Part shown: piece by piece, positions 1 through 64,000 of the stretch | Position numbering within the stretch: the first letter of the stretch is position 1 | How the letters are laid out: every line of letters starts with the position of its first letter | Source of the DNA: Jaapia argillacea MUCL 33604 | Taxonomy: Eukaryota; Basidiomycota; Agaricomycetes; Jaapiales; Jaapiaceae | Assembly: GCA_000697665.1 (NCBI GenBank) | Contig: KL197748.1 | Span: 74,088 to 138,087 of the forward strand | Reading direction: 5' to 3' | DNA length: 64,000 nucleotides | Made by a program: the position numbers and the translations under genes | The notes under the pieces: generated by a model | What the model saw: the letters and a program-made list of their open reading frames with translations, nothing else | Told to the model about the DNA's origin: nothing | The model's database searches: none

Positions 1-402
1 TATTACAGCTGTTTGCATGTCGATAGTCCAATTTTCGCCAGCTCCGCACAGGAACATCCTTCAGAAGATAGCCTTATTAGGGAATAATATCAACACTCAG
101 CCAGAGCTCGTCCAACCTGGACTCTGGAACCTCACAACGAGCAAGTGTTGCCATGTCCATGGTACTAAGGACGGCTCAGTTTCTATTTACCTGCTGCGCC
201 TATAAACAACGATCCCTGAGTGGAATTGGCGCGAAATGGACTATCGACATGCAAACAGCTGTAGTGACGATAACGCGCAAACATTCAGAACGGGTCGAAC
301 TAACTGAGGCCTGAGGCCTGAGGTCGAACCCGGTTTGGGTAAGTGGTGGCGCAATGAGAACGCCAGAGACCACTGTCTTGCTCGACCGACGACCACGGAT
401 AG

Positions 403-645
403 TTCACTTCTGATAATCCCGCATCTACTACTGGTACTCATGCACTCATCGAGGACCACCCGGGCACGCCCAACCCAAACAATACCGAACTCACACTGGC
501 GGTCCTACGCAACAAAGAAATCGCAGACTTCAAGACGCTTAGGACTCTTGAGAACATATCCTCCTCGGCCATGACGAAAGGTGATCTTATCAAGATCTGT
601 GTAATTAGGAAACGGCTCGTTTTTTTCGATGATAAACTCGACTAG
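403..645 (+). other. Unassigned open stretch, possible gene remnant
   Basis: An open frame of about 80 codons runs between an upstream stop and a TAG at 643. Its reading (for example TPNPNNTELTLAVLRNKEI and TKGDLIKICVIRK) has the charged and hydrophobic balance of real protein, unlike the other frames here. It has no convincing start codon and I do not recognise a family. It could be the last exon of a gene cut by the left edge of the window, or a decayed fragment. From 646 to 1183 I see no gene. Confidence 0.25.
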
Positions 646-1183
646 ATGGTTGACGGGATGATACCCAAGGTGCAGGCAAAATAAATGAAGAGCGAGCGAC
701 TTCCTGGTCTCGCCTGGACAGAAGCACGGGACGAAGTGATGTGGGTCGCGTTCACTCGTCTGACCATGTCAATGGAGTTGATTACACCATCCAAAGGCAA
801 TTCTCACAGTGGGTGGGAAAGCGTTCGTTTCCAGGAGATCACAGAGATATCGTATGTCCGTTCTGATCGTCCTTTCCCATTCGGGGAGCAGCTACTCGCC
901 TAATATCTCAAAGACGCTTTCTCACTCTCCAGTACGCAACGATCATCATCGTCCATCACGATGCAGGCAAATAGTATCCGACTATACATCGAGACAGCAC
1001 CGCTGAACAGATGTTTCGCGATTGTGGTCCTCCCACCGTCCATGCTTGCGGTGTCGCTATCGTACAGCTATTGTATAATTCCTCCACCTCTCATCGCCTT
1101 CCGCATCCCAGTTACAGTCCATTCGTCTGTCTCGGTGCTCATCCCCTCCGTATCGATGCTTCAAATACCCCTCGTGATCGTAG

Positions 1184-3110
1184 TTAGTATAGACGGCAAG
1201 ATACTTTATTCCCATCTCCTAGGACAGGGCATAGACCCATAACAGACTTCACGTTCTTTCTCTTCTCCTCCTGGGTCTGGCGTGACAACGATCCAAGATT
1301 AGACTAAAGAAAATTGCAACAACCAGAACAACCTCACCTCGACGATTACTTGCTCAATGGAGTCCTCGACAATCATAAGATATACGAACACTGGTTTGGC
1401 CTGACCAATACGATAGACTCGGTCACAAGCTTGGGACTAGATCCAAAAAGATCAGTAAAGGATCTTTGGGTCGAGAAGGGAAAAGTATACCTCAACAAAT
1501 GGATTCCACCAGGGTTCCATCAATATGACATGGTTGCAACTTGTGATATTTAATCCTGGAATGGGCCTCGTGAACTGATAGTATACGGAGATGGAAGAAA
1601 GGAGCTTACCTGCCCCACCAGCCATGATAGACATCAGGAGCACCGAACACTCCTCATCCGACCTGACCTTCTCCAAGGCAGTCTCACGCTGACGTGGACT
1701 CATATCGCCATCATCTACGTAGAGATGAGTAAACGAGCCCAATACACAATCTCAGCAAGATGGGACTAACAGGTGACGTAGCCGATATCTCTCTCGACAA
1801 GGGCCAAGCCCAACAAGCCCATGCTGCCCTTCCAGTGAGACTAGACGGGGGAGGTGTGAGATGGAAATCATATGTCAGGCGAGGCGAGACGTACGAAAAC
1901 GATGATCTTGTCCGAGGGGGACTGAAAGCGGATCGTCTCAATGAGCCCCAATACGGCACCAATCTTGCTGGAAAGGTATGTGTCGTCGAAGACCTCCTTC
2001 ACAGACCGAAGTTGACGGGGTACTCGAACTATGATATCATCCTTGACTGAGCTGCCATCGTCTTCACTCTCCAGAGTTTTGGACAATCCTAATCTATAAC
2101 CATGTTAGTATAAATATATTCGGAAAGGAGAGACACTCACCTCTCCGCCACGGCCCTCTCATTCTCACGTTGTTCCTCCTCCGAGAGGGGCAAGGCTTCA
2201 TAAGACCCCTGTCCACGACCCGAAGCTTCCTGTCGACTATCCGAGGGCTCCAAAGCCTTCTTCAACAAAACAGGATGGTCGCAAACTGCATTCCAAACCC
2301 ATAAACCTCAAATACCAAGATTGCATTGCTGAAAACACGTACCTTGACGAAGGCGTATCAACTTTGCGAACATGCATCTGATATGCATCTTATCTTTCAC
2401 ATACTTCATCACCACCCTTTCTTCCCTGTTCAGTTTGACGGAGACGGTTTTCTCGGTTCTAGGTGGGAGAGATTTGGGGTCCTTGATTCTCAAGATCATA
2501 TAGTGCGGAAGGAGGGCCTGTATACAAATAGATGATTAGTTTTGGAACGTGGAGAATATGGGATCAGTAACCAACCTGTAACATCTGCCTCGCACGATAC
2601 TTGGAACCATACTTCATAAGCGAGGATGTAAGCTTATCGAATGTCTCCAAGTCGTTCACACCAGGAGACGTGGCATTATTGAATTTTAATAAGGAGAAGA
2701 AGTCGCGAGGGGTATTCTACACCCACAAACAAGGCTTTAGTCTCAATTAAAGGGAAACCAAATGGTACGCAGCGTACTTGCATCGGAGTGCTCGATAAAG
2801 AAAGGGCATGCAGTTTTTTCAAATCCCAACAAGCGTTAGCAGTCTTGGTTTCTGAGTTTTTGATCTGGTGAGCTTCATCTACAGGAAAACCTCATCAGCA
2901 ATATGTTCAACACTATCGCGTAAAAACGCGCTGCGTACCCAGAACGACTCGAAAGAGATGAAGCTGATAAAGAGGGCAATCTTTGGGGTTGTAAGACTGG
3001 ATGCGAAAGGATTTCAAAACCAGGAGTGGATATAAAAGAGGGGTGGGGTACGTACCTTTGAATATGCGAGCAGACGAGACCCTGTGGCGCGTGGTAGTCA
3101 GTTGCAGTCA
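1184..3110 (-). pseudogene. SNF2-family DNA-dependent ATPase/helicase, 5'-truncated
   Basis: Reading right to left, several short exons carry the second half of an SNF2 (RAD5/HLTF-like) chromatin ATPase. They show a DEAH box (DEAHQIKNSETKT near 2870), the LPPRTEKTVSVKL linker near 2460, a KIIVF segment near 1910, DGDMSPRQRE near 1700, the AGG..GLNIT..NHVILMEPWWNP motif split by an intron near 1570, and the helicase motif DRVYRIGQAKPV near 1405. The introns are canonical and about 50-58 nt. A last exon continues to a TAA at 1184-1186. The family normally begins with a Walker A (GKT) motif, which I cannot find upstream of about 3110. There the reading also shifts frame around a stop in the segment before the DEAH box. 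I therefore read this as a gene that has lost its N-terminal ATPase half, although undetected upstream exons remain possible. Confidence 0.6.
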
Positions 3111-3881
3111 TGAGTCGGCTCTGATTGTTCGCATAAATCGAGCATCGCTCGACCCCGTTGAATCGTCCTCATGCATTTCCAGCCCGGAGGCTGTCAACGC
3201 ACTACTTATTCAGAGATGGAGAGCGAGGCCACTGCACGGTGCTGGTTGTCGGTGACCGGAAAGACGGGCGCGAAGTGGCAAGAAGTTTTATAAAGGCTGT
3301 GGGGCACGGTGCTGGTCAGCAGTGAGGGAGCATCTCCCATTCTCCTTTGTCTCCTTGGTGGCTTGATCATCGATCATCAAACAGACAGCGATGAGAGGCC
3401 GTGCAGACAAAGGTACATGATATTGTTCTTGAGTCGTCTCCAGAGCGAGTTTTGTGGTTACCAAATTTCGGAAACTGAGACGGAGATGGGCGAAGAACAC
3501 GACTGGTAACTGAACCGACTGTCACGCCATGACGAATTTGCGTCACGACATGACAGACAGACGCGTAGCCTATCGCGTTTCCCTTGCGTTCTCCTCCAGC
3601 TAGGGTGGCTCGAGACTCGAGACTCGTCCTACGGACTCAAAGTTGATGGCGCGTTAGGGATGGAGAACGATCTCACATGCCAATGACAGAGGAGGACAGA
3701 GGATCCCTGGATTCCGAACGCGTCAATTACAGTGTACAGTAAAATAATGCGGACCGAAATGATACGGGCTAGGTAGATAGGCGAAAGCATCCTGATCAAT
3801 CAATCATGGTACGAATAATTACGACAAGATGATCATGAAGTCCGAACAATTGGCCACTTGGCCCAAGAAACCAAATGGTGC
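3111..3881. other. Intergenic, no gene recognised
   Basis: Only short overlapping frames with no family resemblance are present. This stretch holds whatever remains of the 5' side of the helicase gene and the 3' flank of the next gene. Confidence 0.5.
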
Positions 3882-4559
3882 TCAACCCGACGATCCAGAG
3901 CATTCCTCGCGCTGCCAAAAGAATCGGCGGCTCCGTTCCCCTCCCCAATCAGGTTCCGTTGTCCCTTCCTTGTATTCTATACGAAGAATGAGATTCATCC
4001 GGGTAACAACAGGATTTTCACACTTACCTTTACCCACCCACCTAATCTCAAAAGTATGTTTCCCAGAGGCTACAACAACAATGCCACCACTCAGCCCCTT
4101 CCCTGGACAACTCCAATAATCCTGCCCACAATCAACAGACTTGTCCAAGACGAAATCGCTTGTGTTCCCTCTCGTAACGCTGTCCACGAGGAGTTCCATC
4201 TGCATATCACGCTTGTCGACATCGAGGACGGTGAAACGATTAGGTTTTATGAGTCTGTAGGGTCGCTTGATCGGAATGGGTTTGTTGTCGGCACCAAGGA
4301 GGATCTCGTCCACATGATAGGCCTCCAAGACGATAGGATTGATGCAATCCAGGGGTCCAGTCGGGGCTTTGGGTTTCCGTGATAGGGACGGGAGCCGCGG
4401 TAATGATGGGAGGTGTATCGCAGGTAGCCCCAAACTGGGAAGCGATCTTGCAAGGAGAGCAAGAAGGTCTATTCCCAGAAGCAATTCAGAATATGAGAAG
4501 AAATCACAAAAGAAGAGGATGAAGGAGAGTGGACGAACAAAGCATAATGTAGAGTGCAA
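3882..4559 (-). CDS. Small secreted or membrane-anchored protein with a basidiomycete domain shared with the gene at 13908-16607
   Basis: One reading frame of 225 codons includes an in-frame 51-bp intron (3977-4027, GTAAGT...TATAG), leaving about 208 residues. The N-terminus is hydrophobic (LSFILFFCDFF) and is followed by a Leu/Ser/Pro linker. From about residue 75 a compact domain carries DVD..DMQ.E..VD, a CG.D...C pair, G.S.G, G.H...I.W.G and, after the intron, RRFFWQREEC. The same motifs, in the same order and with an intron just after I.W.G, end the 880-residue protein at 13908-16607, so the two are paralogues. The function is unknown. The signal or anchor sequence suggests export. It sits downstream of the oxygenase gene on the same strand. 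The start is the first ATG of the frame and could be further downstream. Confidence 0.6.
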   Translation of the reverse strand: MHSTLCFVRPLSFILFFCDFFSYSELLLGIDLLALLARSLPSLGLPAIHLPSLPRLPSLSRKPKAPTGPLDCINPIVLEAYHVDEILLGADNKPIPIKRPYRLIKPNRFTVLDVDKRDMQMELLVDSVTRGNTSDFVLDKSVDCGQDYWSCPGKGLSGGIVVVASGKHTFEIRWVGKGKCENPVVTRMNLILRIEYKEGTTEPDWGGERSRRFFWQREECSGSSG

Positions 4560-4713
4560 GTATGATCTTGATCGCCCGGTCGATCCTTTTCAGATTGGTC
4601 TTCGACTGCTCAGATTTGTCAGCGAGCTTCTTTGGCACAGCCCATGGCGAACGCTGCTTGTACTCTCTGCGAAAGGAGCTTCAGGGTGGTTTTGCAGGAT
4701 CCGAGCACATAGC

Positions 4714-7700
4714 TTACCCATCGTACTATACATAACACGACGTCAGCGGAGAGATGAAATGGTGAGGATGAAACAGCCAACCTTAATGTACAAAGTACGA
4801 GGAGTGCGTGTGGTCTTCCCAGACGAATCGGCGGACAGTCGCTGGGTCTGTAGGAGAAAATTTTAATAAATCAGACGGAACGAGCTGATGAGGGCTCACG
4901 CCAAGTGTCGCGCTGCCGACGGGTCTGCGCCCTTCAAGGCGGATGTTTTCCAAGCGGAAAATAGCCTTAAAAACCTAGAAAATGAACGCAGATGTGCAAT
5001 CAGTGTATACCGAGACACAGAAAATACTTACCTGGGGTATGGTCTAATTCAAGTCACAGAGGTGAGGATGAATAGGCAAACGCGCACTATACATGGACTG
5101 GAAACTCACCGCCTCGACGAAGGTGATGGCAGGGCACTTATGGAGCCCCAGGCCTTGAACGGAACCCGTCTTCCTCTCACAATTTACTTCCGCGGGATTT
5201 GGGAAGTTGGAAGCCTGAACAGTAGCTCCAGAGATTGAAACGTTTTCCAGCGAGAAAGGAAAACCCACATTTCTATGGGCCTTGCTGAAGTCTGCGTATA
5301 CAAGATCTCCTTTCTCAACAGCGACGTCCGGGAACCCCTTCCCTTGGCGAACTGTACAGTCCTCCGCGGCGACTCGAAAGAGACCAGGGGGTTGACCCAG
5401 CCCTAGCAAGCAAGTAGCAATCAGAGGTGAAATGAATGGTCCAAATCGATTCAAGGGCTCACTTTGCGCTTCACGGATGTAGCCCATGATCTTGGCGTCC
5501 GCAGCTGGATTATCCTCTTTCGATAGCTTGATTATCTCAGTTTTCTCCACCAGGCGAGCGGGTTCGAGATAGAAATCGACAGCATGGGTACACACTATGA
5601 TTTTGCTTCATCAAGGGCAAGGAATCGGCCGTAAGCGGCCCACGTACCTCGAGCCATGCTGACCGAAGACAAGACACAAAGTCCGAGCACATTGGATGCA
5701 AGTCTGAGGCTCTTGAACTCCTCTTGGGCATCCTTACCTCGCTGATACTTTAGCCACGGATCCTGGGTATCCATCTTCTTGAGGAGTTGTAGCTTTGGCC
5801 CCGAGACATCTTTGAATTCCTCCCGTTGCCTGATGTCATCGAATTCGCCGAGTTCACGCTGGAGACTCCTACTTGCCATGGCGAGCCTTCTGAGGAATTT
5901 GGACGACTTTAGCGGCTTCGTCTCGGATCCTCCATGCAGTAACTCCTCATAAACTCGGCTAAGCAGACCAGGGATTCCCTACAAATTCTTCATATGGAAC
6001 AAAGTTTTAAGGAGGAAAGGAGAAGGTCGCTCACCTCTTCGGAGTGATCCCAAATGTGGTTTACTTTGTGTTCAATTCGTTCCATCAGGGTCTTCGCAGC
6101 TTCCAAGGCCTTCTGCCGGACAAGCCAGCCATCCTCAGATTCGTGCATGTGGAAAAGGAACCTAAGTTTTACAGGATAAGTCTTCGGATCAAGCGGGCGG
6201 TGGGGCTTAACTGACGTGTACAGATCTTCAAGCATCTGGAACACCGCGGCTTCATCTTTCCTCTTCCCACCACGACGGATGCCAAGCTGGGAGACCAGAG
6301 GCGCAGAGACATTGTTATCGTCGGTCAAAATAACCTTTCAGAAGCTTACCATTGTTTCGCAGACCCAGCGGGCACATGTCGGATTGATGACTTCTTTGAT
6401 AACATCAATGGACCTGGTACTCTCACTGACGAGGAAAGAAGTTCAGAGAAGTGATCGTGTCGGAGGCTTGCAAACGTACCGCGACTTGGTCACGGCCTCC
6501 ACGATGAAACCTTCCGCTATTGTGGCAAAGAGTTCCGCGTGGTTCACCAACTCTGTGCGATTAGGTATGAGAGCATGTAGAATCTGCACTTATGGTGGTG
6601 AGTTATATGCTGAAGAACAAAGGAGAGTGTGGTCACCATCAGCTGGTCTACATCATGGCTATGAAACGGCAGATCAGCAGGAATTTAGAGGGGAGGCACT
6701 AAGGCATCCTCACAGTGTCTCATTATCAAACCCTAGGAGGAATCTGTCAAAACATCGTTAGGGCAGATAATGAGCCTTCAAGGTGACACGGTCAACCTAC
6801 CCATAACCGCGAGTCATTTGCTTAAGCTTGGGGCCGTACGTCGTTGGGAACCTTTTCGGGTCGTTGAAGACGTGAGAAATTGCGTCTTTGGTTTCTATGA
6901 CTTTGGTGTTCTGCGGTTTCTCAAAGGTGTACAGTCCAGCGGGATCAACTCCGAGGAGCTTTTTGGCTGACAGAGGCGAACTGAACGGGAGGAGGGTATA
7001 GGTGTTGTCGTACGGATAGTTTCTAGGCAAGTTGAGGCGAAGCACTGGGATATCTATCAGAACACGCCTGGATGAGAACTGAACAAGTCTTGCTTGCCTC
7101 TGGGTAAGACAGATCCAAACGTCCCATCATTGGCGGGTTTGAGCGAACGCTCCTTGTAACCCCAATCGGTCAGGTGGTCGTCTGGAATTTCAACAGAAAA
7201 TTAGTGAAGCAATACCGAAGGCATAATAATCCCAGGTTCCCGATACTAACCTGTGAAGCCAGGATCCCCTTGTTCACTACGGACCAAGGTGACCTTGAAG
7301 TGAAGATCAGTCAATAGAACGATGAAACAAGTCTCGTATTTGCCGACTTACAATATCAACCAAGAGTCCGTAAGTCTTGATATCAAACACTTGTCAGCAT
7401 CGTGAATTGTTAATATGGGTGCATGGTCCCACCATCGTGTATCCAAGACTGAGGCCTGACCCGCCCATGGAATCCTCGGCGTATAGTCCAGGCTGGATGG
7501 GACGAGTGAGTGCTTTCGCATAAATATAGAGTGAGAGGAATATACATAAAGCTCCAGATTTGCGACGTCTTTGTACAAACGCCTTGCTTGGGCGACGATC
7601 TCCGGGGATGAGTTCCATTCCTCAAACTTGGTGAACGCTATGGTAGCTTCTGTTATGAACAGCTTCGAGTCAAGTTGAGAAAGAAGGACGGACGTTTGAG

Positions 7701-9635
7701 ACCTAAGTGCTTCCTGAAGTCATTCAGCGAGCACACATTCCACTGCCTGGCCTGCTTCATGACCATAATTTCCACAACTCGCATGCAGGCAGGTATCCCT
7801 TGAGCCCCAGGTTTCCCAGCTGTCGAGGTCGTCGCTCCCTGGAGAATCATAGCGATATCGTTATCGCTGAAGCTGCCGTCGTCGCCGCGTCGGAGCCTAT
7901 GAGAAGAAAGATATCTCGCGTTGTGCAACTAGATGACATGAATGTGAGATACGTACCCTCCGAAAACACGACGCCTTCGGTCGAGATCGGATTCTAAATG
8001 GTAGTTTTTGACAGCCTCCGTGAACTCAAATGGAGTAATCTGTACATTATTCACCTTCAGGATCAGAAAATACGACAGTGCATGACATGAGGTGGACCCA
8101 CCTCGCCAGGAGACCTGCCGCCAAAAAATGTTTCCATTGTACGCTCTGTCCAATCCGCATCTTCCTGAGATGCTAAAGCGAACCACTAAGAAAAGGAACT
8201 TGAGATTTAGTTACTTCAGACTCAAAAATGTAGACCGCACATGATAGAGAAGAGAAAATTCAACGCTCGACCAATACCGTTGTGTACTCCCGGAACCTGT
8301 TGTAGCACCCTACTTCCCATCGTCAGAAACGATAAGTATGAAACAGATCGAAGAACCCGCCTCGAATATGTCCGCGCTATTGCCCACATTCGCCAGGCCC
8401 GAAAGTCCTTTCAGGAAATCCTCGATAACAGCGTTCCGAAAGATTGCACAGTTGATGATACGAGCTTGTTTGAAGATTTCATCGTCTTGGGAAGCCAAAC
8501 TAGACTCGAGTGAACCGTCGGCGTTGAGGGGCAGCGTGGATGGGTCAATATACGGCGAGTTTGTCTTGGTCAGGAAGAGGCGGCGAGCAATAAACTGGAT
8601 CATGGATAGTCAGGAGGATGATATACCAATGGTAACGAGGAGAAACATACATTATGATTGCGGTTCCAGAGAACAAGTAGGGCTGACACTGCAGGAGGCA
8701 AGAAGAGGGTGCGATCTTCGTAGAAACAGTCCGGCGACAACATGCCACGGCCATCTTTGTTGCGTACGAGGCTTTCTTCGTCGTGGCTTGACCCATACAG
8801 AGGGGAAAGGTCAAAACGAGGAGCGGTCTCGTTGTAATCCGCATCAGAAGGGGAAGTCCGAAAAAGTGTAAGCTGTAGATTAAACCCCCGCCGTTAGGTT
8901 AATAAGAGGATATTGAGGTAATAGGCTGGACTAACTGAGATGATCGTCGCAAATGCAACGGTGAGACCTGAAATTCCATTCGGGTGAACCTCTCTCTATA
9001 ACCACAGAGGTAAGTCTGGGTAATGGTTGAAAGAGACTGATAGTTAAATCAATAGTTACATTCTGGGATCTCAGGAGTGAGTCGAAAACATCCCCCACGT
9101 CAGGTAGGGCCTGGGCTGGGTGAGAAGCGTTCACACTGCGCGCGAAAGGCTGGCGCTGAGAGTGAGGACCCGTAACGTTGCCAAGCAACTGCGGTTGCGC
9201 AGGGTGAGGCTTGTGCACTAAGCAGCATATCGTCAAGCGGTTTGGGAATAACAAAGGACTTTACGTACGAAGTTCAATTGCAATCTTGCTGAACTTCGAT
9301 TTCGACGTGGAGCCACGAGGCAATGTCGACATGTACTTGAATGCTTTGAAAACCTTCAATGTTGGATCAATGGATTAGTTTGGGGGTAAAATTAATGGAA
9401 ATGAGATCGTACAATTCGCTCTCGGTCATCAATTTCCTTGCCATTTCCCAGCTTGGAGAACGGGAACTTCCAACACCAGATCAGATTTTTTCTATTATCA
9501 CCACAGTAAATAGCATACATAAATCCATGCAGGGGGTTCGATTTGAGGAGGGAGCTTGGATACCATGTATCTGGCAAGGGGGTTGGGAATCATTGAAACT
9601 ATACGGGTCGACAGAGAAGGAGATTCGGAAGTCAT
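4714..9635 (-). CDS. Psi-factor-producing oxygenase (Ppo)-like fatty acid dioxygenase/P450 with altered heme-ligand residues
   Basis: A many-exon gene matches the Ppo/linoleate diol synthase family: an N-terminal heme peroxidase (dioxygenase) domain that makes a fatty acid hydroperoxide and a C-terminal P450-like domain that rearranges it to an oxylipin. Landmarks from the N-terminus are MTSESPSLSTRIVSMIPNP (ATG at 9635), GKEIDDRER, FARSVNASH, DLSPLYG near 8795, CFYEDR, WNRNHN, DDEIFKQARIINC near 8480, the proximal site near 8240, a GLFRVAAEDCTVRQGKGFPD block and GLGLHKCPAI with the P450 cysteine at about 5135. A spliced last exon gives TLYIKYDG and a TAA at 4714-4716. At the distal histidine site the spliced reading is TIISLTLFRTS, and at the proximal YRWH site it is LLYHWFALAS. 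The tyrosine is kept but both histidines are missing. The dioxygenase half may therefore be inactive or altered, while the P450 half looks intact. Family membership is secure; individual exon ends are not all certain. Confidence 0.85.
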
Positions 9636-10595
9636 ATTGACTGATAGTGAAGATCGAAGCGTTGAGGAGACAGCGGATTGAAGAGCAGGGCAGAAGTTTG
9701 AGTGATCCGCCAGGTGATATGGCTTTTAAGACGCACATGGGAAATCATGGAAACCATCTTGAGGAAGCCAGCAGGTAAGGTCGTTGTGTCGCGTCACGGA
9801 TATTATCAAAGCATGAGTCTCACCGAATCTCAGCCTCCCTGGCACAAGTCAGGAAAGAGGGTTTACTATAAGCACCATTGCAACGAGCCAACAGCTTTTC
9901 GTGGCAAAGTTGATGGTGAATGGACCGAGAGGATGGCTAGCGCGACTAACACACTTACTGCGCGGTTCCGATTCAATGCCAACGACAACAGATTTCAGAG
10001 CGAAAGTTGGCCAGAAAGTGCAAGATCCTCGGCAGTCTTCGTGTTTCCACGCGTTGCCTTCGTGCAAAGATGCGACGGCCATCTAACGTGACGGCAACGG
10101 TCACATCACCGTTATCTTTTGAGCACCCATTTGCTCACTGGCGCTCACTCCTGGTACTTGAGTCTCCCGACTACCGGAGTGTCTGGGGACCATTTTTCAT
10201 TTCAGATGTGCTCGTAACTTTTGTTGAAGCATTCGGGTGCGTGGATTGGGCTTGTTCGGTTGCCAATTGATTTCGAGTGTCCACACGTTCCATTAACGTG
10301 AACCGGGGCAAGTTCAGCCACGCATATGTTGCGGTGCTGACTCGGAGGTTGCAAACTTTTCGCCGGAACAGAAATGGCGTTTTGTGTTCGAAGGCCGTAC
10401 GCCATCCAGATGTTCATCAATCATGAAGGTGTTCTTCCGGCACACCAATACTTACTCCTTACCGTGATTAAGTGCCCATCCGCACCGCACCGCGTTCGAA
10501 TCATTTCATAGAACGACTTGCTTATCATCCCTTGCTAGTGTTCGTCCTTTTCCCCCATCCCTACTCGTTTCCACTACCAGCTCCACATAAGCGAC
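9636..10595. other. Divergent intergenic region between the oxygenase and the DUF2235 gene
   Basis: About 960 bp separate two genes transcribed away from each other, so both promoters should lie here. A pyrimidine-rich run just before 10596 (cctttt, cccc, ctac stretches) is typical of a fungal promoter. I see no clear TATA box or coding exon. Confidence 0.45.
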
Positions 10596-12748
10596 ATGAT
10601 CTCTCCAAACAGCCTTACCCCTCCAATGAGTCCTACCCCTATAATGAACTTTCCGCCTCTCAACTTGAACGGGCTCGTCGTCAATGGAAGATCTTCTGTT
10701 CTGGCATCGAATGGCACTGGCCCGACTGCTAGCCACACACACATTGCGAACGGAAATCATTCCATAGATCCCGTTCCTCCGTCTCGCAAGCCACGCACTT
10801 TGTGCTTGTGTGAGTCCCTCGAGTTCTCTGAATCGATGTCGGCTTTGCCTTACTCTCTCCCCAGGCTTCGATGGGACCGGAAATAAGTTCGGATTGGTAC
10901 ATTCCTCGCCTTCATCTTTTTTTTGCATCTGCCTAACGTCGCGGCCGTTTTGATCTGCGTAGCATGTGAGCAGTCCTGTACCGACTCATCAAAAGCCTGA
11001 CCTAACTGGTTTAATCCAGAACTCCAACGTAGTGCGACTCTTCCGTGCCCTCAAGAAGGACAACGATGAAGAGCAGCTTGCTTATTACCAGGTCAGACCG
11101 CCTGGGCTCTTGTTCTTTGATCCTAACCTTATCTCTGATGTAGGCTGGAATCGGTACTTACAATAAGCGTCAATTCCGTACCTACACGTTATCATATATT
11201 GCTTCTGCCCTTGACCAGGCCATCGCCCGGCAGCTCCCTGACCACGTCAAGGATGGGTGAGAAAACTTACTTCCTGACGCCCATGCGCTAACTGCGAGTG
11301 CAGATACAAGTTTCTCATGCAGAATTATCAGTGAGTACATGCCAGTCTCGATGATGTTCCTAGTGAAATTCATCTACACCCACAGCCATGGTGATAGAAT
11401 CTGTCTTTTCGGATTTTCTCGTGGGGCGTACACAGCCCGTGCGCTCGCTGGAATGCTGTACAAGGTGCAACTATATTCTGCTGGCTTCCTCGTTTGGCTT
11501 ATTGTCGGTGCAGGTTGGACTTTTGCCCGCACACAATGACCAGCAGCTGGACTTTGCGTTCTCGATGTACTCGTCTACTGATTTGGGATCGGCTGTGACC
11601 AGCCGCGAGTTCAAGGAAACGTTCTCGTAAGCGTCTTCCCAGACGTAACTCACTCTCTTCGACTGATTCTTCACCCTCACGCTCAGCATCGACGTCGAGG
11701 TTGAATTTCTCGGAGTTTGGTATGAAAGCTTTCATCGGAGGCCACTATAGTATGTCTAATCCCAAACGATAGGGACACAGTCTCCTCCGTCGGGGTTATT
11801 CCTCGAGTCCTCCCGTATTCATCAAGTTGCTACGGGGTGAAAGTCTTCCGACATGCCTTAGCCCTCGACGAACGCCGAGCACGATTCCGTCCTAGTATTT
11901 GGGGCGAACCACGTGCAAATGAGGAAATGCTTGATCGTCCGATACCTGACACATTGAGACCTGCTAACGTTTCACGCGACGAATGGGTGTACGATCCACC
12001 TGTGGATCATTTGGATATCAAGGAAGTTTGGTTTTCAGGTCAGTCGTCCGAAACCGTACCATAATCATATTTCACCTCCCAGCTCTTGACAGGCTGTCAT
12101 GCCGACATTGGCGGTGGCTCGCACGTAAAGGACGAAAACGAGAGTTTGTCCAATATCGCCTTGCGATGGATGATCTCCGAATGCAAAGACGCCAATGTCG
12201 GAATCCAATTTGACGACCGAGTTCTCAAAGAGTTTGGCGTTGAGTCCCACACCGCTCACGAAGCCAACGCTACCCTCCTCGCGTCCGACCAACCATCTGC
12301 TCTCACCCGACTTGGCGAAAAGGTCCTTCGACGATTTGCAAAGGATGACACTGACGCCGTGGCCCGGATTTACGACCAACTCTCGACAGTTCGGTGGTGG
12401 TGGCCCTTGGAGGTGATCCCAACATTGGTCACTTGGCAGAATGTGACCGGGGGGTGGATGCGAGCCAGAATGTGAGCGACGTGTATCTCATTCGTCGTTG
12501 GAGCCTCTGAGCTGACGAATCTCTCGATGTTCGCAGTCCCAACTTTGGGGAGGGTAGAATTATACCTCACAGGTTCGTTGTTCTAAGGACCTTCATTGAT
12601 ACAGTTTTGCTCAGGCACATATAGGGATCATAAAGTCTCTGTCCACGCTTCAGTTCGAAAACGGATCGAAACTGAGCCAAGCTATAAACCCATGGCGCTG
12701 AACTGGGATCTCATTAATGACCTTCGTGTCGTCGAATGGGTTTCCTGA
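10596..12748 (+). CDS. DUF2235-family alpha/beta hydrolase (Tle1-like phospholipase fold)
   Basis: About ten exons, roughly 500 residues in total. Exon 1 starts at ATG 10596 with a Pro/Asn-rich tail and ends at TLCLC. The next exons give FDGTGNKFG, NSNVVRLFRALKKD, AGIGTYNKRQFRTY, the nucleophile elbow ICLFGFSRGAYTARAL (G-x-S-x-G), VEFLGVWDTV with the likely acid, FRHALALDERR, and VWFSGCHADIGGG with the likely catalytic histidine. The C-terminus reads HKVSVHASVRKRIE..YKPMALNW and stops at TGA 12748. This motif order is that of DUF2235, a hydrolase family that includes bacterial type VI phospholipase effectors and is common in fungi. The fungal substrate is not known. The final acceptor is ATAG just before GGATCAT, because an earlier CAG would run into a stop. 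It is divergent from the oxygenase gene, and a shared lipid role is only an inference. Confidence 0.85.
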
Positions 12749-13907
12749 ACCGCGGTGATTTAGGGAATGATTGTACTACCGTCACAGATCGGTTGGTTGA
12801 AGGCGGCCGAGGAGACGATGGCGCTTCGTTATCGCTGGACCGAGACATTTATTTCGATGCAATTACTACTCTCCGCTGGCATACTGGTTCGGAGGGAATA
12901 TGACCTTCTTCACACCCATCTCCCTCAAAAATTTGGGCTCATAGGGACGCCCTTCAAGTTTGTCGTGAGAGGAAGTTGAGACCGTTGTCTCATAGGCGAA
13001 TCTTGAAGTTCCCTTGAAGATGTCGGAGTCAAAGGCTGTGAAAGAAACTCGACAGCCACGAGTAACGACACCGAAGGGTATGTTTTCGTCGTGTTTATGT
13101 ATGGTGACCTCCATGTTCTTGATTGCGGATAGGATTATGTAAAGTTTTCTTCACCAGTGACTTCGATTGCCTCATCAGTCTGTGAGCGTCCGACTCACTG
13201 CGTCTCACTGGCACTGCCTGGCGTTGGCATGCGTGTTTATGCGTATGGCGTGTTCGTTGGAAGGTTCACGAATTTACACGCACGTCTATGCCGTCCAACC
13301 CCCAAACCTCAGGCTAGTACGAGTGCGTTTCCTTGGCTCCCTCTCAGCTGATCAGGTTTTCTCTGACTGGCGATCACAAGTCTCAACTGTTCACTGAGGT
13401 CTACGCCGTGTTGATTGCTCGGGTCCCTCATTCCCCTCCTGTCCAATCAGCGATTGCACCATCCCATATCCGTTGTCGCCCGGTTTCCGGCTGCAGGCGT
13501 TTCGTTACGCTGAGTACATAGCGTTGAGGCTATTGCTGCCCTTGGCTCGTTAATAACTGAGGGCATATTCCGGAAGATCATACTAGTAAGTCCTTATTCG
13601 CCTCACTCCACGATCATGCCATTTATGTGGGACGTGCCTTCGGCGGAGTGATGAGTTCGGAGTGATTGTTCCTTTCGTAGAAGAACCGTCCTGTCGGTAC
13701 ATCCTTGCCAGCCAATCTTTCGACACGCGTTGGACGGAGACTTTGACCCGACGGTTTGCGTGATATGGCACACTCTACCCCCCGCGGTGGCATGGAGTAC
13801 TCAATAATTTATTGTTGATACCACAGCGAATGTAGGTATGTATAGCATGTATCCAAAATGCGAGCCTTGCCGACAAGGACGAACATATACAGAATGAATG
13901 TGTCAAA
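12749..13907. other. Convergent intergenic region, no secure gene
   Basis: The region lies between two gene 3' ends. A minus-strand frame of 82 codons at 12866-13114 (starting MEVTIHKHDENIPFG) is open and protein-like but has no recognisable family or second exon. I see nothing else here. Confidence 0.35.
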
Positions 13908-16607
13908 TCAATCGCAGAGGTCCCGCCTCCACATGAATCGACGAACGCTATCCTTATTCCAGACATGTTGGACTCTGCCTTTGGCCGTTCCTGCAAGGAT
14001 GGTAATCAGCCTCACGTACACGAACGGCAAGACGAGATGGAACTTACGTATACCTAACCAAGCGATCCTGATATTATGTGTACCAGAGGGTATGAGAAAG
14101 GCTCCATGACTAAAGCCGTTCCGCAAGCATTCATTGGGATCATCACCGCAAAATGCACCGCTGGGCAAGAATGCCGACGTTGACCCCATAGAAACCCCAT
14201 CGACGTACACCTCTAACTGCATGTCGGCGTAGTCGACGTCCATCAACGAAAGCTTGTGAACGCTGGGGTAATTCGAGTCATATTCAACGTCTCGAGGACT
14301 ATTGGTTGAATCTCGTGAGATGATCTGGACTTCCCAGGGCGTGAGTAAGGTCTTGCATGAGGATGCAGACGATGGGACATGTGGGGAGGAGGGTGGAATG
14401 GGCGAGGGCGAAGGGGTTTCTGTTTCACAAGGTCCACAGACAGAAATAGTGCTCGTGATCGGCGGGGCGTGCACAGTTGTCGTAAGACGAACAGTTGTTG
14501 GGAGTGTGACTGGTGGGAGTGTGATGGTCGATGTCAATGTTCGGGTAGCGACTGCCTGCGTAACAGTTACAGTTGCTGGTTCTGAACAAGCTTCGGTGAC
14601 TGTAACTGGGACACAGGCTTGGGGAGGAGGATCTGAGAAGGACGGTGGGTTCAGGGTAGGTGGGGGAGGGGTCCCGAAGAAGGCAGGGGGTGTGAGAATG
14701 GGAGGAGGGAAGTGGGGAGGTGAAAGTGTGTGAGGAGTGTCGGTAGCTGGTGTTGTTTGGTTTTCGGGAGGTGATGAAAACGAAGGAGGTGTGAGGATGG
14801 AAGTAGAAAATGACGGAGGACTGAGCACGGTAGAAACTCCTGGAGTTGAGGTTGATTGGTTTTCGCGTATATCGAAAGAAGGAGGGGTCAGGATAGACTG
14901 AGTGAAAGATGGAGGTGTGAGAGTGGGAGGAACCTCCGGAGTCGAAGTTCGGTTTTCGATTGTTGTAAACGAAGGAGGAGTGAGGATGGATGTGGAAAAC
15001 GAGGGGGGTGTAAGTGTTGGAGGCACTTCCGGCGTTGGTTGATTTTCCGAAGGACTTGGAAAGGATGGTGGTGTGAGGATAGACGTAGGAAAAGAGGGAG
15101 GGACCTCCGGAGTTAATGGGGTAGCGGGAGGTGCTTCGAAGAAAGGTGGAGTAAGGATGGACGTAGGGAAAGCGGGAGGTGTGAGAGTCAGAGGGACCTC
15201 CGGGGTTGGAGGAGTTCGATTTTCGGAAGTTGAAAACGAAGGGGGCGTGAGGATGGATGTGGAAAATGAGGGTGGTGTAAGGGTTGGAGGCACTTCCGGC
15301 GTTGATTGATTTTCCGAAGGACTTGGAAAGGATGGTGGAGTGAGAATAGACGTAGGAAAAGAGGGAGGGACATCCGGAGTTAATGGGGTAGCGGGAGGGG
15401 CTTCGAAGAAAGGTGGAGTAAGGATGGACGGAGGGAAAGCAGGAGGTGTGAGAGTCGGAGGGACCTCCGGGGTCGAAGGAGTTCGATTTTCGGGAGTTGA
15501 AAATGAAGGGGGCGTGAGCATGGATGTGGAGAACGAGGGTGGTGTAAGGGTTGGAGGCACTTCCGGCGTTGATTGATTTTCCGAAGTTGGAAAGGATGGT
15601 GGAGTGAGGATAGACGTAGGGAAAGAGGGAGGAGTGAGAGTGGGAGGGACCTCCGGAGTTGAATGAGTGGATGGAGTACCGGGAGGTGCTTCGAAGAAGG
15701 GTGGGGTAAGGATGGATGTAGGAGGTGTGAGACTCGGAGGGACCCCCGGAGTCGAAGGAGTTCGATTTTCGGGAGGTGAAAACGAAGGGGGCGTGAGGAT
15801 GGATGTAGGAAACGAGGGGGGCGTAAGTGTTGGAGGCACTCCTGGCGTTGATTGATTTTCCGGAGGAGTTGGAAAGGATGGTGGAGTGAGGATAGACGTA
15901 GGAAAAGAGGGAGGGATGAGAGTAGGAGGGACCTCCGGAGTTGAAGGAGTGGATGGGGTACCGGGAGGTACTTCGAAGAAAGGTGGGGTAAGGATGGATG
16001 TAGTGAAAGCGGGAGGTGTGAGAGTCGGAGGGACGCCTGAAGTTGAATTCGGCGTCGAGGAAGGGGGTACAAAGGAGGGCGGAGTAAGGATAGACTGGGA
16101 GAACCAGGGAGGTGTGAGTGAGGGAGGGACCTCTGGCGTCGAAGACACCGACTCATTCGTCGTCGTCGGTGTTTCGAAGGATGGTGGGGTGAGGATAGGG
16201 AGAGAGAAAGAGGGAGGTGTAAGGGTAGGAGTTGCAGTCGTGTAAACGCAAGTCGGACGAGGTGTCATCGACTCGCCTGGTCGTATCGAGGTGAGTAGTG
16301 GTTCCACGCGAGTTTGTGTCTCGTTACAGTCCCCGGCGATGACCGTCATCGTTTCGCGAACGACAGTCCAATCAGTCCCACAGGGTGCGTAGAGCGGAGT
16401 CGGATTGAAAACAGTCATGGAGATGGGCCGGCCATCTGTGGCAAGCCGCGTCATGGTAGTGGTACCATTGGACGTGAAGCCTTGGATACAATCGGTGATT
16501 GTCTGCGCGACGATCACTATCGGTAGATACGCATAGAAGAGAATAAGGAACAACATCGCAATAGATGATTGGCCCATTGCAGGTGGTGTGGTTGACGCCT
16601 TGTTCAA
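13908..16607 (-). CDS. Large secreted proline-rich repeat protein with a C-terminal cysteine-containing domain
   Basis: The frame spans 899 codons including an in-frame 57-bp intron at 13991-14047 (GTAAGT..TGCAG), giving about 880 residues. An N-terminal signal sequence (AMLFLILFYAYLPIVIVAQ) precedes about 100 residues with Cys and N-glycosylation sites (NGTTT, NETQ). Residues of about 130 to 640 are imperfect tandem repeats built on LTPPSFPTSILTPPSF and STPEVPPT. Next comes a Thr/Ser-rich mucin-like stretch (TVTVTQAVATRTLTSTITL). The last 150 residues are a domain with DVDYADMQLEVYVDG, FCGDDPNECL, GFSHGAF, IRIAWLG and RRFMWRRDLCD, paralogous to the protein at 3882-4559. The composition suggests a cell-wall or secreted structural protein carrying a folded C-terminal module. 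No enzymatic motif is seen. The repeats make copy-number differences between strains likely. Confidence 0.75.
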   Translation of the reverse strand: MNKASTTPPAMGQSSIAMLFLILFYAYLPIVIVAQTITDCIQGFTSNGTTTMTRLATDGRPISMTVFNPTPLYAPCGTDWTVVRETMTVIAGDCNETQTRVEPLLTSIRPGESMTPRPTCVYTTATPTLTPPSFSLPILTPPSFETPTTTNESVSSTPEVPPSLTPPWFSQSILTPPSFVPPSSTPNSTSGVPPTLTPPAFTTSILTPPFFEVPPGTPSTPSTPEVPPTLIPPSFPTSILTPPSFPTPPENQSTPGVPPTLTPPSFPTSILTPPSFSPPENRTPSTPGVPPSLTPPTSILTPPFFEAPPGTPSTHSTPEVPPTLTPPSFPTSILTPPSFPTSENQSTPEVPPTLTPPSFSTSMLTPPSFSTPENRTPSTPEVPPTLTPPAFPPSILTPPFFEAPPATPLTPDVPPSFPTSILTPPSFPSPSENQSTPEVPPTLTPPSFSTSILTPPSFSTSENRTPPTPEVPLTLTPPAFPTSILTPPFFEAPPATPLTPEVPPSFPTSILTPPSFPSPSENQPTPEVPPTLTPPSFSTSILTPPSFTTIENRTSTPEVPPTLTPPSFTQSILTPPSFDIRENQSTSTPGVSTVLSPPSFSTSILTPPSFSSPPENQTTPATDTPHTLSPPHFPPPILTPPAFFGTPPPPTLNPPSFSDPPPQACVPVTVTEACSEPATVTVTQAVATRTLTSTITLPPVTLPTTVRLTTTVHAPPITSTISVCGPCETETPSPSPIPPSSPHVPSSASSCKTLLTPWEVQIISRDSTNSPRDVEYDSNYPSVHKLSLMDVDYADMQLEVYVDGVSMGSTSAFLPSGAFCGDDPNECLRNGFSHGAFLIPSGTHNIRIAWLGIRKFHLVLPFVYVRLITILAGTAKGRVQHVWNKDSVRRFMWRRDLCD
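14640..16200 (-). repeat. In-frame imperfect tandem repeats coding for Pro-rich units
   Basis: Repeats of roughly 100-130 bp encode alternating LTPPSF and EVPPTLTPP blocks with ENQSTP or ENRTPSTP spacers. Around fifteen LTPPSF-type pairs can be counted. Unit boundaries are variable, so both unequal exchange and point change have acted. Confidence 0.7.
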
Positions 16608-17917
16608 TCGCTTGAGTTATAAGGCCTCACTTCGAGAGAGAAGAACCAATGAGAGATCAATGTGTCTGGGATGCGAAATACCGGCCTGGTACCCGCCCCA
16701 GCGTCGGACGAGATACCCTGAGGCATACCATACACAAGCTGAAATCGCCAGAGATCAACGAGGATAATCGCATGAAACCTGAAACTGAAGATCAGAGGAC
16801 AAATCGGCCCATCCATGGTGTGTCGTCCAACCCGAAGCGTGGGATGACCGTGGACTTGGGGGTGAGATCCACTGGGAGGATGCAGGACGGACTCCATGTT
16901 GATGACACGATACCAAGGAACAGCTGAGGAATACCGAAAAAAAAGTGACCTTGTGGTGATACCAGCGAATTCGAAGATAGGAGATGCGGGAAGACACGCA
17001 ATATTGCGACAACTGCGGACTGAGGGGTGATAGGGGTCCCGATTAATCACCTCGACATGACTGCCACCTACTGTACTATTGTCTAAGTAACTCCCTCTCG
17101 TAAATCACGCCTTGAGGCCTCGAGGGCCTGTCAATCACTCGTTCCGTGTAACGAGAACCCCGCGCAATCGTTCGTAGGTCGGCGCTTCCCCAAGTCGCTG
17201 TCGTTTCTGGCATCTATATCGGCTCATTGAGGTGCACGGCTGCCGGCTCAATGATTATCGTTCGTCTACGGCGTTTTCTTCGACTGTAGCGTGTGGGACG
17301 CTTCCCTAACATCCAATCCTTAATTCTGGAATGCTGTGTTCTCGCGAGGCAGACAATCGGATGCTGCGTGCTTTCTACACTGTCACTCCAAGGACTGGGA
17401 TAGGGTTTCCTTCATTCTGTGCTCACGGGTTCTCACCGTTACACAGAATGGCGAATTTATCACAATGCATTCGAGCACACTGGTTTGAGGTAATCGACAC
17501 TGTCATCTTGTCTCCGCCTTGCCTGCATCTTTTCCGAGTCCTCGAGGTTCGAGGATACATGCCTCCAAAGCCTATGTGATGGATCCGGCGTCTATATTTT
17601 GGCACACTGGTTTGTGTTTCAGTAAATGTGGTCCGTTTGCTATGCTCGATGAGGTCGGAAACTGCACTCACTCCGTTTCTCAGACCCGCAAATGCGTTTT
17701 CTCATGAGGTTAGTTTTTGATGCTGCCGGTTTCTTGAAAATTTAACTCAGCTTGGCTTTCATGCCTTACCCTCGTGTTTGCGCCATGGCATTATGGCAAA
17801 GTCATTGCACAGCCGTCGATGCGAGCCATAAGCTACAACATCTCGGTAAGCAGATTAACCCGTCATCTCGTAGCCTCTCGGTCTCAAACCTCCACCTCTC
17901 CCCAGCCTCCAACGCTC
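16608..17917. other. Divergent intergenic region
   Basis: This holds the presumed promoters of the secreted repeat protein (minus) and the membrane protein (plus). A minus-strand frame at 16604-17050 is open for 148 codons but has no family features and is not accepted as a gene. Confidence 0.4.
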
Positions 17918-19488
17918 ATGCCCGAGAACAGGACTCAACTAAGCAGCTCCCCCACCCAAGGTCAGATCGACCAAATGGTCGAGGTATTTATCCATCCAAA
18001 TGGGTGGAAGTATTACCGAAGAGGGAATACAATTTCGGACTTTTCAAGCTTTCAAGTTCGCGCCGATATCCATGGTGATGACTATGATATCGCCCAGATT
18101 GGAGAGGGGCACTCGCACTCGTTGTTTGTGGACCACAAAGCACGCCTTGCCTCCAAAGATGAGGGGGAAATTTGGGGCTCAGTTGACCCATTTGAACCTG
18201 AGAAAAGTAAGGATTGAATTTTTTATAGTGTTAACTTCGCCTAAGCTCTCTCTAGTGCACAAGCTGAAGATTGCGTACTGGGAGTTTATGTGTAAATACC
18301 CGTGCCACCGTCAATTACCAAACGGCTCTTTCGAGGCAGCGCAGCAGCTCTTGCACTGCTATGTAATGGGTGAGATCAACACTGCATTTCGCGCGGATCG
18401 CACTCATTTTTTTCAGATGGATTGCGGCGTCGGACCGAGACAAAGGCCCCGTTTTCGTTGGAGCAGAGCAAGGAACTCCTCTCATACATGAATGAGCACG
18501 CGAAGGATGAAACCGAACGTCTTGAATCGACCTTCGATATCCCTTCTCAATCTCATGCCTTGACGGCTTTGATATCTTGGATTTTCATGACTTCCGGTAT
18601 GCTATTGCAAATAATGCTTTTTACTCCACCTAATACCTTTTCATTATAGCGAAACACCGCGAGATACACTCGTACGGACTGCGAACAAAACAGGACGCTC
18701 TATCTCCTCCTAAATCTCCCGGCGTTTTCTTCCGTTTGTCGTCCATCCTATGTTTTGGCGTACCCCGCAGCCATCTCCGCCGTATCACTGAAGCTCTTGA
18801 ATTCATGAGACTCCAGAAGAGAGTCGACGCTTGGGATGAATGTCTCAAGTTGTTGGCCGAGGAGATGGCCATGTGCGTCTTGGGGGTGCGTACCTGCTCC
18901 ATTCTGTGTTCTACGCCAATCTTAACTTTGGATCTCCATCCAAGGCGACGGTCTTATTGGCGTTCGTGCATTGTTTCTCCGCAGCTCCCTCGCTAACATT
19001 TTCTCCAGATCATCGATTTCACTATTAACCATCCCTGGTATGACCACGAGCAACTTAGCCGTAGCACTACTTTCGGTCGTCTTTACCCTTGGTAGCATGA
19101 TGACTGGGATCTACATGCAGTGGCAAACCTACAAAGTTAACTTCGAAGACGAGGCACGTACCCTTCTCCAGAGTCCGTTTCGCAACTAAAGGGGGGGTTT
19201 CTACAGAACATCGTAAAACAAGCCACCGTTCTAGCCGTACTCTTCAGCATTCCCGCCGCGCTTCTCATATGGGCAACCCTCCTGTTCACAGGGGCGGTAA
19301 TCATGTATGCCCTATTGGCTCTCCAGTCAGGATCGGGCTCCGTGGAGTTTCGACATCAGACCTCCCTTGCGGTGCTGGTGCCGTGTGTCGTGTTTGCGCT
19401 AGTCATGGGCACCGTTGTCGTCTACTTTCGGGGACTCCGGGCTCGTCACGAAAAGTACCAGATTGAGGAGTTAGAGAAGGGCCCTTAG
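17918..19488 (+). CDS. HPNGW-motif membrane protein with three C-terminal helices (uncharacterised basidiomycete family)
   Basis: About six exons. The start chosen is ATG 17918 (MPENRTQLSSSPTQGQ); an in-frame ATG at 17774 is an alternative. The N-terminal part has a WW-like segment, VEVFIHPNGWKYYRRGN, then SHSLFVDHKARLAS. Following exons give HKLKIAYWEFMCKYPCHRQL, TKAPFSLEQSKELLSYM and AKHREIHSYGLRTKQDALSP. The C-terminus holds three hydrophobic segments: TTSNLAVALLSVVFTLGSMM, ATVLAVLFSIPAALLIWATL and SLAVLVPCVVFALVMGTVVV. The stop is TAG at 19488. This architecture (a conserved soluble N-terminus with a WW-like patch and three C-terminal helices) recurs in Agaricomycetes as an expanded family without a known function. 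The third and fourth exon joins (near 18900-19020) are uncertain because the frame changes there without a clear donor. Confidence 0.65.
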
Positions 19489-19610
19489 GCGGTTTTGATC
19501 TTTAGAGGGTGCTAACGGATGGGCCATGTTAGATCTACCAAACACTCGGCTGGCATGTAGAATATATATAAATGTGGAGAGTGCTTTATACAATCTTGAC
19601 GACTGGAATA

Positions 19611-22600
19611 TCACATCGAATTAAGGAGACCACGGATATTCGGATGGAGAGCGCCCAGGAGAATTCGCTCCAGTCGCTCTGGCGTAAGAGCCTCGTCATA
19701 GGGGACGGTATCAACCATATTCTACATCTGGATCAGCCATCGGTAGGCAAGATGACTTAAATCTACTCACGTTGTTATCACAAAGCATTAGGTCCCTCAA
19801 AGCTACGCCAGCCTCTTGGTCATCACCAATTTGGACGAATTGAACCCCAATGCAATTAGGGTGGTGCTTCGATGCTCTCAAACGCGAGGCGGCATCGATG
19901 AGAACGTCCTTTGGCTGGTCAGCTGGAATGGCGTTAGATGTAGCGGAACATATTTTCACTTGACTGACTCGGAGCGCCGTCGGTGATGACTATAATGTCC
20001 AAGGGCTCGATATCCCGATACTCCTCTGTACTGATGGCAGCATCCAACCTGGCAATCTGTGTATTTAGTATGTTTCCGAGGACCCTGCCGGTGGGTGTTG
20101 AACCTTCAGGTACTATCAGTCAAAGTCCAGAAGCAGCAAGTGATGACCGTACCTCGAGGGCTAACTTGTTTAAAGGCCTTCTCAATCGTCGATGCGTTCT
20201 ATTCAAGGAAAGGAATGGTGAGTTTGAATAATGCCATACGGGAGGAGAAACGAACCGTCACGTCCTCACAGACGACGGTTGAGTTGAGGAAACGAATTTC
20301 AACCGTCTTCGTTCCTGTCTTCACAGCATGCCCAGCGATGCCAGAGAGTGCTCTTGAGGTTTCTCGCCACTTTTCTCCTAACATCTATCAACGCCCCGTT
20401 AGTGAATTCCAGGGAAATAGGAAGAGAACCAACCGATCTAGAATCGTCAATCACGAAGACGACACGATAGGTACTGACGTAAAGAGATTAGCAAAAAGGA
20501 CTTTGAGAATTATGAGAATGGTACCTTAGATAATCTTGCATTGTCTGCGGACGTTTCTTGTCAAGCTGAGGATTGTAACCTATGTTCGTGTCCGGGGGAG
20601 GTGGTGGGGGTTCCATTGTCCGAGCGGCTGCGATGTCTGATGGTGCCTTGACTGCCGGACGTGGCTCTGATGTCCGAGTGGGTTCGGGTGTCAAGAGCTC
20701 TACTTGGGAAGGCGGTGAGGGAGGCTGCGGTGTCCCATCTCGCTCGATGGGCGGTGGCTGGACATCTGCAGGATGAGCAGGAGCAGCAAGAGGTGGTGGT
20801 GGCGGTGGTGGTGTTGGCTGACGGGGAGGTGGTGTTGGTTGACGGGGAGGTGGTGTTGGCTGACGGGGAGGTGGCGTTGGCTGACGGGGAGGTGGAGTTG
20901 GCTGACGGGGAGGTGGCGTTGGTTCTCGAGGAGGTGGCGTTGGTTCTCGGGGAGGTGGGGTTAGTACTCGGGGAGGTGGTGTTGGTACTCGGGGAGCTGG
21001 GGTTGGTACTCGGGGAGGCGGTGTTGGTACTCGGGGAGCTGGGGTTGGTACTCGGGGAGGCGGGGTTGGTACTCGGGGAGGCGGGGTTGGTACTCGGGGA
21101 GGCGGGGTTGGTACTCGAGGAGGTGGGGTTAATACTCGGGGAGGCGGGGTTGGTACTCGAGGGGGTGGGGTTAATACTCGGGGAGGTGGTATTGGTACAC
21201 GGGGTGGAGGTGGTAGTGGTGTAGGTATAGGCTGACGCGGGGTAGGATTTACCGGCCTTTTCGCCAGCTTACGGACCGGGAACTCTCTGTTAAGGTCTAC
21301 AAGCTTCGTTGCAACATTGCGGATATTTTCCTTCTGTTTTGGAGAAGCAAGCCAGTCCCTGATGGTTTGTTCAACGAGTTCAAAGTGGAATATATCGGCG
21401 ATTTCCATGGTGGGTAGAGCTGAGGAAGGGTTGAAACGATAATAACGGCTGTAGAAACAAATAAGCTGAAGCCGAGTATTTCTCTCACAAAGGAAGGAGC
21501 TCTCACGTATTTAAAATCCTAGAAGAAACATCGAGGTGAACAAGTTCCGAGTCCACAGCGCCGGATACAAGGTTTTTCACAACCGTCATCGCGCGCCTGC
21601 GAGATATCTCTCGCTCCGCGATTTCGCTCGGAACCTTCTCAAGAATATCGTCGACAAAGGGTTTGAGGTAAGCCTCTGTAGCGAACCACGCCTGCGTGGG
21701 CTTCGGAGGAGGATACAACTCCGAAAATCCAGTTCCCAAACTGACCACGACACCTATATCCTTCAAAGGCCAAAGTTTCTGAGCCTCTCTACAAGCCAAA
21801 CGAGTTGGATTGGTAAACCCGCACAACCCAGCATCTTGAAAACTAAATTCGACGTCGTCTTTTCGGATCTTGAACCGGGGAAGATAAATTGGGTTTGCTA
21901 ATGTCGTACGCGCCGCTTCTCGAACCGACCATTCGTGACCGGGTGGTGAGGATTGGGTACTATGCGGAGGAGGAGGGTAAGAGCGGACATGGTAAACCAT
22001 ATTATCGTAATGTGGTGTGTCTGCTCCGACTGTAACGAATGTCTAAGGGTCAAAAGTAACTCAGAACCCATCCAACGTCAGGAAGAGACTGAAAGAACCT
22101 TTGTACCCCCGTGAGAAACGTGACTGGTTCCACTCTCAACACCCATCATCACAAGATCGGGATCTCCACCATACGTGAGAATGAGCCCGCGAAGGGCATC
22201 TTCATAGGCTTGTATTTCGAAATCCACCCCAGATAAGAGCCGAAGCCAGAATTCGGATTCAGTGGTGCCTAGTAGACTCTGCATAGTGGTCTTATACACC
22301 TCTATGGCGGTACGGCAATCAAGACCGAATCTTCCGAGAAGCAGGGCCAGGAAACCGCCGGTGGATGTCCCACAAATGAGATCGAAAACTTGAGCTGGGA
22401 CGAAGGGTCTTTGAGATATCTGTTCGACGTTTTGCATTATGCTCTCCATGATTAGAAGCGATTTGAGTCCTTGAAAACCTCCGCCGTCGATGGAGAGTAC
22501 GCGTTCGTGGTGATCTGGGTGGAGACAACGTCATCATCGACTGATAGAGGGAAGAATGAAGTAGTAGAAACTTACGAGGAATGGAAGCCATGGTTCGACA

Positions 22601-23110
22601 AGTAGATCACCGGGGCAGGGAAGAGTGAAGGTGCTTTTAAGAATAATTCAAGAGATTGCTAACGTCAGAGGCATGGAATCAAAGTGAAAGTCTAATCCAG
22701 ACTCACACACCAGAAGACGAAAACGTTATCTTCACCATCTGAGACACCGTGGTTGTACTCAAATAAGCGCCGCATGATTGCAAGCATACGGCCGCCGGAT
22801 CGACCACGAGCCAATGCACCGAGCACCTTGATGAGGGACGCTATGAACGTTGGAAGCATGAGGCTCGGAATGGAAATGTGGAAAAGTCTAATCGCACCAA
22901 CCGGAATGCGTGAACGCTATTTTCGGTATTAGCAACCTCCGTGACTGTGCACACTACATAGATAAACTCCCTCGACTCGATCAACCGAGCATCTCACCCG
23001 CTCGATCTACACGCCCTCGGCGACAGCTGAGCAATTCCTGGACTAACGCTTCGATCACCAATGTATTCAATTCCGGACGGAGCGAAATAAAGTTTCGGAG
23101 GTCGTAACAC
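19611..23110 (-). CDS. Patatin-like phospholipase fused to a von Willebrand factor A domain through a Pro-rich heptad linker
   Basis: From the N-terminus there is an uncertain leader (YDLRNFISLRPELNTLVIEA near 23080; DNVFVFWC spliced to QSLELFLKAPSLFP). Then comes a patatin domain with the oxyanion motif SIDGGGFQGLKS near 22485, nucleophile FDLICGTSTGGFLA near 22360 and catalytic Asp in DAGLCGFTNPT near 21830. A canonical intron (GTGAGA..TTCTACAG, about 21454-21508) joins SSRILNT to RYYRFNPSSALPTM in frame, so the patatin end runs straight into about 19 heptads of the RVPTPPP/RQPTPPP type. After QTMQDYL another intron joins STYRVVFVIDDSRS (a DxSxS metal-site motif near 20440), MLGEKWRET, LDIIVITDGAPS, GVQFVQIGDDQEAG and MVDTVPYDEALTPERLERIL, which are fungal vWA signatures. 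The stop is TGA at 19611-19613. Likely role: acyl hydrolysis of lipids with a protein-binding vWA module. The 5' end is unresolved. Confidence 0.8.
20790..21240 (-). repeat. 21-bp in-frame minisatellite (Pro-rich heptads)
   Basis: About 19 head-to-tail copies of a 21-bp unit encode R-[VEQ]-[PL]-T-P-[PA]-P. The RQ variants form the C-terminal end of the array and the RV variants the N-terminal end, a sign of stepwise local duplication. It lies between the patatin and vWA domains. Confidence 0.85.
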
Positions 23111-23289
23111 CCGAACCGCGATGCTTCGAAGGCTGTGCTTCGGCGGGGGAGCCCAATAGCCTTGCACCTTTAAAATGGACCTATGGGTCGTGCTCGAGTA
23201 CAAGCAACCATGAGGTAAACGTGCGATCTTTCCGAATATCGTAAGGTTTGGGGCATAAACGAGCGAGGACCCTAAAAAAGTTCTACATG

Positions 23290-24750
23290 CAGGGTTCAGC
23301 ACTTGACTAGATGAAAATGAAGGTAAGGGTTGGATGTGGCACTGCGAAAGACAATAACGAACGTTTGAATCAACAATGAGGCGCTATGCCTTGCACATTC
23401 CTGCCCCCTAAGTAACATGACCCACCTCACCGCAGTCGTGAACAATTCCGCAGCTTTCATAATTTCGATCAAGAGCACAAGGATGATAGAGGACATTGGG
23501 GCACGTAGTTTCGAAGCAAGAAGTCGGAATTGAAGGGGTGAGGTTTAACCACAGCCTCGATGAAGATGTGATGAGGCGTGTTCCGCGGGGATCTGGCCAG
23601 ATTGGTGAAGAGTGGGGTGAGAACTCGTTTGCTTCATGCTACTCGTTGTCCCGAGGAGTTCCACGAGGAAATGTGATAGGAGACAAGTTGGGCCCGGATC
23701 TTGATTCGCTACAGGTGGGTACCATTTTCGGAACGACATCTTTTGATCAATTGAGAAACTAACCCCCATGCCAAGACGAAGGGGGTGAGGTTCAGATATA
23801 CCATCGAAGAAGATTTAGAAACGTATGATTAACGAGAAAGAGTAATTGACGGGGACACAGAGGCCCATCATTTCATTCTCATTATCCCAGAGAATGTCAG
23901 GAGTCACGAGTGGGATGAAGAGTCGGAAGCAATCGGATCGTTGCAGAGACAGGGTTCATCGAGTACCTCATACATCTATCGAAAAGGTCAGTGCCAGGGC
24001 CACGTAGGCAAAATGACAAATGGGACAGACATACGTGTAATGCTTATTCCAACATCCGCAAACATACGAGACGAGCAGATCTCGAAGCGGGTCATGGTTA
24101 ATCCTTGAAAGGATGCTGAAAGTTCCAATCAGACGTTGACAGGGACCAACCACGATGAAGGCCATCCAAGGGGTCATTGTAAGAGGAGTCATAGCCGGAG
24201 GGAGATGAACGTGGCGTTTCAACCCATGCACTTCCCTAATCGCCTGGGAAGCATTCCCAATCAGCATACAGGTAAACGGAGGACTCATCCGAGCGGGCAT
24301 ACCAAGTGCGTCTCAGGCTCAGCCGAAGCCTCGGCGATGGAATCCTCCACGCCCTCCAAGTACCCAACCGCCACCAAAAAGATAAACACGACTACAACTC
24401 CAATCTTGGGGCCCGAGTCGGAAGGTATACACAGACGCCACGGAACGCGTGCGAATGATAGTTCAGCACAAGTAAAACTCAACCTGGCGACCAAAATAAA
24501 TGAATGATGGGTCAAGATTCGAGACAGCTGCAAGAGTGAGAGAAGAATGAGCAGGCTAATCGAGCGTTCATCGTTGGTTGTTCCATCGATATATCCAACA
24601 CAACATTGAGATAGCGGCGAATGAGCGGGGACAGACGATTGCCACAACGGCATCGAGTCAATTTGACAGGAGAAGAAGGCAGTACCCATATTGGGAAACC
24701 TAACCCAAGTCCCCATCAATGACGTCGGCCAATCACAGCCATCCAATCGG
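23290..24750 (-). CDS. Possible multi-pass membrane protein, uncharacterised
   Basis: Several minus-strand frames here contain hydrophobic stretches separated by likely short introns: SISLLILLSLLQLSRIL near 24530, IGVVVVFIFLVAVGYLEGV near 24370, PWMAFIVVGPCQRLIGTF near 24140, YVALALTFSI near 23985 and MSSIILVLLIEIMKAAEL near 23470. The spacing would suit a fungal protein with several membrane helices, such as the many DUF6533-like families. I could not settle the splice pattern or a start or stop codon, and no diagnostic motif is clear. Treat this as a candidate gene region only. Confidence 0.3.
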
Positions 24751-24862
24751 ACTCATTTCAGATCCGTCAACTCAGCGGAGCAAATCAGTCTTTCTCCCCA
24801 CATCCTCCACATCCTTGTATATAACTCGTCCACCCACCCGTCCGTCTCACACTCATCCTACC

Positions 24863-26277
24863 ATGCAATCCACAGACGAAATCAGGTTGTCCGAAGACTA
24901 CGTCCAAGACGCCTTCCATTCCTACCTCAAATCGTCGTTGACGCAGGCAAAAGTCGAGCGATTACTCGATGTGGACGTCCTGAGCAGCGCAGAAGCCGAT
25001 ATCATGATCGCAGGTACGTCTTCTCTTTTCACCCACTCCGACTTCAGCTAATCGTACACCCAGGTCCAGCACTGTGCCTCTACTTCGCCGCACTCCGCTG
25101 CACCACTCTTCCTCCCTCCGTGCCCCTCCCACGCATCTCAAAGACAACACCCTCACACCAACTAACCGAATCAAACTGTCCCCAATCCTTCCTCCCCTAC
25201 CTCCACATCTGGGCTCAACACGTGACCCCGATTCAATCCCTAACTCCCGAATCCCAACATGACCTCGCTCGTGCCATCTGCTCCCTCCCTCCACTTCAAC
25301 CACATGGGGATAACAACGATATACCAAGGATTGCGAGTGATTTAAGAGCGGTTGCGATTGAGATTAGTCAGAGGAGGACTTTTCAGGTTAGGTATGGAGA
25401 TGATCTGCAGGCTGCGATCGATGCGGGGCAGGATATTAGTTCTCCAGGTAGGAGGCAGGTCAAAACTTCATTCATGCCGCCACCCGTGTACGAACCTTCG
25501 CCTCCACCGTCGCCCCGTCCTTCACCGCGTACCCAAACCACCCAGTTACCATCAACCCCAACTTCCTCGCGTCCAAACCCAGACCTCCCTCCCCGCCCAT
25601 CACCCGCGCCCACACACCAACGTAACCAATCATCCACCTCCCTCCAAGTCCCACCCTCCTCCACAGCCTCTTCCTCAAAACCCCCCCTCTCGCGTCCCCC
25701 ATCACCAACAATCCTCTCCTCCACCTCCCCCGCTATCGAACTAATCCGCGAAACACTCTACGCAACCCTAGCAGACATCCTCGAACGTCAACCCTCCCTC
25801 CCTCTCCTCCTCAAATCCGACCCTCCGCGAGCATATTTCGCTTCTGTCTCTCTCGCCATACTCGATATGAGCGTCAACTGTATCGATCCCGAAGACGGTT
25901 CGGCTCGAGGTGTCTTGGGTCAGAAATTGACATTGGTAGAATGTCCGACGGAACTGAAAGGTTTCATGATGGAATTGGGGTCGATCGGTCAGACTGTACG
26001 ACAAATGGAAGAAGAAGATTCTGAAACCGTCGTTCATCTTTTATCGGTGGGCGCGACGGAGATACCCACGCCACGTTTAGACCGGATTCGTTGGATGTTG
26101 GAGAAAGGAGTAGGTTCTTCTCATCAGAGTGGGAGTGGAAGGGAAAGTCCGGAGGGTAGGACCGTGGCGTTTGTTAATAGGGTTAATGCGTTGGCTTTGG
26201 GGTTGACGAGGTTGAAGGCCTTTAGGGAGAGGCAGGGTGAGGTTTTCAAGGTTCTTGCTGGGGTTGGGGGGAGGTAG
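24863..26277 (+). CDS. Uncharacterised fungal protein with a Pro/Ser-rich central region
   Basis: Two exons: 24863-25013 and 25064-26277, joined by a 50-bp intron (GTACGT..ACCCAG). They give 454 residues. The start MQSTDEIRLSEDYVQDAFHS sets an acidic helical N-terminus. Exon 2 begins GPALCLYFAALRC and includes WAQHVTPIQSLTPESQHDLA and RTFQVRYGDDLQAAIDAG. About residues 190-270 form a Pro/Ser/Thr-rich disordered stretch. The C-terminal 170 residues are helical (AIELIRETLYATLADILERQ, DPPRAYFASVSLAILDM, PRLDRIRWMLEKGVG, VNALALGLTRLKAFRERQGE). The intron is confirmed by the frame staying open on either side and by the conserved-looking exon ends. I do not recognise the family, and no signal peptide or membrane segment is seen. 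The promoter region upstream is TC-rich and shared with the minus-strand candidate at 23290-24750. Confidence 0.7.
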
Positions 26278-26299
26278 GGTGTAGGTGGATGAGGGATGG

Positions 26300-26880
26300 A
26301 GGGGTGAATGAGGGATAGTGAGAGGGTATATGTGCGTCGAAAGAGGGTATATGCTCGTCGGAGAGGCGTATGTTGGTTGGGTATGCGTGTATGCGTGTTA
26401 AATGGGGTATATAAGAGGCATGAGGGTGTTTGGTGGTTGCGTGAGTGCGCTTACTGGACGAGAGGGCGGATGACGTCGGAGAGGGTGTATGCAGTCGGAG
26501 ACGGTGCATACACGTCGAAGAAGGGTGCAATTGTTTTGAAGTGGGTGTATGCTGGTGGGAGAGGTTATATGCACGTTGAGGGAGGGTGCAACCGTGTTGA
26601 AGTGGGTGTATGCCGGTCGAGAGGGTGTGTGCCTGTTGGACAGGTTGTATGCTGATGGTCGGAACGGGTACATGCCCGTCCGTGGGGGGTGTATGCGTGC
26701 TGGAGAGGGTGTATGCTGGTTGTTGGAAGTGGGTATATCCAGGGTCGAAGGAGGGTGTATGTGTGTCGGAAAGGGGTATATGCTAGTCGGCGATGTTGTA
26801 CGTGAGTAGGAGAAGGTTTGCGCTTGTTGGAGAGGGTGCATGCTCATCGGCGAGGATATATTCCGGTTAAGCGAGAGTAT
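26300..26880. repeat. Degenerate 20-bp minisatellite, G/T-rich on the plus strand
   Basis: About twenty decayed copies of a unit close to AGAGGGTGTATGCTGGTCGG run head to tail, with some copies lengthened to about 40 bp. It starts right after the stop codon of the preceding gene. Long open frames on both strands here follow from the repeat composition, not from coding. From 26880 to 28320 I see no gene; the plus-strand frame at 27562-27954 is a pyrimidine-rich stretch. Confidence 0.7.
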
Positions 26881-28320
26881 GCGTTGGGCGAGAGGTACGT
26901 GAGTCAGAGCGAGTTCTACATGGAGCGCTCTGAGAGAGAGAGAGAGGCATACCATAGACCTTTCAGAGCGGGGACAAGCCATTGTATTCTCACTGTACGT
27001 TTCTCCCTTCTTATTAATCATCCCCGCTGATGATTGTGCAGTATCAGATAGATTTTGACATGTATCGTTATCATAATTTCCTAATATCCATGCCCTTTTG
27101 TCACGCCCACTACTCAGACAACACGGCAAGAAGCCATGTCTCGTGGATCCATTAACAATATCGCTATGCGTTGATGCCGTGAATTGGTCGACACTTCGTC
27201 GGACGAAGCGAGAAGTCTTCGTGGGGTTTGGGAAGTCAACCAGAGCCGATCACAGGTACGTCGGTTCCTCCGAGCTCGGGAAGGCTTCTTCTTGATTTTT
27301 GAGAGTAGGAATTGTCCAGTTTTTGAACGATTGGATGTCTGGACGCCGCTTCATTTATGATCGATATCCGAGACCGCAAGGAATAGAATCGAAAGGAGAC
27401 TATCGACTGCACGCTGCCGGTTGTTGTCTCCCGAGCCACGATCTCGCAATGCAATGACTACATTCTTCATTCTTAGTTCGTACCGATGCCTCCTCGAGTG
27501 TAGAGCACCTGGTTCCCTGTCCTGCTTCATACAATACAGCACGAACGTGTCCATTCGATAGTTGGATGCTTATTTTGTCCCCTGTTGTACATTACTAACA
27601 GATGGCATCATGACTGAGCTGACATCGTTCCTATCACTTAGCTTGACGACTTACACGCGCTTCTCTCGGTGTATATTCATCGCTGATATACGACACTTCA
27701 ACGCTGGCACCTTTATCTTTATCTCTCCTCTTATTTTCTCTCTCGGGATTCTTATTTCAGTTTCGTGTTATTCTCCGTTGTGGATTTTGCTATCGTATAT
27801 TCTCTCCGTCACTCTGACTCTTGTTACCTCCGCTCTGATATCTACTTTTCCTTCCTTATTTCAGCCCCTCCACGTGCCCCAGGCCTTTGGACCATACCCC
27901 CCCTTATACCCTTTCACTTTCCTTATACCCACCGTGTTTCGCAGCATTTTATAAGTTGTGTTGTTTGAGTAGCTTTTGTTTGGGAACCGAGCTGATCTTT
28001 CAGGGGCAGAGAATAACGGTAGGGAAACGTAAACATCCGCAGTCGCAGCTTCCACGAGGAGAGTGCCACTCGAACGCAGGGCTGGCGGGCTTATATGTTG
28101 AGACGATAAGACGTAGGATTGTAAACGGATCGTGACAAAATCATGGTAGACGAGCGAGAGACAATGTGGACCTCGATGGAGGGTCCTTAGACCGGGGAAT
28201 ATAAACCTCATCACGCTGTCCTCGACTTTTAAGCATTCCTTTCCTTTCCTTCCATTCGACCTAAACCCGGATTCTGAAAGTGGAGTCCTCAACGTTATCG
28301 GCGATTCCATGGAAAAGAAA

Positions 28321-30660
28321 TCAAAGATAATCCTCAATGATTTGGGAAGTCAGATGATTCCGGAGTCTCTCAAGGCATTCTAGAGGAAAGTATCCTCCGT
28401 CGCCCAGGCGACCACCCGGCGGAAGGATCTGTCTGACAGCTCTGTGAGGCTAGGATGAAGGGAGGACAGATGTCGGAAGAATCGGAGAACAAGCTTAATG
28501 TAGTCACGCACTGGGGGTAGCAGATCCGCGGCTGGCGGTTACACTGCATGTGTCTCCAGAGCAAATATTTTGCGGCCTTGAGCACGTCAGAGGCACCCGT
28601 GTATTCCGGGAAGAATCGCTCTAACGGGACCTGAACACGGAAGTCAACACACTGTCTGCAGGTGATTGTGGTTCTTTGGTCGTCGAGGATAAGAATAGTG
28701 TGCCAACCTGGGGGAGTTTTTTCTTCAAAATGTCCGCCTTTGTCAACATAAGGACCACGGAACTCCGGTACAACAAAGGAGAGTTGATGACCATGTCGAA
28801 TAACTCAAGGGAGGCCACCAGGCGCGTCTATGAATCAGTATAGTCAGTCGAGTGCAGGTCTCATAAATTTAATATCGGCACGGGCTCACGTCGTCGTAAT
28901 CACTAAGGGCCGAACAAAACACAACGGACCTGGCGCCTTCTAGATGTCGTACCCATTGTTTGTAGTCCAGTGTAAGGTGACTAATGTCCAGAAGACGTAC
29001 GCTTCGGAATGTGTGAACACCCAGATATTGGACCGAAAGTCGGGAAGAAGGTTGGAAGACTAAGGGACTCACGAAAGCGATCCTATGGCTATGTTTAAAC
29101 TCTGGATGTCGTTCGACATGGGCTTTCGAGCCCTCAATATGTCTTCTTCACTCGGGCGGTAATCGGGCTCGCAAATTCTCTGAGCTTTGTCCAAAAAGCT
29201 GGGGTATAGCACATGGAAGTTTTCGTCACTATCAGGAATAAATGAATGAAAGAAGCCCTTACAAATCTGCATTGTCGCTATAGTCATCGCCGGCCAGATC
29301 CCTGATTGATGGTATGACAGGATCAGCCAGGAAGTGTCGTATATCGTCCATCGTGACTTGTGGAATGCTGGATTCGTAAATACAATCAGCTGCGCAGGTG
29401 CCGATACGATTTGCAGATTCCTTTTCAAAAAATTCTCATAAAGCTGTGAAGTACTTAGATGTACCAAAGAATGGACCGACCTCGTTGGATGGGTAGGAGC
29501 ACCCCAACCCATGCTTCTGCATCACCACCGTCAGTGCGCGTGCAGAACGGATTAGAACCTTCTTGATGGCGAGAGTATACATGTCAAGCTCGTCTTCTGA
29601 GAACGTCATGTTTTCAGAAAGTCGAAGTTTGTTCAGTGTTGTTGATTTTCCAGATCCGCTCAATCCTGGCATAGATTCTCAAGATAAAGTGTGTTTAAAG
29701 CGACAGGCACTTACCAAGCAATAGCACTCGAACTTCCCTTCGATCCTTCCTAATCTCCTCTGCAGCAGGGCCTAAGTTGGAGGAAAAGTCTCTGACGATC
29801 GGAATCTAGATACTAATGAGGACAGTGAGTATTGGAGGTGGGATCGGGAGAACGGAACCTGATCCTCAATCGCGGACCAACTACACCATTGACATTGTTG
29901 AACAGGCATTTGGAGGCACTCGATAAGGGTCTCGGGCCTCAGGGTCTGGGGGTTGCCAATTGAGATCCCCGGCGTGAGCTGGTAACCGACAGTTACTCGA
30001 GAGTACTGGATAGAGAGAGAAAACCCATACTCACCTGAAATGCTTGTGTGTATTTCTCGACTTCGACATCACACTCCCTTATGCCACGCAGAACACTTTG
30101 CCAGTCGACTGTTCTCTCAAGTATGCTCGCTTGGCCCCACTGTTCAGCGCGGAGAATGATATGGCTAATAAGGCTGGATATCGGGCCGTTAGACGAAGCA
30201 ACGATACATTCACAACACCAAGATCGTCTCACGAAGCATACTGATCAACTGCCTCCGTCAAATCGGTCTGGTCAGGAACGCATAACACTTTGTCTCCTAA
30301 CGCCAGTAGTACAAGCCGGCAGCGGTTGAAGAAGGCGACACATGCCTCCTAGAAAGTAGAGAAAATGAGATCGTGGACTTTGAGCGATACAGTGACTACA
30401 GGCAATCGAAGGACATACGCGGCTTCGCTTTACTTGTTGCAAAACGGTGTAAAGTCTCAAAACTTCATGACGGTACGCCGCCCATCATATATCATGATCC
30501 ATGAGCACTTCGGACGGCGAAGTTATCGGGGTGGACTGCTTACCCAACTCGACCAACTGATCCGGATACACTGGCTCACACATATCACGTTCTCGCAATA
30601 CAGTTCAATATGGCTAACACAAACTCTCTCATGGAGAGAAGGCGAAGATGCTGTTTTCGA
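28321..30660 (-). CDS. Divergent G-protein alpha-like protein with an N-terminal helical region
   Basis: The C-terminal half follows the heterotrimeric G-alpha fold: P-loop GLSGSGKSTTLNKLRLSE near 29650, helical-domain end FLDKAQRICEPDYRPSEEDI near 29150, YLGVHTFRSVRLLDISHL near 29000 followed by ARSVVFCSALSDYD, VVLMLTKADILKKKLP near 28740, and FPEYTGASDVLKAAKYLLWR near 28580. The stop is TGA at 28321-28323 after a spliced last exon beginning AVRQILPP. The switch II DVGGQ is replaced by DISHL, NKxD reads TKAD, and the TCAT loop is absent after CYPQ, so GTP hydrolysis is doubtful. Upstream exons give LVELVLRLYTVLQQ, EACVAFFNRCRLVLLALG, ILRAEQWGQASILERTVDW and IRECDVEVEKYTQAFQ, an amphipathic helical bundle resembling the MLKL/NLR-type N-terminal domains of fungi (inference). 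The start codon was not found. Confidence 0.7.
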
Positions 30661-31120
30661 TTCCAAGGCTTGTAGGTGGATGAGTGCGAGCAGAGAATAT
30701 ACTTACGGACGATTTATGTTTTACTCAGGTCCTATCGGTGGAAATGAAGGTGACAGTGGGAACCTTTGTCCAAAGTGATGAGCGCGAAGCTAGATGATGA
30801 GATGGGCTTGCTGTCTATTGGCTTGCGTTATTCGAGGGCGGAGATTGTCGCTGCACCAGTTATACAAATCCTCATCACCCTATCCCCGAAATCGCAGTAT
30901 CAAGTATGAAGGGACCGCTACTGACATCCGGAGTTACGGCATTATCTTCTACTGCCCGAAAGTCCCAAAAATGGCCCTTTGGGTAGCTCTGGGAGAATTT
31001 TGAAATTTCAACCTCCGTGACAGTCAAAATATGGATTCGACAAATGGCCTGGTGACCCGTGACACATGGTCAAAATTCGACAAAAATGGGCTTTGTGACC
31101 TGTGACCTGTCGAATTGATC

Positions 31121-31153
31121 GAAATGGTACTATCATTGGTGGGGAGTTGCAAA
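31121..31153 (+). repeat. Left inner terminal inverted repeat of the pogo-like element
   Basis: Thirty-three bases starting GAAATGGTACTATCATTGGT are the exact reverse complement of 34662-34694. Confidence 0.85.
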
Positions 31154-31773
31154 TGATTTCAGTCTTAATTTTATTTCTCTTCGACCACGTTGCGGATACT
31201 CATTGTAAATACATGGAATGGTGCAATATCATCTCCTCTTTCACATCCATAGCCTCCAGTTGCAGGAAACAGTGTGCTTGAGCTCTCAGCACGAATTTAC
31301 TGAGGGGCTTGTGATTTGGGTGTGGAGTTGCAAGATTTGTCACAGCAAGTCATGGCGGCATGTTTAAACTCTGGTTCGGCACACAAGATGAGGGTAGGTA
31401 CATTAGATAGCAACAAGGATGTAAAACATTATACAAGAATGGAATATGGGGCACTTGAAACAAAAGTAAACCACTATTGTGAGGGGTTTGCATGATTGAG
31501 GAAAATGATGGATGGGTAGAGAAGGGGTAGGGTTCAAGGGTATGATGTACCATAGAAATGTCGTGGCGGAATAGGTGAAGATACCAATGGTGACAGAGCG
31601 GTTGAGGCAACAGAGGATGGCCTGGCAACAGGGGGTTGGTTCTCCGAGTTGAGGTTTTGACGATGACCTTGTGTATTTTGAAGGGCGCCATGATGCGTTG
31701 GACGAGGGAGGGATCGAGGTCGCTTTGTGAGGGGATGATCACCCTCGGCGGCATCCGAGACTTCTGTGTGAGG

Positions 31774-34435
31774 TCATTTATTCAATGCGAGCAGTTGAAG
31801 GGGGGAAGTGGAGGTCATGGACGGAGAGGGTGGAGGTGGAGACAAAGAGCGTGGATTGGGAATAACACGGAACTCTTTAATCTCCGTCTCTGCATCTGGC
31901 ACAGGTTGATCTGTGGATGATTGCGTGGGCAATGCGAATGCGAGTCTGGTGAAATGAGGATCCACACGCATTTGAGAGTCTTCGGAAAGCCTCTCGATGA
32001 TCTTCTCAATGAGTTGTGCATTTGTTTGGCCTGTTGTATTGATGGGAATCGATAATGGAGTCCTGATATCTTGCAGTTCTTCCTTCTTCTTCCTCTTGAG
32101 GGAGCCAGCGAATCTAACCAAGGTGTCAGTGATAAGCCACGCACGACGTTCAGCTGCACCTCTTTCAGCATCTTCCTTTGCCTGCTGCTTAGCCTGCTCT
32201 GCAGCTTCCTTCTCCTCTCTCTCAGCCTTCTGTTGCCGCCAGCACTCAAGAGCTTTGCTACTCATCAAAAACTCGGCCGCTGACTGCAACTGCTTCCCTT
32301 TCCAACCCTCTGCCTTGTCCTTCTTTGAATGCAGCTGGTGCTTCAAGGCCCCAATCTCGTGTCGCGTGAGATCACAATGGACTTCAAGTGCTTGCCAACA
32401 CCGGAATTCAGTCAAATACAAGGCTTGTGTGCGGTCAAGGTCCCTGTTTAGAATCTCGATTTGCTGACGAAGGGTTAATCGCAAGTGAATGACAGTGCAC
32501 TTGAATTCCGGGAGCTTCGGTCCCCACTGATTCAATACTGCTGTTGTTTGTGATGAGCCTGGTGACTTGGGTGAAGCTGATTGTGGTGCTGAGGTAGATG
32601 TGGTGAACAGCGCGACGTCGTGGGTGATTGTCGAAGATTGGGAAGGCGCTGTGTTACTTGATGTGGATGCGCTTGGATCCCAAGTTGATTTGCTGGAGAG
32701 TTGGGGTATGGGTTTGTTGTCGTTGGGGTCATTATACCAGGTTATCTTGGAGGCATCAAGGAGCTCGCCATTGGGCCCCACTGTGCAGTTATCATTGGGT
32801 GTCGTAGTAGGAGTGGAATTATCAATGCGGATTGGGGAAGCTTCGAATGGGTCGGAGGACGTCGTGGCTGAAGGTGTCGCTGCGTTTTTGTCAGGAGAAT
32901 TGATGATAGACGATGTAAACTCAGGGAATGAACTGGGAAGGGAAGCCTTGATGGAGGTTACACGGCTGGGAGCAAAGTCCTCGTTGGTGAAGATGTTGGG
33001 GTTGAACAGCGCAATCCCGGTCTTCCGAAAAGCTGCCTTGATGGTGACTTCTTTGATCGCCACTGCCCAGACTGCCATGTATTCATTCACAAACTCGTGT
33101 TTTGGCATACTTTCGTGCGTCTCTTCAACAATCTCCTCCATTTGCTCTATCCATGCCCGTTGTAAAGGACCAAAGCATCCTGTGTCACATGGCTGACTTT
33201 TATGAGTGGTGTGGGAAGGGAGCTGGTGAAGGTGAATGTTGTGGTTCAATGCTGCCTCTCACATTGCATCAGTGAGGTGGGATCCATGTCCATCAAAAAT
33301 GAGCAGGATCGGATCTTCCTCGTTTCCAGCTTTCGCACAAGCCTTGGGGATGAAGACGTTTGTAAACCACTTCTCACATTGAAAATTGTCTGTCCATCCA
33401 TTCTCCGTTAACCCAACACTATTAACTTGTCAGCATATTCTAGAAGCACAAATCACAGGTCAGGACCACATACAAAATATCAGGATGATCAAGGAACCAA
33501 TCCATGTCAAAAGTCTTCCCTCCTTGGAAGATGAATCCCAGGTCCAACTTTGTGCCGTCCGCACAAACACACTCAACCATGGTCACCAGCTCTAGGTACG
33601 CGCTCCATTTCTTATACTTGGCACGACTCCTGCGACTTATAAAGTACTTCTTCCCAGTCGACCTCCTTCCCCCTCCAATCTGCATCCCAGTCTCGTCAAA
33701 GTTATAGATATTCCTGAGTTTGTATTTGTGTTCTTTGATCGCATCACCAAGCTTCTTGAAGTGGTCGCTCATCGTTGCAGGATTGAATGCCTGGGCTTGT
33801 TTCAGGTCAAGTCCCGAGGTCCCGCAGAACTTTAACTCGTCCTTGTGACAAGCATAGAAAGCCTTCACCCATTCCAAGGAAGGTTTGCGACTGGTGAGCT
33901 TCTCGACCTTGACCCTGACTCTTTCCTTCCCCCACGGTCTTCCCTCTTCGGCTTGATAACACATCCACTCCAGAAGCACATCCTCCTGAGGAGCTGTCAG
34001 GATTTTCTGTTTATTGTGAGCTTCTCAGGGTGATTTGTGCTCTCCACAGAAGCGGTGCTGTAAGGTGTGGTAAGAAACCTTGAATTTCTCAGCAGCAGCA
34101 GCGATGTTTTGGGTTTCCAGAGGCTTGGAATTGAGGAAAGCAACAGCATCAGCAAGGTGAGATTTGTCCTCCTGACTCTGTTCAAGCTCAAAGAGTTGGG
34201 AGGAATTTTTTGAGGACATCCAGCGAGACGCGAGCCTTCTGAGCACCTCAGGACACTGAAAATTCACCCAAGTCTGACAATCACAACAGTTGGAGCGGAG
34301 CTCAAACGGCATCACGCCTGATGGTGGCTGCTTTGCAACACCCTCTCTGCACTGTCTCCTATGCAAGAACTGTAGCAGATACGACCTATTGGTATGGCAG
34401 GGAGGTCTGCTTGTGGTTCTAGTTGATATATCCAA
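31774..34435 (-). pseudogene. pogo-like DDE transposase with two in-frame stops
   Basis: Domains in order: a psq-type helix-turn-helix (ETQNIAAAAEKFKVSYHTLQ near 34080), a CENP-B/Tc5-type binding half (EDVLLEWMCYQAEEGRPW near 33960), and a DDE_1 catalytic core. First Asp is in NIYNFDETGMQIGG near 33700, second in ILLIFDGHGSHLTDAM near 33290, third in SQPCDTGCFGPLQRAW near 33180. All three catalytic Asp are present. A short intron (GTATGT..AATAG, about 33412-33467) lies between HPDI and VGLTENGWTDNF. A long Ser/Thr/Pro- and Lys-rich tail with a coiled-coil-like stretch (REEKEAAEQAKQQAKEDAER) follows to 31774. Two in-frame TGA codons, after HKSP (about 34033) and after HLTDAM (about 33257), sit where CGA (Arg) would fit the surrounding frame. 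The copy therefore looks inactive by C-to-T change at CpG sites. The N-terminal Met is not certain. Confidence 0.75.
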
Positions 34436-34661
34436 ACTCTCAGAATATTCAGAATTCTGTGAGAATCAGGATTTGTGGTTCAGACCGAGTTTGTACACCG
34501 TGACCATCCTCTCCTAACCTCACTCTCTTCTCTAAATATTATTCTGGTGATTGATAGTCATAGATTAGACCCTAAAGTAATTGCAATACAATGCCGAGGG
34601 GAATTCAGTGAGAGTGGAAGGTGCTACGAATAAAAATCGATTTTTGCAACCCAATACCCAT

Positions 34662-34694
34662 TTTGCAACTCCCCACCAATGATAGTACCATTTC
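34662..34694 (-). repeat. Right inner terminal inverted repeat of the pogo-like element
   Basis: Perfect reverse complement of 31121-31153. Confidence 0.85.
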
Positions 34695-35740
34695 AATCTA
34701 TCCGACACCACTTGTGACGTGTGACTGCCAGATTTCAGTTCGACAGTTCGGCACTTGGCCTTGGGACAAGTGACGAAGCCCAAAATTTCGGCAGCTGAGT
34801 GGCGAATTTGGCAGATTTTAAGCATGTATCTACATCCCATACCAGCTAACGAAGATGACACAACAGTATTTACAACAATAGAGGCCAAAATTGCATCAAA
34901 AACTCGAAAATGACTGTCGGATAATTCTATCCAGAAACCCCAGTTTCTGCTGGAAACCCGGGTTAAGCGAGAAACCTCCAAGTCAACCAAAGCTGAGGAA
35001 ACTCAGGGAGGGTTGTTGATCCTGGGGTCTGGGGATTTTGGGTGGTATCAAGCCCGAAGGTGCCCAGTTCTAGCCAAGGAAGACTGATGCCGGGATTAGC
35101 TGAGAAGCGCCAAAGTGCATACACCCTGTTAGCAACGATGCGAACGTTCAGTTGGCACAGCAGCAACATAGTCGCACTCGTCATTGTGGACAACATCAAA
35201 AATCAAAAACAAATTAAATAAATTTCTATAATTAGTGATAAGGTGACATATAATTGCAGTTTTTTGGAATGGTGCTTCCAATTTCTTGGCTTTTGGTAAA
35301 CCCACCACTGCCGCTGTCTCCAACGACGAGTGTGATTATGTCGCTGCTGCACCAACCGACATTTGCATTGTTGCTAACAGGGTGTAAGCACTTTGGTGCT
35401 TCTCGGCTAATTCCAGCATCAGTCTTCCTCAGCTAGAACTAGGCACCCTCGGGCTTGATACTGCCTGAACTCCCTGGACTCCGGGATCAACAACCCTCCC
35501 TGAGTTTCCTTAGCTTTGGTTGACTTGGAGGTTTCTCGCTTAACCTGGGTTTCCAGCAGAAACTGGGGTTTCTGGATAGAATTATCCATGACTGTCTGAG
35601 AGATTTTTGCATATCAGACCTCTGTGACAGCCGGATTTGGGATTTGGCAGAAGCCCTGGTGACTTGTGACAAAGCACAAAATTTCGTCAACATTGGGCCT
35701 TGTGACATGTGATGTGCAGGATAGATCAAAATGGTACAGT
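34694..35740. mobile_element. Foldback element (inverted arms with a 136-bp centre)
   Basis: The stretch 34910-35185 is nearly the reverse complement of 35322-35590 (for example GGAGGTTTCTCGCTTAACC and GCTAACAGGGTGTA on opposite strands), with about 85-90 percent identity by eye. Weaker pairing continues outward to 34694 and 35740, where both tips end in a word like AAATGGTAC that also occurs in the ends of the adjacent pogo-like element. The AT-rich centre is 35186-35321. No coding frame is supported. It may be a non-autonomous relative of the neighbouring transposon. Confidence 0.65.
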
Positions 35741-37638
35741 ATGCGCACCAAAACAGTGGCCAAAAACATCAAGCTTCCAACACTAGAAAACACATTGCAG
35801 CCTGTCTCTCCACCTCTCATTCTACCAATGTCCTGGATGCCAAGCTTCTCGACAAACATCTGGCATGCTCAATCATCATATAGCACTCCTGCCATTATGT
35901 ACATTTTGACCTATTTGATCTCGAGTCCTCTCTGTCTCATCTGCCATCACTTGGACCAACCCCAAAATCACCAATGACGACCTTCCCAGCTGACTCCCGC
36001 AAACGATGGCATTCGTTTCTCCTCTCTCTGGCTGTCCCTACTCCCAGAGTGACCAAGATGCTTGCGTTGTCGTTTCAAAGCCCAATGGGACCTGAAAATC
36101 TCTCTCCTACAACAATCAATGATGACCCTCCCTTACTCCCTCATACACAAAAGAGAATCGAAGTGGAGGATGTCTCCCATTGTAAGTCTGTTTTCTAATG
36201 GTTTGAAGCATCATCCATGGTTAAGGTTACAGCCTGCTACCCGACCCCAGATCGCATCTGCCAAGTCCAACTCATACCACCATGATGCTTGGAAAAGCTA
36301 CAGGTTTGGGCTCGTCTTTTCCAAACAATCGTGTTGTGGAATCAGACAAAATAGTTCTGGAAGAGGCAAGAACGAATGATACTCAACTTGGTATGTCCGT
36401 TTGCATGGGACCTATGGAGTAACACTAGGAGTTTGCCTACCTACCTGTACTATACTGATTGGGAATGCATTACAGGAGGTGAAAGAAAAGTAGATGAACC
36501 CTACTTTCGTCTCTCTTGCTATCACTCTCAGACTCCCTTTATGGGTAGTCGGTCACTTCAACGGAGGGGAATCAAGGCTTATAATCCCTGCTATCGTTAG
36601 TAAGTTTGCTATCTAATAGCTCAAAGCCTCATTCTTTTCATTGATTGCATCCGTATTCTTACCCACCGATCTCTGCGTACCTATTATTAACCTGCGCCTC
36701 TCAACAGTACCCATTTCCGACTTGTCTCAATGTATGGTCACTTGGGTCCAGATATCAGAAACACTGCACTTGAACACTTCATGTGGGACCCTTCCTGATC
36801 AGCTGATGGATAGTACTGCCGGTCTCGAATGATCAGAACATGTTATGGGCAGAATGCTGGCATGTGTTGGATCGCTGTATATGCAGAAAATGCCTCTCCT
36901 CATAAGTTTGTCACTGGTTGATTGACAGGGGTTGATGCATTGACAGTTTACCTGCTCTTCAGCCTGCTACTCACACAAAAATCTTGTTGTTGGTAACCCC
37001 CATCTTAATCTTTTGATTCTATCTCTCGAAAGTTACCAATCCATTGATCGCCCAAACATATCCTTGAACATCGATCTGCATTACCGCCTGTAACAGCACC
37101 CACTCCTTTAGAACTCAAACATTCTGTGGTGGTGCGCAGAACCCCTGCACTGTTCAATAGCATTGGTACAACGTTCATGAAAGAAACCTTGAGAGCAGAT
37201 TTGGTGGCAGAGAGGGTCAGTACTCACCCAATTGTAAGTCAACCCTACACCCTAGCTGAATTGACTCTTATACACATAATTATTGTCAAGCGTAAGGATA
37301 TCGCAGCAAACCCTGCGATGATAAGCGCTGGGCTGCTGGGTGGTACAGACTTGGCCAACCCTAGACCCTTATCGATTGTAACAGGCGCCCGAGTTCATAA
37401 AAAAAAACTAGCTGCCAGCAGTGAGATATGGTTGTCAAATATGGGGTCTCACCAATTCCAGGCGTGAACTCTGTTGGATATGTTACGCTTCCGAAATGCC
37501 TCATGGACTGATAAAAGTCGCCAATCTCAAGCACCGCCATTAATTTTCATTGTAGCAGTCCAGACATGTACTTCCTAGGCGAGGAATCATGGACGATTAG
37601 TGATGGAGACCCTTGATGTGGGTGAAAATGGCGATTGA
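35741..37638. other. No gene recognised
   Basis: Short frames only, none with family features. Some short phrases recur loosely (for example around 36180 and 36600, a TAAGT/TAGTAAGT word followed by a TCTAATGG-like word), which suggests old duplications. It may be decayed repeat DNA or a promoter region of the following gene. Confidence 0.4.
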
Positions 37639-38205
37639 AGGTGAGGTATAAAGTTTGAAGTATCTGCAAGCTCATTTCTTGAAGCACTTGTAGATCCCCT
37701 AGCTTCACACCTGGCATGTGTTGTCTGCAGCAACTTTATCGTCCAATCATATTTCACGAAGGCTCATCTTCTGCCTCCCAATCCATGTCTGCCTGCACTG
37801 AAATGGTGGTTCAAAGGTGAGGCACAAAGTTCAAGGTATCTGCAAACTAAGCTCTTGACAGTGGTTCCAAGGGGAGGCATAAGGCCCAATGTATCCGCCA
37901 ACGCAATCCTTGAAGCGCTTACAGAGTTCCTAGCTTCATGCCTGACATGTGTCATCTGCAACAACCTAATCGTCCAATCATATCCCATGAAGTCTCTCGT
38001 TCTATCTCGCAATCCAGTCTGCCTGCACCGAAACCCTCGAAGGTGAGGCGTAAAGTTTGAGGTATCCATGAAATATGTTCCTGAAGTGCTTGCAGAACCC
38101 CCAGCTTCATCCCTGACATATGTTGTCTGTGGCAACTATATTGGCAAAATGTATATAGCATGAAGGCTCATTTTCTGCCTTGCAATCCATTTCTGCCTGC
38201 ACCAT
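37639..38205 (+). repeat. Tandem repeat of about 175 bp upstream of a gene start
   Basis: Units begin near 37639, 37866 and 38039 with AAGGTGAGG.ATAAAG.TTGA-type words and contain CTAGCTTCA.CCTGRCATGTG and CAATCC..TCTGCCTGCACC. A truncated 50-bp copy sits at 37816-37865. The last unit ends at the ATG (38204) of the next gene, so the array occupies the promoter and leader. Confidence 0.7.
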
Positions 38206-39170
38206 GCCCATCTCTAAGGCCCTGCTATCCACAGCCCTCAGTGCAATTCTAGTTGTTTTGGTCGCTGTGTTGCCCATTGTTGGAGAGGTCGTCTGTATTG
38301 ATACCACCTACTGTGACATCCTTGTCTTTTTCAGAGTCAACTATCTTGTGCATGCCAGCACGATCCCTTCCATGGCTGGCACCAAGTGGTATGATATGAC
38401 ATGTTGGACTATCCTCACTCTGTTCCTCCCCTTTGCTGGGCTTGGAAAGTTGCTTGGGATGATTTGCAGGCATTTCATAGTGGGTGAAAGCGATTTGGAA
38501 AAGGCAGAAGTTCACAATGCTCTATTACTTGTGATGAGGATGGCCGAATGGACCCCTGATCACATTCCCAGTGAAGTATATGTGATTCTACCAGAAGGCT
38601 TTGAAGATCTGGATGAAAAGTATGTCTTCCCCAACTCCTCACAAAGTGAGGGAGGGTCTTTGGCACCACGAAACGAACATTTTCTCTATACTGACCATTG
38701 CTCTGCAGGAAAAATGACATCAATTTTGGCATCCAGAGCACTTGAAGCATCATTTTGGATCGCTCTGGGTTCTGTGACCTCATATAGACTGCTTGAGAAG
38801 TAGAATAAATTTCAAAATACACTTTCTGACTCCTTGCGAAGGGATGACAAATCAGTGAGGGAGGGGCTGTAAGTCTTGCATCATTGATACGATCAATGAT
38901 CTTGAGCGATGCCAAAGAAAGGATGTCGGGACTGGGTTATGAATGGCGCAAGGACGTCAATGATGAGCTGTCAAAGAACGATGAGGACTGAATTGGTAGT
39001 GGTGCAGGAGCACCAAGAGTCCCTGACTCCATTCTGCACATCTTTATTTGCCCTAAAGAGCTCGCTTCAGAACATTGTCAATCAAGCCAGTCTAGGTACA
39101 CCATATGCACCACCACAAACATATGAGACAACCATGGAAATATTCAGCTACAAAGGTCCTAAAAACTAGT
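38204..39170 (+). pseudogene. 5' part of a basidiomycete multi-pass membrane protein gene
   Basis: From ATG 38204 the frame reads MPISKALLSTALSAILVVLV (membrane or signal helix), FFRVNYLVHASTIPSMAGTKW, LTLFLPFAGLGKLLGMICRH and EKAEVHNALLLVMRMAEWTP, then IPSEVYVILPEGFEDLDEKY. It continues to ASFWIALGSVTSYRLLEK with a TAG at 38801-38803. After that only scattered protein-like pieces (ILSDAKERMSGLGYEWRKDV; IGSGAGAPRVPDSILHIFIC, the latter behind a TGA) continue to about 39090. The pattern is that of the N-terminal half of a family whose C-terminal half lies at 50450-51751. The retroelement at 39787-50449 sits between them. The function of the family is unknown. Confidence 0.55.
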
Positions 39171-39283
39171 AATGAATGCCCAACAAGCCACTCTGGCACG
39201 GCAGGGGTGTTTGTCACTGGCATTATACACTTGAATGAGTTGAACAATGCTTGAACAACATCTTTGACTTTCCTCGATAGCGA

Positions 39284-39517
39284 GTGCAGCGTTACACTCC
39301 CAACCCACTGGGGTGGAGTACTCTACATGGACTCCACATAGAATCAGCAGGTTCCAGTGGACATGCGAATTCCACCCGATTCTACCCGTCCTACACTTCT
39401 TGGACAGTAACATCACAAGGTGTGACAAACGTTACCCACCATTACTCCTGTCCTGCTATCACTCCCGCTGCCATCGTTCCCAACACCAGCTACTCTATCA
39501 CAAATCCTCGCCTGTAA
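39284..39517 (+). other. Protein-like fragment, unassigned
   Basis: An open frame of 77 codons reads GWSTLHGLHIESAGSSGHAN and ends ITNPRL. It is Ser/Thr/Pro-rich and resembles the end of a secreted protein, but it lacks a start context or neighbours that would confirm it. The bases from 39518 to 39786 hold nothing recognisable. Confidence 0.2.
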
Positions 39518-39786
39518 TGACCATCTGTAATGCTATTAATGCTTTAGATATACATGTCGTTACGTGATATTCCATTCCTCCCATCCTAGAACAGGGCTAC
39601 TGCCTATCTTGTGTTGTCTAGGTGAAACCTATTATGGTATCCACCCAAAATGTCAATATGTAACTTCTTGGTTCTGTTTGTTTCCTTGGACATGTAGTGA
39701 CATATATATTTAATAATTAAGCATGGCTAGAAATGGGGGTATTGAGCTCATAAATCAAGTCAGTGTTATCTGCAACGGTGAGCGGG

Positions 39787-40051
39787 TGTAAGGACGTGGG
39801 TCCTTGGTGGACGGGTCGTGGGACTCTCAGGACTTGTGGTGGACTGTTGTTAGTTGTTATGTCAGTTGAGTCTTTGTTAGCCGCTGGCATGGCTTCCCTC
39901 TCTCAGATTACTTCGTGCTACGCTCATCTTGTTGTCTCCTCAGCTCTATTCTCTACTCTTGTGTCTTTCGTGCCTAGTTACTGCTCTTCTATATAAGACG
40001 GGTAACGGTTCTCTTGGAGTGACTCTAAGGGTTGAGACTAGACTTCTTACA
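39787..40051 (+). repeat. 5' LTR of the chromovirus
   Basis: 265 bp, TG..CA ends. A TATA-like word (CTATATAAGACGGG) near 39990 marks the likely promoter, with transcription expected to start shortly after it. Confidence 0.9.
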
Positions 40052-40127
40052 CCTTTTTGAACCTGGTTTTTTTATTTTGAACCCCTACAGCGACTTTTGC
40101 GACTTATAGCAAAAGCAGGACTACACT

Positions 40128-41552
40128 ATGTCTAACAAGCAGCGCCGAAAAGCCAAAAGCGCCAAGAGGGCGACTGCTACGTCTCCTACCCTGGGCACCA
40201 ATCCCACCAGTGCATCTCGAACCTCCAAGCAGCTTGACCCCCATGTCAACTCTCATCGAAGTGGTGAATCTACCAGTCGACCTCCTGAGGGGACCAGTTC
40301 TCCTCTATCTGTTCACGGTAGTCTGGTACCCACTGACCCTGGTGGTGATGCCACCTCCGAGTCGAGGGCTGAAGTTAACGCCATGGCGGCAGCATTGCTG
40401 ACCAAGATGGCTGGAATGCATTCAGGCGACGAAACCAATGACGATTAGCTGGTGATGCCAAGTGGGGATCAAGGAGCGGTATTCTCTGCCCAAAGAGAAG
40501 GTGCATCTCTTGGTGAGCCTGCGTCCAACTTATTGGGATCCGAGATATTCAGGTGAGGCCCTTCTCCTGGGATATCCAGGTTAGTAGACCCTCGTGTATC
40601 ATCAGTGGGGGTGGTAGGGTTGTGACGCCCCAGTATGGTCATGTTGACTAGACATTTATCGTCCATCGATACCAACACCGAGGCTGGGATGTTCGCGCTT
40701 AAAGAGCTGCAACAATGGTCCACTGAGCATTGGATTGAGGCTGATCAGGAGATAGCAGCGTTCACTGATGAGGTTGCTGGAGCGATAGCTCAAATTACCA
40801 AGGTGAGTGTAGACTTGCACGCCAAGTCAGCCAGATTGCGAACCGAATATCGCCAGTCGAACAAGGCGTTACAGGCTAAGCTGGATGCTACTGAGCGTGT
40901 TCTTTCTGGCCAGAATAATGTCTCGAGTGTCTTCTCGTACGCTACAGGGAGTGGCAGTGGCTACGCAGTCCTCCCTTCCCCTGTACCCAGTGTCGAATCC
41001 TTACTGATGGGCCCCAACACTAGGGTTCCATCTAAGGAGGGTAGTGTTTCGCCACAATCGTTTCTCATGGATCGTACTGCTGGGAGGGTAATGGGTACCA
41101 ACATGGTGCCTGAAACCCCGTTCCCTGCTCATGATACTTCAGACGCCAACATATTGGCGTCCATATCACACCTAGGCGAAGGTCGTCATCTACCTAATGA
41201 AAGTGTACTGGATTATAATCGTCGTCGAGCTGCTGCACAGTGGATGGCCCAAGCACAGTCAACCCCATTCATAGAGCGAGCTTGCATGGTCAGCGAACCA
41301 GTTCCTCGAACGTGTTATGGGAATGGGGGATTACCCGAAGCTACTAAGGGATTACCCCCGTCACGGGCCCCCCCCAATAGTGGAACTAGTAGAGTGCCGC
41401 CTTTAGTGCCACCCAGGCTACCATCCTTGCCCACGAGTGGAAGGTTCGATCGGGATGGGCCACCGCATATAGCAGGGGCTAAGGAGCCGACAGTACTTCG
41501 AAATGAGTATGTTGGAATCCTTCCCAACCCCATTCAAAAGTATACCACGTGA
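40128..41552 (+). mobile_element. Leader region frames of the chromovirus
   Basis: A basic Ser/Thr-rich frame begins at 40128 (MSNKQRRKAKSAKRATATSP). A helical, Pro-rich region follows (for example LQQWSTEHWIEADQEIAAFT). Similar leader frames precede gag in some basidiomycete gypsy elements. No enzymatic motif is present. Confidence 0.5.
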
Positions 41553-42017
41553 TTTGATACTGTTCCTTCTAATGACAAAGGTTATGAGGGTGGATGAGAA
41601 AACGTCACTCAGGATAAGGGTAAAGGGCCTGAAGTCCCTCGCTATAATCAGTTCAGATCGGAAGTCCCGCCTTTTTCAGTAAGAAAGGATGACTCCATCA
41701 TTGAGATGTTTAGAGAACCCTGAAGGACTGCCCCTAATGGTCCTTATGGGTCCAGTGGTCCTAGACATGTGCCACTTGTTCACTCTCCATTGTGATGTTC
41801 CCCTCTGACTGCGACTGGGAGCGGCAGTGGTGGTGGTATAGGAGGAGCTCCACCTGCTCCTCCTCCCCTGCCCGGTTCTAGCCACAGTAGTGCGACCTCT
41901 AGCAATCGTCGTTCCAACTCTGATGAACGTAATGATCGGGGGCTGCCTCACAATCACCATGGACCCCTGGAGGGTGATGCGAACAGGGGTAATCGTCAGC
42001 CTGATGGTGATCGTACT

Positions 42018-43445
42018 GTGCCTGGCGGTATTGGTGGAGGTGGATCCAGTCCCCCTGGGGGAGGCAGAGGGCCTCTTGACAGAGGAGGCAGCCCTCCTGA
42101 CAGAGGAGGTGGCCCTCCTGGAGGGGATAGGCCTCCTTCCCATGATCAGGGCGATGACTCGTCTGATGACAATAATCATACTCGTGATGAGTTGTCATAC
42201 GGCCCCTCTAATGTTAGGTTTGATCTTGGAGCCGACCCCTTGAGCTCAGCGTCCTGTCGTCTGAGGCCCGAGAGAATGAGCCACACATACTCAGGTTCAC
42301 CTCGAGCCTACCTTAACCCTACTGCTATCGTCAACCATCCTGACAAATATGAAGAGGAGTCGCTGACTCGGATTAGGGTTTTGATACAAGAGTGTCTTAA
42401 CCATGGCCAGTCTAGCCAGCCCTTGCCAAAAGGTGTTAAGACCCCTACCCCTTATCATTGGGAAGGGGAAGACGACATTGAGAAATTCGAGAACTGGTTC
42501 CAGTTCCTATTACGATGGATGTCAATGCAAGGATTGACCGGTGTCAAGTATGACCGCACCAGGGTGGATTTCCTGGGGCAGTTTCTTCGTAAACAGGCCC
42601 TCTCTTGGTTTAACCACAAGATTGACACATCCCGTTATTATGAACGAGGTTTGAACTTCGAGAAAGTGGTCTGTGCCTTACACACCTGGTTCCTGCATAA
42701 GGCTACAGCCCAGGAAGCAGTTCACAAGTTCCTTAATTGCAAGTTCAGCTCAGAGACGGGTGTGGCTGCGTTCTATAACGCTCTTCATCACAACGCAGCA
42801 CGTATGGTGGTCGCCCCTGACGACTATACGTTCAGGAGGGAATTCTTGGCTGGAATCCCTGAGGAAATCAGGGGTTTGTTGATGAAGAATTGGGGAGTTA
42901 ACGCCGAATTCACGCCCTCTGAAGTGATGTATCGTGAGGCTATTGAGATGGAGACCTCCCTCAGGTTCATAGCCAGGCAGCGACAGCTTAGTGGTGCCAG
43001 ACTGAGCAAGGGCAAGTCGTTGTCCAGTAGACGTACCAAAGGTCGCAATGCCTGTAGTCCTCATAGGAACGACCATCGAGATCGGTCCCCTGATAATCGC
43101 AGGAACAAATGGGATCGTTCGTCATGAAGGAAACGCGTTGCTCGTGAGTCGAGGGGTCAAGATGATAGGCCCTCCTCTTACTACGAGTCCAAAGGGTACC
43201 GTTCACCTTGACAGGATGACCACTGACAAGGCAGAGTCGATCACTGCCATGATGATAGACCCTCCAGGTATAATCGGCTTAATGAAGGGAGGAGGCCAGC
43301 CAGGCCTCCCCCAGCCAATGATAGTCGCCCTTACCAAACCACTGGATCCGCAGATGTTACTTGCCATAACTGCAGGAAGAAGGGTCATATGCAGAGGCAG
43401 TGCCCCTCCCCCCAGCGAGATGCACAGTTACAAGCTGCCCACATA
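42018..43445 (+). mobile_element. gag region of the chromovirus
   Basis: A Gly/Pro/Asp-rich start is followed by a capsid-like helical domain (FENWFQFLLRWMSMQGLTGV, AVHKFLNCKFSSETG, RREFLAGIPEEIRGLLM). A CCHC zinc knuckle (CHNCRKKGHMQRQC) lies near 43370. Confidence 0.75.
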
Positions 43446-43928
43446 GAGGAACTGTCAACGGAGCCTACTACTACTGGAGAGTCAGGGTTGTCGATGGAAC
43501 AGTCATCACCAATTGATACCAGACCTACTCGACGGAGTGAGCATCGCGGTGATCACTTGGATTCCGGCCAGTCACGATCTAGTCAACGAGGCCATGGGCG
43601 ATCCTCATCTTGCCAAGACTACTTAAACACCTCTTACGATTCATCAAGTCCATCCAACTATTATAATCGTTATGGGTCTGATTACTCCAGATCAGCTTGG
43701 TCGGTTAGGCTTAGTGCCATGAGAACTGTGGACTCAGATACCAATAGCATGAATAGCCTTGAGGGGCTACCCAATCTACAAGAGGTATTCGACTCGTCTG
43801 ACGACGATACGGTGCCTAGGTTCGGATTGGTCAAACCTGCTTTATTCACTATGAAGCCAGTTCCCAGGCAGGAAACAGTGACCCGAGCTCACATGTGTAA
43901 GATGGACGGGAAGATTACCTGACCCAAC

Positions 43929-44465
43929 GTGAGTTGCCCAGCGAAGGAGGTGATGTGTTGCTATGTGAACATTGGAGGAACATCAGCGTTTGCGCTATTG
44001 GATTCGGGAAGCACGATGGATTCCCTTAGCCCTAGTTTTGTTACGCTGGCGGGTATTCCGGTGTCGGAATTGGAAACCCCAATTCCACTGCAGTTGGGAT
44101 GTGTTGGGAGTCGATCCACCATTCAATTCGGCACTACTACGGACATTACCTTCGGTCATAACACAATAAAACACTACTTCAACATTGTGAATATTGACCG
44201 GTACGACGCTGTGCTCAGTACAGCGTTCATGTGCAGAATGGGAGTATTGTTGGACTTCAAACATGGTGTATTAAAATTGGGATCCACTCCTGTATCCCTA
44301 TTTAAAGGGGGAGAGGGTCCACAGAGCAATTGTCATGGTCGGCAATTCGATACCAGTGTCACTTTTCAGTCTACCAGAGAGCTATCCCCTGAACCCAAGT
44401 TGGGTTCAGGCAAACAAGTCAGCCAGACGGACTCGTCGTCACGTCTGGTGATTAATCCTAGGTGA
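43929..44465 (+). mobile_element. Retropepsin region of the chromovirus
   Basis: The aspartic protease motif ALLDSGSTMDSLS and the strand YDAVLSTAFMCRMGVLLDF are present, as in Ty3/gypsy proteases. Confidence 0.7.
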
Positions 44466-44705
44466 AGCGAGGCCGTGGGCAATGAACCACCACCCACAAA
44501 AACTTGCAAAGCCATGGTGGAAGAAATCACGGACGAATACTTCTTGCAACGACAAGCTGGTCAGAGTGAGCCTTTTTCTGGGAGCTTCTTCTTTGAAGAA
44601 TCCACGAAAGTTCACCCTTCGTCATCCACGACGAATAATTATTCTGAGGACACCTGTAATGCTTGTCATAATCCTACGTGATCTGACGAACCTACTCCTA
44701 TACCC

Positions 44706-46073
44706 CCTGAGCCAGATGATCTCAAGATCGATCTGGACCTCAGGCAGAAGCTACGTGACAAATGGATGGCTCAATGTACAGACCTGTTGGGTACCATACC
44801 CCTCGAGTTACCCCTGCTTAGAGAGATCAACCATAAGATTCCCTTAGTGGATGAGAACAAACGCTACTCGTACCATTTGCCCTGGTGCGCGGAAGCCTTG
44901 AAGCCTCAGCTGAGAGCAAAGATCAATAGATACCTCCAGGTGGGATGGTGGGAGGAAGCCACTGTCCCCCAGGCAGCTCCCATGCTCACGTTGCTAAAGC
45001 CCAAATCGACTGATATTCGTACTGTTGTTGACTGTTGGAAATGAAACAATAACACCATCAAGGATGTTACCCCGTTTCCTGATCAAGATGAAATCCATCA
45101 TGATGTTGCTCGCGCTAAGGTTAGGTCAAAAATCGACATGTCTGACTCTTACAAGCAAATGCAGGTGGACCCTGATGATGTTTGGAAGACGGCGTTTGCT
45201 ACGGTATACGCTACCTACGTTAGCCATGTTATGCAACAGGGTGACACGAACGCCCCAGCTACTTTTCAATGATTCATGACCCACCTATTCCAAGAATTCA
45301 TTGGCATCTTCATACACGTCTACCTCGATGACATTTTCGTGTTCTCCAACTCACTAGCTGAACACGAAGAGCGCCTGCGTTTGGTGTTCACCAAACTCCG
45401 TGAAGCTAAGCTATATCTCAGCAAAAAGAAGTGTAGTCTGTTCGCAGAGCGCATTGACTGCCTAGGGCATATAATCGATGACAAGGGCATTCATGCCGAT
45501 GCTGATAAAATGGCCAAGGTTCGTGAATGGCGAACCCCTCAAACTTATCATGACGTTCAGCATTTTTTGGGGCTGGTCCAATACCTAGCTCCGTTCATGC
45601 CTGATGTGACCACATTTACCAGCCCTCTATCCAGTATGATCTGCAATGGTCAGGTGTTTGCGTGGAGACCTATCCACGACAAATGCTTTGAAAGTATCAA
45701 GACGTTAGCCTGTCGTACTCCGATCCTTAAACCCATTGATCCCAGCACTGGTGAACCCATATGGGTAATTTGCGATGCCTCCCTGACTGGCATTGGGGCA
45801 CTCTATGGCCAAGGACAGGATTGGCCAATGTGCCAGCCCGCAGGCTTCATGTCCAAAAAGTTCACGAATGCACAACAATCTTATTGCACTTACGAACACG
45901 AGACGATCGCTATCCTTGAGGCTTTGATGAAGTGGGAGGACACGCTTCTGAACAGGAAGATCATCATAATCACAGACCATAAGGCATTGGAATATATGGG
46001 CACCCAGAAGAACTTATCGTACCGACAGGTGCGATGGAATGAGTATCTCAGCCGGTTTGACTACACTATCTGA
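44706..46073 (+). mobile_element. Reverse transcriptase/RNase H region of the chromovirus
   Basis: The catalytic YLDDIFVFS box near 45330, the FLGLVQYLAPFMPD connection and the RNase H words ICDASLTGIGALYGQ and IIITDHKALEYM identify the domain. Confidence 0.8.
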
Positions 46074-46166
46074 TATGTCAAAGGCAAACTCAACAAGGTC
46101 ACCAACTGCTTCTCACGATATTACGAGTCTGACAATTTTGATGAATGGCAGCCTGAGAACGACTAT

Positions 46167-47918
46167 GTGAACGCTGACGTACGACTGGACCTGGATGGGG
46201 ATGCTCTCCCCGTAGCTCAGATCAAAGAGTTTCGAGCCGCTCAAGTGATGACCCCCCGGTCTAAGCTTAAGAAGGTTCCCATTGGCCCTGTAAGACGATC
46301 TGATCGTCTTCAGGACGTCACTGTGACTGAAGAACGACACACAGTGTCTCAGACTATGGCGGAGGCTATGCCCAACGAACCGGAGCCCGTCCCTGCCACA
46401 CGGATTGCTCCTTCTATGGATGACAACCCCACTTTGGCAGAAGCCATGAAGTCCCAACCTTCACTCATGAATCATGTGGAACAGGATACCGATTTCATGA
46501 CCACTGTTAGAAACAGATATTTGGAAGACGGGTTCTTCTCGAAGATCCTCGCCGACGTTAAGGGGTTCTCCCTGTTTTCCGTTAAAGACGGGTTAATCAT
46601 GACCAAAAATCATCAGGGGATGGAAGTGGTGTGTATTCCTTGGGTTATGGTTGGTAAACGATCCCTGCCGGAAATCGCGATCGAACACAGTCATTCAATT
46701 CTCGGACATCTGGGATCATTCAAGACGTCTGAATATGTTCGTCGATGGTACTGGTGGCCCAAGTTGGCTACTATAATCGAGAAATATTGTGATACGTGCA
46801 ATGTATGTGCTACTACCAAGGCTACGGGTCAGAAGCTGATGGGGAAACTCCATTCCCTCCCCATTCCTACCCGACCGTGGGGATCAATAGGGATGGATTT
46901 CGTTGGCCCTTTCCAGCCTTCTGGGGGATTTGATTACTTATGGGTCATCATATGTCGCTTAACCGCTATGGTTCACCTTGTCCCTGTGTTGACTACCGTT
47001 ACCACCTCTGAGCTAGCTTGGATATACCTCGATTGGTATGTCAGACATCATGGTATACCTGACTCTATTGTCTCCAACCGCGATAGCAAGTTCACCTCTC
47101 GCTTCTGGAGGGAGTTGCATCAGTTATTAGGAACAAAACAGTTGATGTCCACGGCGTTCCACCCTCAGACCGATGGGTCTTCGAAACAGGCTATCCACAC
47201 TACCAACCAGGTTATGCAATCACTAGTTCAACCCAATCAGATGGACTGGATCGAGAAGGTACCGCTTATCGAATTTGCCATGAACTCCAGCATCAGTCAG
47301 ACTACTGGGTTCGCTCTGTTCAAGCTGGCGGGACCTATGCCGTCCATGATCCGTCAGCTTAACCTGGTGCCTGCTATTCCTGGAGTAAAGGATTTCGCTC
47401 TCAAGGCTCTAGAGAACTTAGCCAAGGCTCACGACGCTATACTCAAGAGTCAGGTTAATCAGGCATTTCACGCTAATAAGAGACGTCGACCTGACGATCT
47501 GTTCCTGGAAGGGGACCTAGCATTCCTGTACAAGATTCTCATGGCAAACCCCAGTGAATCCACCTATACACTGGAGTTGCCTGAGGCCCTTAAGTCTCGT
47601 CGGATTCACCCGACATTCCATGTTAGCAGGCTGCGAAGGCATGAGAATAACGACGAAGTCATGTTTCCCCATTGTGAGACCAAGGTATTCTATGACGTCG
47701 GAAACGATGATGACACTCAATGGATGGTCGAGGAAATCACGGGCCACCGATGGATGAGGAATAAGTTACAGCTACTGGTGCGATGGACCTACGGCGACGA
47801 AACATGGGAGCTGTTAGCTAACTGCGACGAGCTACAAGCCCTGGATGACTATCTAACACTATGTGGAGTAGCCTCAGCGTCGGCGTTACCCAAAAAGGTA
47901 GTTGCCTTAACGGGCTAG
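46167..47918 (+). mobile_element. Integrase and chromodomain-like end of the chromovirus
   Basis: An H2C2 zinc-binding half (HSHSILGHLGSF..CDTCNVC) is followed by the core (GMDFVGPFQPSGGFDYLWVI, STAFHPQTDGSSKQ), the HPTFHVSRLRRH module and a C-terminal chromodomain-like stretch (LLVRWTYGDETWELLANCDE). This places the element in the chromovirus clade. Confidence 0.8.
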
Positions 47919-48057
47919 TTGGCGATTACAAATACTGTACAGTATCAGGCCATAATACCCTTGTGCCATAGAACTCTCTCTTTCAATCGACCGCCACAGT
48001 CGACGACTCGTCTAAATCTCTGCTGTTGACTCACTTTACTATCTTTTAATTTCTGAC

Positions 48058-50006
48058 ATGGCCAAAGACAAGCATGGCAATAAGCGCCATCGTTCTTGAT
48101 CCCCTCGTCCTCGCTCCTGCTCCCAGACCCGCCATGGGGACAGTCAACATAGCGAAAGGGGACCTTCCACGAGCTCCGAAGAGGGCGGCAGATCCGCTCA
48201 TACTAGTTCGTATGTCTCTGGTTCTGAAAATCACTCCCATTCCTCTCATCACAATCGAGGAGAGGGATCGTCTCGATCCAATCGGATGCATGAGCTTGGC
48301 TCCCAAGGCCAATCCGCCTGGATCTACAGCCAAATGTTTGGAGTCCCTTTACACGAGGACTGTGCGATCTGTAACCGCTATTTCACCCATGGCATAGCTG
48401 ACGAAGCTAGATTCCACGCGCACATCAACGCTCAAGCCAAGTCCCTTCGTTCCTCATCAGATGCTCTCCGTCAACTACAAGCCAACACGGCTTGTCTCGA
48501 AGCCCAGGCTACTTCAAATGAAGTCCACGCCCAAGGACTAGTATCCTGAGTAGCTGAGCTGGAGGCGGAGGCCTGTGAACAGGAATCTGCTGTCCTACGA
48601 GCCAATACCGTGTTAGCGGACACCCAGCGTCGTCTCAAGGAAGCCCAAGCCCGTATCACTACTGGTACTGCCGAACTGGCGTATATGCAAGGTCAATTGG
48701 ACCACATGAATCGTTTCTCCAGGCGTGGTGGTTACGCCCCCTGTCGACCTTTCTGAGGATGACAAGGAAACCAGACAACAGTTGCAGCCTCAGGCAGCAA
48801 TGCTGTTGGTATGTCATCTGTGCACAAAGTGTTCATAAAAAATAACTATATTTCTATGGTGTTTAAGAACCGCTTAATGACTCTTCTTCAACAGTCGGTT
48901 GGGGCAATGGTGACCTCGCCCAACCTTCTACTGGTGGTTGGGGTTCGAACACCCAGGACGTCCCTCCCGCTGCATCCGAAGGCGGATGGGGCAATGTCGA
49001 TGCAGCTCCTGTGCAGGAAGCCACTGCTCGTCATCCTGCCCCTGCTCCTATCAGTGAGGCCCCAGTACTACCGACAGAACGTTGACAGGACGATGGTGGA
49101 GCGATGGTAAGCAGTCAGAACTGTGCATCCCAGCCTCCTCCTGCCTGTGGAAATCGTTCTCTTAGGGGAGGGGTTCAGCCCGATCATTACAGTGTGCCGG
49201 GTGTTCGAGCTCGTCAAGAAGCCACCTGTCACAATAACGACGCTGATATCGTCTGTCCCATTCCATTTGTTCAACCCGACAATTTCAACAATGTTCGTGA
49301 ATGGTTGGCCTATTTCGAGCAGTCTCCAGGAGAACGCCCTCTTGGGGTCCCCCTAGAGAGTAGCCTCGAGCAAATCGACATAATTCAGGTGTGGTTGTGG
49401 ATCAACACTGCGGCTGCCCCCCTATCTAGAGAGGATTGCCAATTGTTCTCGACCAGCACTCTCAGTCTCATGTGGACACCTGGTACATTCGCCAACTATC
49501 GTCAGGCGAATCTGTGCGAGGAAGTCTTCGACATCACTCACTTCTCAGGCGATCCAACCTCCCCAGATCAAGTACTCGAGTACTGGAATGATACTGGGAT
49601 AACGTTGGATCAAGCCGCCATGTTCACTCAATTCTATAACTATCACTCTGCTGCTCAAGCACACCCTGCCACTCGTTGTCCAGCTCGTCGAGGCACCAAA
49701 GCCTCAATCACTGATAGCACTCCAACGGCTTCAACGTCGGGTCAGAGGAACCCCTCTACTGATATCCCTCGCCCATTGGCCACAGACGACCCTATGGGTG
49801 AACGAGTTGACTACGGCGATGACAACAGCACTGATGGTGACATCTCGTTGTCCCCCAAGGCTTTGGCTCTCGGGCAGATGGGTATGGCCCTTACTGCGAT
49901 TGCCATGGTGGTGGGGATTATTCCCCCTGACCCTGAAGGCCGCATTGCTCCAAGCCTCGAGCCCGTTGTTGATACCAGGTCGCTGGTGGATGACGACCAC
50001 AACTAA
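48058..50006 (+). mobile_element. Extra 3' frames of the chromovirus, function unknown
   Basis: About 2 kb between integrase and the 3' LTR encode protein-like sequence: a Ser/His-rich region with a coiled-coil-like stretch (LRQLQANTACLEAQATSNE near 48470), then an acidic region (NFNNVREWLAYFEQSP near 49290; FDITHFSGDPTSPDQVLEYW near 49540) ending with a hydrophobic segment (MGMALTAIAMVVGIIPP). No known retroviral-type domain is recognised. Confidence 0.5.
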
Positions 50007-50183
50007 TCATTTCTTCTCGTGATTGAAGTCGGGTGCCCTTGGCGCCACGAGCCTCATGCTCTCTCTCTCGCAAGTTCCAACGTTTCTTCTCGGTCGTCAT
50101 CCTCGCCCCCTTTTCTTTTATCATTGTTTCAGATATCCTCAAGATCTCGGAATCCCTGGTGGAGTTGGTTCTAATGGGGAGGA

Positions 50184-50449
50184 TGTAAGGATGTGGGTCC
50201 TTGGTGGACGGGTCGTGGGACTCTCAGGACTTGTGGTGGACTGTCGTTAGTTGTTATGTTGGTTGAGTCTTCGTTAGCCACTGGCGCGGCTTCCCTCTCT
50301 CAGATTACTTTGTGCCTATGCTCATCTTGTTGTCTCCTCAGCTCTATTCTCTACTCTTGTGTCTTTCGTGCCTAGTTACTGCTCTTCTATATAAGACGGG
50401 TAACGGTTCTCTCAGAGTGACTCTAAGGGTTGAGACTAGACTTCTTACA
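50184..50449 (+). repeat. 3' LTR of the chromovirus
   Basis: 266 bp, matching 39787-40051 with about a dozen differences, mostly transitions. Confidence 0.9.
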
Positions 50450-51751
50450 GTGGGAGGCCTCGACATTGTCGACAGGCTCACGGCGTTGGTCGAAGTCGAT
50501 CAGACGTCACAAATCTGTGACTTGGGTGGCATAATGTGATGGCTGTTCATGACGCTGGACATTCAGTGGACTCTACGATCATTCCACCATGGACTCTACG
50601 TGGAGATGTTCTCCGATGATGATGTGATCGTCCCAAAGAAACATGTTCAAATCCATGGCAAGCCAATATTACAGCCAGGCTATAACCTCACTTACCCAAA
50701 CCACATCGACCTTTCTGAAAATTTCCCATTCAACTCCAAATTCAACAAGAATATTCGTCTCTGTCAATTGCAGAGTTGGCTAAAGATGGTCATCTCCATC
50801 GTGCAACTAGTGTACTCCTCTATCACTTTATATGAGACCCATGGGGATCAACTGAATTGGTACAGTTACACCACCTTCAGTTTATCTGTCTTCCCCTATA
50901 CGTTCATCTCCCTTGCCAACTTCATCGTCGTTGGCCTGATCGGCGAGTATCTGTGCTTGTACATGCTCTGAACAGCAATCATGAATGAATGTGAGAGACG
51001 GGGAGGATCATTCATGGGAGCCATTGGCAATTGCGTGGGGGATGATTCTCTCCAGTGTCTATGTGTTTTGGATATGTCCCATATGGGCCACTGTTGGGGA
51101 AGCTTCACCTGTGCAACAGTCTCAGTGGAAGGAGAAGTGCAAGGGAATACTGAGAGGTTAGCAGAGGTCAACGGTGAGAGCAAGGAGAACCATGGATTGT
51201 GGACAGAGGACAGCATGGGGTTATTGCCAAAGACATTGATTGTTACAGTCAAGGGAGTCACAAGGAAGTTCGAGTATCGGCATTGGGAACATGAAGCTCA
51301 CTACGTCTTTGAGCTATTATTGTATGCCAATCAAGACTACATTCCTAGCAGAGGCTTTGTTGACACCAGACTATCATTATTCATGTGGGGATTAGCCTGG
51401 TTGGGGCTAGTTCTGGTCGTGACACTGGCATCCATGTTGCTCCCATACATAGTCATCTTTGCTCTTAGTAAGTTCAAGGCAGGAGGGAGTACCTTGGCGC
51501 AGAGAGCCTGGATGATGAGTTGGATAGCCTCAGGTCAACTCCTTTTCATTTTCTTCGCTGGCCAATACTTCGTAAACCCCCATTTTAGGCTGGCAACATT
51601 CTCAATACAACGTCACCACCTTACAAGTTCCATCATGGGCAATAAGCTGCTCCTGTGTCTCCTCATCTTTGCAATTCCTGCCATCGGGGGCTTCATCACT
51701 GTTGGGAAAATGCTCACAGAATTTGGTACTTGTTCACTCACCCCAACTTGA
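50450..51751 (+). pseudogene. 3' part of the basidiomycete multi-pass membrane protein gene
   Basis: The reading resumes immediately after the LTR: GGLDIVDRLTALVEVDQTSQ, then DIQWTLRSFHHGLYVEMFSD, KPILQPGYNLTYP, VQLVYSSITLYETHGDQLNW and ANFIVVGLIGEYLCLYML. After an in-frame TGA it goes on with TAIMNECERRGGSFMGAIG. Hydrophobic helices follow (GLVLVVTLASMLLPYIVIFA; SWIASGQLLFIFFAGQYFV; LLLCLLIFAIPAIGGFITVG), with the stop at 51749-51751. This is the expected C-terminal half of the family that begins at 38204. Two TGA codons (about 50536 and 50969) fall where CGA would keep the frame. The gene is inactivated by the retroelement and by these stops. Confidence 0.65.
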
Positions 51752-51787
51752 ACATGAAGGTTATCTCCATCTTTTTATTACAGCTTC

Positions 51788-52099
51788 TTATTCCGCTTTT
51801 TCAGCTATTTACCATTCTAGGTAACTTCCTAGTCAATTATATAATCAACTTGCATCACCCAGCAATTCAGCAGGGTTGTCATACCCCATAATTTTGTATA
51901 ATTTGCTTTCCCAGCAATTTTACAATTCCTGGCTGATGTTCTACAATTCTGAGAAGTATTGTACAAAAGCTCTACTCAAACAATTGTACAAAAGCCTAGC
52001 CTACATCTCCAATAGAGAGTCTTGTAATAAAAAGATGGGTGTACTACAACATGCCTTGTACCACAAAGCTGTGGTATTGTATAAAAGATAATCAGGACC
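51788..52099 (+). repeat. 312-bp direct repeat, copy 1
   Basis: Begins TTATTCCGCTTTTTCAGC and ends near TCAGGACC. Copy 2 lies at 56283-56594 in the same orientation with only scattered differences. It is AT-rich with repeated TTGTACAAAA and AATTTTACAATT words, and no coding frame is supported. Confidence 0.85.
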
Positions 52100-52541
52100 T
52101 CTCTTTGCCACTTTCTGTCAACCTTACCATTGAAATCGCCTCTCTCCACAACCATCTCCTTGATATTGGAAGTTGTGGTGTATCAGGTGTAGTTGAGCAT
52201 GCACACGCCGAGTTACCAGTGAGTCTTGTCTTCATGATGATCCTCTGCTAGAATACTGATAACATTTTGAAAGCACTACTTTGTCAACGACATTCAAGGG
52301 GGTCCGACATCCACCCAAGATGACTCTCTGTCTGATTTACCTGATCTTGAGGATGTAGAACTGTATGAAGTTATCTTACCTGTTAAGGAGCATGAATAAT
52401 CAGTGTTCCTTCGTAATCTTGAATCAATGGCATGCATTGAATACCTGCCTGTACATGCAGGTACCTGAACCCATGGGTAACTGGCATACCTGTGCATCCG
52501 AATCCACAGATACAGGTATCCACTTGTACTTTACCTAGTGA
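52100..52541. other. No gene recognised
   Basis: A short protein-like frame near 52310 (DSLSDLPDLEDVELYEVIL, stop at 52399) and several TACCTG/CAGGTA words near 52440-52530 are present. Neither is enough to call a gene or a regulatory array. Confidence 0.3.
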
Positions 52542-53142
52542 GTGTGGGTGGGCTTTGAGAAAGTTGGCATAACTGTAGGTATGGATTTGGATGCATCCGC
52601 AGATGTATCTGTGCTGAGCCTTACCCTTCAGCTATCATTCAGTTACTGTTCCAGCTACGGCTACTTTTTCAACACCCGTTCCATCTATCTCGGTCCAGCC
52701 CTCGCATCCATCCACCTTCCCAACCTTAGTACCCTCAGACTCAGCTTCATTGAATGCGACCCTAGAGTCTTCTCTGAATTCCTTGTAAACAACCCAACAA
52801 TCAAGGTTTTAGACTTGTATGCATGTTTTCCACATGTCTATTCTGGTGGGAAGCGTCCTGATATCCTCGTACACCTTTTGCACAGAGCTCTGCCGAACTT
52901 GAAAGACCACTCTGGGGGGTGGTACACCTGGACTTCGTTATGTAGGGCAAAACCTCCCTTACGCATAATCCGGTGAGTGAGTTGTTGGGTTTGGAGAATG
53001 GGTGGGTATCAAGATGTAGCTTTGGAGATGTTTGGCTGTTTTAGGGGGACTTTGGAGGCTGTGTATGCTGTGTGTAATTATCATGGTGGGCCGGAGTGGA
53101 TTCAGAGGGCTCTGCCAGACATCCTAGTTGATTGTCCATAGC
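52542..53142 (+). pseudogene. F-box/leucine-rich-repeat-like protein, C-terminal fragment
   Basis: The first part reads LPNLSTLRLSFIECDPRVFS, EFLVNNPTIKVLDLYACFP and ILVHLLHRALPNLK, leucine-rich units typical of the many basidiomycete F-box proteins. After a likely short intron (GTGAGT at about 52973), a second exon gives ALEMFGCFRGTLEAVYAVCN and EWIQRALPDILVDCP with a TAG at 53142, also typical of the C-terminal end of that family. No F-box is found upstream, so the gene is truncated or its 5' exons are lost in repeats. The ATG at 52542 is only the first in frame. Confidence 0.5.
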
Positions 53143-53418
53143 TCTTGTTGTGATGAAGATTGTATTTTGTCATCCACTATGTGTCAAATTGAACTGTTGT
53201 GATTCTTGACACTTTGGTTCCACTCTCCCTTCTGCGCTCAATTCAAATATAAATACAAGAAGCTCACATTCGTTGGTGCAAGATGAGAGACAGTACATAC
53301 TTATCTATACAGCCCATATGTTGTAAACAAGTACATCAAACTACGAAGACCAAAATCAAGCCTGAGCATGTGAAAGTCCATTGATGAGATTGATATATCT
53401 GCCCTCTTCAGTCCCATA
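53143..53418. other. No gene recognised
   Basis: AT-rich sequence between the gene fragment and the palindrome. Nothing identifiable. Confidence 0.5.
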
Positions 53419-54374
53419 CCAGAATAAATGGTTAAAAATCAGAATAAAATCAGAATATAATCTAGTGAGCATTGGTCAGTGCTGGACAACAATTTGGGGC
53501 TGTTTGGCAGGTCACATGACTGCCTAAATAGGGAAATTGATCAATATGGCCCAAAAAAATGTGGGGAAAATCTGGAAAAATCAGAATAAATTATACTAGG
53601 GATAGGGTAGGGGTTAGGGGCACTTTGGTACTGTTTGACAGGTCACATGACCTGCCTAAAATGGTACATCAGTCAATTCAGCTGGGGAAATGCCAGAAAA
53701 TCAGGAAAAATCAGAATAAAATGCTGCTCATCTGGAGAGATACCCTGACTATGTGTGAATGATGACATAATATCCTAATTTGGTGATGTTTCTTATATGT
53801 ACCTAATAAAATCAGGAAAAATCAGGGAAAATCATAGAAATATATTCACATTGCTATGGTGTCATGTGACTGATATGCTATGCCTAAAAAGGAAATTTTC
53901 ACAACTAATAGAAAATCAGTTGAAAGCATAATAGGCAGTAGGTACTTTATGGAATATTACCAAATTTGGAAATTTTAACATTGTGGTCTCAATAGGTAGC
54001 CTGAATCTAGGGCTACCCAGATCTATCACTGTATCACTTGTAGCATTGTTTATTATGCTGCTATGGGGTAAACAAAGTTGAAAAGTGTTGTATTTAAAAT
54101 TTGTTTTGCATTTTGCCAGAGGTACAGTGGCTGGAATCAGGTAAGGATGCCCATTCTGAGGTCTCCTAGGTGGGATCTATAATCCTAGATACTTACATCA
54201 ACATTCCCACAATATTATTTTTCCACTGAAAATATTTTCGAAAGGTGGAAATCAGTCATTTGGGAGATAGTTTGATGTGCCAGTGATATTGAGTCCTCAG
54301 AAGTGGGGACTACAATCCTAGATACTCACATTGTCCATTTTGGCACCTTCACTTTTACTGAAAATGAACAGTTG
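53419..54374 (+). repeat. Left arm of a 2.86-kb palindrome
   Basis: The 956 bases beginning CCAGAATAAATGG are the near-exact reverse complement of 55323-56278, also 956 bases. It contains many short AAAATCAGGAAAAATCAG words. No coding frame is supported. Confidence 0.9.
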
Positions 54375-55171
54375 NNNNNNNNNNNNNNNNNNNNNNNNNN
54401 NNNNNNNNNNNNNNNNNNNNNNNNNNNNNNNNNNNNNNNNNNNNNNNNNNNNNNNNNNNNNNNNNNNNNNNNNNNNNNNNNNNNNNNNNNNNNNNNNNNN
54501 NNNNNNNNNNNNNNNNNNNNNNNNNNNNNNNNNNNNNNNNNNNNNNNNNNNNNNNNNNNNNNNNNNNNNNNNNNNNNNNNNNNNNNNNNNNNNNNNNNNN
54601 NNNNNNNNNNNNNNNNNNNNNNNNNNNNNNNNNNNNNNNNNNNNNNNNNNNNNNNNNNNNNNNNNNNNNNNNNNNNNNNNNNNNNNNNNNNNNNNNNNNN
54701 NNNNNNNNNNNNNNNNNNNNNNNNNNNNNNNNNNNNNNNNNNNNNNNNNNNNNNNNNNNNNNNNNNNNNNNNNNNNNNNNNNNNNNNNNNNNNNNNNNNN
54801 NNNNNNNNNNNNNNNNNNNNNNNNNNNNNNNNNNNNNNNNNNNNNNNNNNNNNNNNNNNNNNNNNNNNNNNNNNNNNNNNNNNNNNNNNNNNNNNNNNNN
54901 NNNNNNNNNNNNNNNNNNNNNNNNNNNNNNNNNNNNNNNNNNNNNNNNNNNNNNNNNNNNNNNNNNNNNNNNNNNNNNNNNNNNNNNNNNNNNNNNNNNN
55001 NNNNNNNNNNNNNNNNNNNNNNNNNNNNNNNNNNNNNNNNNNNNNNNNNNNNNNNNNNNNNNNNNNNNNNNNNNNNNNNNNNNNNNNNNNNNNNNNNNNN
55101 NNNNNNNNNNNNNNNNNNNNNNNNNNNNNNNNNNNNNNNNNNNNNNNNNNNNNNNNNNNNNNNNNNNNNNN
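54375..55171. other. Assembly gap (797 Ns)
   Basis: Unknown bases at the centre of the palindrome. Reading frames drawn through them are meaningless. The 151 bases after the gap (55172-55322) have no partner on the left, so their partner should lie inside the gap. Confidence 1.
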
Positions 55172-55322
55172 CCAACCTCAGATGTAAAAATGGGTGAAAA
55201 CCAAATCTTACAGTCATCTCAAACCAATTATCTCAGGTCATAGACCAATATGAGAGACCTCCGGAATGAATGTCTTACCACCCTCCTTTCACCAAGCACC
55301 TGGCAAATCTAAAATTGGTGGT

Positions 55323-56278
55323 CAACTGTTCATTTTCAGTAAAAGTGAAGGTGCCAAAATGGACAATGTGAGTATCTAGGATTGTAGTCCCCACTTCTGA
55401 GGACTCAATATCACTGGCACATCAAACTATCTCCCAAATGACTGATTTCCACCTTTTGAAAATATTTTCAGTGGAAAAACAATATTGTGGGAATGTTGAT
55501 GTAAGTATCTAGGATTATAGATCCCACCTAGGAGACCCCAGAATGGGCATCCTTACCTGATTCCAGCCACTGTACCTCTGGCAAAATGCAAAACAAAATT
55601 TAAATGCAACACTTTTCAACTTTGTTTGCCCCATAGCAGCACAATAAACAATGCTACAAGTGATACGGTGATAGATCTGGGTAGCCCTAGATTCAGGCTA
55701 CCTATTGAGACCACAATGTTAAAATTTCCAAATTTGATAATATTCCATAAAGTACCTACTGCCTATTATGCTTTCAACTGATTTTCTATTAGTTGTGAAA
55801 ATTTCCTTTTTAGGCATAGCATATCAGTCACATGACACCATAGCAATGTGAATATATTTCTATGATTTTCCCTGATTTTTCCTGATTTTATTAGGTACAT
55901 ATAAGAAACATCACCAAATTAGGATATTATGTCATCATTCACACATAGTCAGGGTATCTCTCCAGATGAGCAGCATTTTATTCTGATTTTTCCTGATTTT
56001 CTGGCATTTCCCTAGCTGGATTGACTGATGTACCATTTTAGGCAGGTCATGTGACCTGTCAAACAGTACCAAAGTGCCCCTAACCCCTACCCCATCCCTA
56101 GTATAATTTATTCTGATTTTTCCGGATTTTCCCTACATTTTTTTGGGCCATATTGATCAATTTCCCTATTTAGGCAGTCATGTGACCTGCCAAACAGCCC
56201 CAAATTGTTGTCCAGCACTGATCAATGCTCACTAGATTATATTCTGATTTTATTCTGATTTTTAACCATTTATTCTGG
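55323..56278 (-). repeat. Right arm of the 2.86-kb palindrome
   Basis: Reverse complement of 53419-54374, with only scattered single-base differences. It ends CCATTTATTCTGG, directly followed by copy 2 of the 312-bp direct repeat. Confidence 0.9.
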
Positions 56279-56282
56279 CTTT

Positions 56283-56594
56283 TTATTCCGCTTTTTCAGC
56301 TATTTACCATTCTAGGTAACTTCCTAGTCAATTATATAATCAACCTGCATCACCCAGCAATTCAGCAGGGCTGTTGTACCCCATAATTTTGTATAATTTG
56401 CTTTCCCAGCAATTTTACAATTCCTGGCTGATGTTCTACAATTCTGAGAAGTATTGTACAAAAGTTCTACTCAGACAATTGTACAAAATCTCAGCCACCA
56501 TCTCCCATAGAGAGTCTTGTAATAAAAAGATGGGTGTACTACAACATGCCTTGTACCATAATGTCCTAGTATTGTACAAAACAAAGTCAGGACC
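56283..56594 (+). repeat. 312-bp direct repeat, copy 2
   Basis: Matches 51788-52099 base for base over most of its length. It abuts the palindrome end, so the palindrome and the gene fragment before it lie between two direct copies. Confidence 0.85.
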
Positions 56595-56677
56595 AGTGTG
56601 GCGAATCGATAAGCTGGGGGTTGGCCAGCAGACGTCAAAGGTTGTGAAGGTTGTTGATGAGGTGATGAGCACTCATC

Positions 56678-57497
56678 ATGCTCAGTAAAAACAATAAGTC
56701 AGCCAAAGTCACGAAAGGGAGACAAAAAGTCAAGAGAAGTCACCAATACCTATTTTCATGACTAAAAGAAGTGCAGAATCAAGTAGAATAGTCAACGAAA
56801 GTCACAAAAGTTGTCCTGTTATGGAAAGAAAATAAGGCAGAAGAAAGAGAAAAAGAAGAGAAAAAAGAAAAAGAATGGTAACAGCGGGAATCAAATGGAA
56901 ACCTCTGGGACAATGGTGGCAGGAACTGAGACAGAAATGGTTGTCAGACGTGATAACACCTGAGCCACAATGACATGTAAAGCATAGTGATGCGGCGCTA
57001 TATGATGATGTTGGCACCACCACCCCACCACCACACCCCATGTCACCCACAGAGAAAATTACGAAGATGCAGCCTGGAGGTGTGTACCCCCAAGCAGGAA
57101 GTGTAGAATGACAACCGGTTAGTCGATGGAGAGGATGGGGTGTGGTGGTGGGGTGGTGGGGCCAACATCATCATATAGCACCGCATCACTATGCTTTACA
57201 TGCCATTGTGGCTCAGGTGTTATCACGTCTGACAACCATTTCTGTCTCAGTTCCTGCTGCCATTGTCCCAGAGGTTTCCATTTGATTCCCGCTGCTACCA
57301 TCCTTTTTCTTTTTTCTCTTCTTTTTCTCTTTCTTCTGCCTTATTTTCTTTCCATAATGGGACAACTTTTGTGACTTTCGTTGACTATTCTACTTGATTC
57401 TGCACTTCTTTTAGTCGCGAAAATAGGTATTGGTGACTTCTCTTGACTTTTTGTCTCCATTTCGTGACTTCGGCTGACTTTTGTTTTTACTGAGCAT
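56678..57497. mobile_element. Foldback element with 363-bp arms, possibly tRNA-related
   Basis: Arms 56678-57040 and 57136-57497 are inverted copies with tips ATGCTCAGTAAAAACA and its complement, and the centre is 57041-57135. In the right arm a pol III-like A box (TGGCTCAGGTG near 57210), a B-box-like word (TTTGATTCCCGC near 57282) and T-runs (57303-57330) follow in order. The left arm carries the same in reverse. This suggests two inverted copies of a tRNA-derived short element, but the boxes are imperfect. No protein frame is supported. Confidence 0.6.
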
Positions 57498-57827
57498 CAT
57501 GGCAGCCAAGATGTTGTGGTTGGCGTCAAGGTGTACATTTGGCCACCTTGTCAATGGCAGCTTCAGTCATAGATACTATCAAACATCAGGACAGGATTGA
57601 CATGAAAGTGTTAATAGACTTACCATGGTACCTGGTTCTTGAGGGACCATGGTGTTTATAATCAACATATGGCACAAGAACCTACACACACCTCTTATAC
57701 TAAAGAACTCGATCAAAACGACATTGATTAATATCGTCCCACCTAGGAGTTCCAGGAAGGAGCTGAGGCAAATACAAATCTCATCTCATCCACGCAACAT
57801 GGGTTAACGACACAATACAGATGATTT
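57498..57827. other. No gene recognised
   Basis: Spacer between the foldback element and the next LTR. Nothing identifiable. Confidence 0.5.
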
Positions 57828-58315
57828 TGTTACGATTTGTATACCCATTTCGTTTTTTCATCATCTTATCTTATCTCAGACATCTTATCTTGTCTTATTG
57901 CGCCATCTCTCGGACTTGTTCTATTTATATCTCGTTGTACTATTATTAACTTGACTTCTCATCCTATGCCTCATTCAGCTGGTTACCGATCCTCTGGACC
58001 TTCCCCATTATTCTCTACCTTTCTATCATGTTCTCTTGTATTCCTTGGATGCTATTCTTAGCACCTTCTTTACCATTCTACTATGTTCTTTCCTTCTGAT
58101 CCCAGTATATAAGGCGCTCTCACTCTCCTGTATTCCCTAAGCTTGTCCACTTGAATAATACAGCATCTTAGCCTGTACCCTTCAACTGGTTCGCTCTCGT
58201 TCGTCATCCTCTACAGCCTCAATCCATTGTAGCCTGAGTATCTGGTAAGGCAAAGTATCCAAAGGACTTACAAGTCTTACTCGCTATCTTCACTAACGCT
58301 AAGGCGCTCGTAACA
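57828..58315 (+). repeat. Putative 5' LTR of the second element
   Basis: The boundaries are inferred from the 8-bp inverted tips TGTTACGA and TCGTAACA. A TATA word (GTATATAAGGCGC) near 58106 fits an LTR promoter. The bases CTTGGACAAGC just after the end could be the primer-binding site. Confidence 0.65.
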
Positions 58316-59735
58316 CTTGGACAAGCTTTCTACACCCTACTCACCCTACGACGCTGATGCAGTCAGGATCTGCAACCCTCCCCACCCTGGAATCGTATCA
58401 TGTTGTCATAACCAATGAACCCCGTCCCAGTATTGTGGACACCATCGACATCCAACCCCTATTTCTAGTACAACGCTCCAACAGTAAACAGCTTGTATTC
58501 GTCAAACAATGAGCCATACACACCCTTTACCCCGTTGGTAGGCCACAACTAGAAACCCCTGCAGCATTATCCCCCATTGCCACCCAATACTACACACCCT
58601 CCCCCAAAAAACAATGAGCCAGGAAACACTCCAAACTCACATGTATCCTAACCATACTTCAGGCCATCAGCGGAACGCAAAACTGGCAGAAGTAAGGATC
58701 CACATCGACGCCTTCCTAAGCACGTTCCTACTCGTCACCCAAGAGCTCGATCAGCTCTATCACCAACTCAACACTGTTTCCAACAACCTAATTGCTCTCC
58801 GCACATGAATCAACAACATCATCAAATGAGTACGCCAACAAGCGGAAGAAGTAGAACTCCTCCACTGACAACACGTTGAACTAATCCCCCCACCCTCGTG
58901 CACCCGTCAAGATTGATCCCCCCACGATCTCCACTTATCAACAACATCCGCTCCCAGCCGACACCCACCCACCTACCTTTCGAGAACTCAACAGGTACAA
59001 AGATCATATCAAGGATCAAATCCATTACAACAAATCAAACGGACTATTCTACTTCAACTGAAACCCTTTCATTATCAGAAGTGGCCAAGGATTTACCCAA
59101 TTTGGAAAACCATTCCAATTCCCTTTCAACCCAGACCTCCCCAACTTCTGGGAGTAAGTTCAGCTTCACCCAGAAGTTCTATCCCAAAACCCTACCACTC
59201 CCGAGACTGTTAGATCCCCGCCTCCAACCAGCCCAGTATCACCCCCGATTGCCTCCCCTACCCTGCTTATCGCATCTTCATCCACCCAACCCCTGTGGTC
59301 TAACCCCTATCAAAGAGTCTCCAGAGGAGGAACCCTTCGACCCAAACCACCGTCACGACAACCTAGCAGACAATCTATCGGCAGCGATCAAGGACTACAA
59401 GAATTACAAGAAGCTGTGTCTAGAACTGCTTCTAAAACATCTTACTGAGCCCCAGGAACCTCGGACGACGACCACTCAACCACCAAGGTAGAAGTGGAAA
59501 CTCAACCCACCAACACCCCCAGCACCAAAGAACCCAAGGATTCACATCCCCAGCACAGAACCCTCCCACTGAGCAAACCTATCCTGAAGAAATCACCCCC
59601 ATCCATAATGCACCTCCCCCCGACCCACCTAACTACCCCGTACCTACTCCAAATCCCCAACCCGAAATCCCACCTGTTCCACCGCCACCTCCACCACCTC
59701 CACCACCCCCACCCAGACTCCCTACCATCAACGTC

Positions 59736-60560
59736 ATGTCCAGTGCTACCAACAAGGGACCTAAACTCGCCCCACTGTCGGTCTTCACCAGTGATCGCCG
59801 ACGAACTGACAAATTCGTTCAAGAAGTTAAACTTAACATCGGAGCCAACCCAGATGACTTCAAAAATGAATGGGCCAAGATCGCCTACACCCTTTCCTTC
59901 ATGAAGGAAGGAACTGCTGGGTCCTGGGTGATGAAATACATCGAAGACTACGAGAAACCAACCAGCCCCTACACCAAAGTGGACGGAACCAAGGACTCAT
60001 GGGACGAATTTATCGCTCGCGTCAAGGACACATTCAAAGAACTAGACAAAGGAGGAACCACAAGGATGCAAATCCAGAACTTGCAACAAGGAAGATCCTC
60101 CGTTGACGACTATGTCGCCAAATTCAAGGACCTAGCCCGCTACACTGAGTTTAACGATGCCACCCTACTCGAGTACTTCAAGAAAGGACTCAATTGGGAT
60201 ATCCTATGTGCCATCATCCATCTTCCCACCCCGCCATCTAACTATGCCAACTTTAAAGCCGCTGCCATTCAAGAAGACCTTCTCCAACAACAAGCTGCAG
60301 CCGAGAAATCCTGGAGATTCCGATTGGCCAAACCTATATACCCAGACGACCCCACCCCTCGCTACCAACACCCCTACCAATCAGAAGGCGTCCCTATGAA
60401 CATCGACGCCGCCCACTTCGGAAGGAATCGATGAACTGGACAATTTAGACGATTAGACGATCAAGAGTGGAAGAAGTTAAGGGACACTAACACATGCTTC
60501 TACTGCAGGAAACCTGGACACTTCTCCCACGATTGCCCAGATAAACGAAAGAAACCCTTC
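59736..60560 (+). mobile_element. gag region of the second element
   Basis: A capsid-type domain (FVQEVKLNIGANPDDFKNEW, AKIAYTLSFMKEGTAGSWV, MQIQNLQQGRSSVDDYVAKF) is followed by a CCHC zinc knuckle (CFYCRKPGHFSHDC) near 60500. Confidence 0.8.
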
Positions 60561-60787
60561 AAAAGGTGCTTCCAAGCAAGGGTCGTCAAGGTAGGAGAAG
60601 AAAAGGAAGAAGAACCAAGGGACGTGGGAAAAGAGATCAGGAATCTCTTACAGGATACAGCAGAGGATAACAGATGGGAAGTGGTACAGACAGTGAGGGA
60701 AGAATTTGCTAAATTGGGTTTTTAAACCACCTTCCACCTGTGGCAAACGAGAAGGTTAAACGAGATTCCTTTAATTGATACCAAGTC

Positions 60788-61060
60788 TTGGATACCCCTG
60801 AATTATTATCTATTTCCACTCTAAAAAATTCAGGAACCCCATCCCTACGTATCCAAATCGAACTTATTGGAAGGAATCAAACCGCCACCACCGAGGCCCT
60901 AATTGACAGTGGAGCCACTGGAAATTTAATCAGCTACGAGTATGCTGACAAAAAACAAATGAACCTTCAGAAATTACCAACCCAAATCCCAGTTCACAAC
61001 GTCGACAATTCTGAAAATGCGAGTGGAGAAATTCGCTACTATGTCGAGCTGGGAGTCTGA
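60788..61060 (+). mobile_element. Retropepsin region of the second element
   Basis: The aspartic protease motif ALIDSGATGNLISYEYA sits in the expected place between gag and reverse transcriptase. Confidence 0.75.
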
Positions 61061-61288
61061 GTCCATGGACAAGAAAAAGGAACCCACACAGAAAACAACT
61101 GATTCTATGTAACCAATATAGGAAAAGAAAACGTCATCCTCAGAAGTGATTGGTTACTGGAGCACAACCCTGAAATAGATTGGCAAACCTACACAATTAA
61201 CCTCAGCCAATGCCCTGACACATGCCAGGTCCCAGAAGGACCTGTCGTCGCACGAACCAAACCAGTCCTGAAGGTTCAAAACTGTGAA

Positions 61289-62962
61289 ATGGAACCTATC
61301 GCAATCAAGGGAAACAAAACCAAAAAACACAGATCACGAAAACCAGGAGCACTCCCATCTGAATTATGGACCGCAGATGAAACCGCAAACCCAGATCAGG
61401 AAATACGACCATGGACTTACCAAGGAATCAAGGTACACTGGGCCCTGATGGGAGACCCACTACCTGAAGATGATGAAGACCCCAAAGGAGACAAACACCC
61501 TGCCATCATTGCAGCAAGGGTCCACAGGAACAAATCCATCAAACTAGCAGAAAAAGCCGCCCAAGGTCAAAAGGAAAAAACCCTGGAAGCGATGGTACCT
61601 AGGGAATATTGGAGATATAAGAAAGTATTCAAAAAGAAAGCATCAGAACACTTTCCGATAAAACGTCCATGGGATCACACAATAGAACTGAAGGAAGGAT
61701 GGAAACCCATCAATTGCAAAACCTACCCCCTATCTCTGGTCGAGCAAAAAGAACTCAACAACTTCCTTGAAGAGCAATTGGAAAAGAAGTACATCAGGCC
61801 ATCGAAATCCCAATTATCCTCACCCTTCTTCTTTGTGAAAAAGAAGGATGGAAAACTCCGGCCAACACAGGACTACCAATACCTGAACTCGATGACCATA
61901 AAAAATACCTACCCAATACCCCTTATCGCTGAACTCATCGACAAATTGAAAGGAGCCAAGATCTATTCGAAACTGGATCTACAATGGGGATATAACAACG
62001 TCCAAATCAAGGAAGGAGACAAATGGAAAGCAGCCTTCAAAACCAACCGCGGACTATACGAACCACAAGTAATGTTCTTTGGACTGACCAACTCACCAGT
62101 GACCTTCCAAACGATGATGAACGAACTATTCAAGGAGTTAATCAACGAAGGACATGTCGTAGTATACCTGGATGACATCCTGGTCTTCACGCAAGACATG
62201 GCAGAACACCGTAAAATACTTCATCGAGTAATGAGAATCCTGGAAGATAATGACCTGTTCCTAAAACCGGAAAAGTGCACGTTCGAAGTCCCCAAAATCA
62301 AGTACCTTGGATTGATGGTCTCGCATAATCTGGTGGAAATAGATCCGATCAAAGTCGCTGGAATTATGGAATGGCCAGAACCCAGGAAAGTCAAAGAAGT
62401 TCAATCCTTCTTGGGATTCTGCAACTTCTACCAACGATTCATCTGCGACTTCTTGAAGATCGCCAAGCCTTTGTTCGAACTAACCAAAAAGGAACATGAA
62501 TGGAGATGGACCATCGAATGCCAGGAAGCCTTCGATAAACTAAAAATGTCATTCACTTCATCCCTGACACTGGTGACGCCAGACACAACCAAACCATTCC
62601 AGATCGAATGCGACGCATCCGATTATGCCACGGGCACCGTCCTAATGCAATTAGAAGATGATGGGAAATGGCATCCTGTTGCATACCTATCGAAATCCCT
62701 GTCAGACGCAGAACAAAATTACAACATCTACGACAAGGAACTGCTTGCAATCATACATTCTTTGGAAGCATGGAGACACTACCTAGAAGGATGTACCCAC
62801 CAGATTAAAATTTACACGGACCACAAAAATCTGGAATACTTTCAAAACACCCAGAAGCTGAGTCGTCGGCAGGCATGCTGGGCCCAATTCCTGACGAGAT
62901 TCAATTTCGAATTCATACACAAACCGGGGAAGTCGAACAAATCTGACGGTCTTTTGAGATGA
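61289..62962 (+). mobile_element. Reverse transcriptase/RNase H region of the second element
   Basis: Words of the polymerase domain (SPFFFVKKKDGKLRPTQDYQ, YSKLDLQWGYNNVQIKEGD, VVVYLDDILVFTQDM) and RNase H (ECDASDYATGTVLMQLEDD, IYTDHKNLEYF) are clear and in order. Confidence 0.9.
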
Positions 62963-63269
62963 CAAGACCATAAGGAGGGGGTGGATACTGACAACCAGGA
63001 TAGAATCCTGCTGGCCTCCCAACTTTTCGCCAAACAGATCAACATCACTGGAAGAGGAACCGCCTCAACACACTCCCCCATCATTGCATGACACATTCAA
63101 CTAGCAACACGAAGCATAATAACAACAGACCCTGAAGAACAGGTACAGATAATAGGAGATTCAGACCTAAAAGAAGAGATCAAAAGGAATAACAAGTTGG
63201 ACGAATCGGTAACAGCCACACTAAACTCCATTCGCACACAAGGACCACAGTCACTTACCAAAGGACTAG

Positions 63270-64000
63270 AAGAATGGAACCTGGAAGACGGACTGATCCT
63301 CTACTGAGGAAAGATATACGTCCCCAAGAACACGGACCTATGATGAAAAGTCGTAAAACCATGCCACGATCCCACCCTAATGGGACATCTGGGAAGATAC
63401 AAAACCCTGGAAATTGTACAACGAGATTATTGGTGGCCTGGTATGTCAGTATTCGTCAAGAATTACGTCGAGGGATGCGCAACATGCCAATCCATCAAAC
63501 CAAACAACAATCCAACGCAAGAACTGTTACACCCAACAGAAATCCCCACACGACCTTTCGAAATCATAACACAGGATTTCATCACAGGCATCCCAGAGGT
63601 AGACGGCTTTGACGCCATCCATGTCCTCACTGATTGCTTCACCAAAACAGTAATATTCACACCTTGTAATAAAGCCATAGACGCCAACGGAATGGCGGAA
63701 ATTCTCATCAAGGGCGCCTTCAGACGATATGGATTACCAGACAAAATGATATCGGATCGAGGACCCCAGTTCACATCCCAAGTGCTCCGTGCCATATTCA
63801 ATCGACTCGACATCAGATCAGCACTAAGCACAGGATATCACCCAGAAACCGATGGAGCCTCTGAAAGGGTCAACCAAGAACTGGAAATATTCCTCTGAGC
63901 ATACTGCAACCGCGCCCAGAACAACTGGCCATTGCTTCTGTACGCCGCAGAACTGTCCCACAACACGCGTATACACTCCGCAAATAAGAAAACACCATTT
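63270..64000 (+). mobile_element. Integrase region of the second element, running off the edge
   Basis: The zinc-binding half (HLGRYKTLEIVQRDYWWPGM..CATCQSIK) and core words (TQDFITGIPEVDGFDAIHVL, DRGPQFTSQVLRAIF, GYHPETDGASERVNQELE) are present. The C-terminal end is outside the window. Confidence 0.85.

Follow-up and report, generated by a model that had tools for sequence, protein, structure and literature searches.

A Ppo-type gene of the basidiomycete Jaapia argillacea MUCL 33604 encodes a predicted fusion of a dioxygenase (DOX) and a P450-like domain in which the heme site of the DOX half has been lost and the heme-ligand cysteine of the P450-like half has been kept. This loss, previously proposed in an initial annotation of the sequence, is confirmed by alignment and hand-checked splicing and reaches further than was stated there: as the proximal His, the distal His, the central Tyr and the ADGSNN segment are all gone, canonical heme dioxygenase activity of the protein is very unlikely. 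The best reading, to which we give about an even chance, is that the heme-less DOX domain acts as a scaffold for a P450 that works on hydroperoxides made by sister enzymes.

Gene model and genomic setting

The window, a stretch of 64,000 nucleotides (C40:74088-138087, from a genome of 43.7 Mb in 95 contigs), carries the gene on its minus strand, with the same start (ATG, 9635) and stop (4714) as in the initial annotation, whose description of the gene as Ppo-like is upheld by an N-terminal domain of the animal-heme-peroxidase type (PF03098, 64.5 bits, cut-off 25). The model (Table 1) was built using a purpose-written intron-aware protein-to-DNA aligner with a profile made from two paralogues on contigs C4 and C29; the aligner spanned 9149-4939, after which the gene ends were added and badly aligned stretches were replaced by eye. 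No stop interrupts the 1089-aa frame. The 29 introns are 41-69 nt long and all GT-AG, which is not independent evidence, because the aligner and the choice by hand admitted GT-AG only. NCBIfam, searched with the window protein and the C4 paralogue, returned no family for either.

The alignment contained no frameshift at penalties of -22 and -40 and scored 710.9. Lowering the penalty to -12 made a single-frameshift path (at 6437) the preferred one, 714.0 vs 710.9; this path bypasses short exons that were later placed by eye. The donors of two introns are weak: GTTCTT in 8356-8297 and GTTCTG in 7063-7023, which is only 41 nt long. Thirteen residues are missing near the former relative to the paralogues, and this stretch stays uncertain because of the weak donor and the many alternative in-frame introns. 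A frameshift before YHWF, where the frame changes near 8260-8340, was considered and rejected, as intron 8356-8297 keeps the frame. Assembly error was also set aside: two separate missense sites together with in-frame deletions would be unlike sequencing indels.

Table 1. Features of the Ppo-type gene, in window positions.
Feature	Position	Strand	Basis or remark
Ppo-type gene (DOX + P450-like fusion)	4714..9635	-	30 exons, 1089 aa; paralogue alignment, hand splicing, PF03098
Exon LHKPHPAQPQLLGNVTGPHSQRQPFARSV.. without the conserved ADGSNN segment	9060..9217	-	Alignment, site table
Intron by the distal site, GTTAGT..CTACAG, 63 nt	8873..8935	-	
Leu159 (CTT) at the distal heme His position	8870..8872	-	Aligned with C4 H180, C29 H211; codon checked
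Phe292 (TTC) at the central Tyr position = COX Tyr348	8415..8417	-	Alignments; codon checked
Ambiguous intron directly upstream of SVEFSLLYH	8297..8356	-	18 in-frame single introns, all types
Tyr329 (TAT), catalytic Tyr retained = COX Tyr385	8244..8246	-	Alignments; codon checked
Intron splitting YH/WF, GTGCGG..TCTTAG, 55 nt	8186..8240	-	Sole frame-keeping single intron found there
Phe332 (TTC) at the proximal heme His position	8180..8182	-	C4 H361, C29 H386, COX-2; codon checked
ExxR motif, EAQR, split by intron 5462-5403	5401..5472	-	Alignment, codons
GxHxC motif, GLHKC (His1025, Cys1027)	5134..5148	-	Site table, codons

Upstream of the gene and on the opposite strand, an exon-sized frame (12065-12472 +) matches a Tle1-like phospholipase-type hydrolase (PF09994, 31.3 bits, cut-off 27). 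The frame at 22081-22530 - resembles a patatin-like phospholipase at 25.2 bits, under the PF01734 cut-off of 27.7. An open frame of 902 aa at 13911-16616 -, for which Pfam gave no match at E<=0.01, sits where GC skew is strong (0.505 at 14001-16000). The window also holds a DDE_1 transposase-like frame (31777-33258 -, PF03184, 32.3 bits) and two retroelement stretches, 43227-47915 + and 61103-63895 +, with RT/RNase H and integrase-type domains and, in the first, a zinc knuckle. The low GC of 54001-56000 (0.226) is largely due to a run of N at 54375-55171. PF20152, a family typical of Agaricomycetes, gave eight matches here, seven of them above the cut-off, whereas 14 control genomes gave no match; this makes a mushroom-forming basidiomycete the probable host.

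Residues lost and kept in the two halves

Both splice joins on which the loss was originally proposed stand, with codons checked: intron 8935-8873 joins TCA to CTT and gives FATIIS/LTLFRTS, where C4 has FAALVIHTVFRTS and C29 has FADLIIHSIFNTN, and intron 8240-8186 joins TATCAT to TGGTTC and gives SVEFSLLYH/WFALAS, so that SVEFSLLYHWF faces SVEFNCLYRWH and SLEFNLLYRWH in the paralogues. Alignment to these two sequences likewise bears out the absence of both heme His (Leu159, Phe332) and the persistence of the catalytic Tyr. Other splicing, which might have brought a His back, did not do so when we enumerated single introns of 30-139 nt with GT-AG, GC-AG or AT-AC ends that leave the two flanks in one stop-free frame. 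At the distal site such introns number 11, and not one puts a His three positions ahead of FRT; at the proximal site a single option exists, and it reads YHWF.

The loss extends past the His pair: ADGSNN falls within a 13-residue deletion, and the Tyr that Phe292 replaces is reported to be conserved among COX and the DOXs (PMC13049297). A phmmer comparison of the window domain with COX-2 (6ofy_A) reached E 8.5e-15 over the whole sequence; the stretch that sets ‘lyhwf’ over ‘lyhwh’ and ‘edf’ over ‘edy’ contributes only 7.4 bits. His330 of YHWF stands where YRWH has Arg and where COX reads YHWH. Also retained are Arg212, assigned by us to the COX Val291 position, the NRNHN motif and the fold elements DLSPLYG and SLNDFRKxLGLK.

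In the P450-like half, the cysteine is kept in GLHKC, as the initial annotation held, and the ExxR motif is kept besides; both signature features of a heme-thiolate P450 are therefore present and this half may bind heme, with only G, H and C retained from FxxGxHxCxG. Neither the window protein nor C4 matched PF00067 at E<=10, in a search where HMMER filters discard most matches above about E 0.1, and C29 scored 17.2 bits, under the cut-off of 22.8. Against PDB, the window half alone found three matches, none of them a P450, whereas the three-sequence P450 profile found weak P450 matches, the best at E 0.0051 via the ExxR region, among 10 matches that include non-P450 chains. This half aligns with those of the paralogues at 24.7% (C4) and 27.0% (C29) identity only, carries 19 window-specific indels in our alignment and stops 13 columns short of the paralogue models, which themselves end at a likely donor, CAG/GTGTGT. 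The suggestion of a P450-only enzyme is plausible from its motifs and is put no higher, because of the indels and the missing PF00067 and PDB P450 matches. It is probably not a diol synthase, since the I-helix motif NxxQ, characteristic of linoleate diol synthases (PMC8097960), is absent throughout the P450 part of the model.

Paralogues, divergence and competing explanations

A search with PF03098 and the window DOX part found at least two other Ppo genes in the genome, on C29 at about 415.4-419.8 kb (L018) and on C4 at about 301.9-306.4 kb (L019); two is a lower bound, because the search scores best candidates only. Distal His, proximal His, central Tyr and catalytic Tyr are retained in both, GxHxC is found in neither and ExxR is common to all three genes. 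By eye, the sequence near the lost GxHxC reads GLEDY in C29 and GDGCARF in C4. As judged from these sequences, the window gene and both paralogues found are mirror images in what they have lost, the DOX site in one and the P450 GxHxC in the others, and this pair of mirror-image paralogues is the strongest argument for a division of labour. Pattern matches to the three-sequence DOX alignment numbered 100 in viral_contigs and 134 in genome_contigs, none of them confirmed as a relative, and no orthologue emerged.

If the heme-less domain is indeed a scaffold, it would no longer bind heme canonically but would still be translated and retained, folded, in support of the C-terminal P450-like domain; the latter, with its ExxR and HxC thiolate site, would process fatty-acid hydroperoxides released by the DOX-only paralogues. 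The window protein itself would have no dioxygenase activity, and the ancestral bifunctional enzyme would thereby be split between genes. The sequence evidence bearing on this is the set of residues lost from the DOX half alongside the catalytic Tyr, ExxR and GLHKC that remain, the open frame and the opposite losses in both paralogues found; the lack of PF00067 and PDB P450 matches for the window half, the reduced FxxGxHxCxG signature, the 19 P450 indels and the shorter C-terminal end point against it. The DOX domain of CcDOX1 is reported to show no activity when expressed alone (PMC9579011), from which it follows that an inactive partner can be structurally required. Every LDS, as well as examples of 9-AOS and 8-AOS, is reported to carry HxC (PMC13049297). 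A fuller version, in which two ancestral reactions have been divided among proteins that all retain one dead half, such that the two paralogues make fatty-acid hydroperoxides and the third, heme-less-DOX protein processes them, possibly as a hydroperoxide-cleaving P450 of the sort that mushroom alcohol (1-octen-3-ol) formation still lacks, strikes us as improbable.

Divergence is uneven between the halves. Over the DOX part, identity is 42.9% between window and C4 (475 positions), 41.0% between window and C29 and 54.9% between C4 and C29; over the P450 part, C4 and C29 share 29.5%. With gap columns left out (window/C4/C29: DOX 23/1/2, P450 10/5/3), lineage-specific substitutions number 102 in the window gene, 38 in C4 and 48 in C29 for the DOX part, and 69, 60 and 52 for the P450 part, a contrast with a Fisher odds ratio of 1.93 (p 0.0024) that, coming from three sequences, is weak. 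It fits opposite relaxation of the halves; relaxation of the paralogues’ P450 halves alone would give the same, and an outgroup position of the window gene may by itself raise its substitution counts. Lineage-specific indels (DOX + P450) are 11 + 19 in the window gene, 1 + 5 in C4 and 3 + 3 in C29. Third-position GC is 0.556 in the window DOX part and 0.578 in its P450 part, against 0.433 in its introns and 0.592 in each paralogue.

These figures bear on whether the gene is simply decaying, as the initial annotation also suggested, both halves having escaped selection and the frame being open only as a relic of a function lately lost; we think this unlikely, though well short of negligible. 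The high indel counts in both halves speak for decay, as do window-specific DOX changes that are less conservative (mean BLOSUM -0.19, vs +0.61 in C4 and +0.27 in C29; rank test p 0.012) and shifted toward the neutral one-step value of -0.70, the two weak donors, the frameshift favoured at a penalty of -12, a PF03098 score below those of the paralogues (64.5 vs 114.3 and 102.1 bits) and retroelement domains elsewhere in the window. Set against this are a frame that runs through 30 exons without a stop, the absence of any forced frameshift (the -12 path skips exons that were placed by hand later), the 43% of DOX positions shared with C4 and coding-like third-position GC. An open frame alone is compatible with decay, and an open DOX frame shows no DOX function, because translation of the downstream P450 needs it.

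The protein might instead be a regulatory pseudoenzyme, one that takes up fatty acid or forms hetero-oligomers with the active paralogues and controls them. The retained DOX fold elements speak for this reading, as do reports that PpoA and PpoC are tetramers (cited in PMC9579011), but it leaves the retained HxC of the other half unexplained, and we regard it as rather doubtful. Much less probable still is a DOX domain that continues to bind heme through His330 or another residue with altered chemistry: His330 precedes the lost proximal His by two residues, and Tyr329 and Arg212 are kept, but COX carries the same-position His beside its real proximal ligand, and the distal His, central Tyr and ADGSNN have been lost too.

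Significance and relation to known fusions

PpoA retains its DOX His. Aspergillus PpoA and the linoleate diol synthases share the domain order of the window protein, and in them a His precedes the P450 Cys by two residues (PMC9579011); LDS carry NxxQ (PMC8097960), which the window gene lacks. Loss of the P450 half is a published fate of such fusions. The window gene shows the reverse, a DOX half that has lost its heme site beside a P450 half that keeps its Cys; no report of this state turned up in a limited literature search that took in PMC5919972 and PMC4633277. An active protein would be a P450 that relies on hydroperoxides supplied by others, and it would offer a candidate class for the hydroperoxide lyase step, which has been called uncharacterised (PMC9579011, PMC11719350). 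The lyase link is weakened by Coprinopsis cinerea, which makes 1-octen-3-ol: one account gives two genes there, both without the Cys (PMC9579011), and another gives three genes of this kind, all DOX-(CYP) (PMC9410191). In Agaricus, a CYP61-like P450 has been held responsible for the lyase step (PMC9410191), which also counts against the link.

The closest parallels include other fusions with one disabled half. CcDOX1 and CcDOX2 of C. cinerea are likewise DOX-P450 fusions of a basidiomycete that keep a half devoid of its heme ligand, but with the roles exchanged: their P450 Cys is gone and their DOX is active, the reverse of the window gene (PMC9579011); C4 and C29 are in the state published for these two proteins, of subclades a and b (PMC9579011). 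Aspergillus PpoC, a 10-dioxygenase, also has one inactive half, but it is the P450-like one (PMC9579011). Rhizoctonia solani KEP52552 has the motif YHWH, with His at the Arg position of YRWH as in the window protein, but the motif as printed retains the last His (PMC8097960). In basidiomycete subclade IVc the P450 heme signature is apparently complete (PMC9579011), whereas the window protein keeps only G, H and C; the P450 Cys is kept in both, and the two perhaps belong to the same group.
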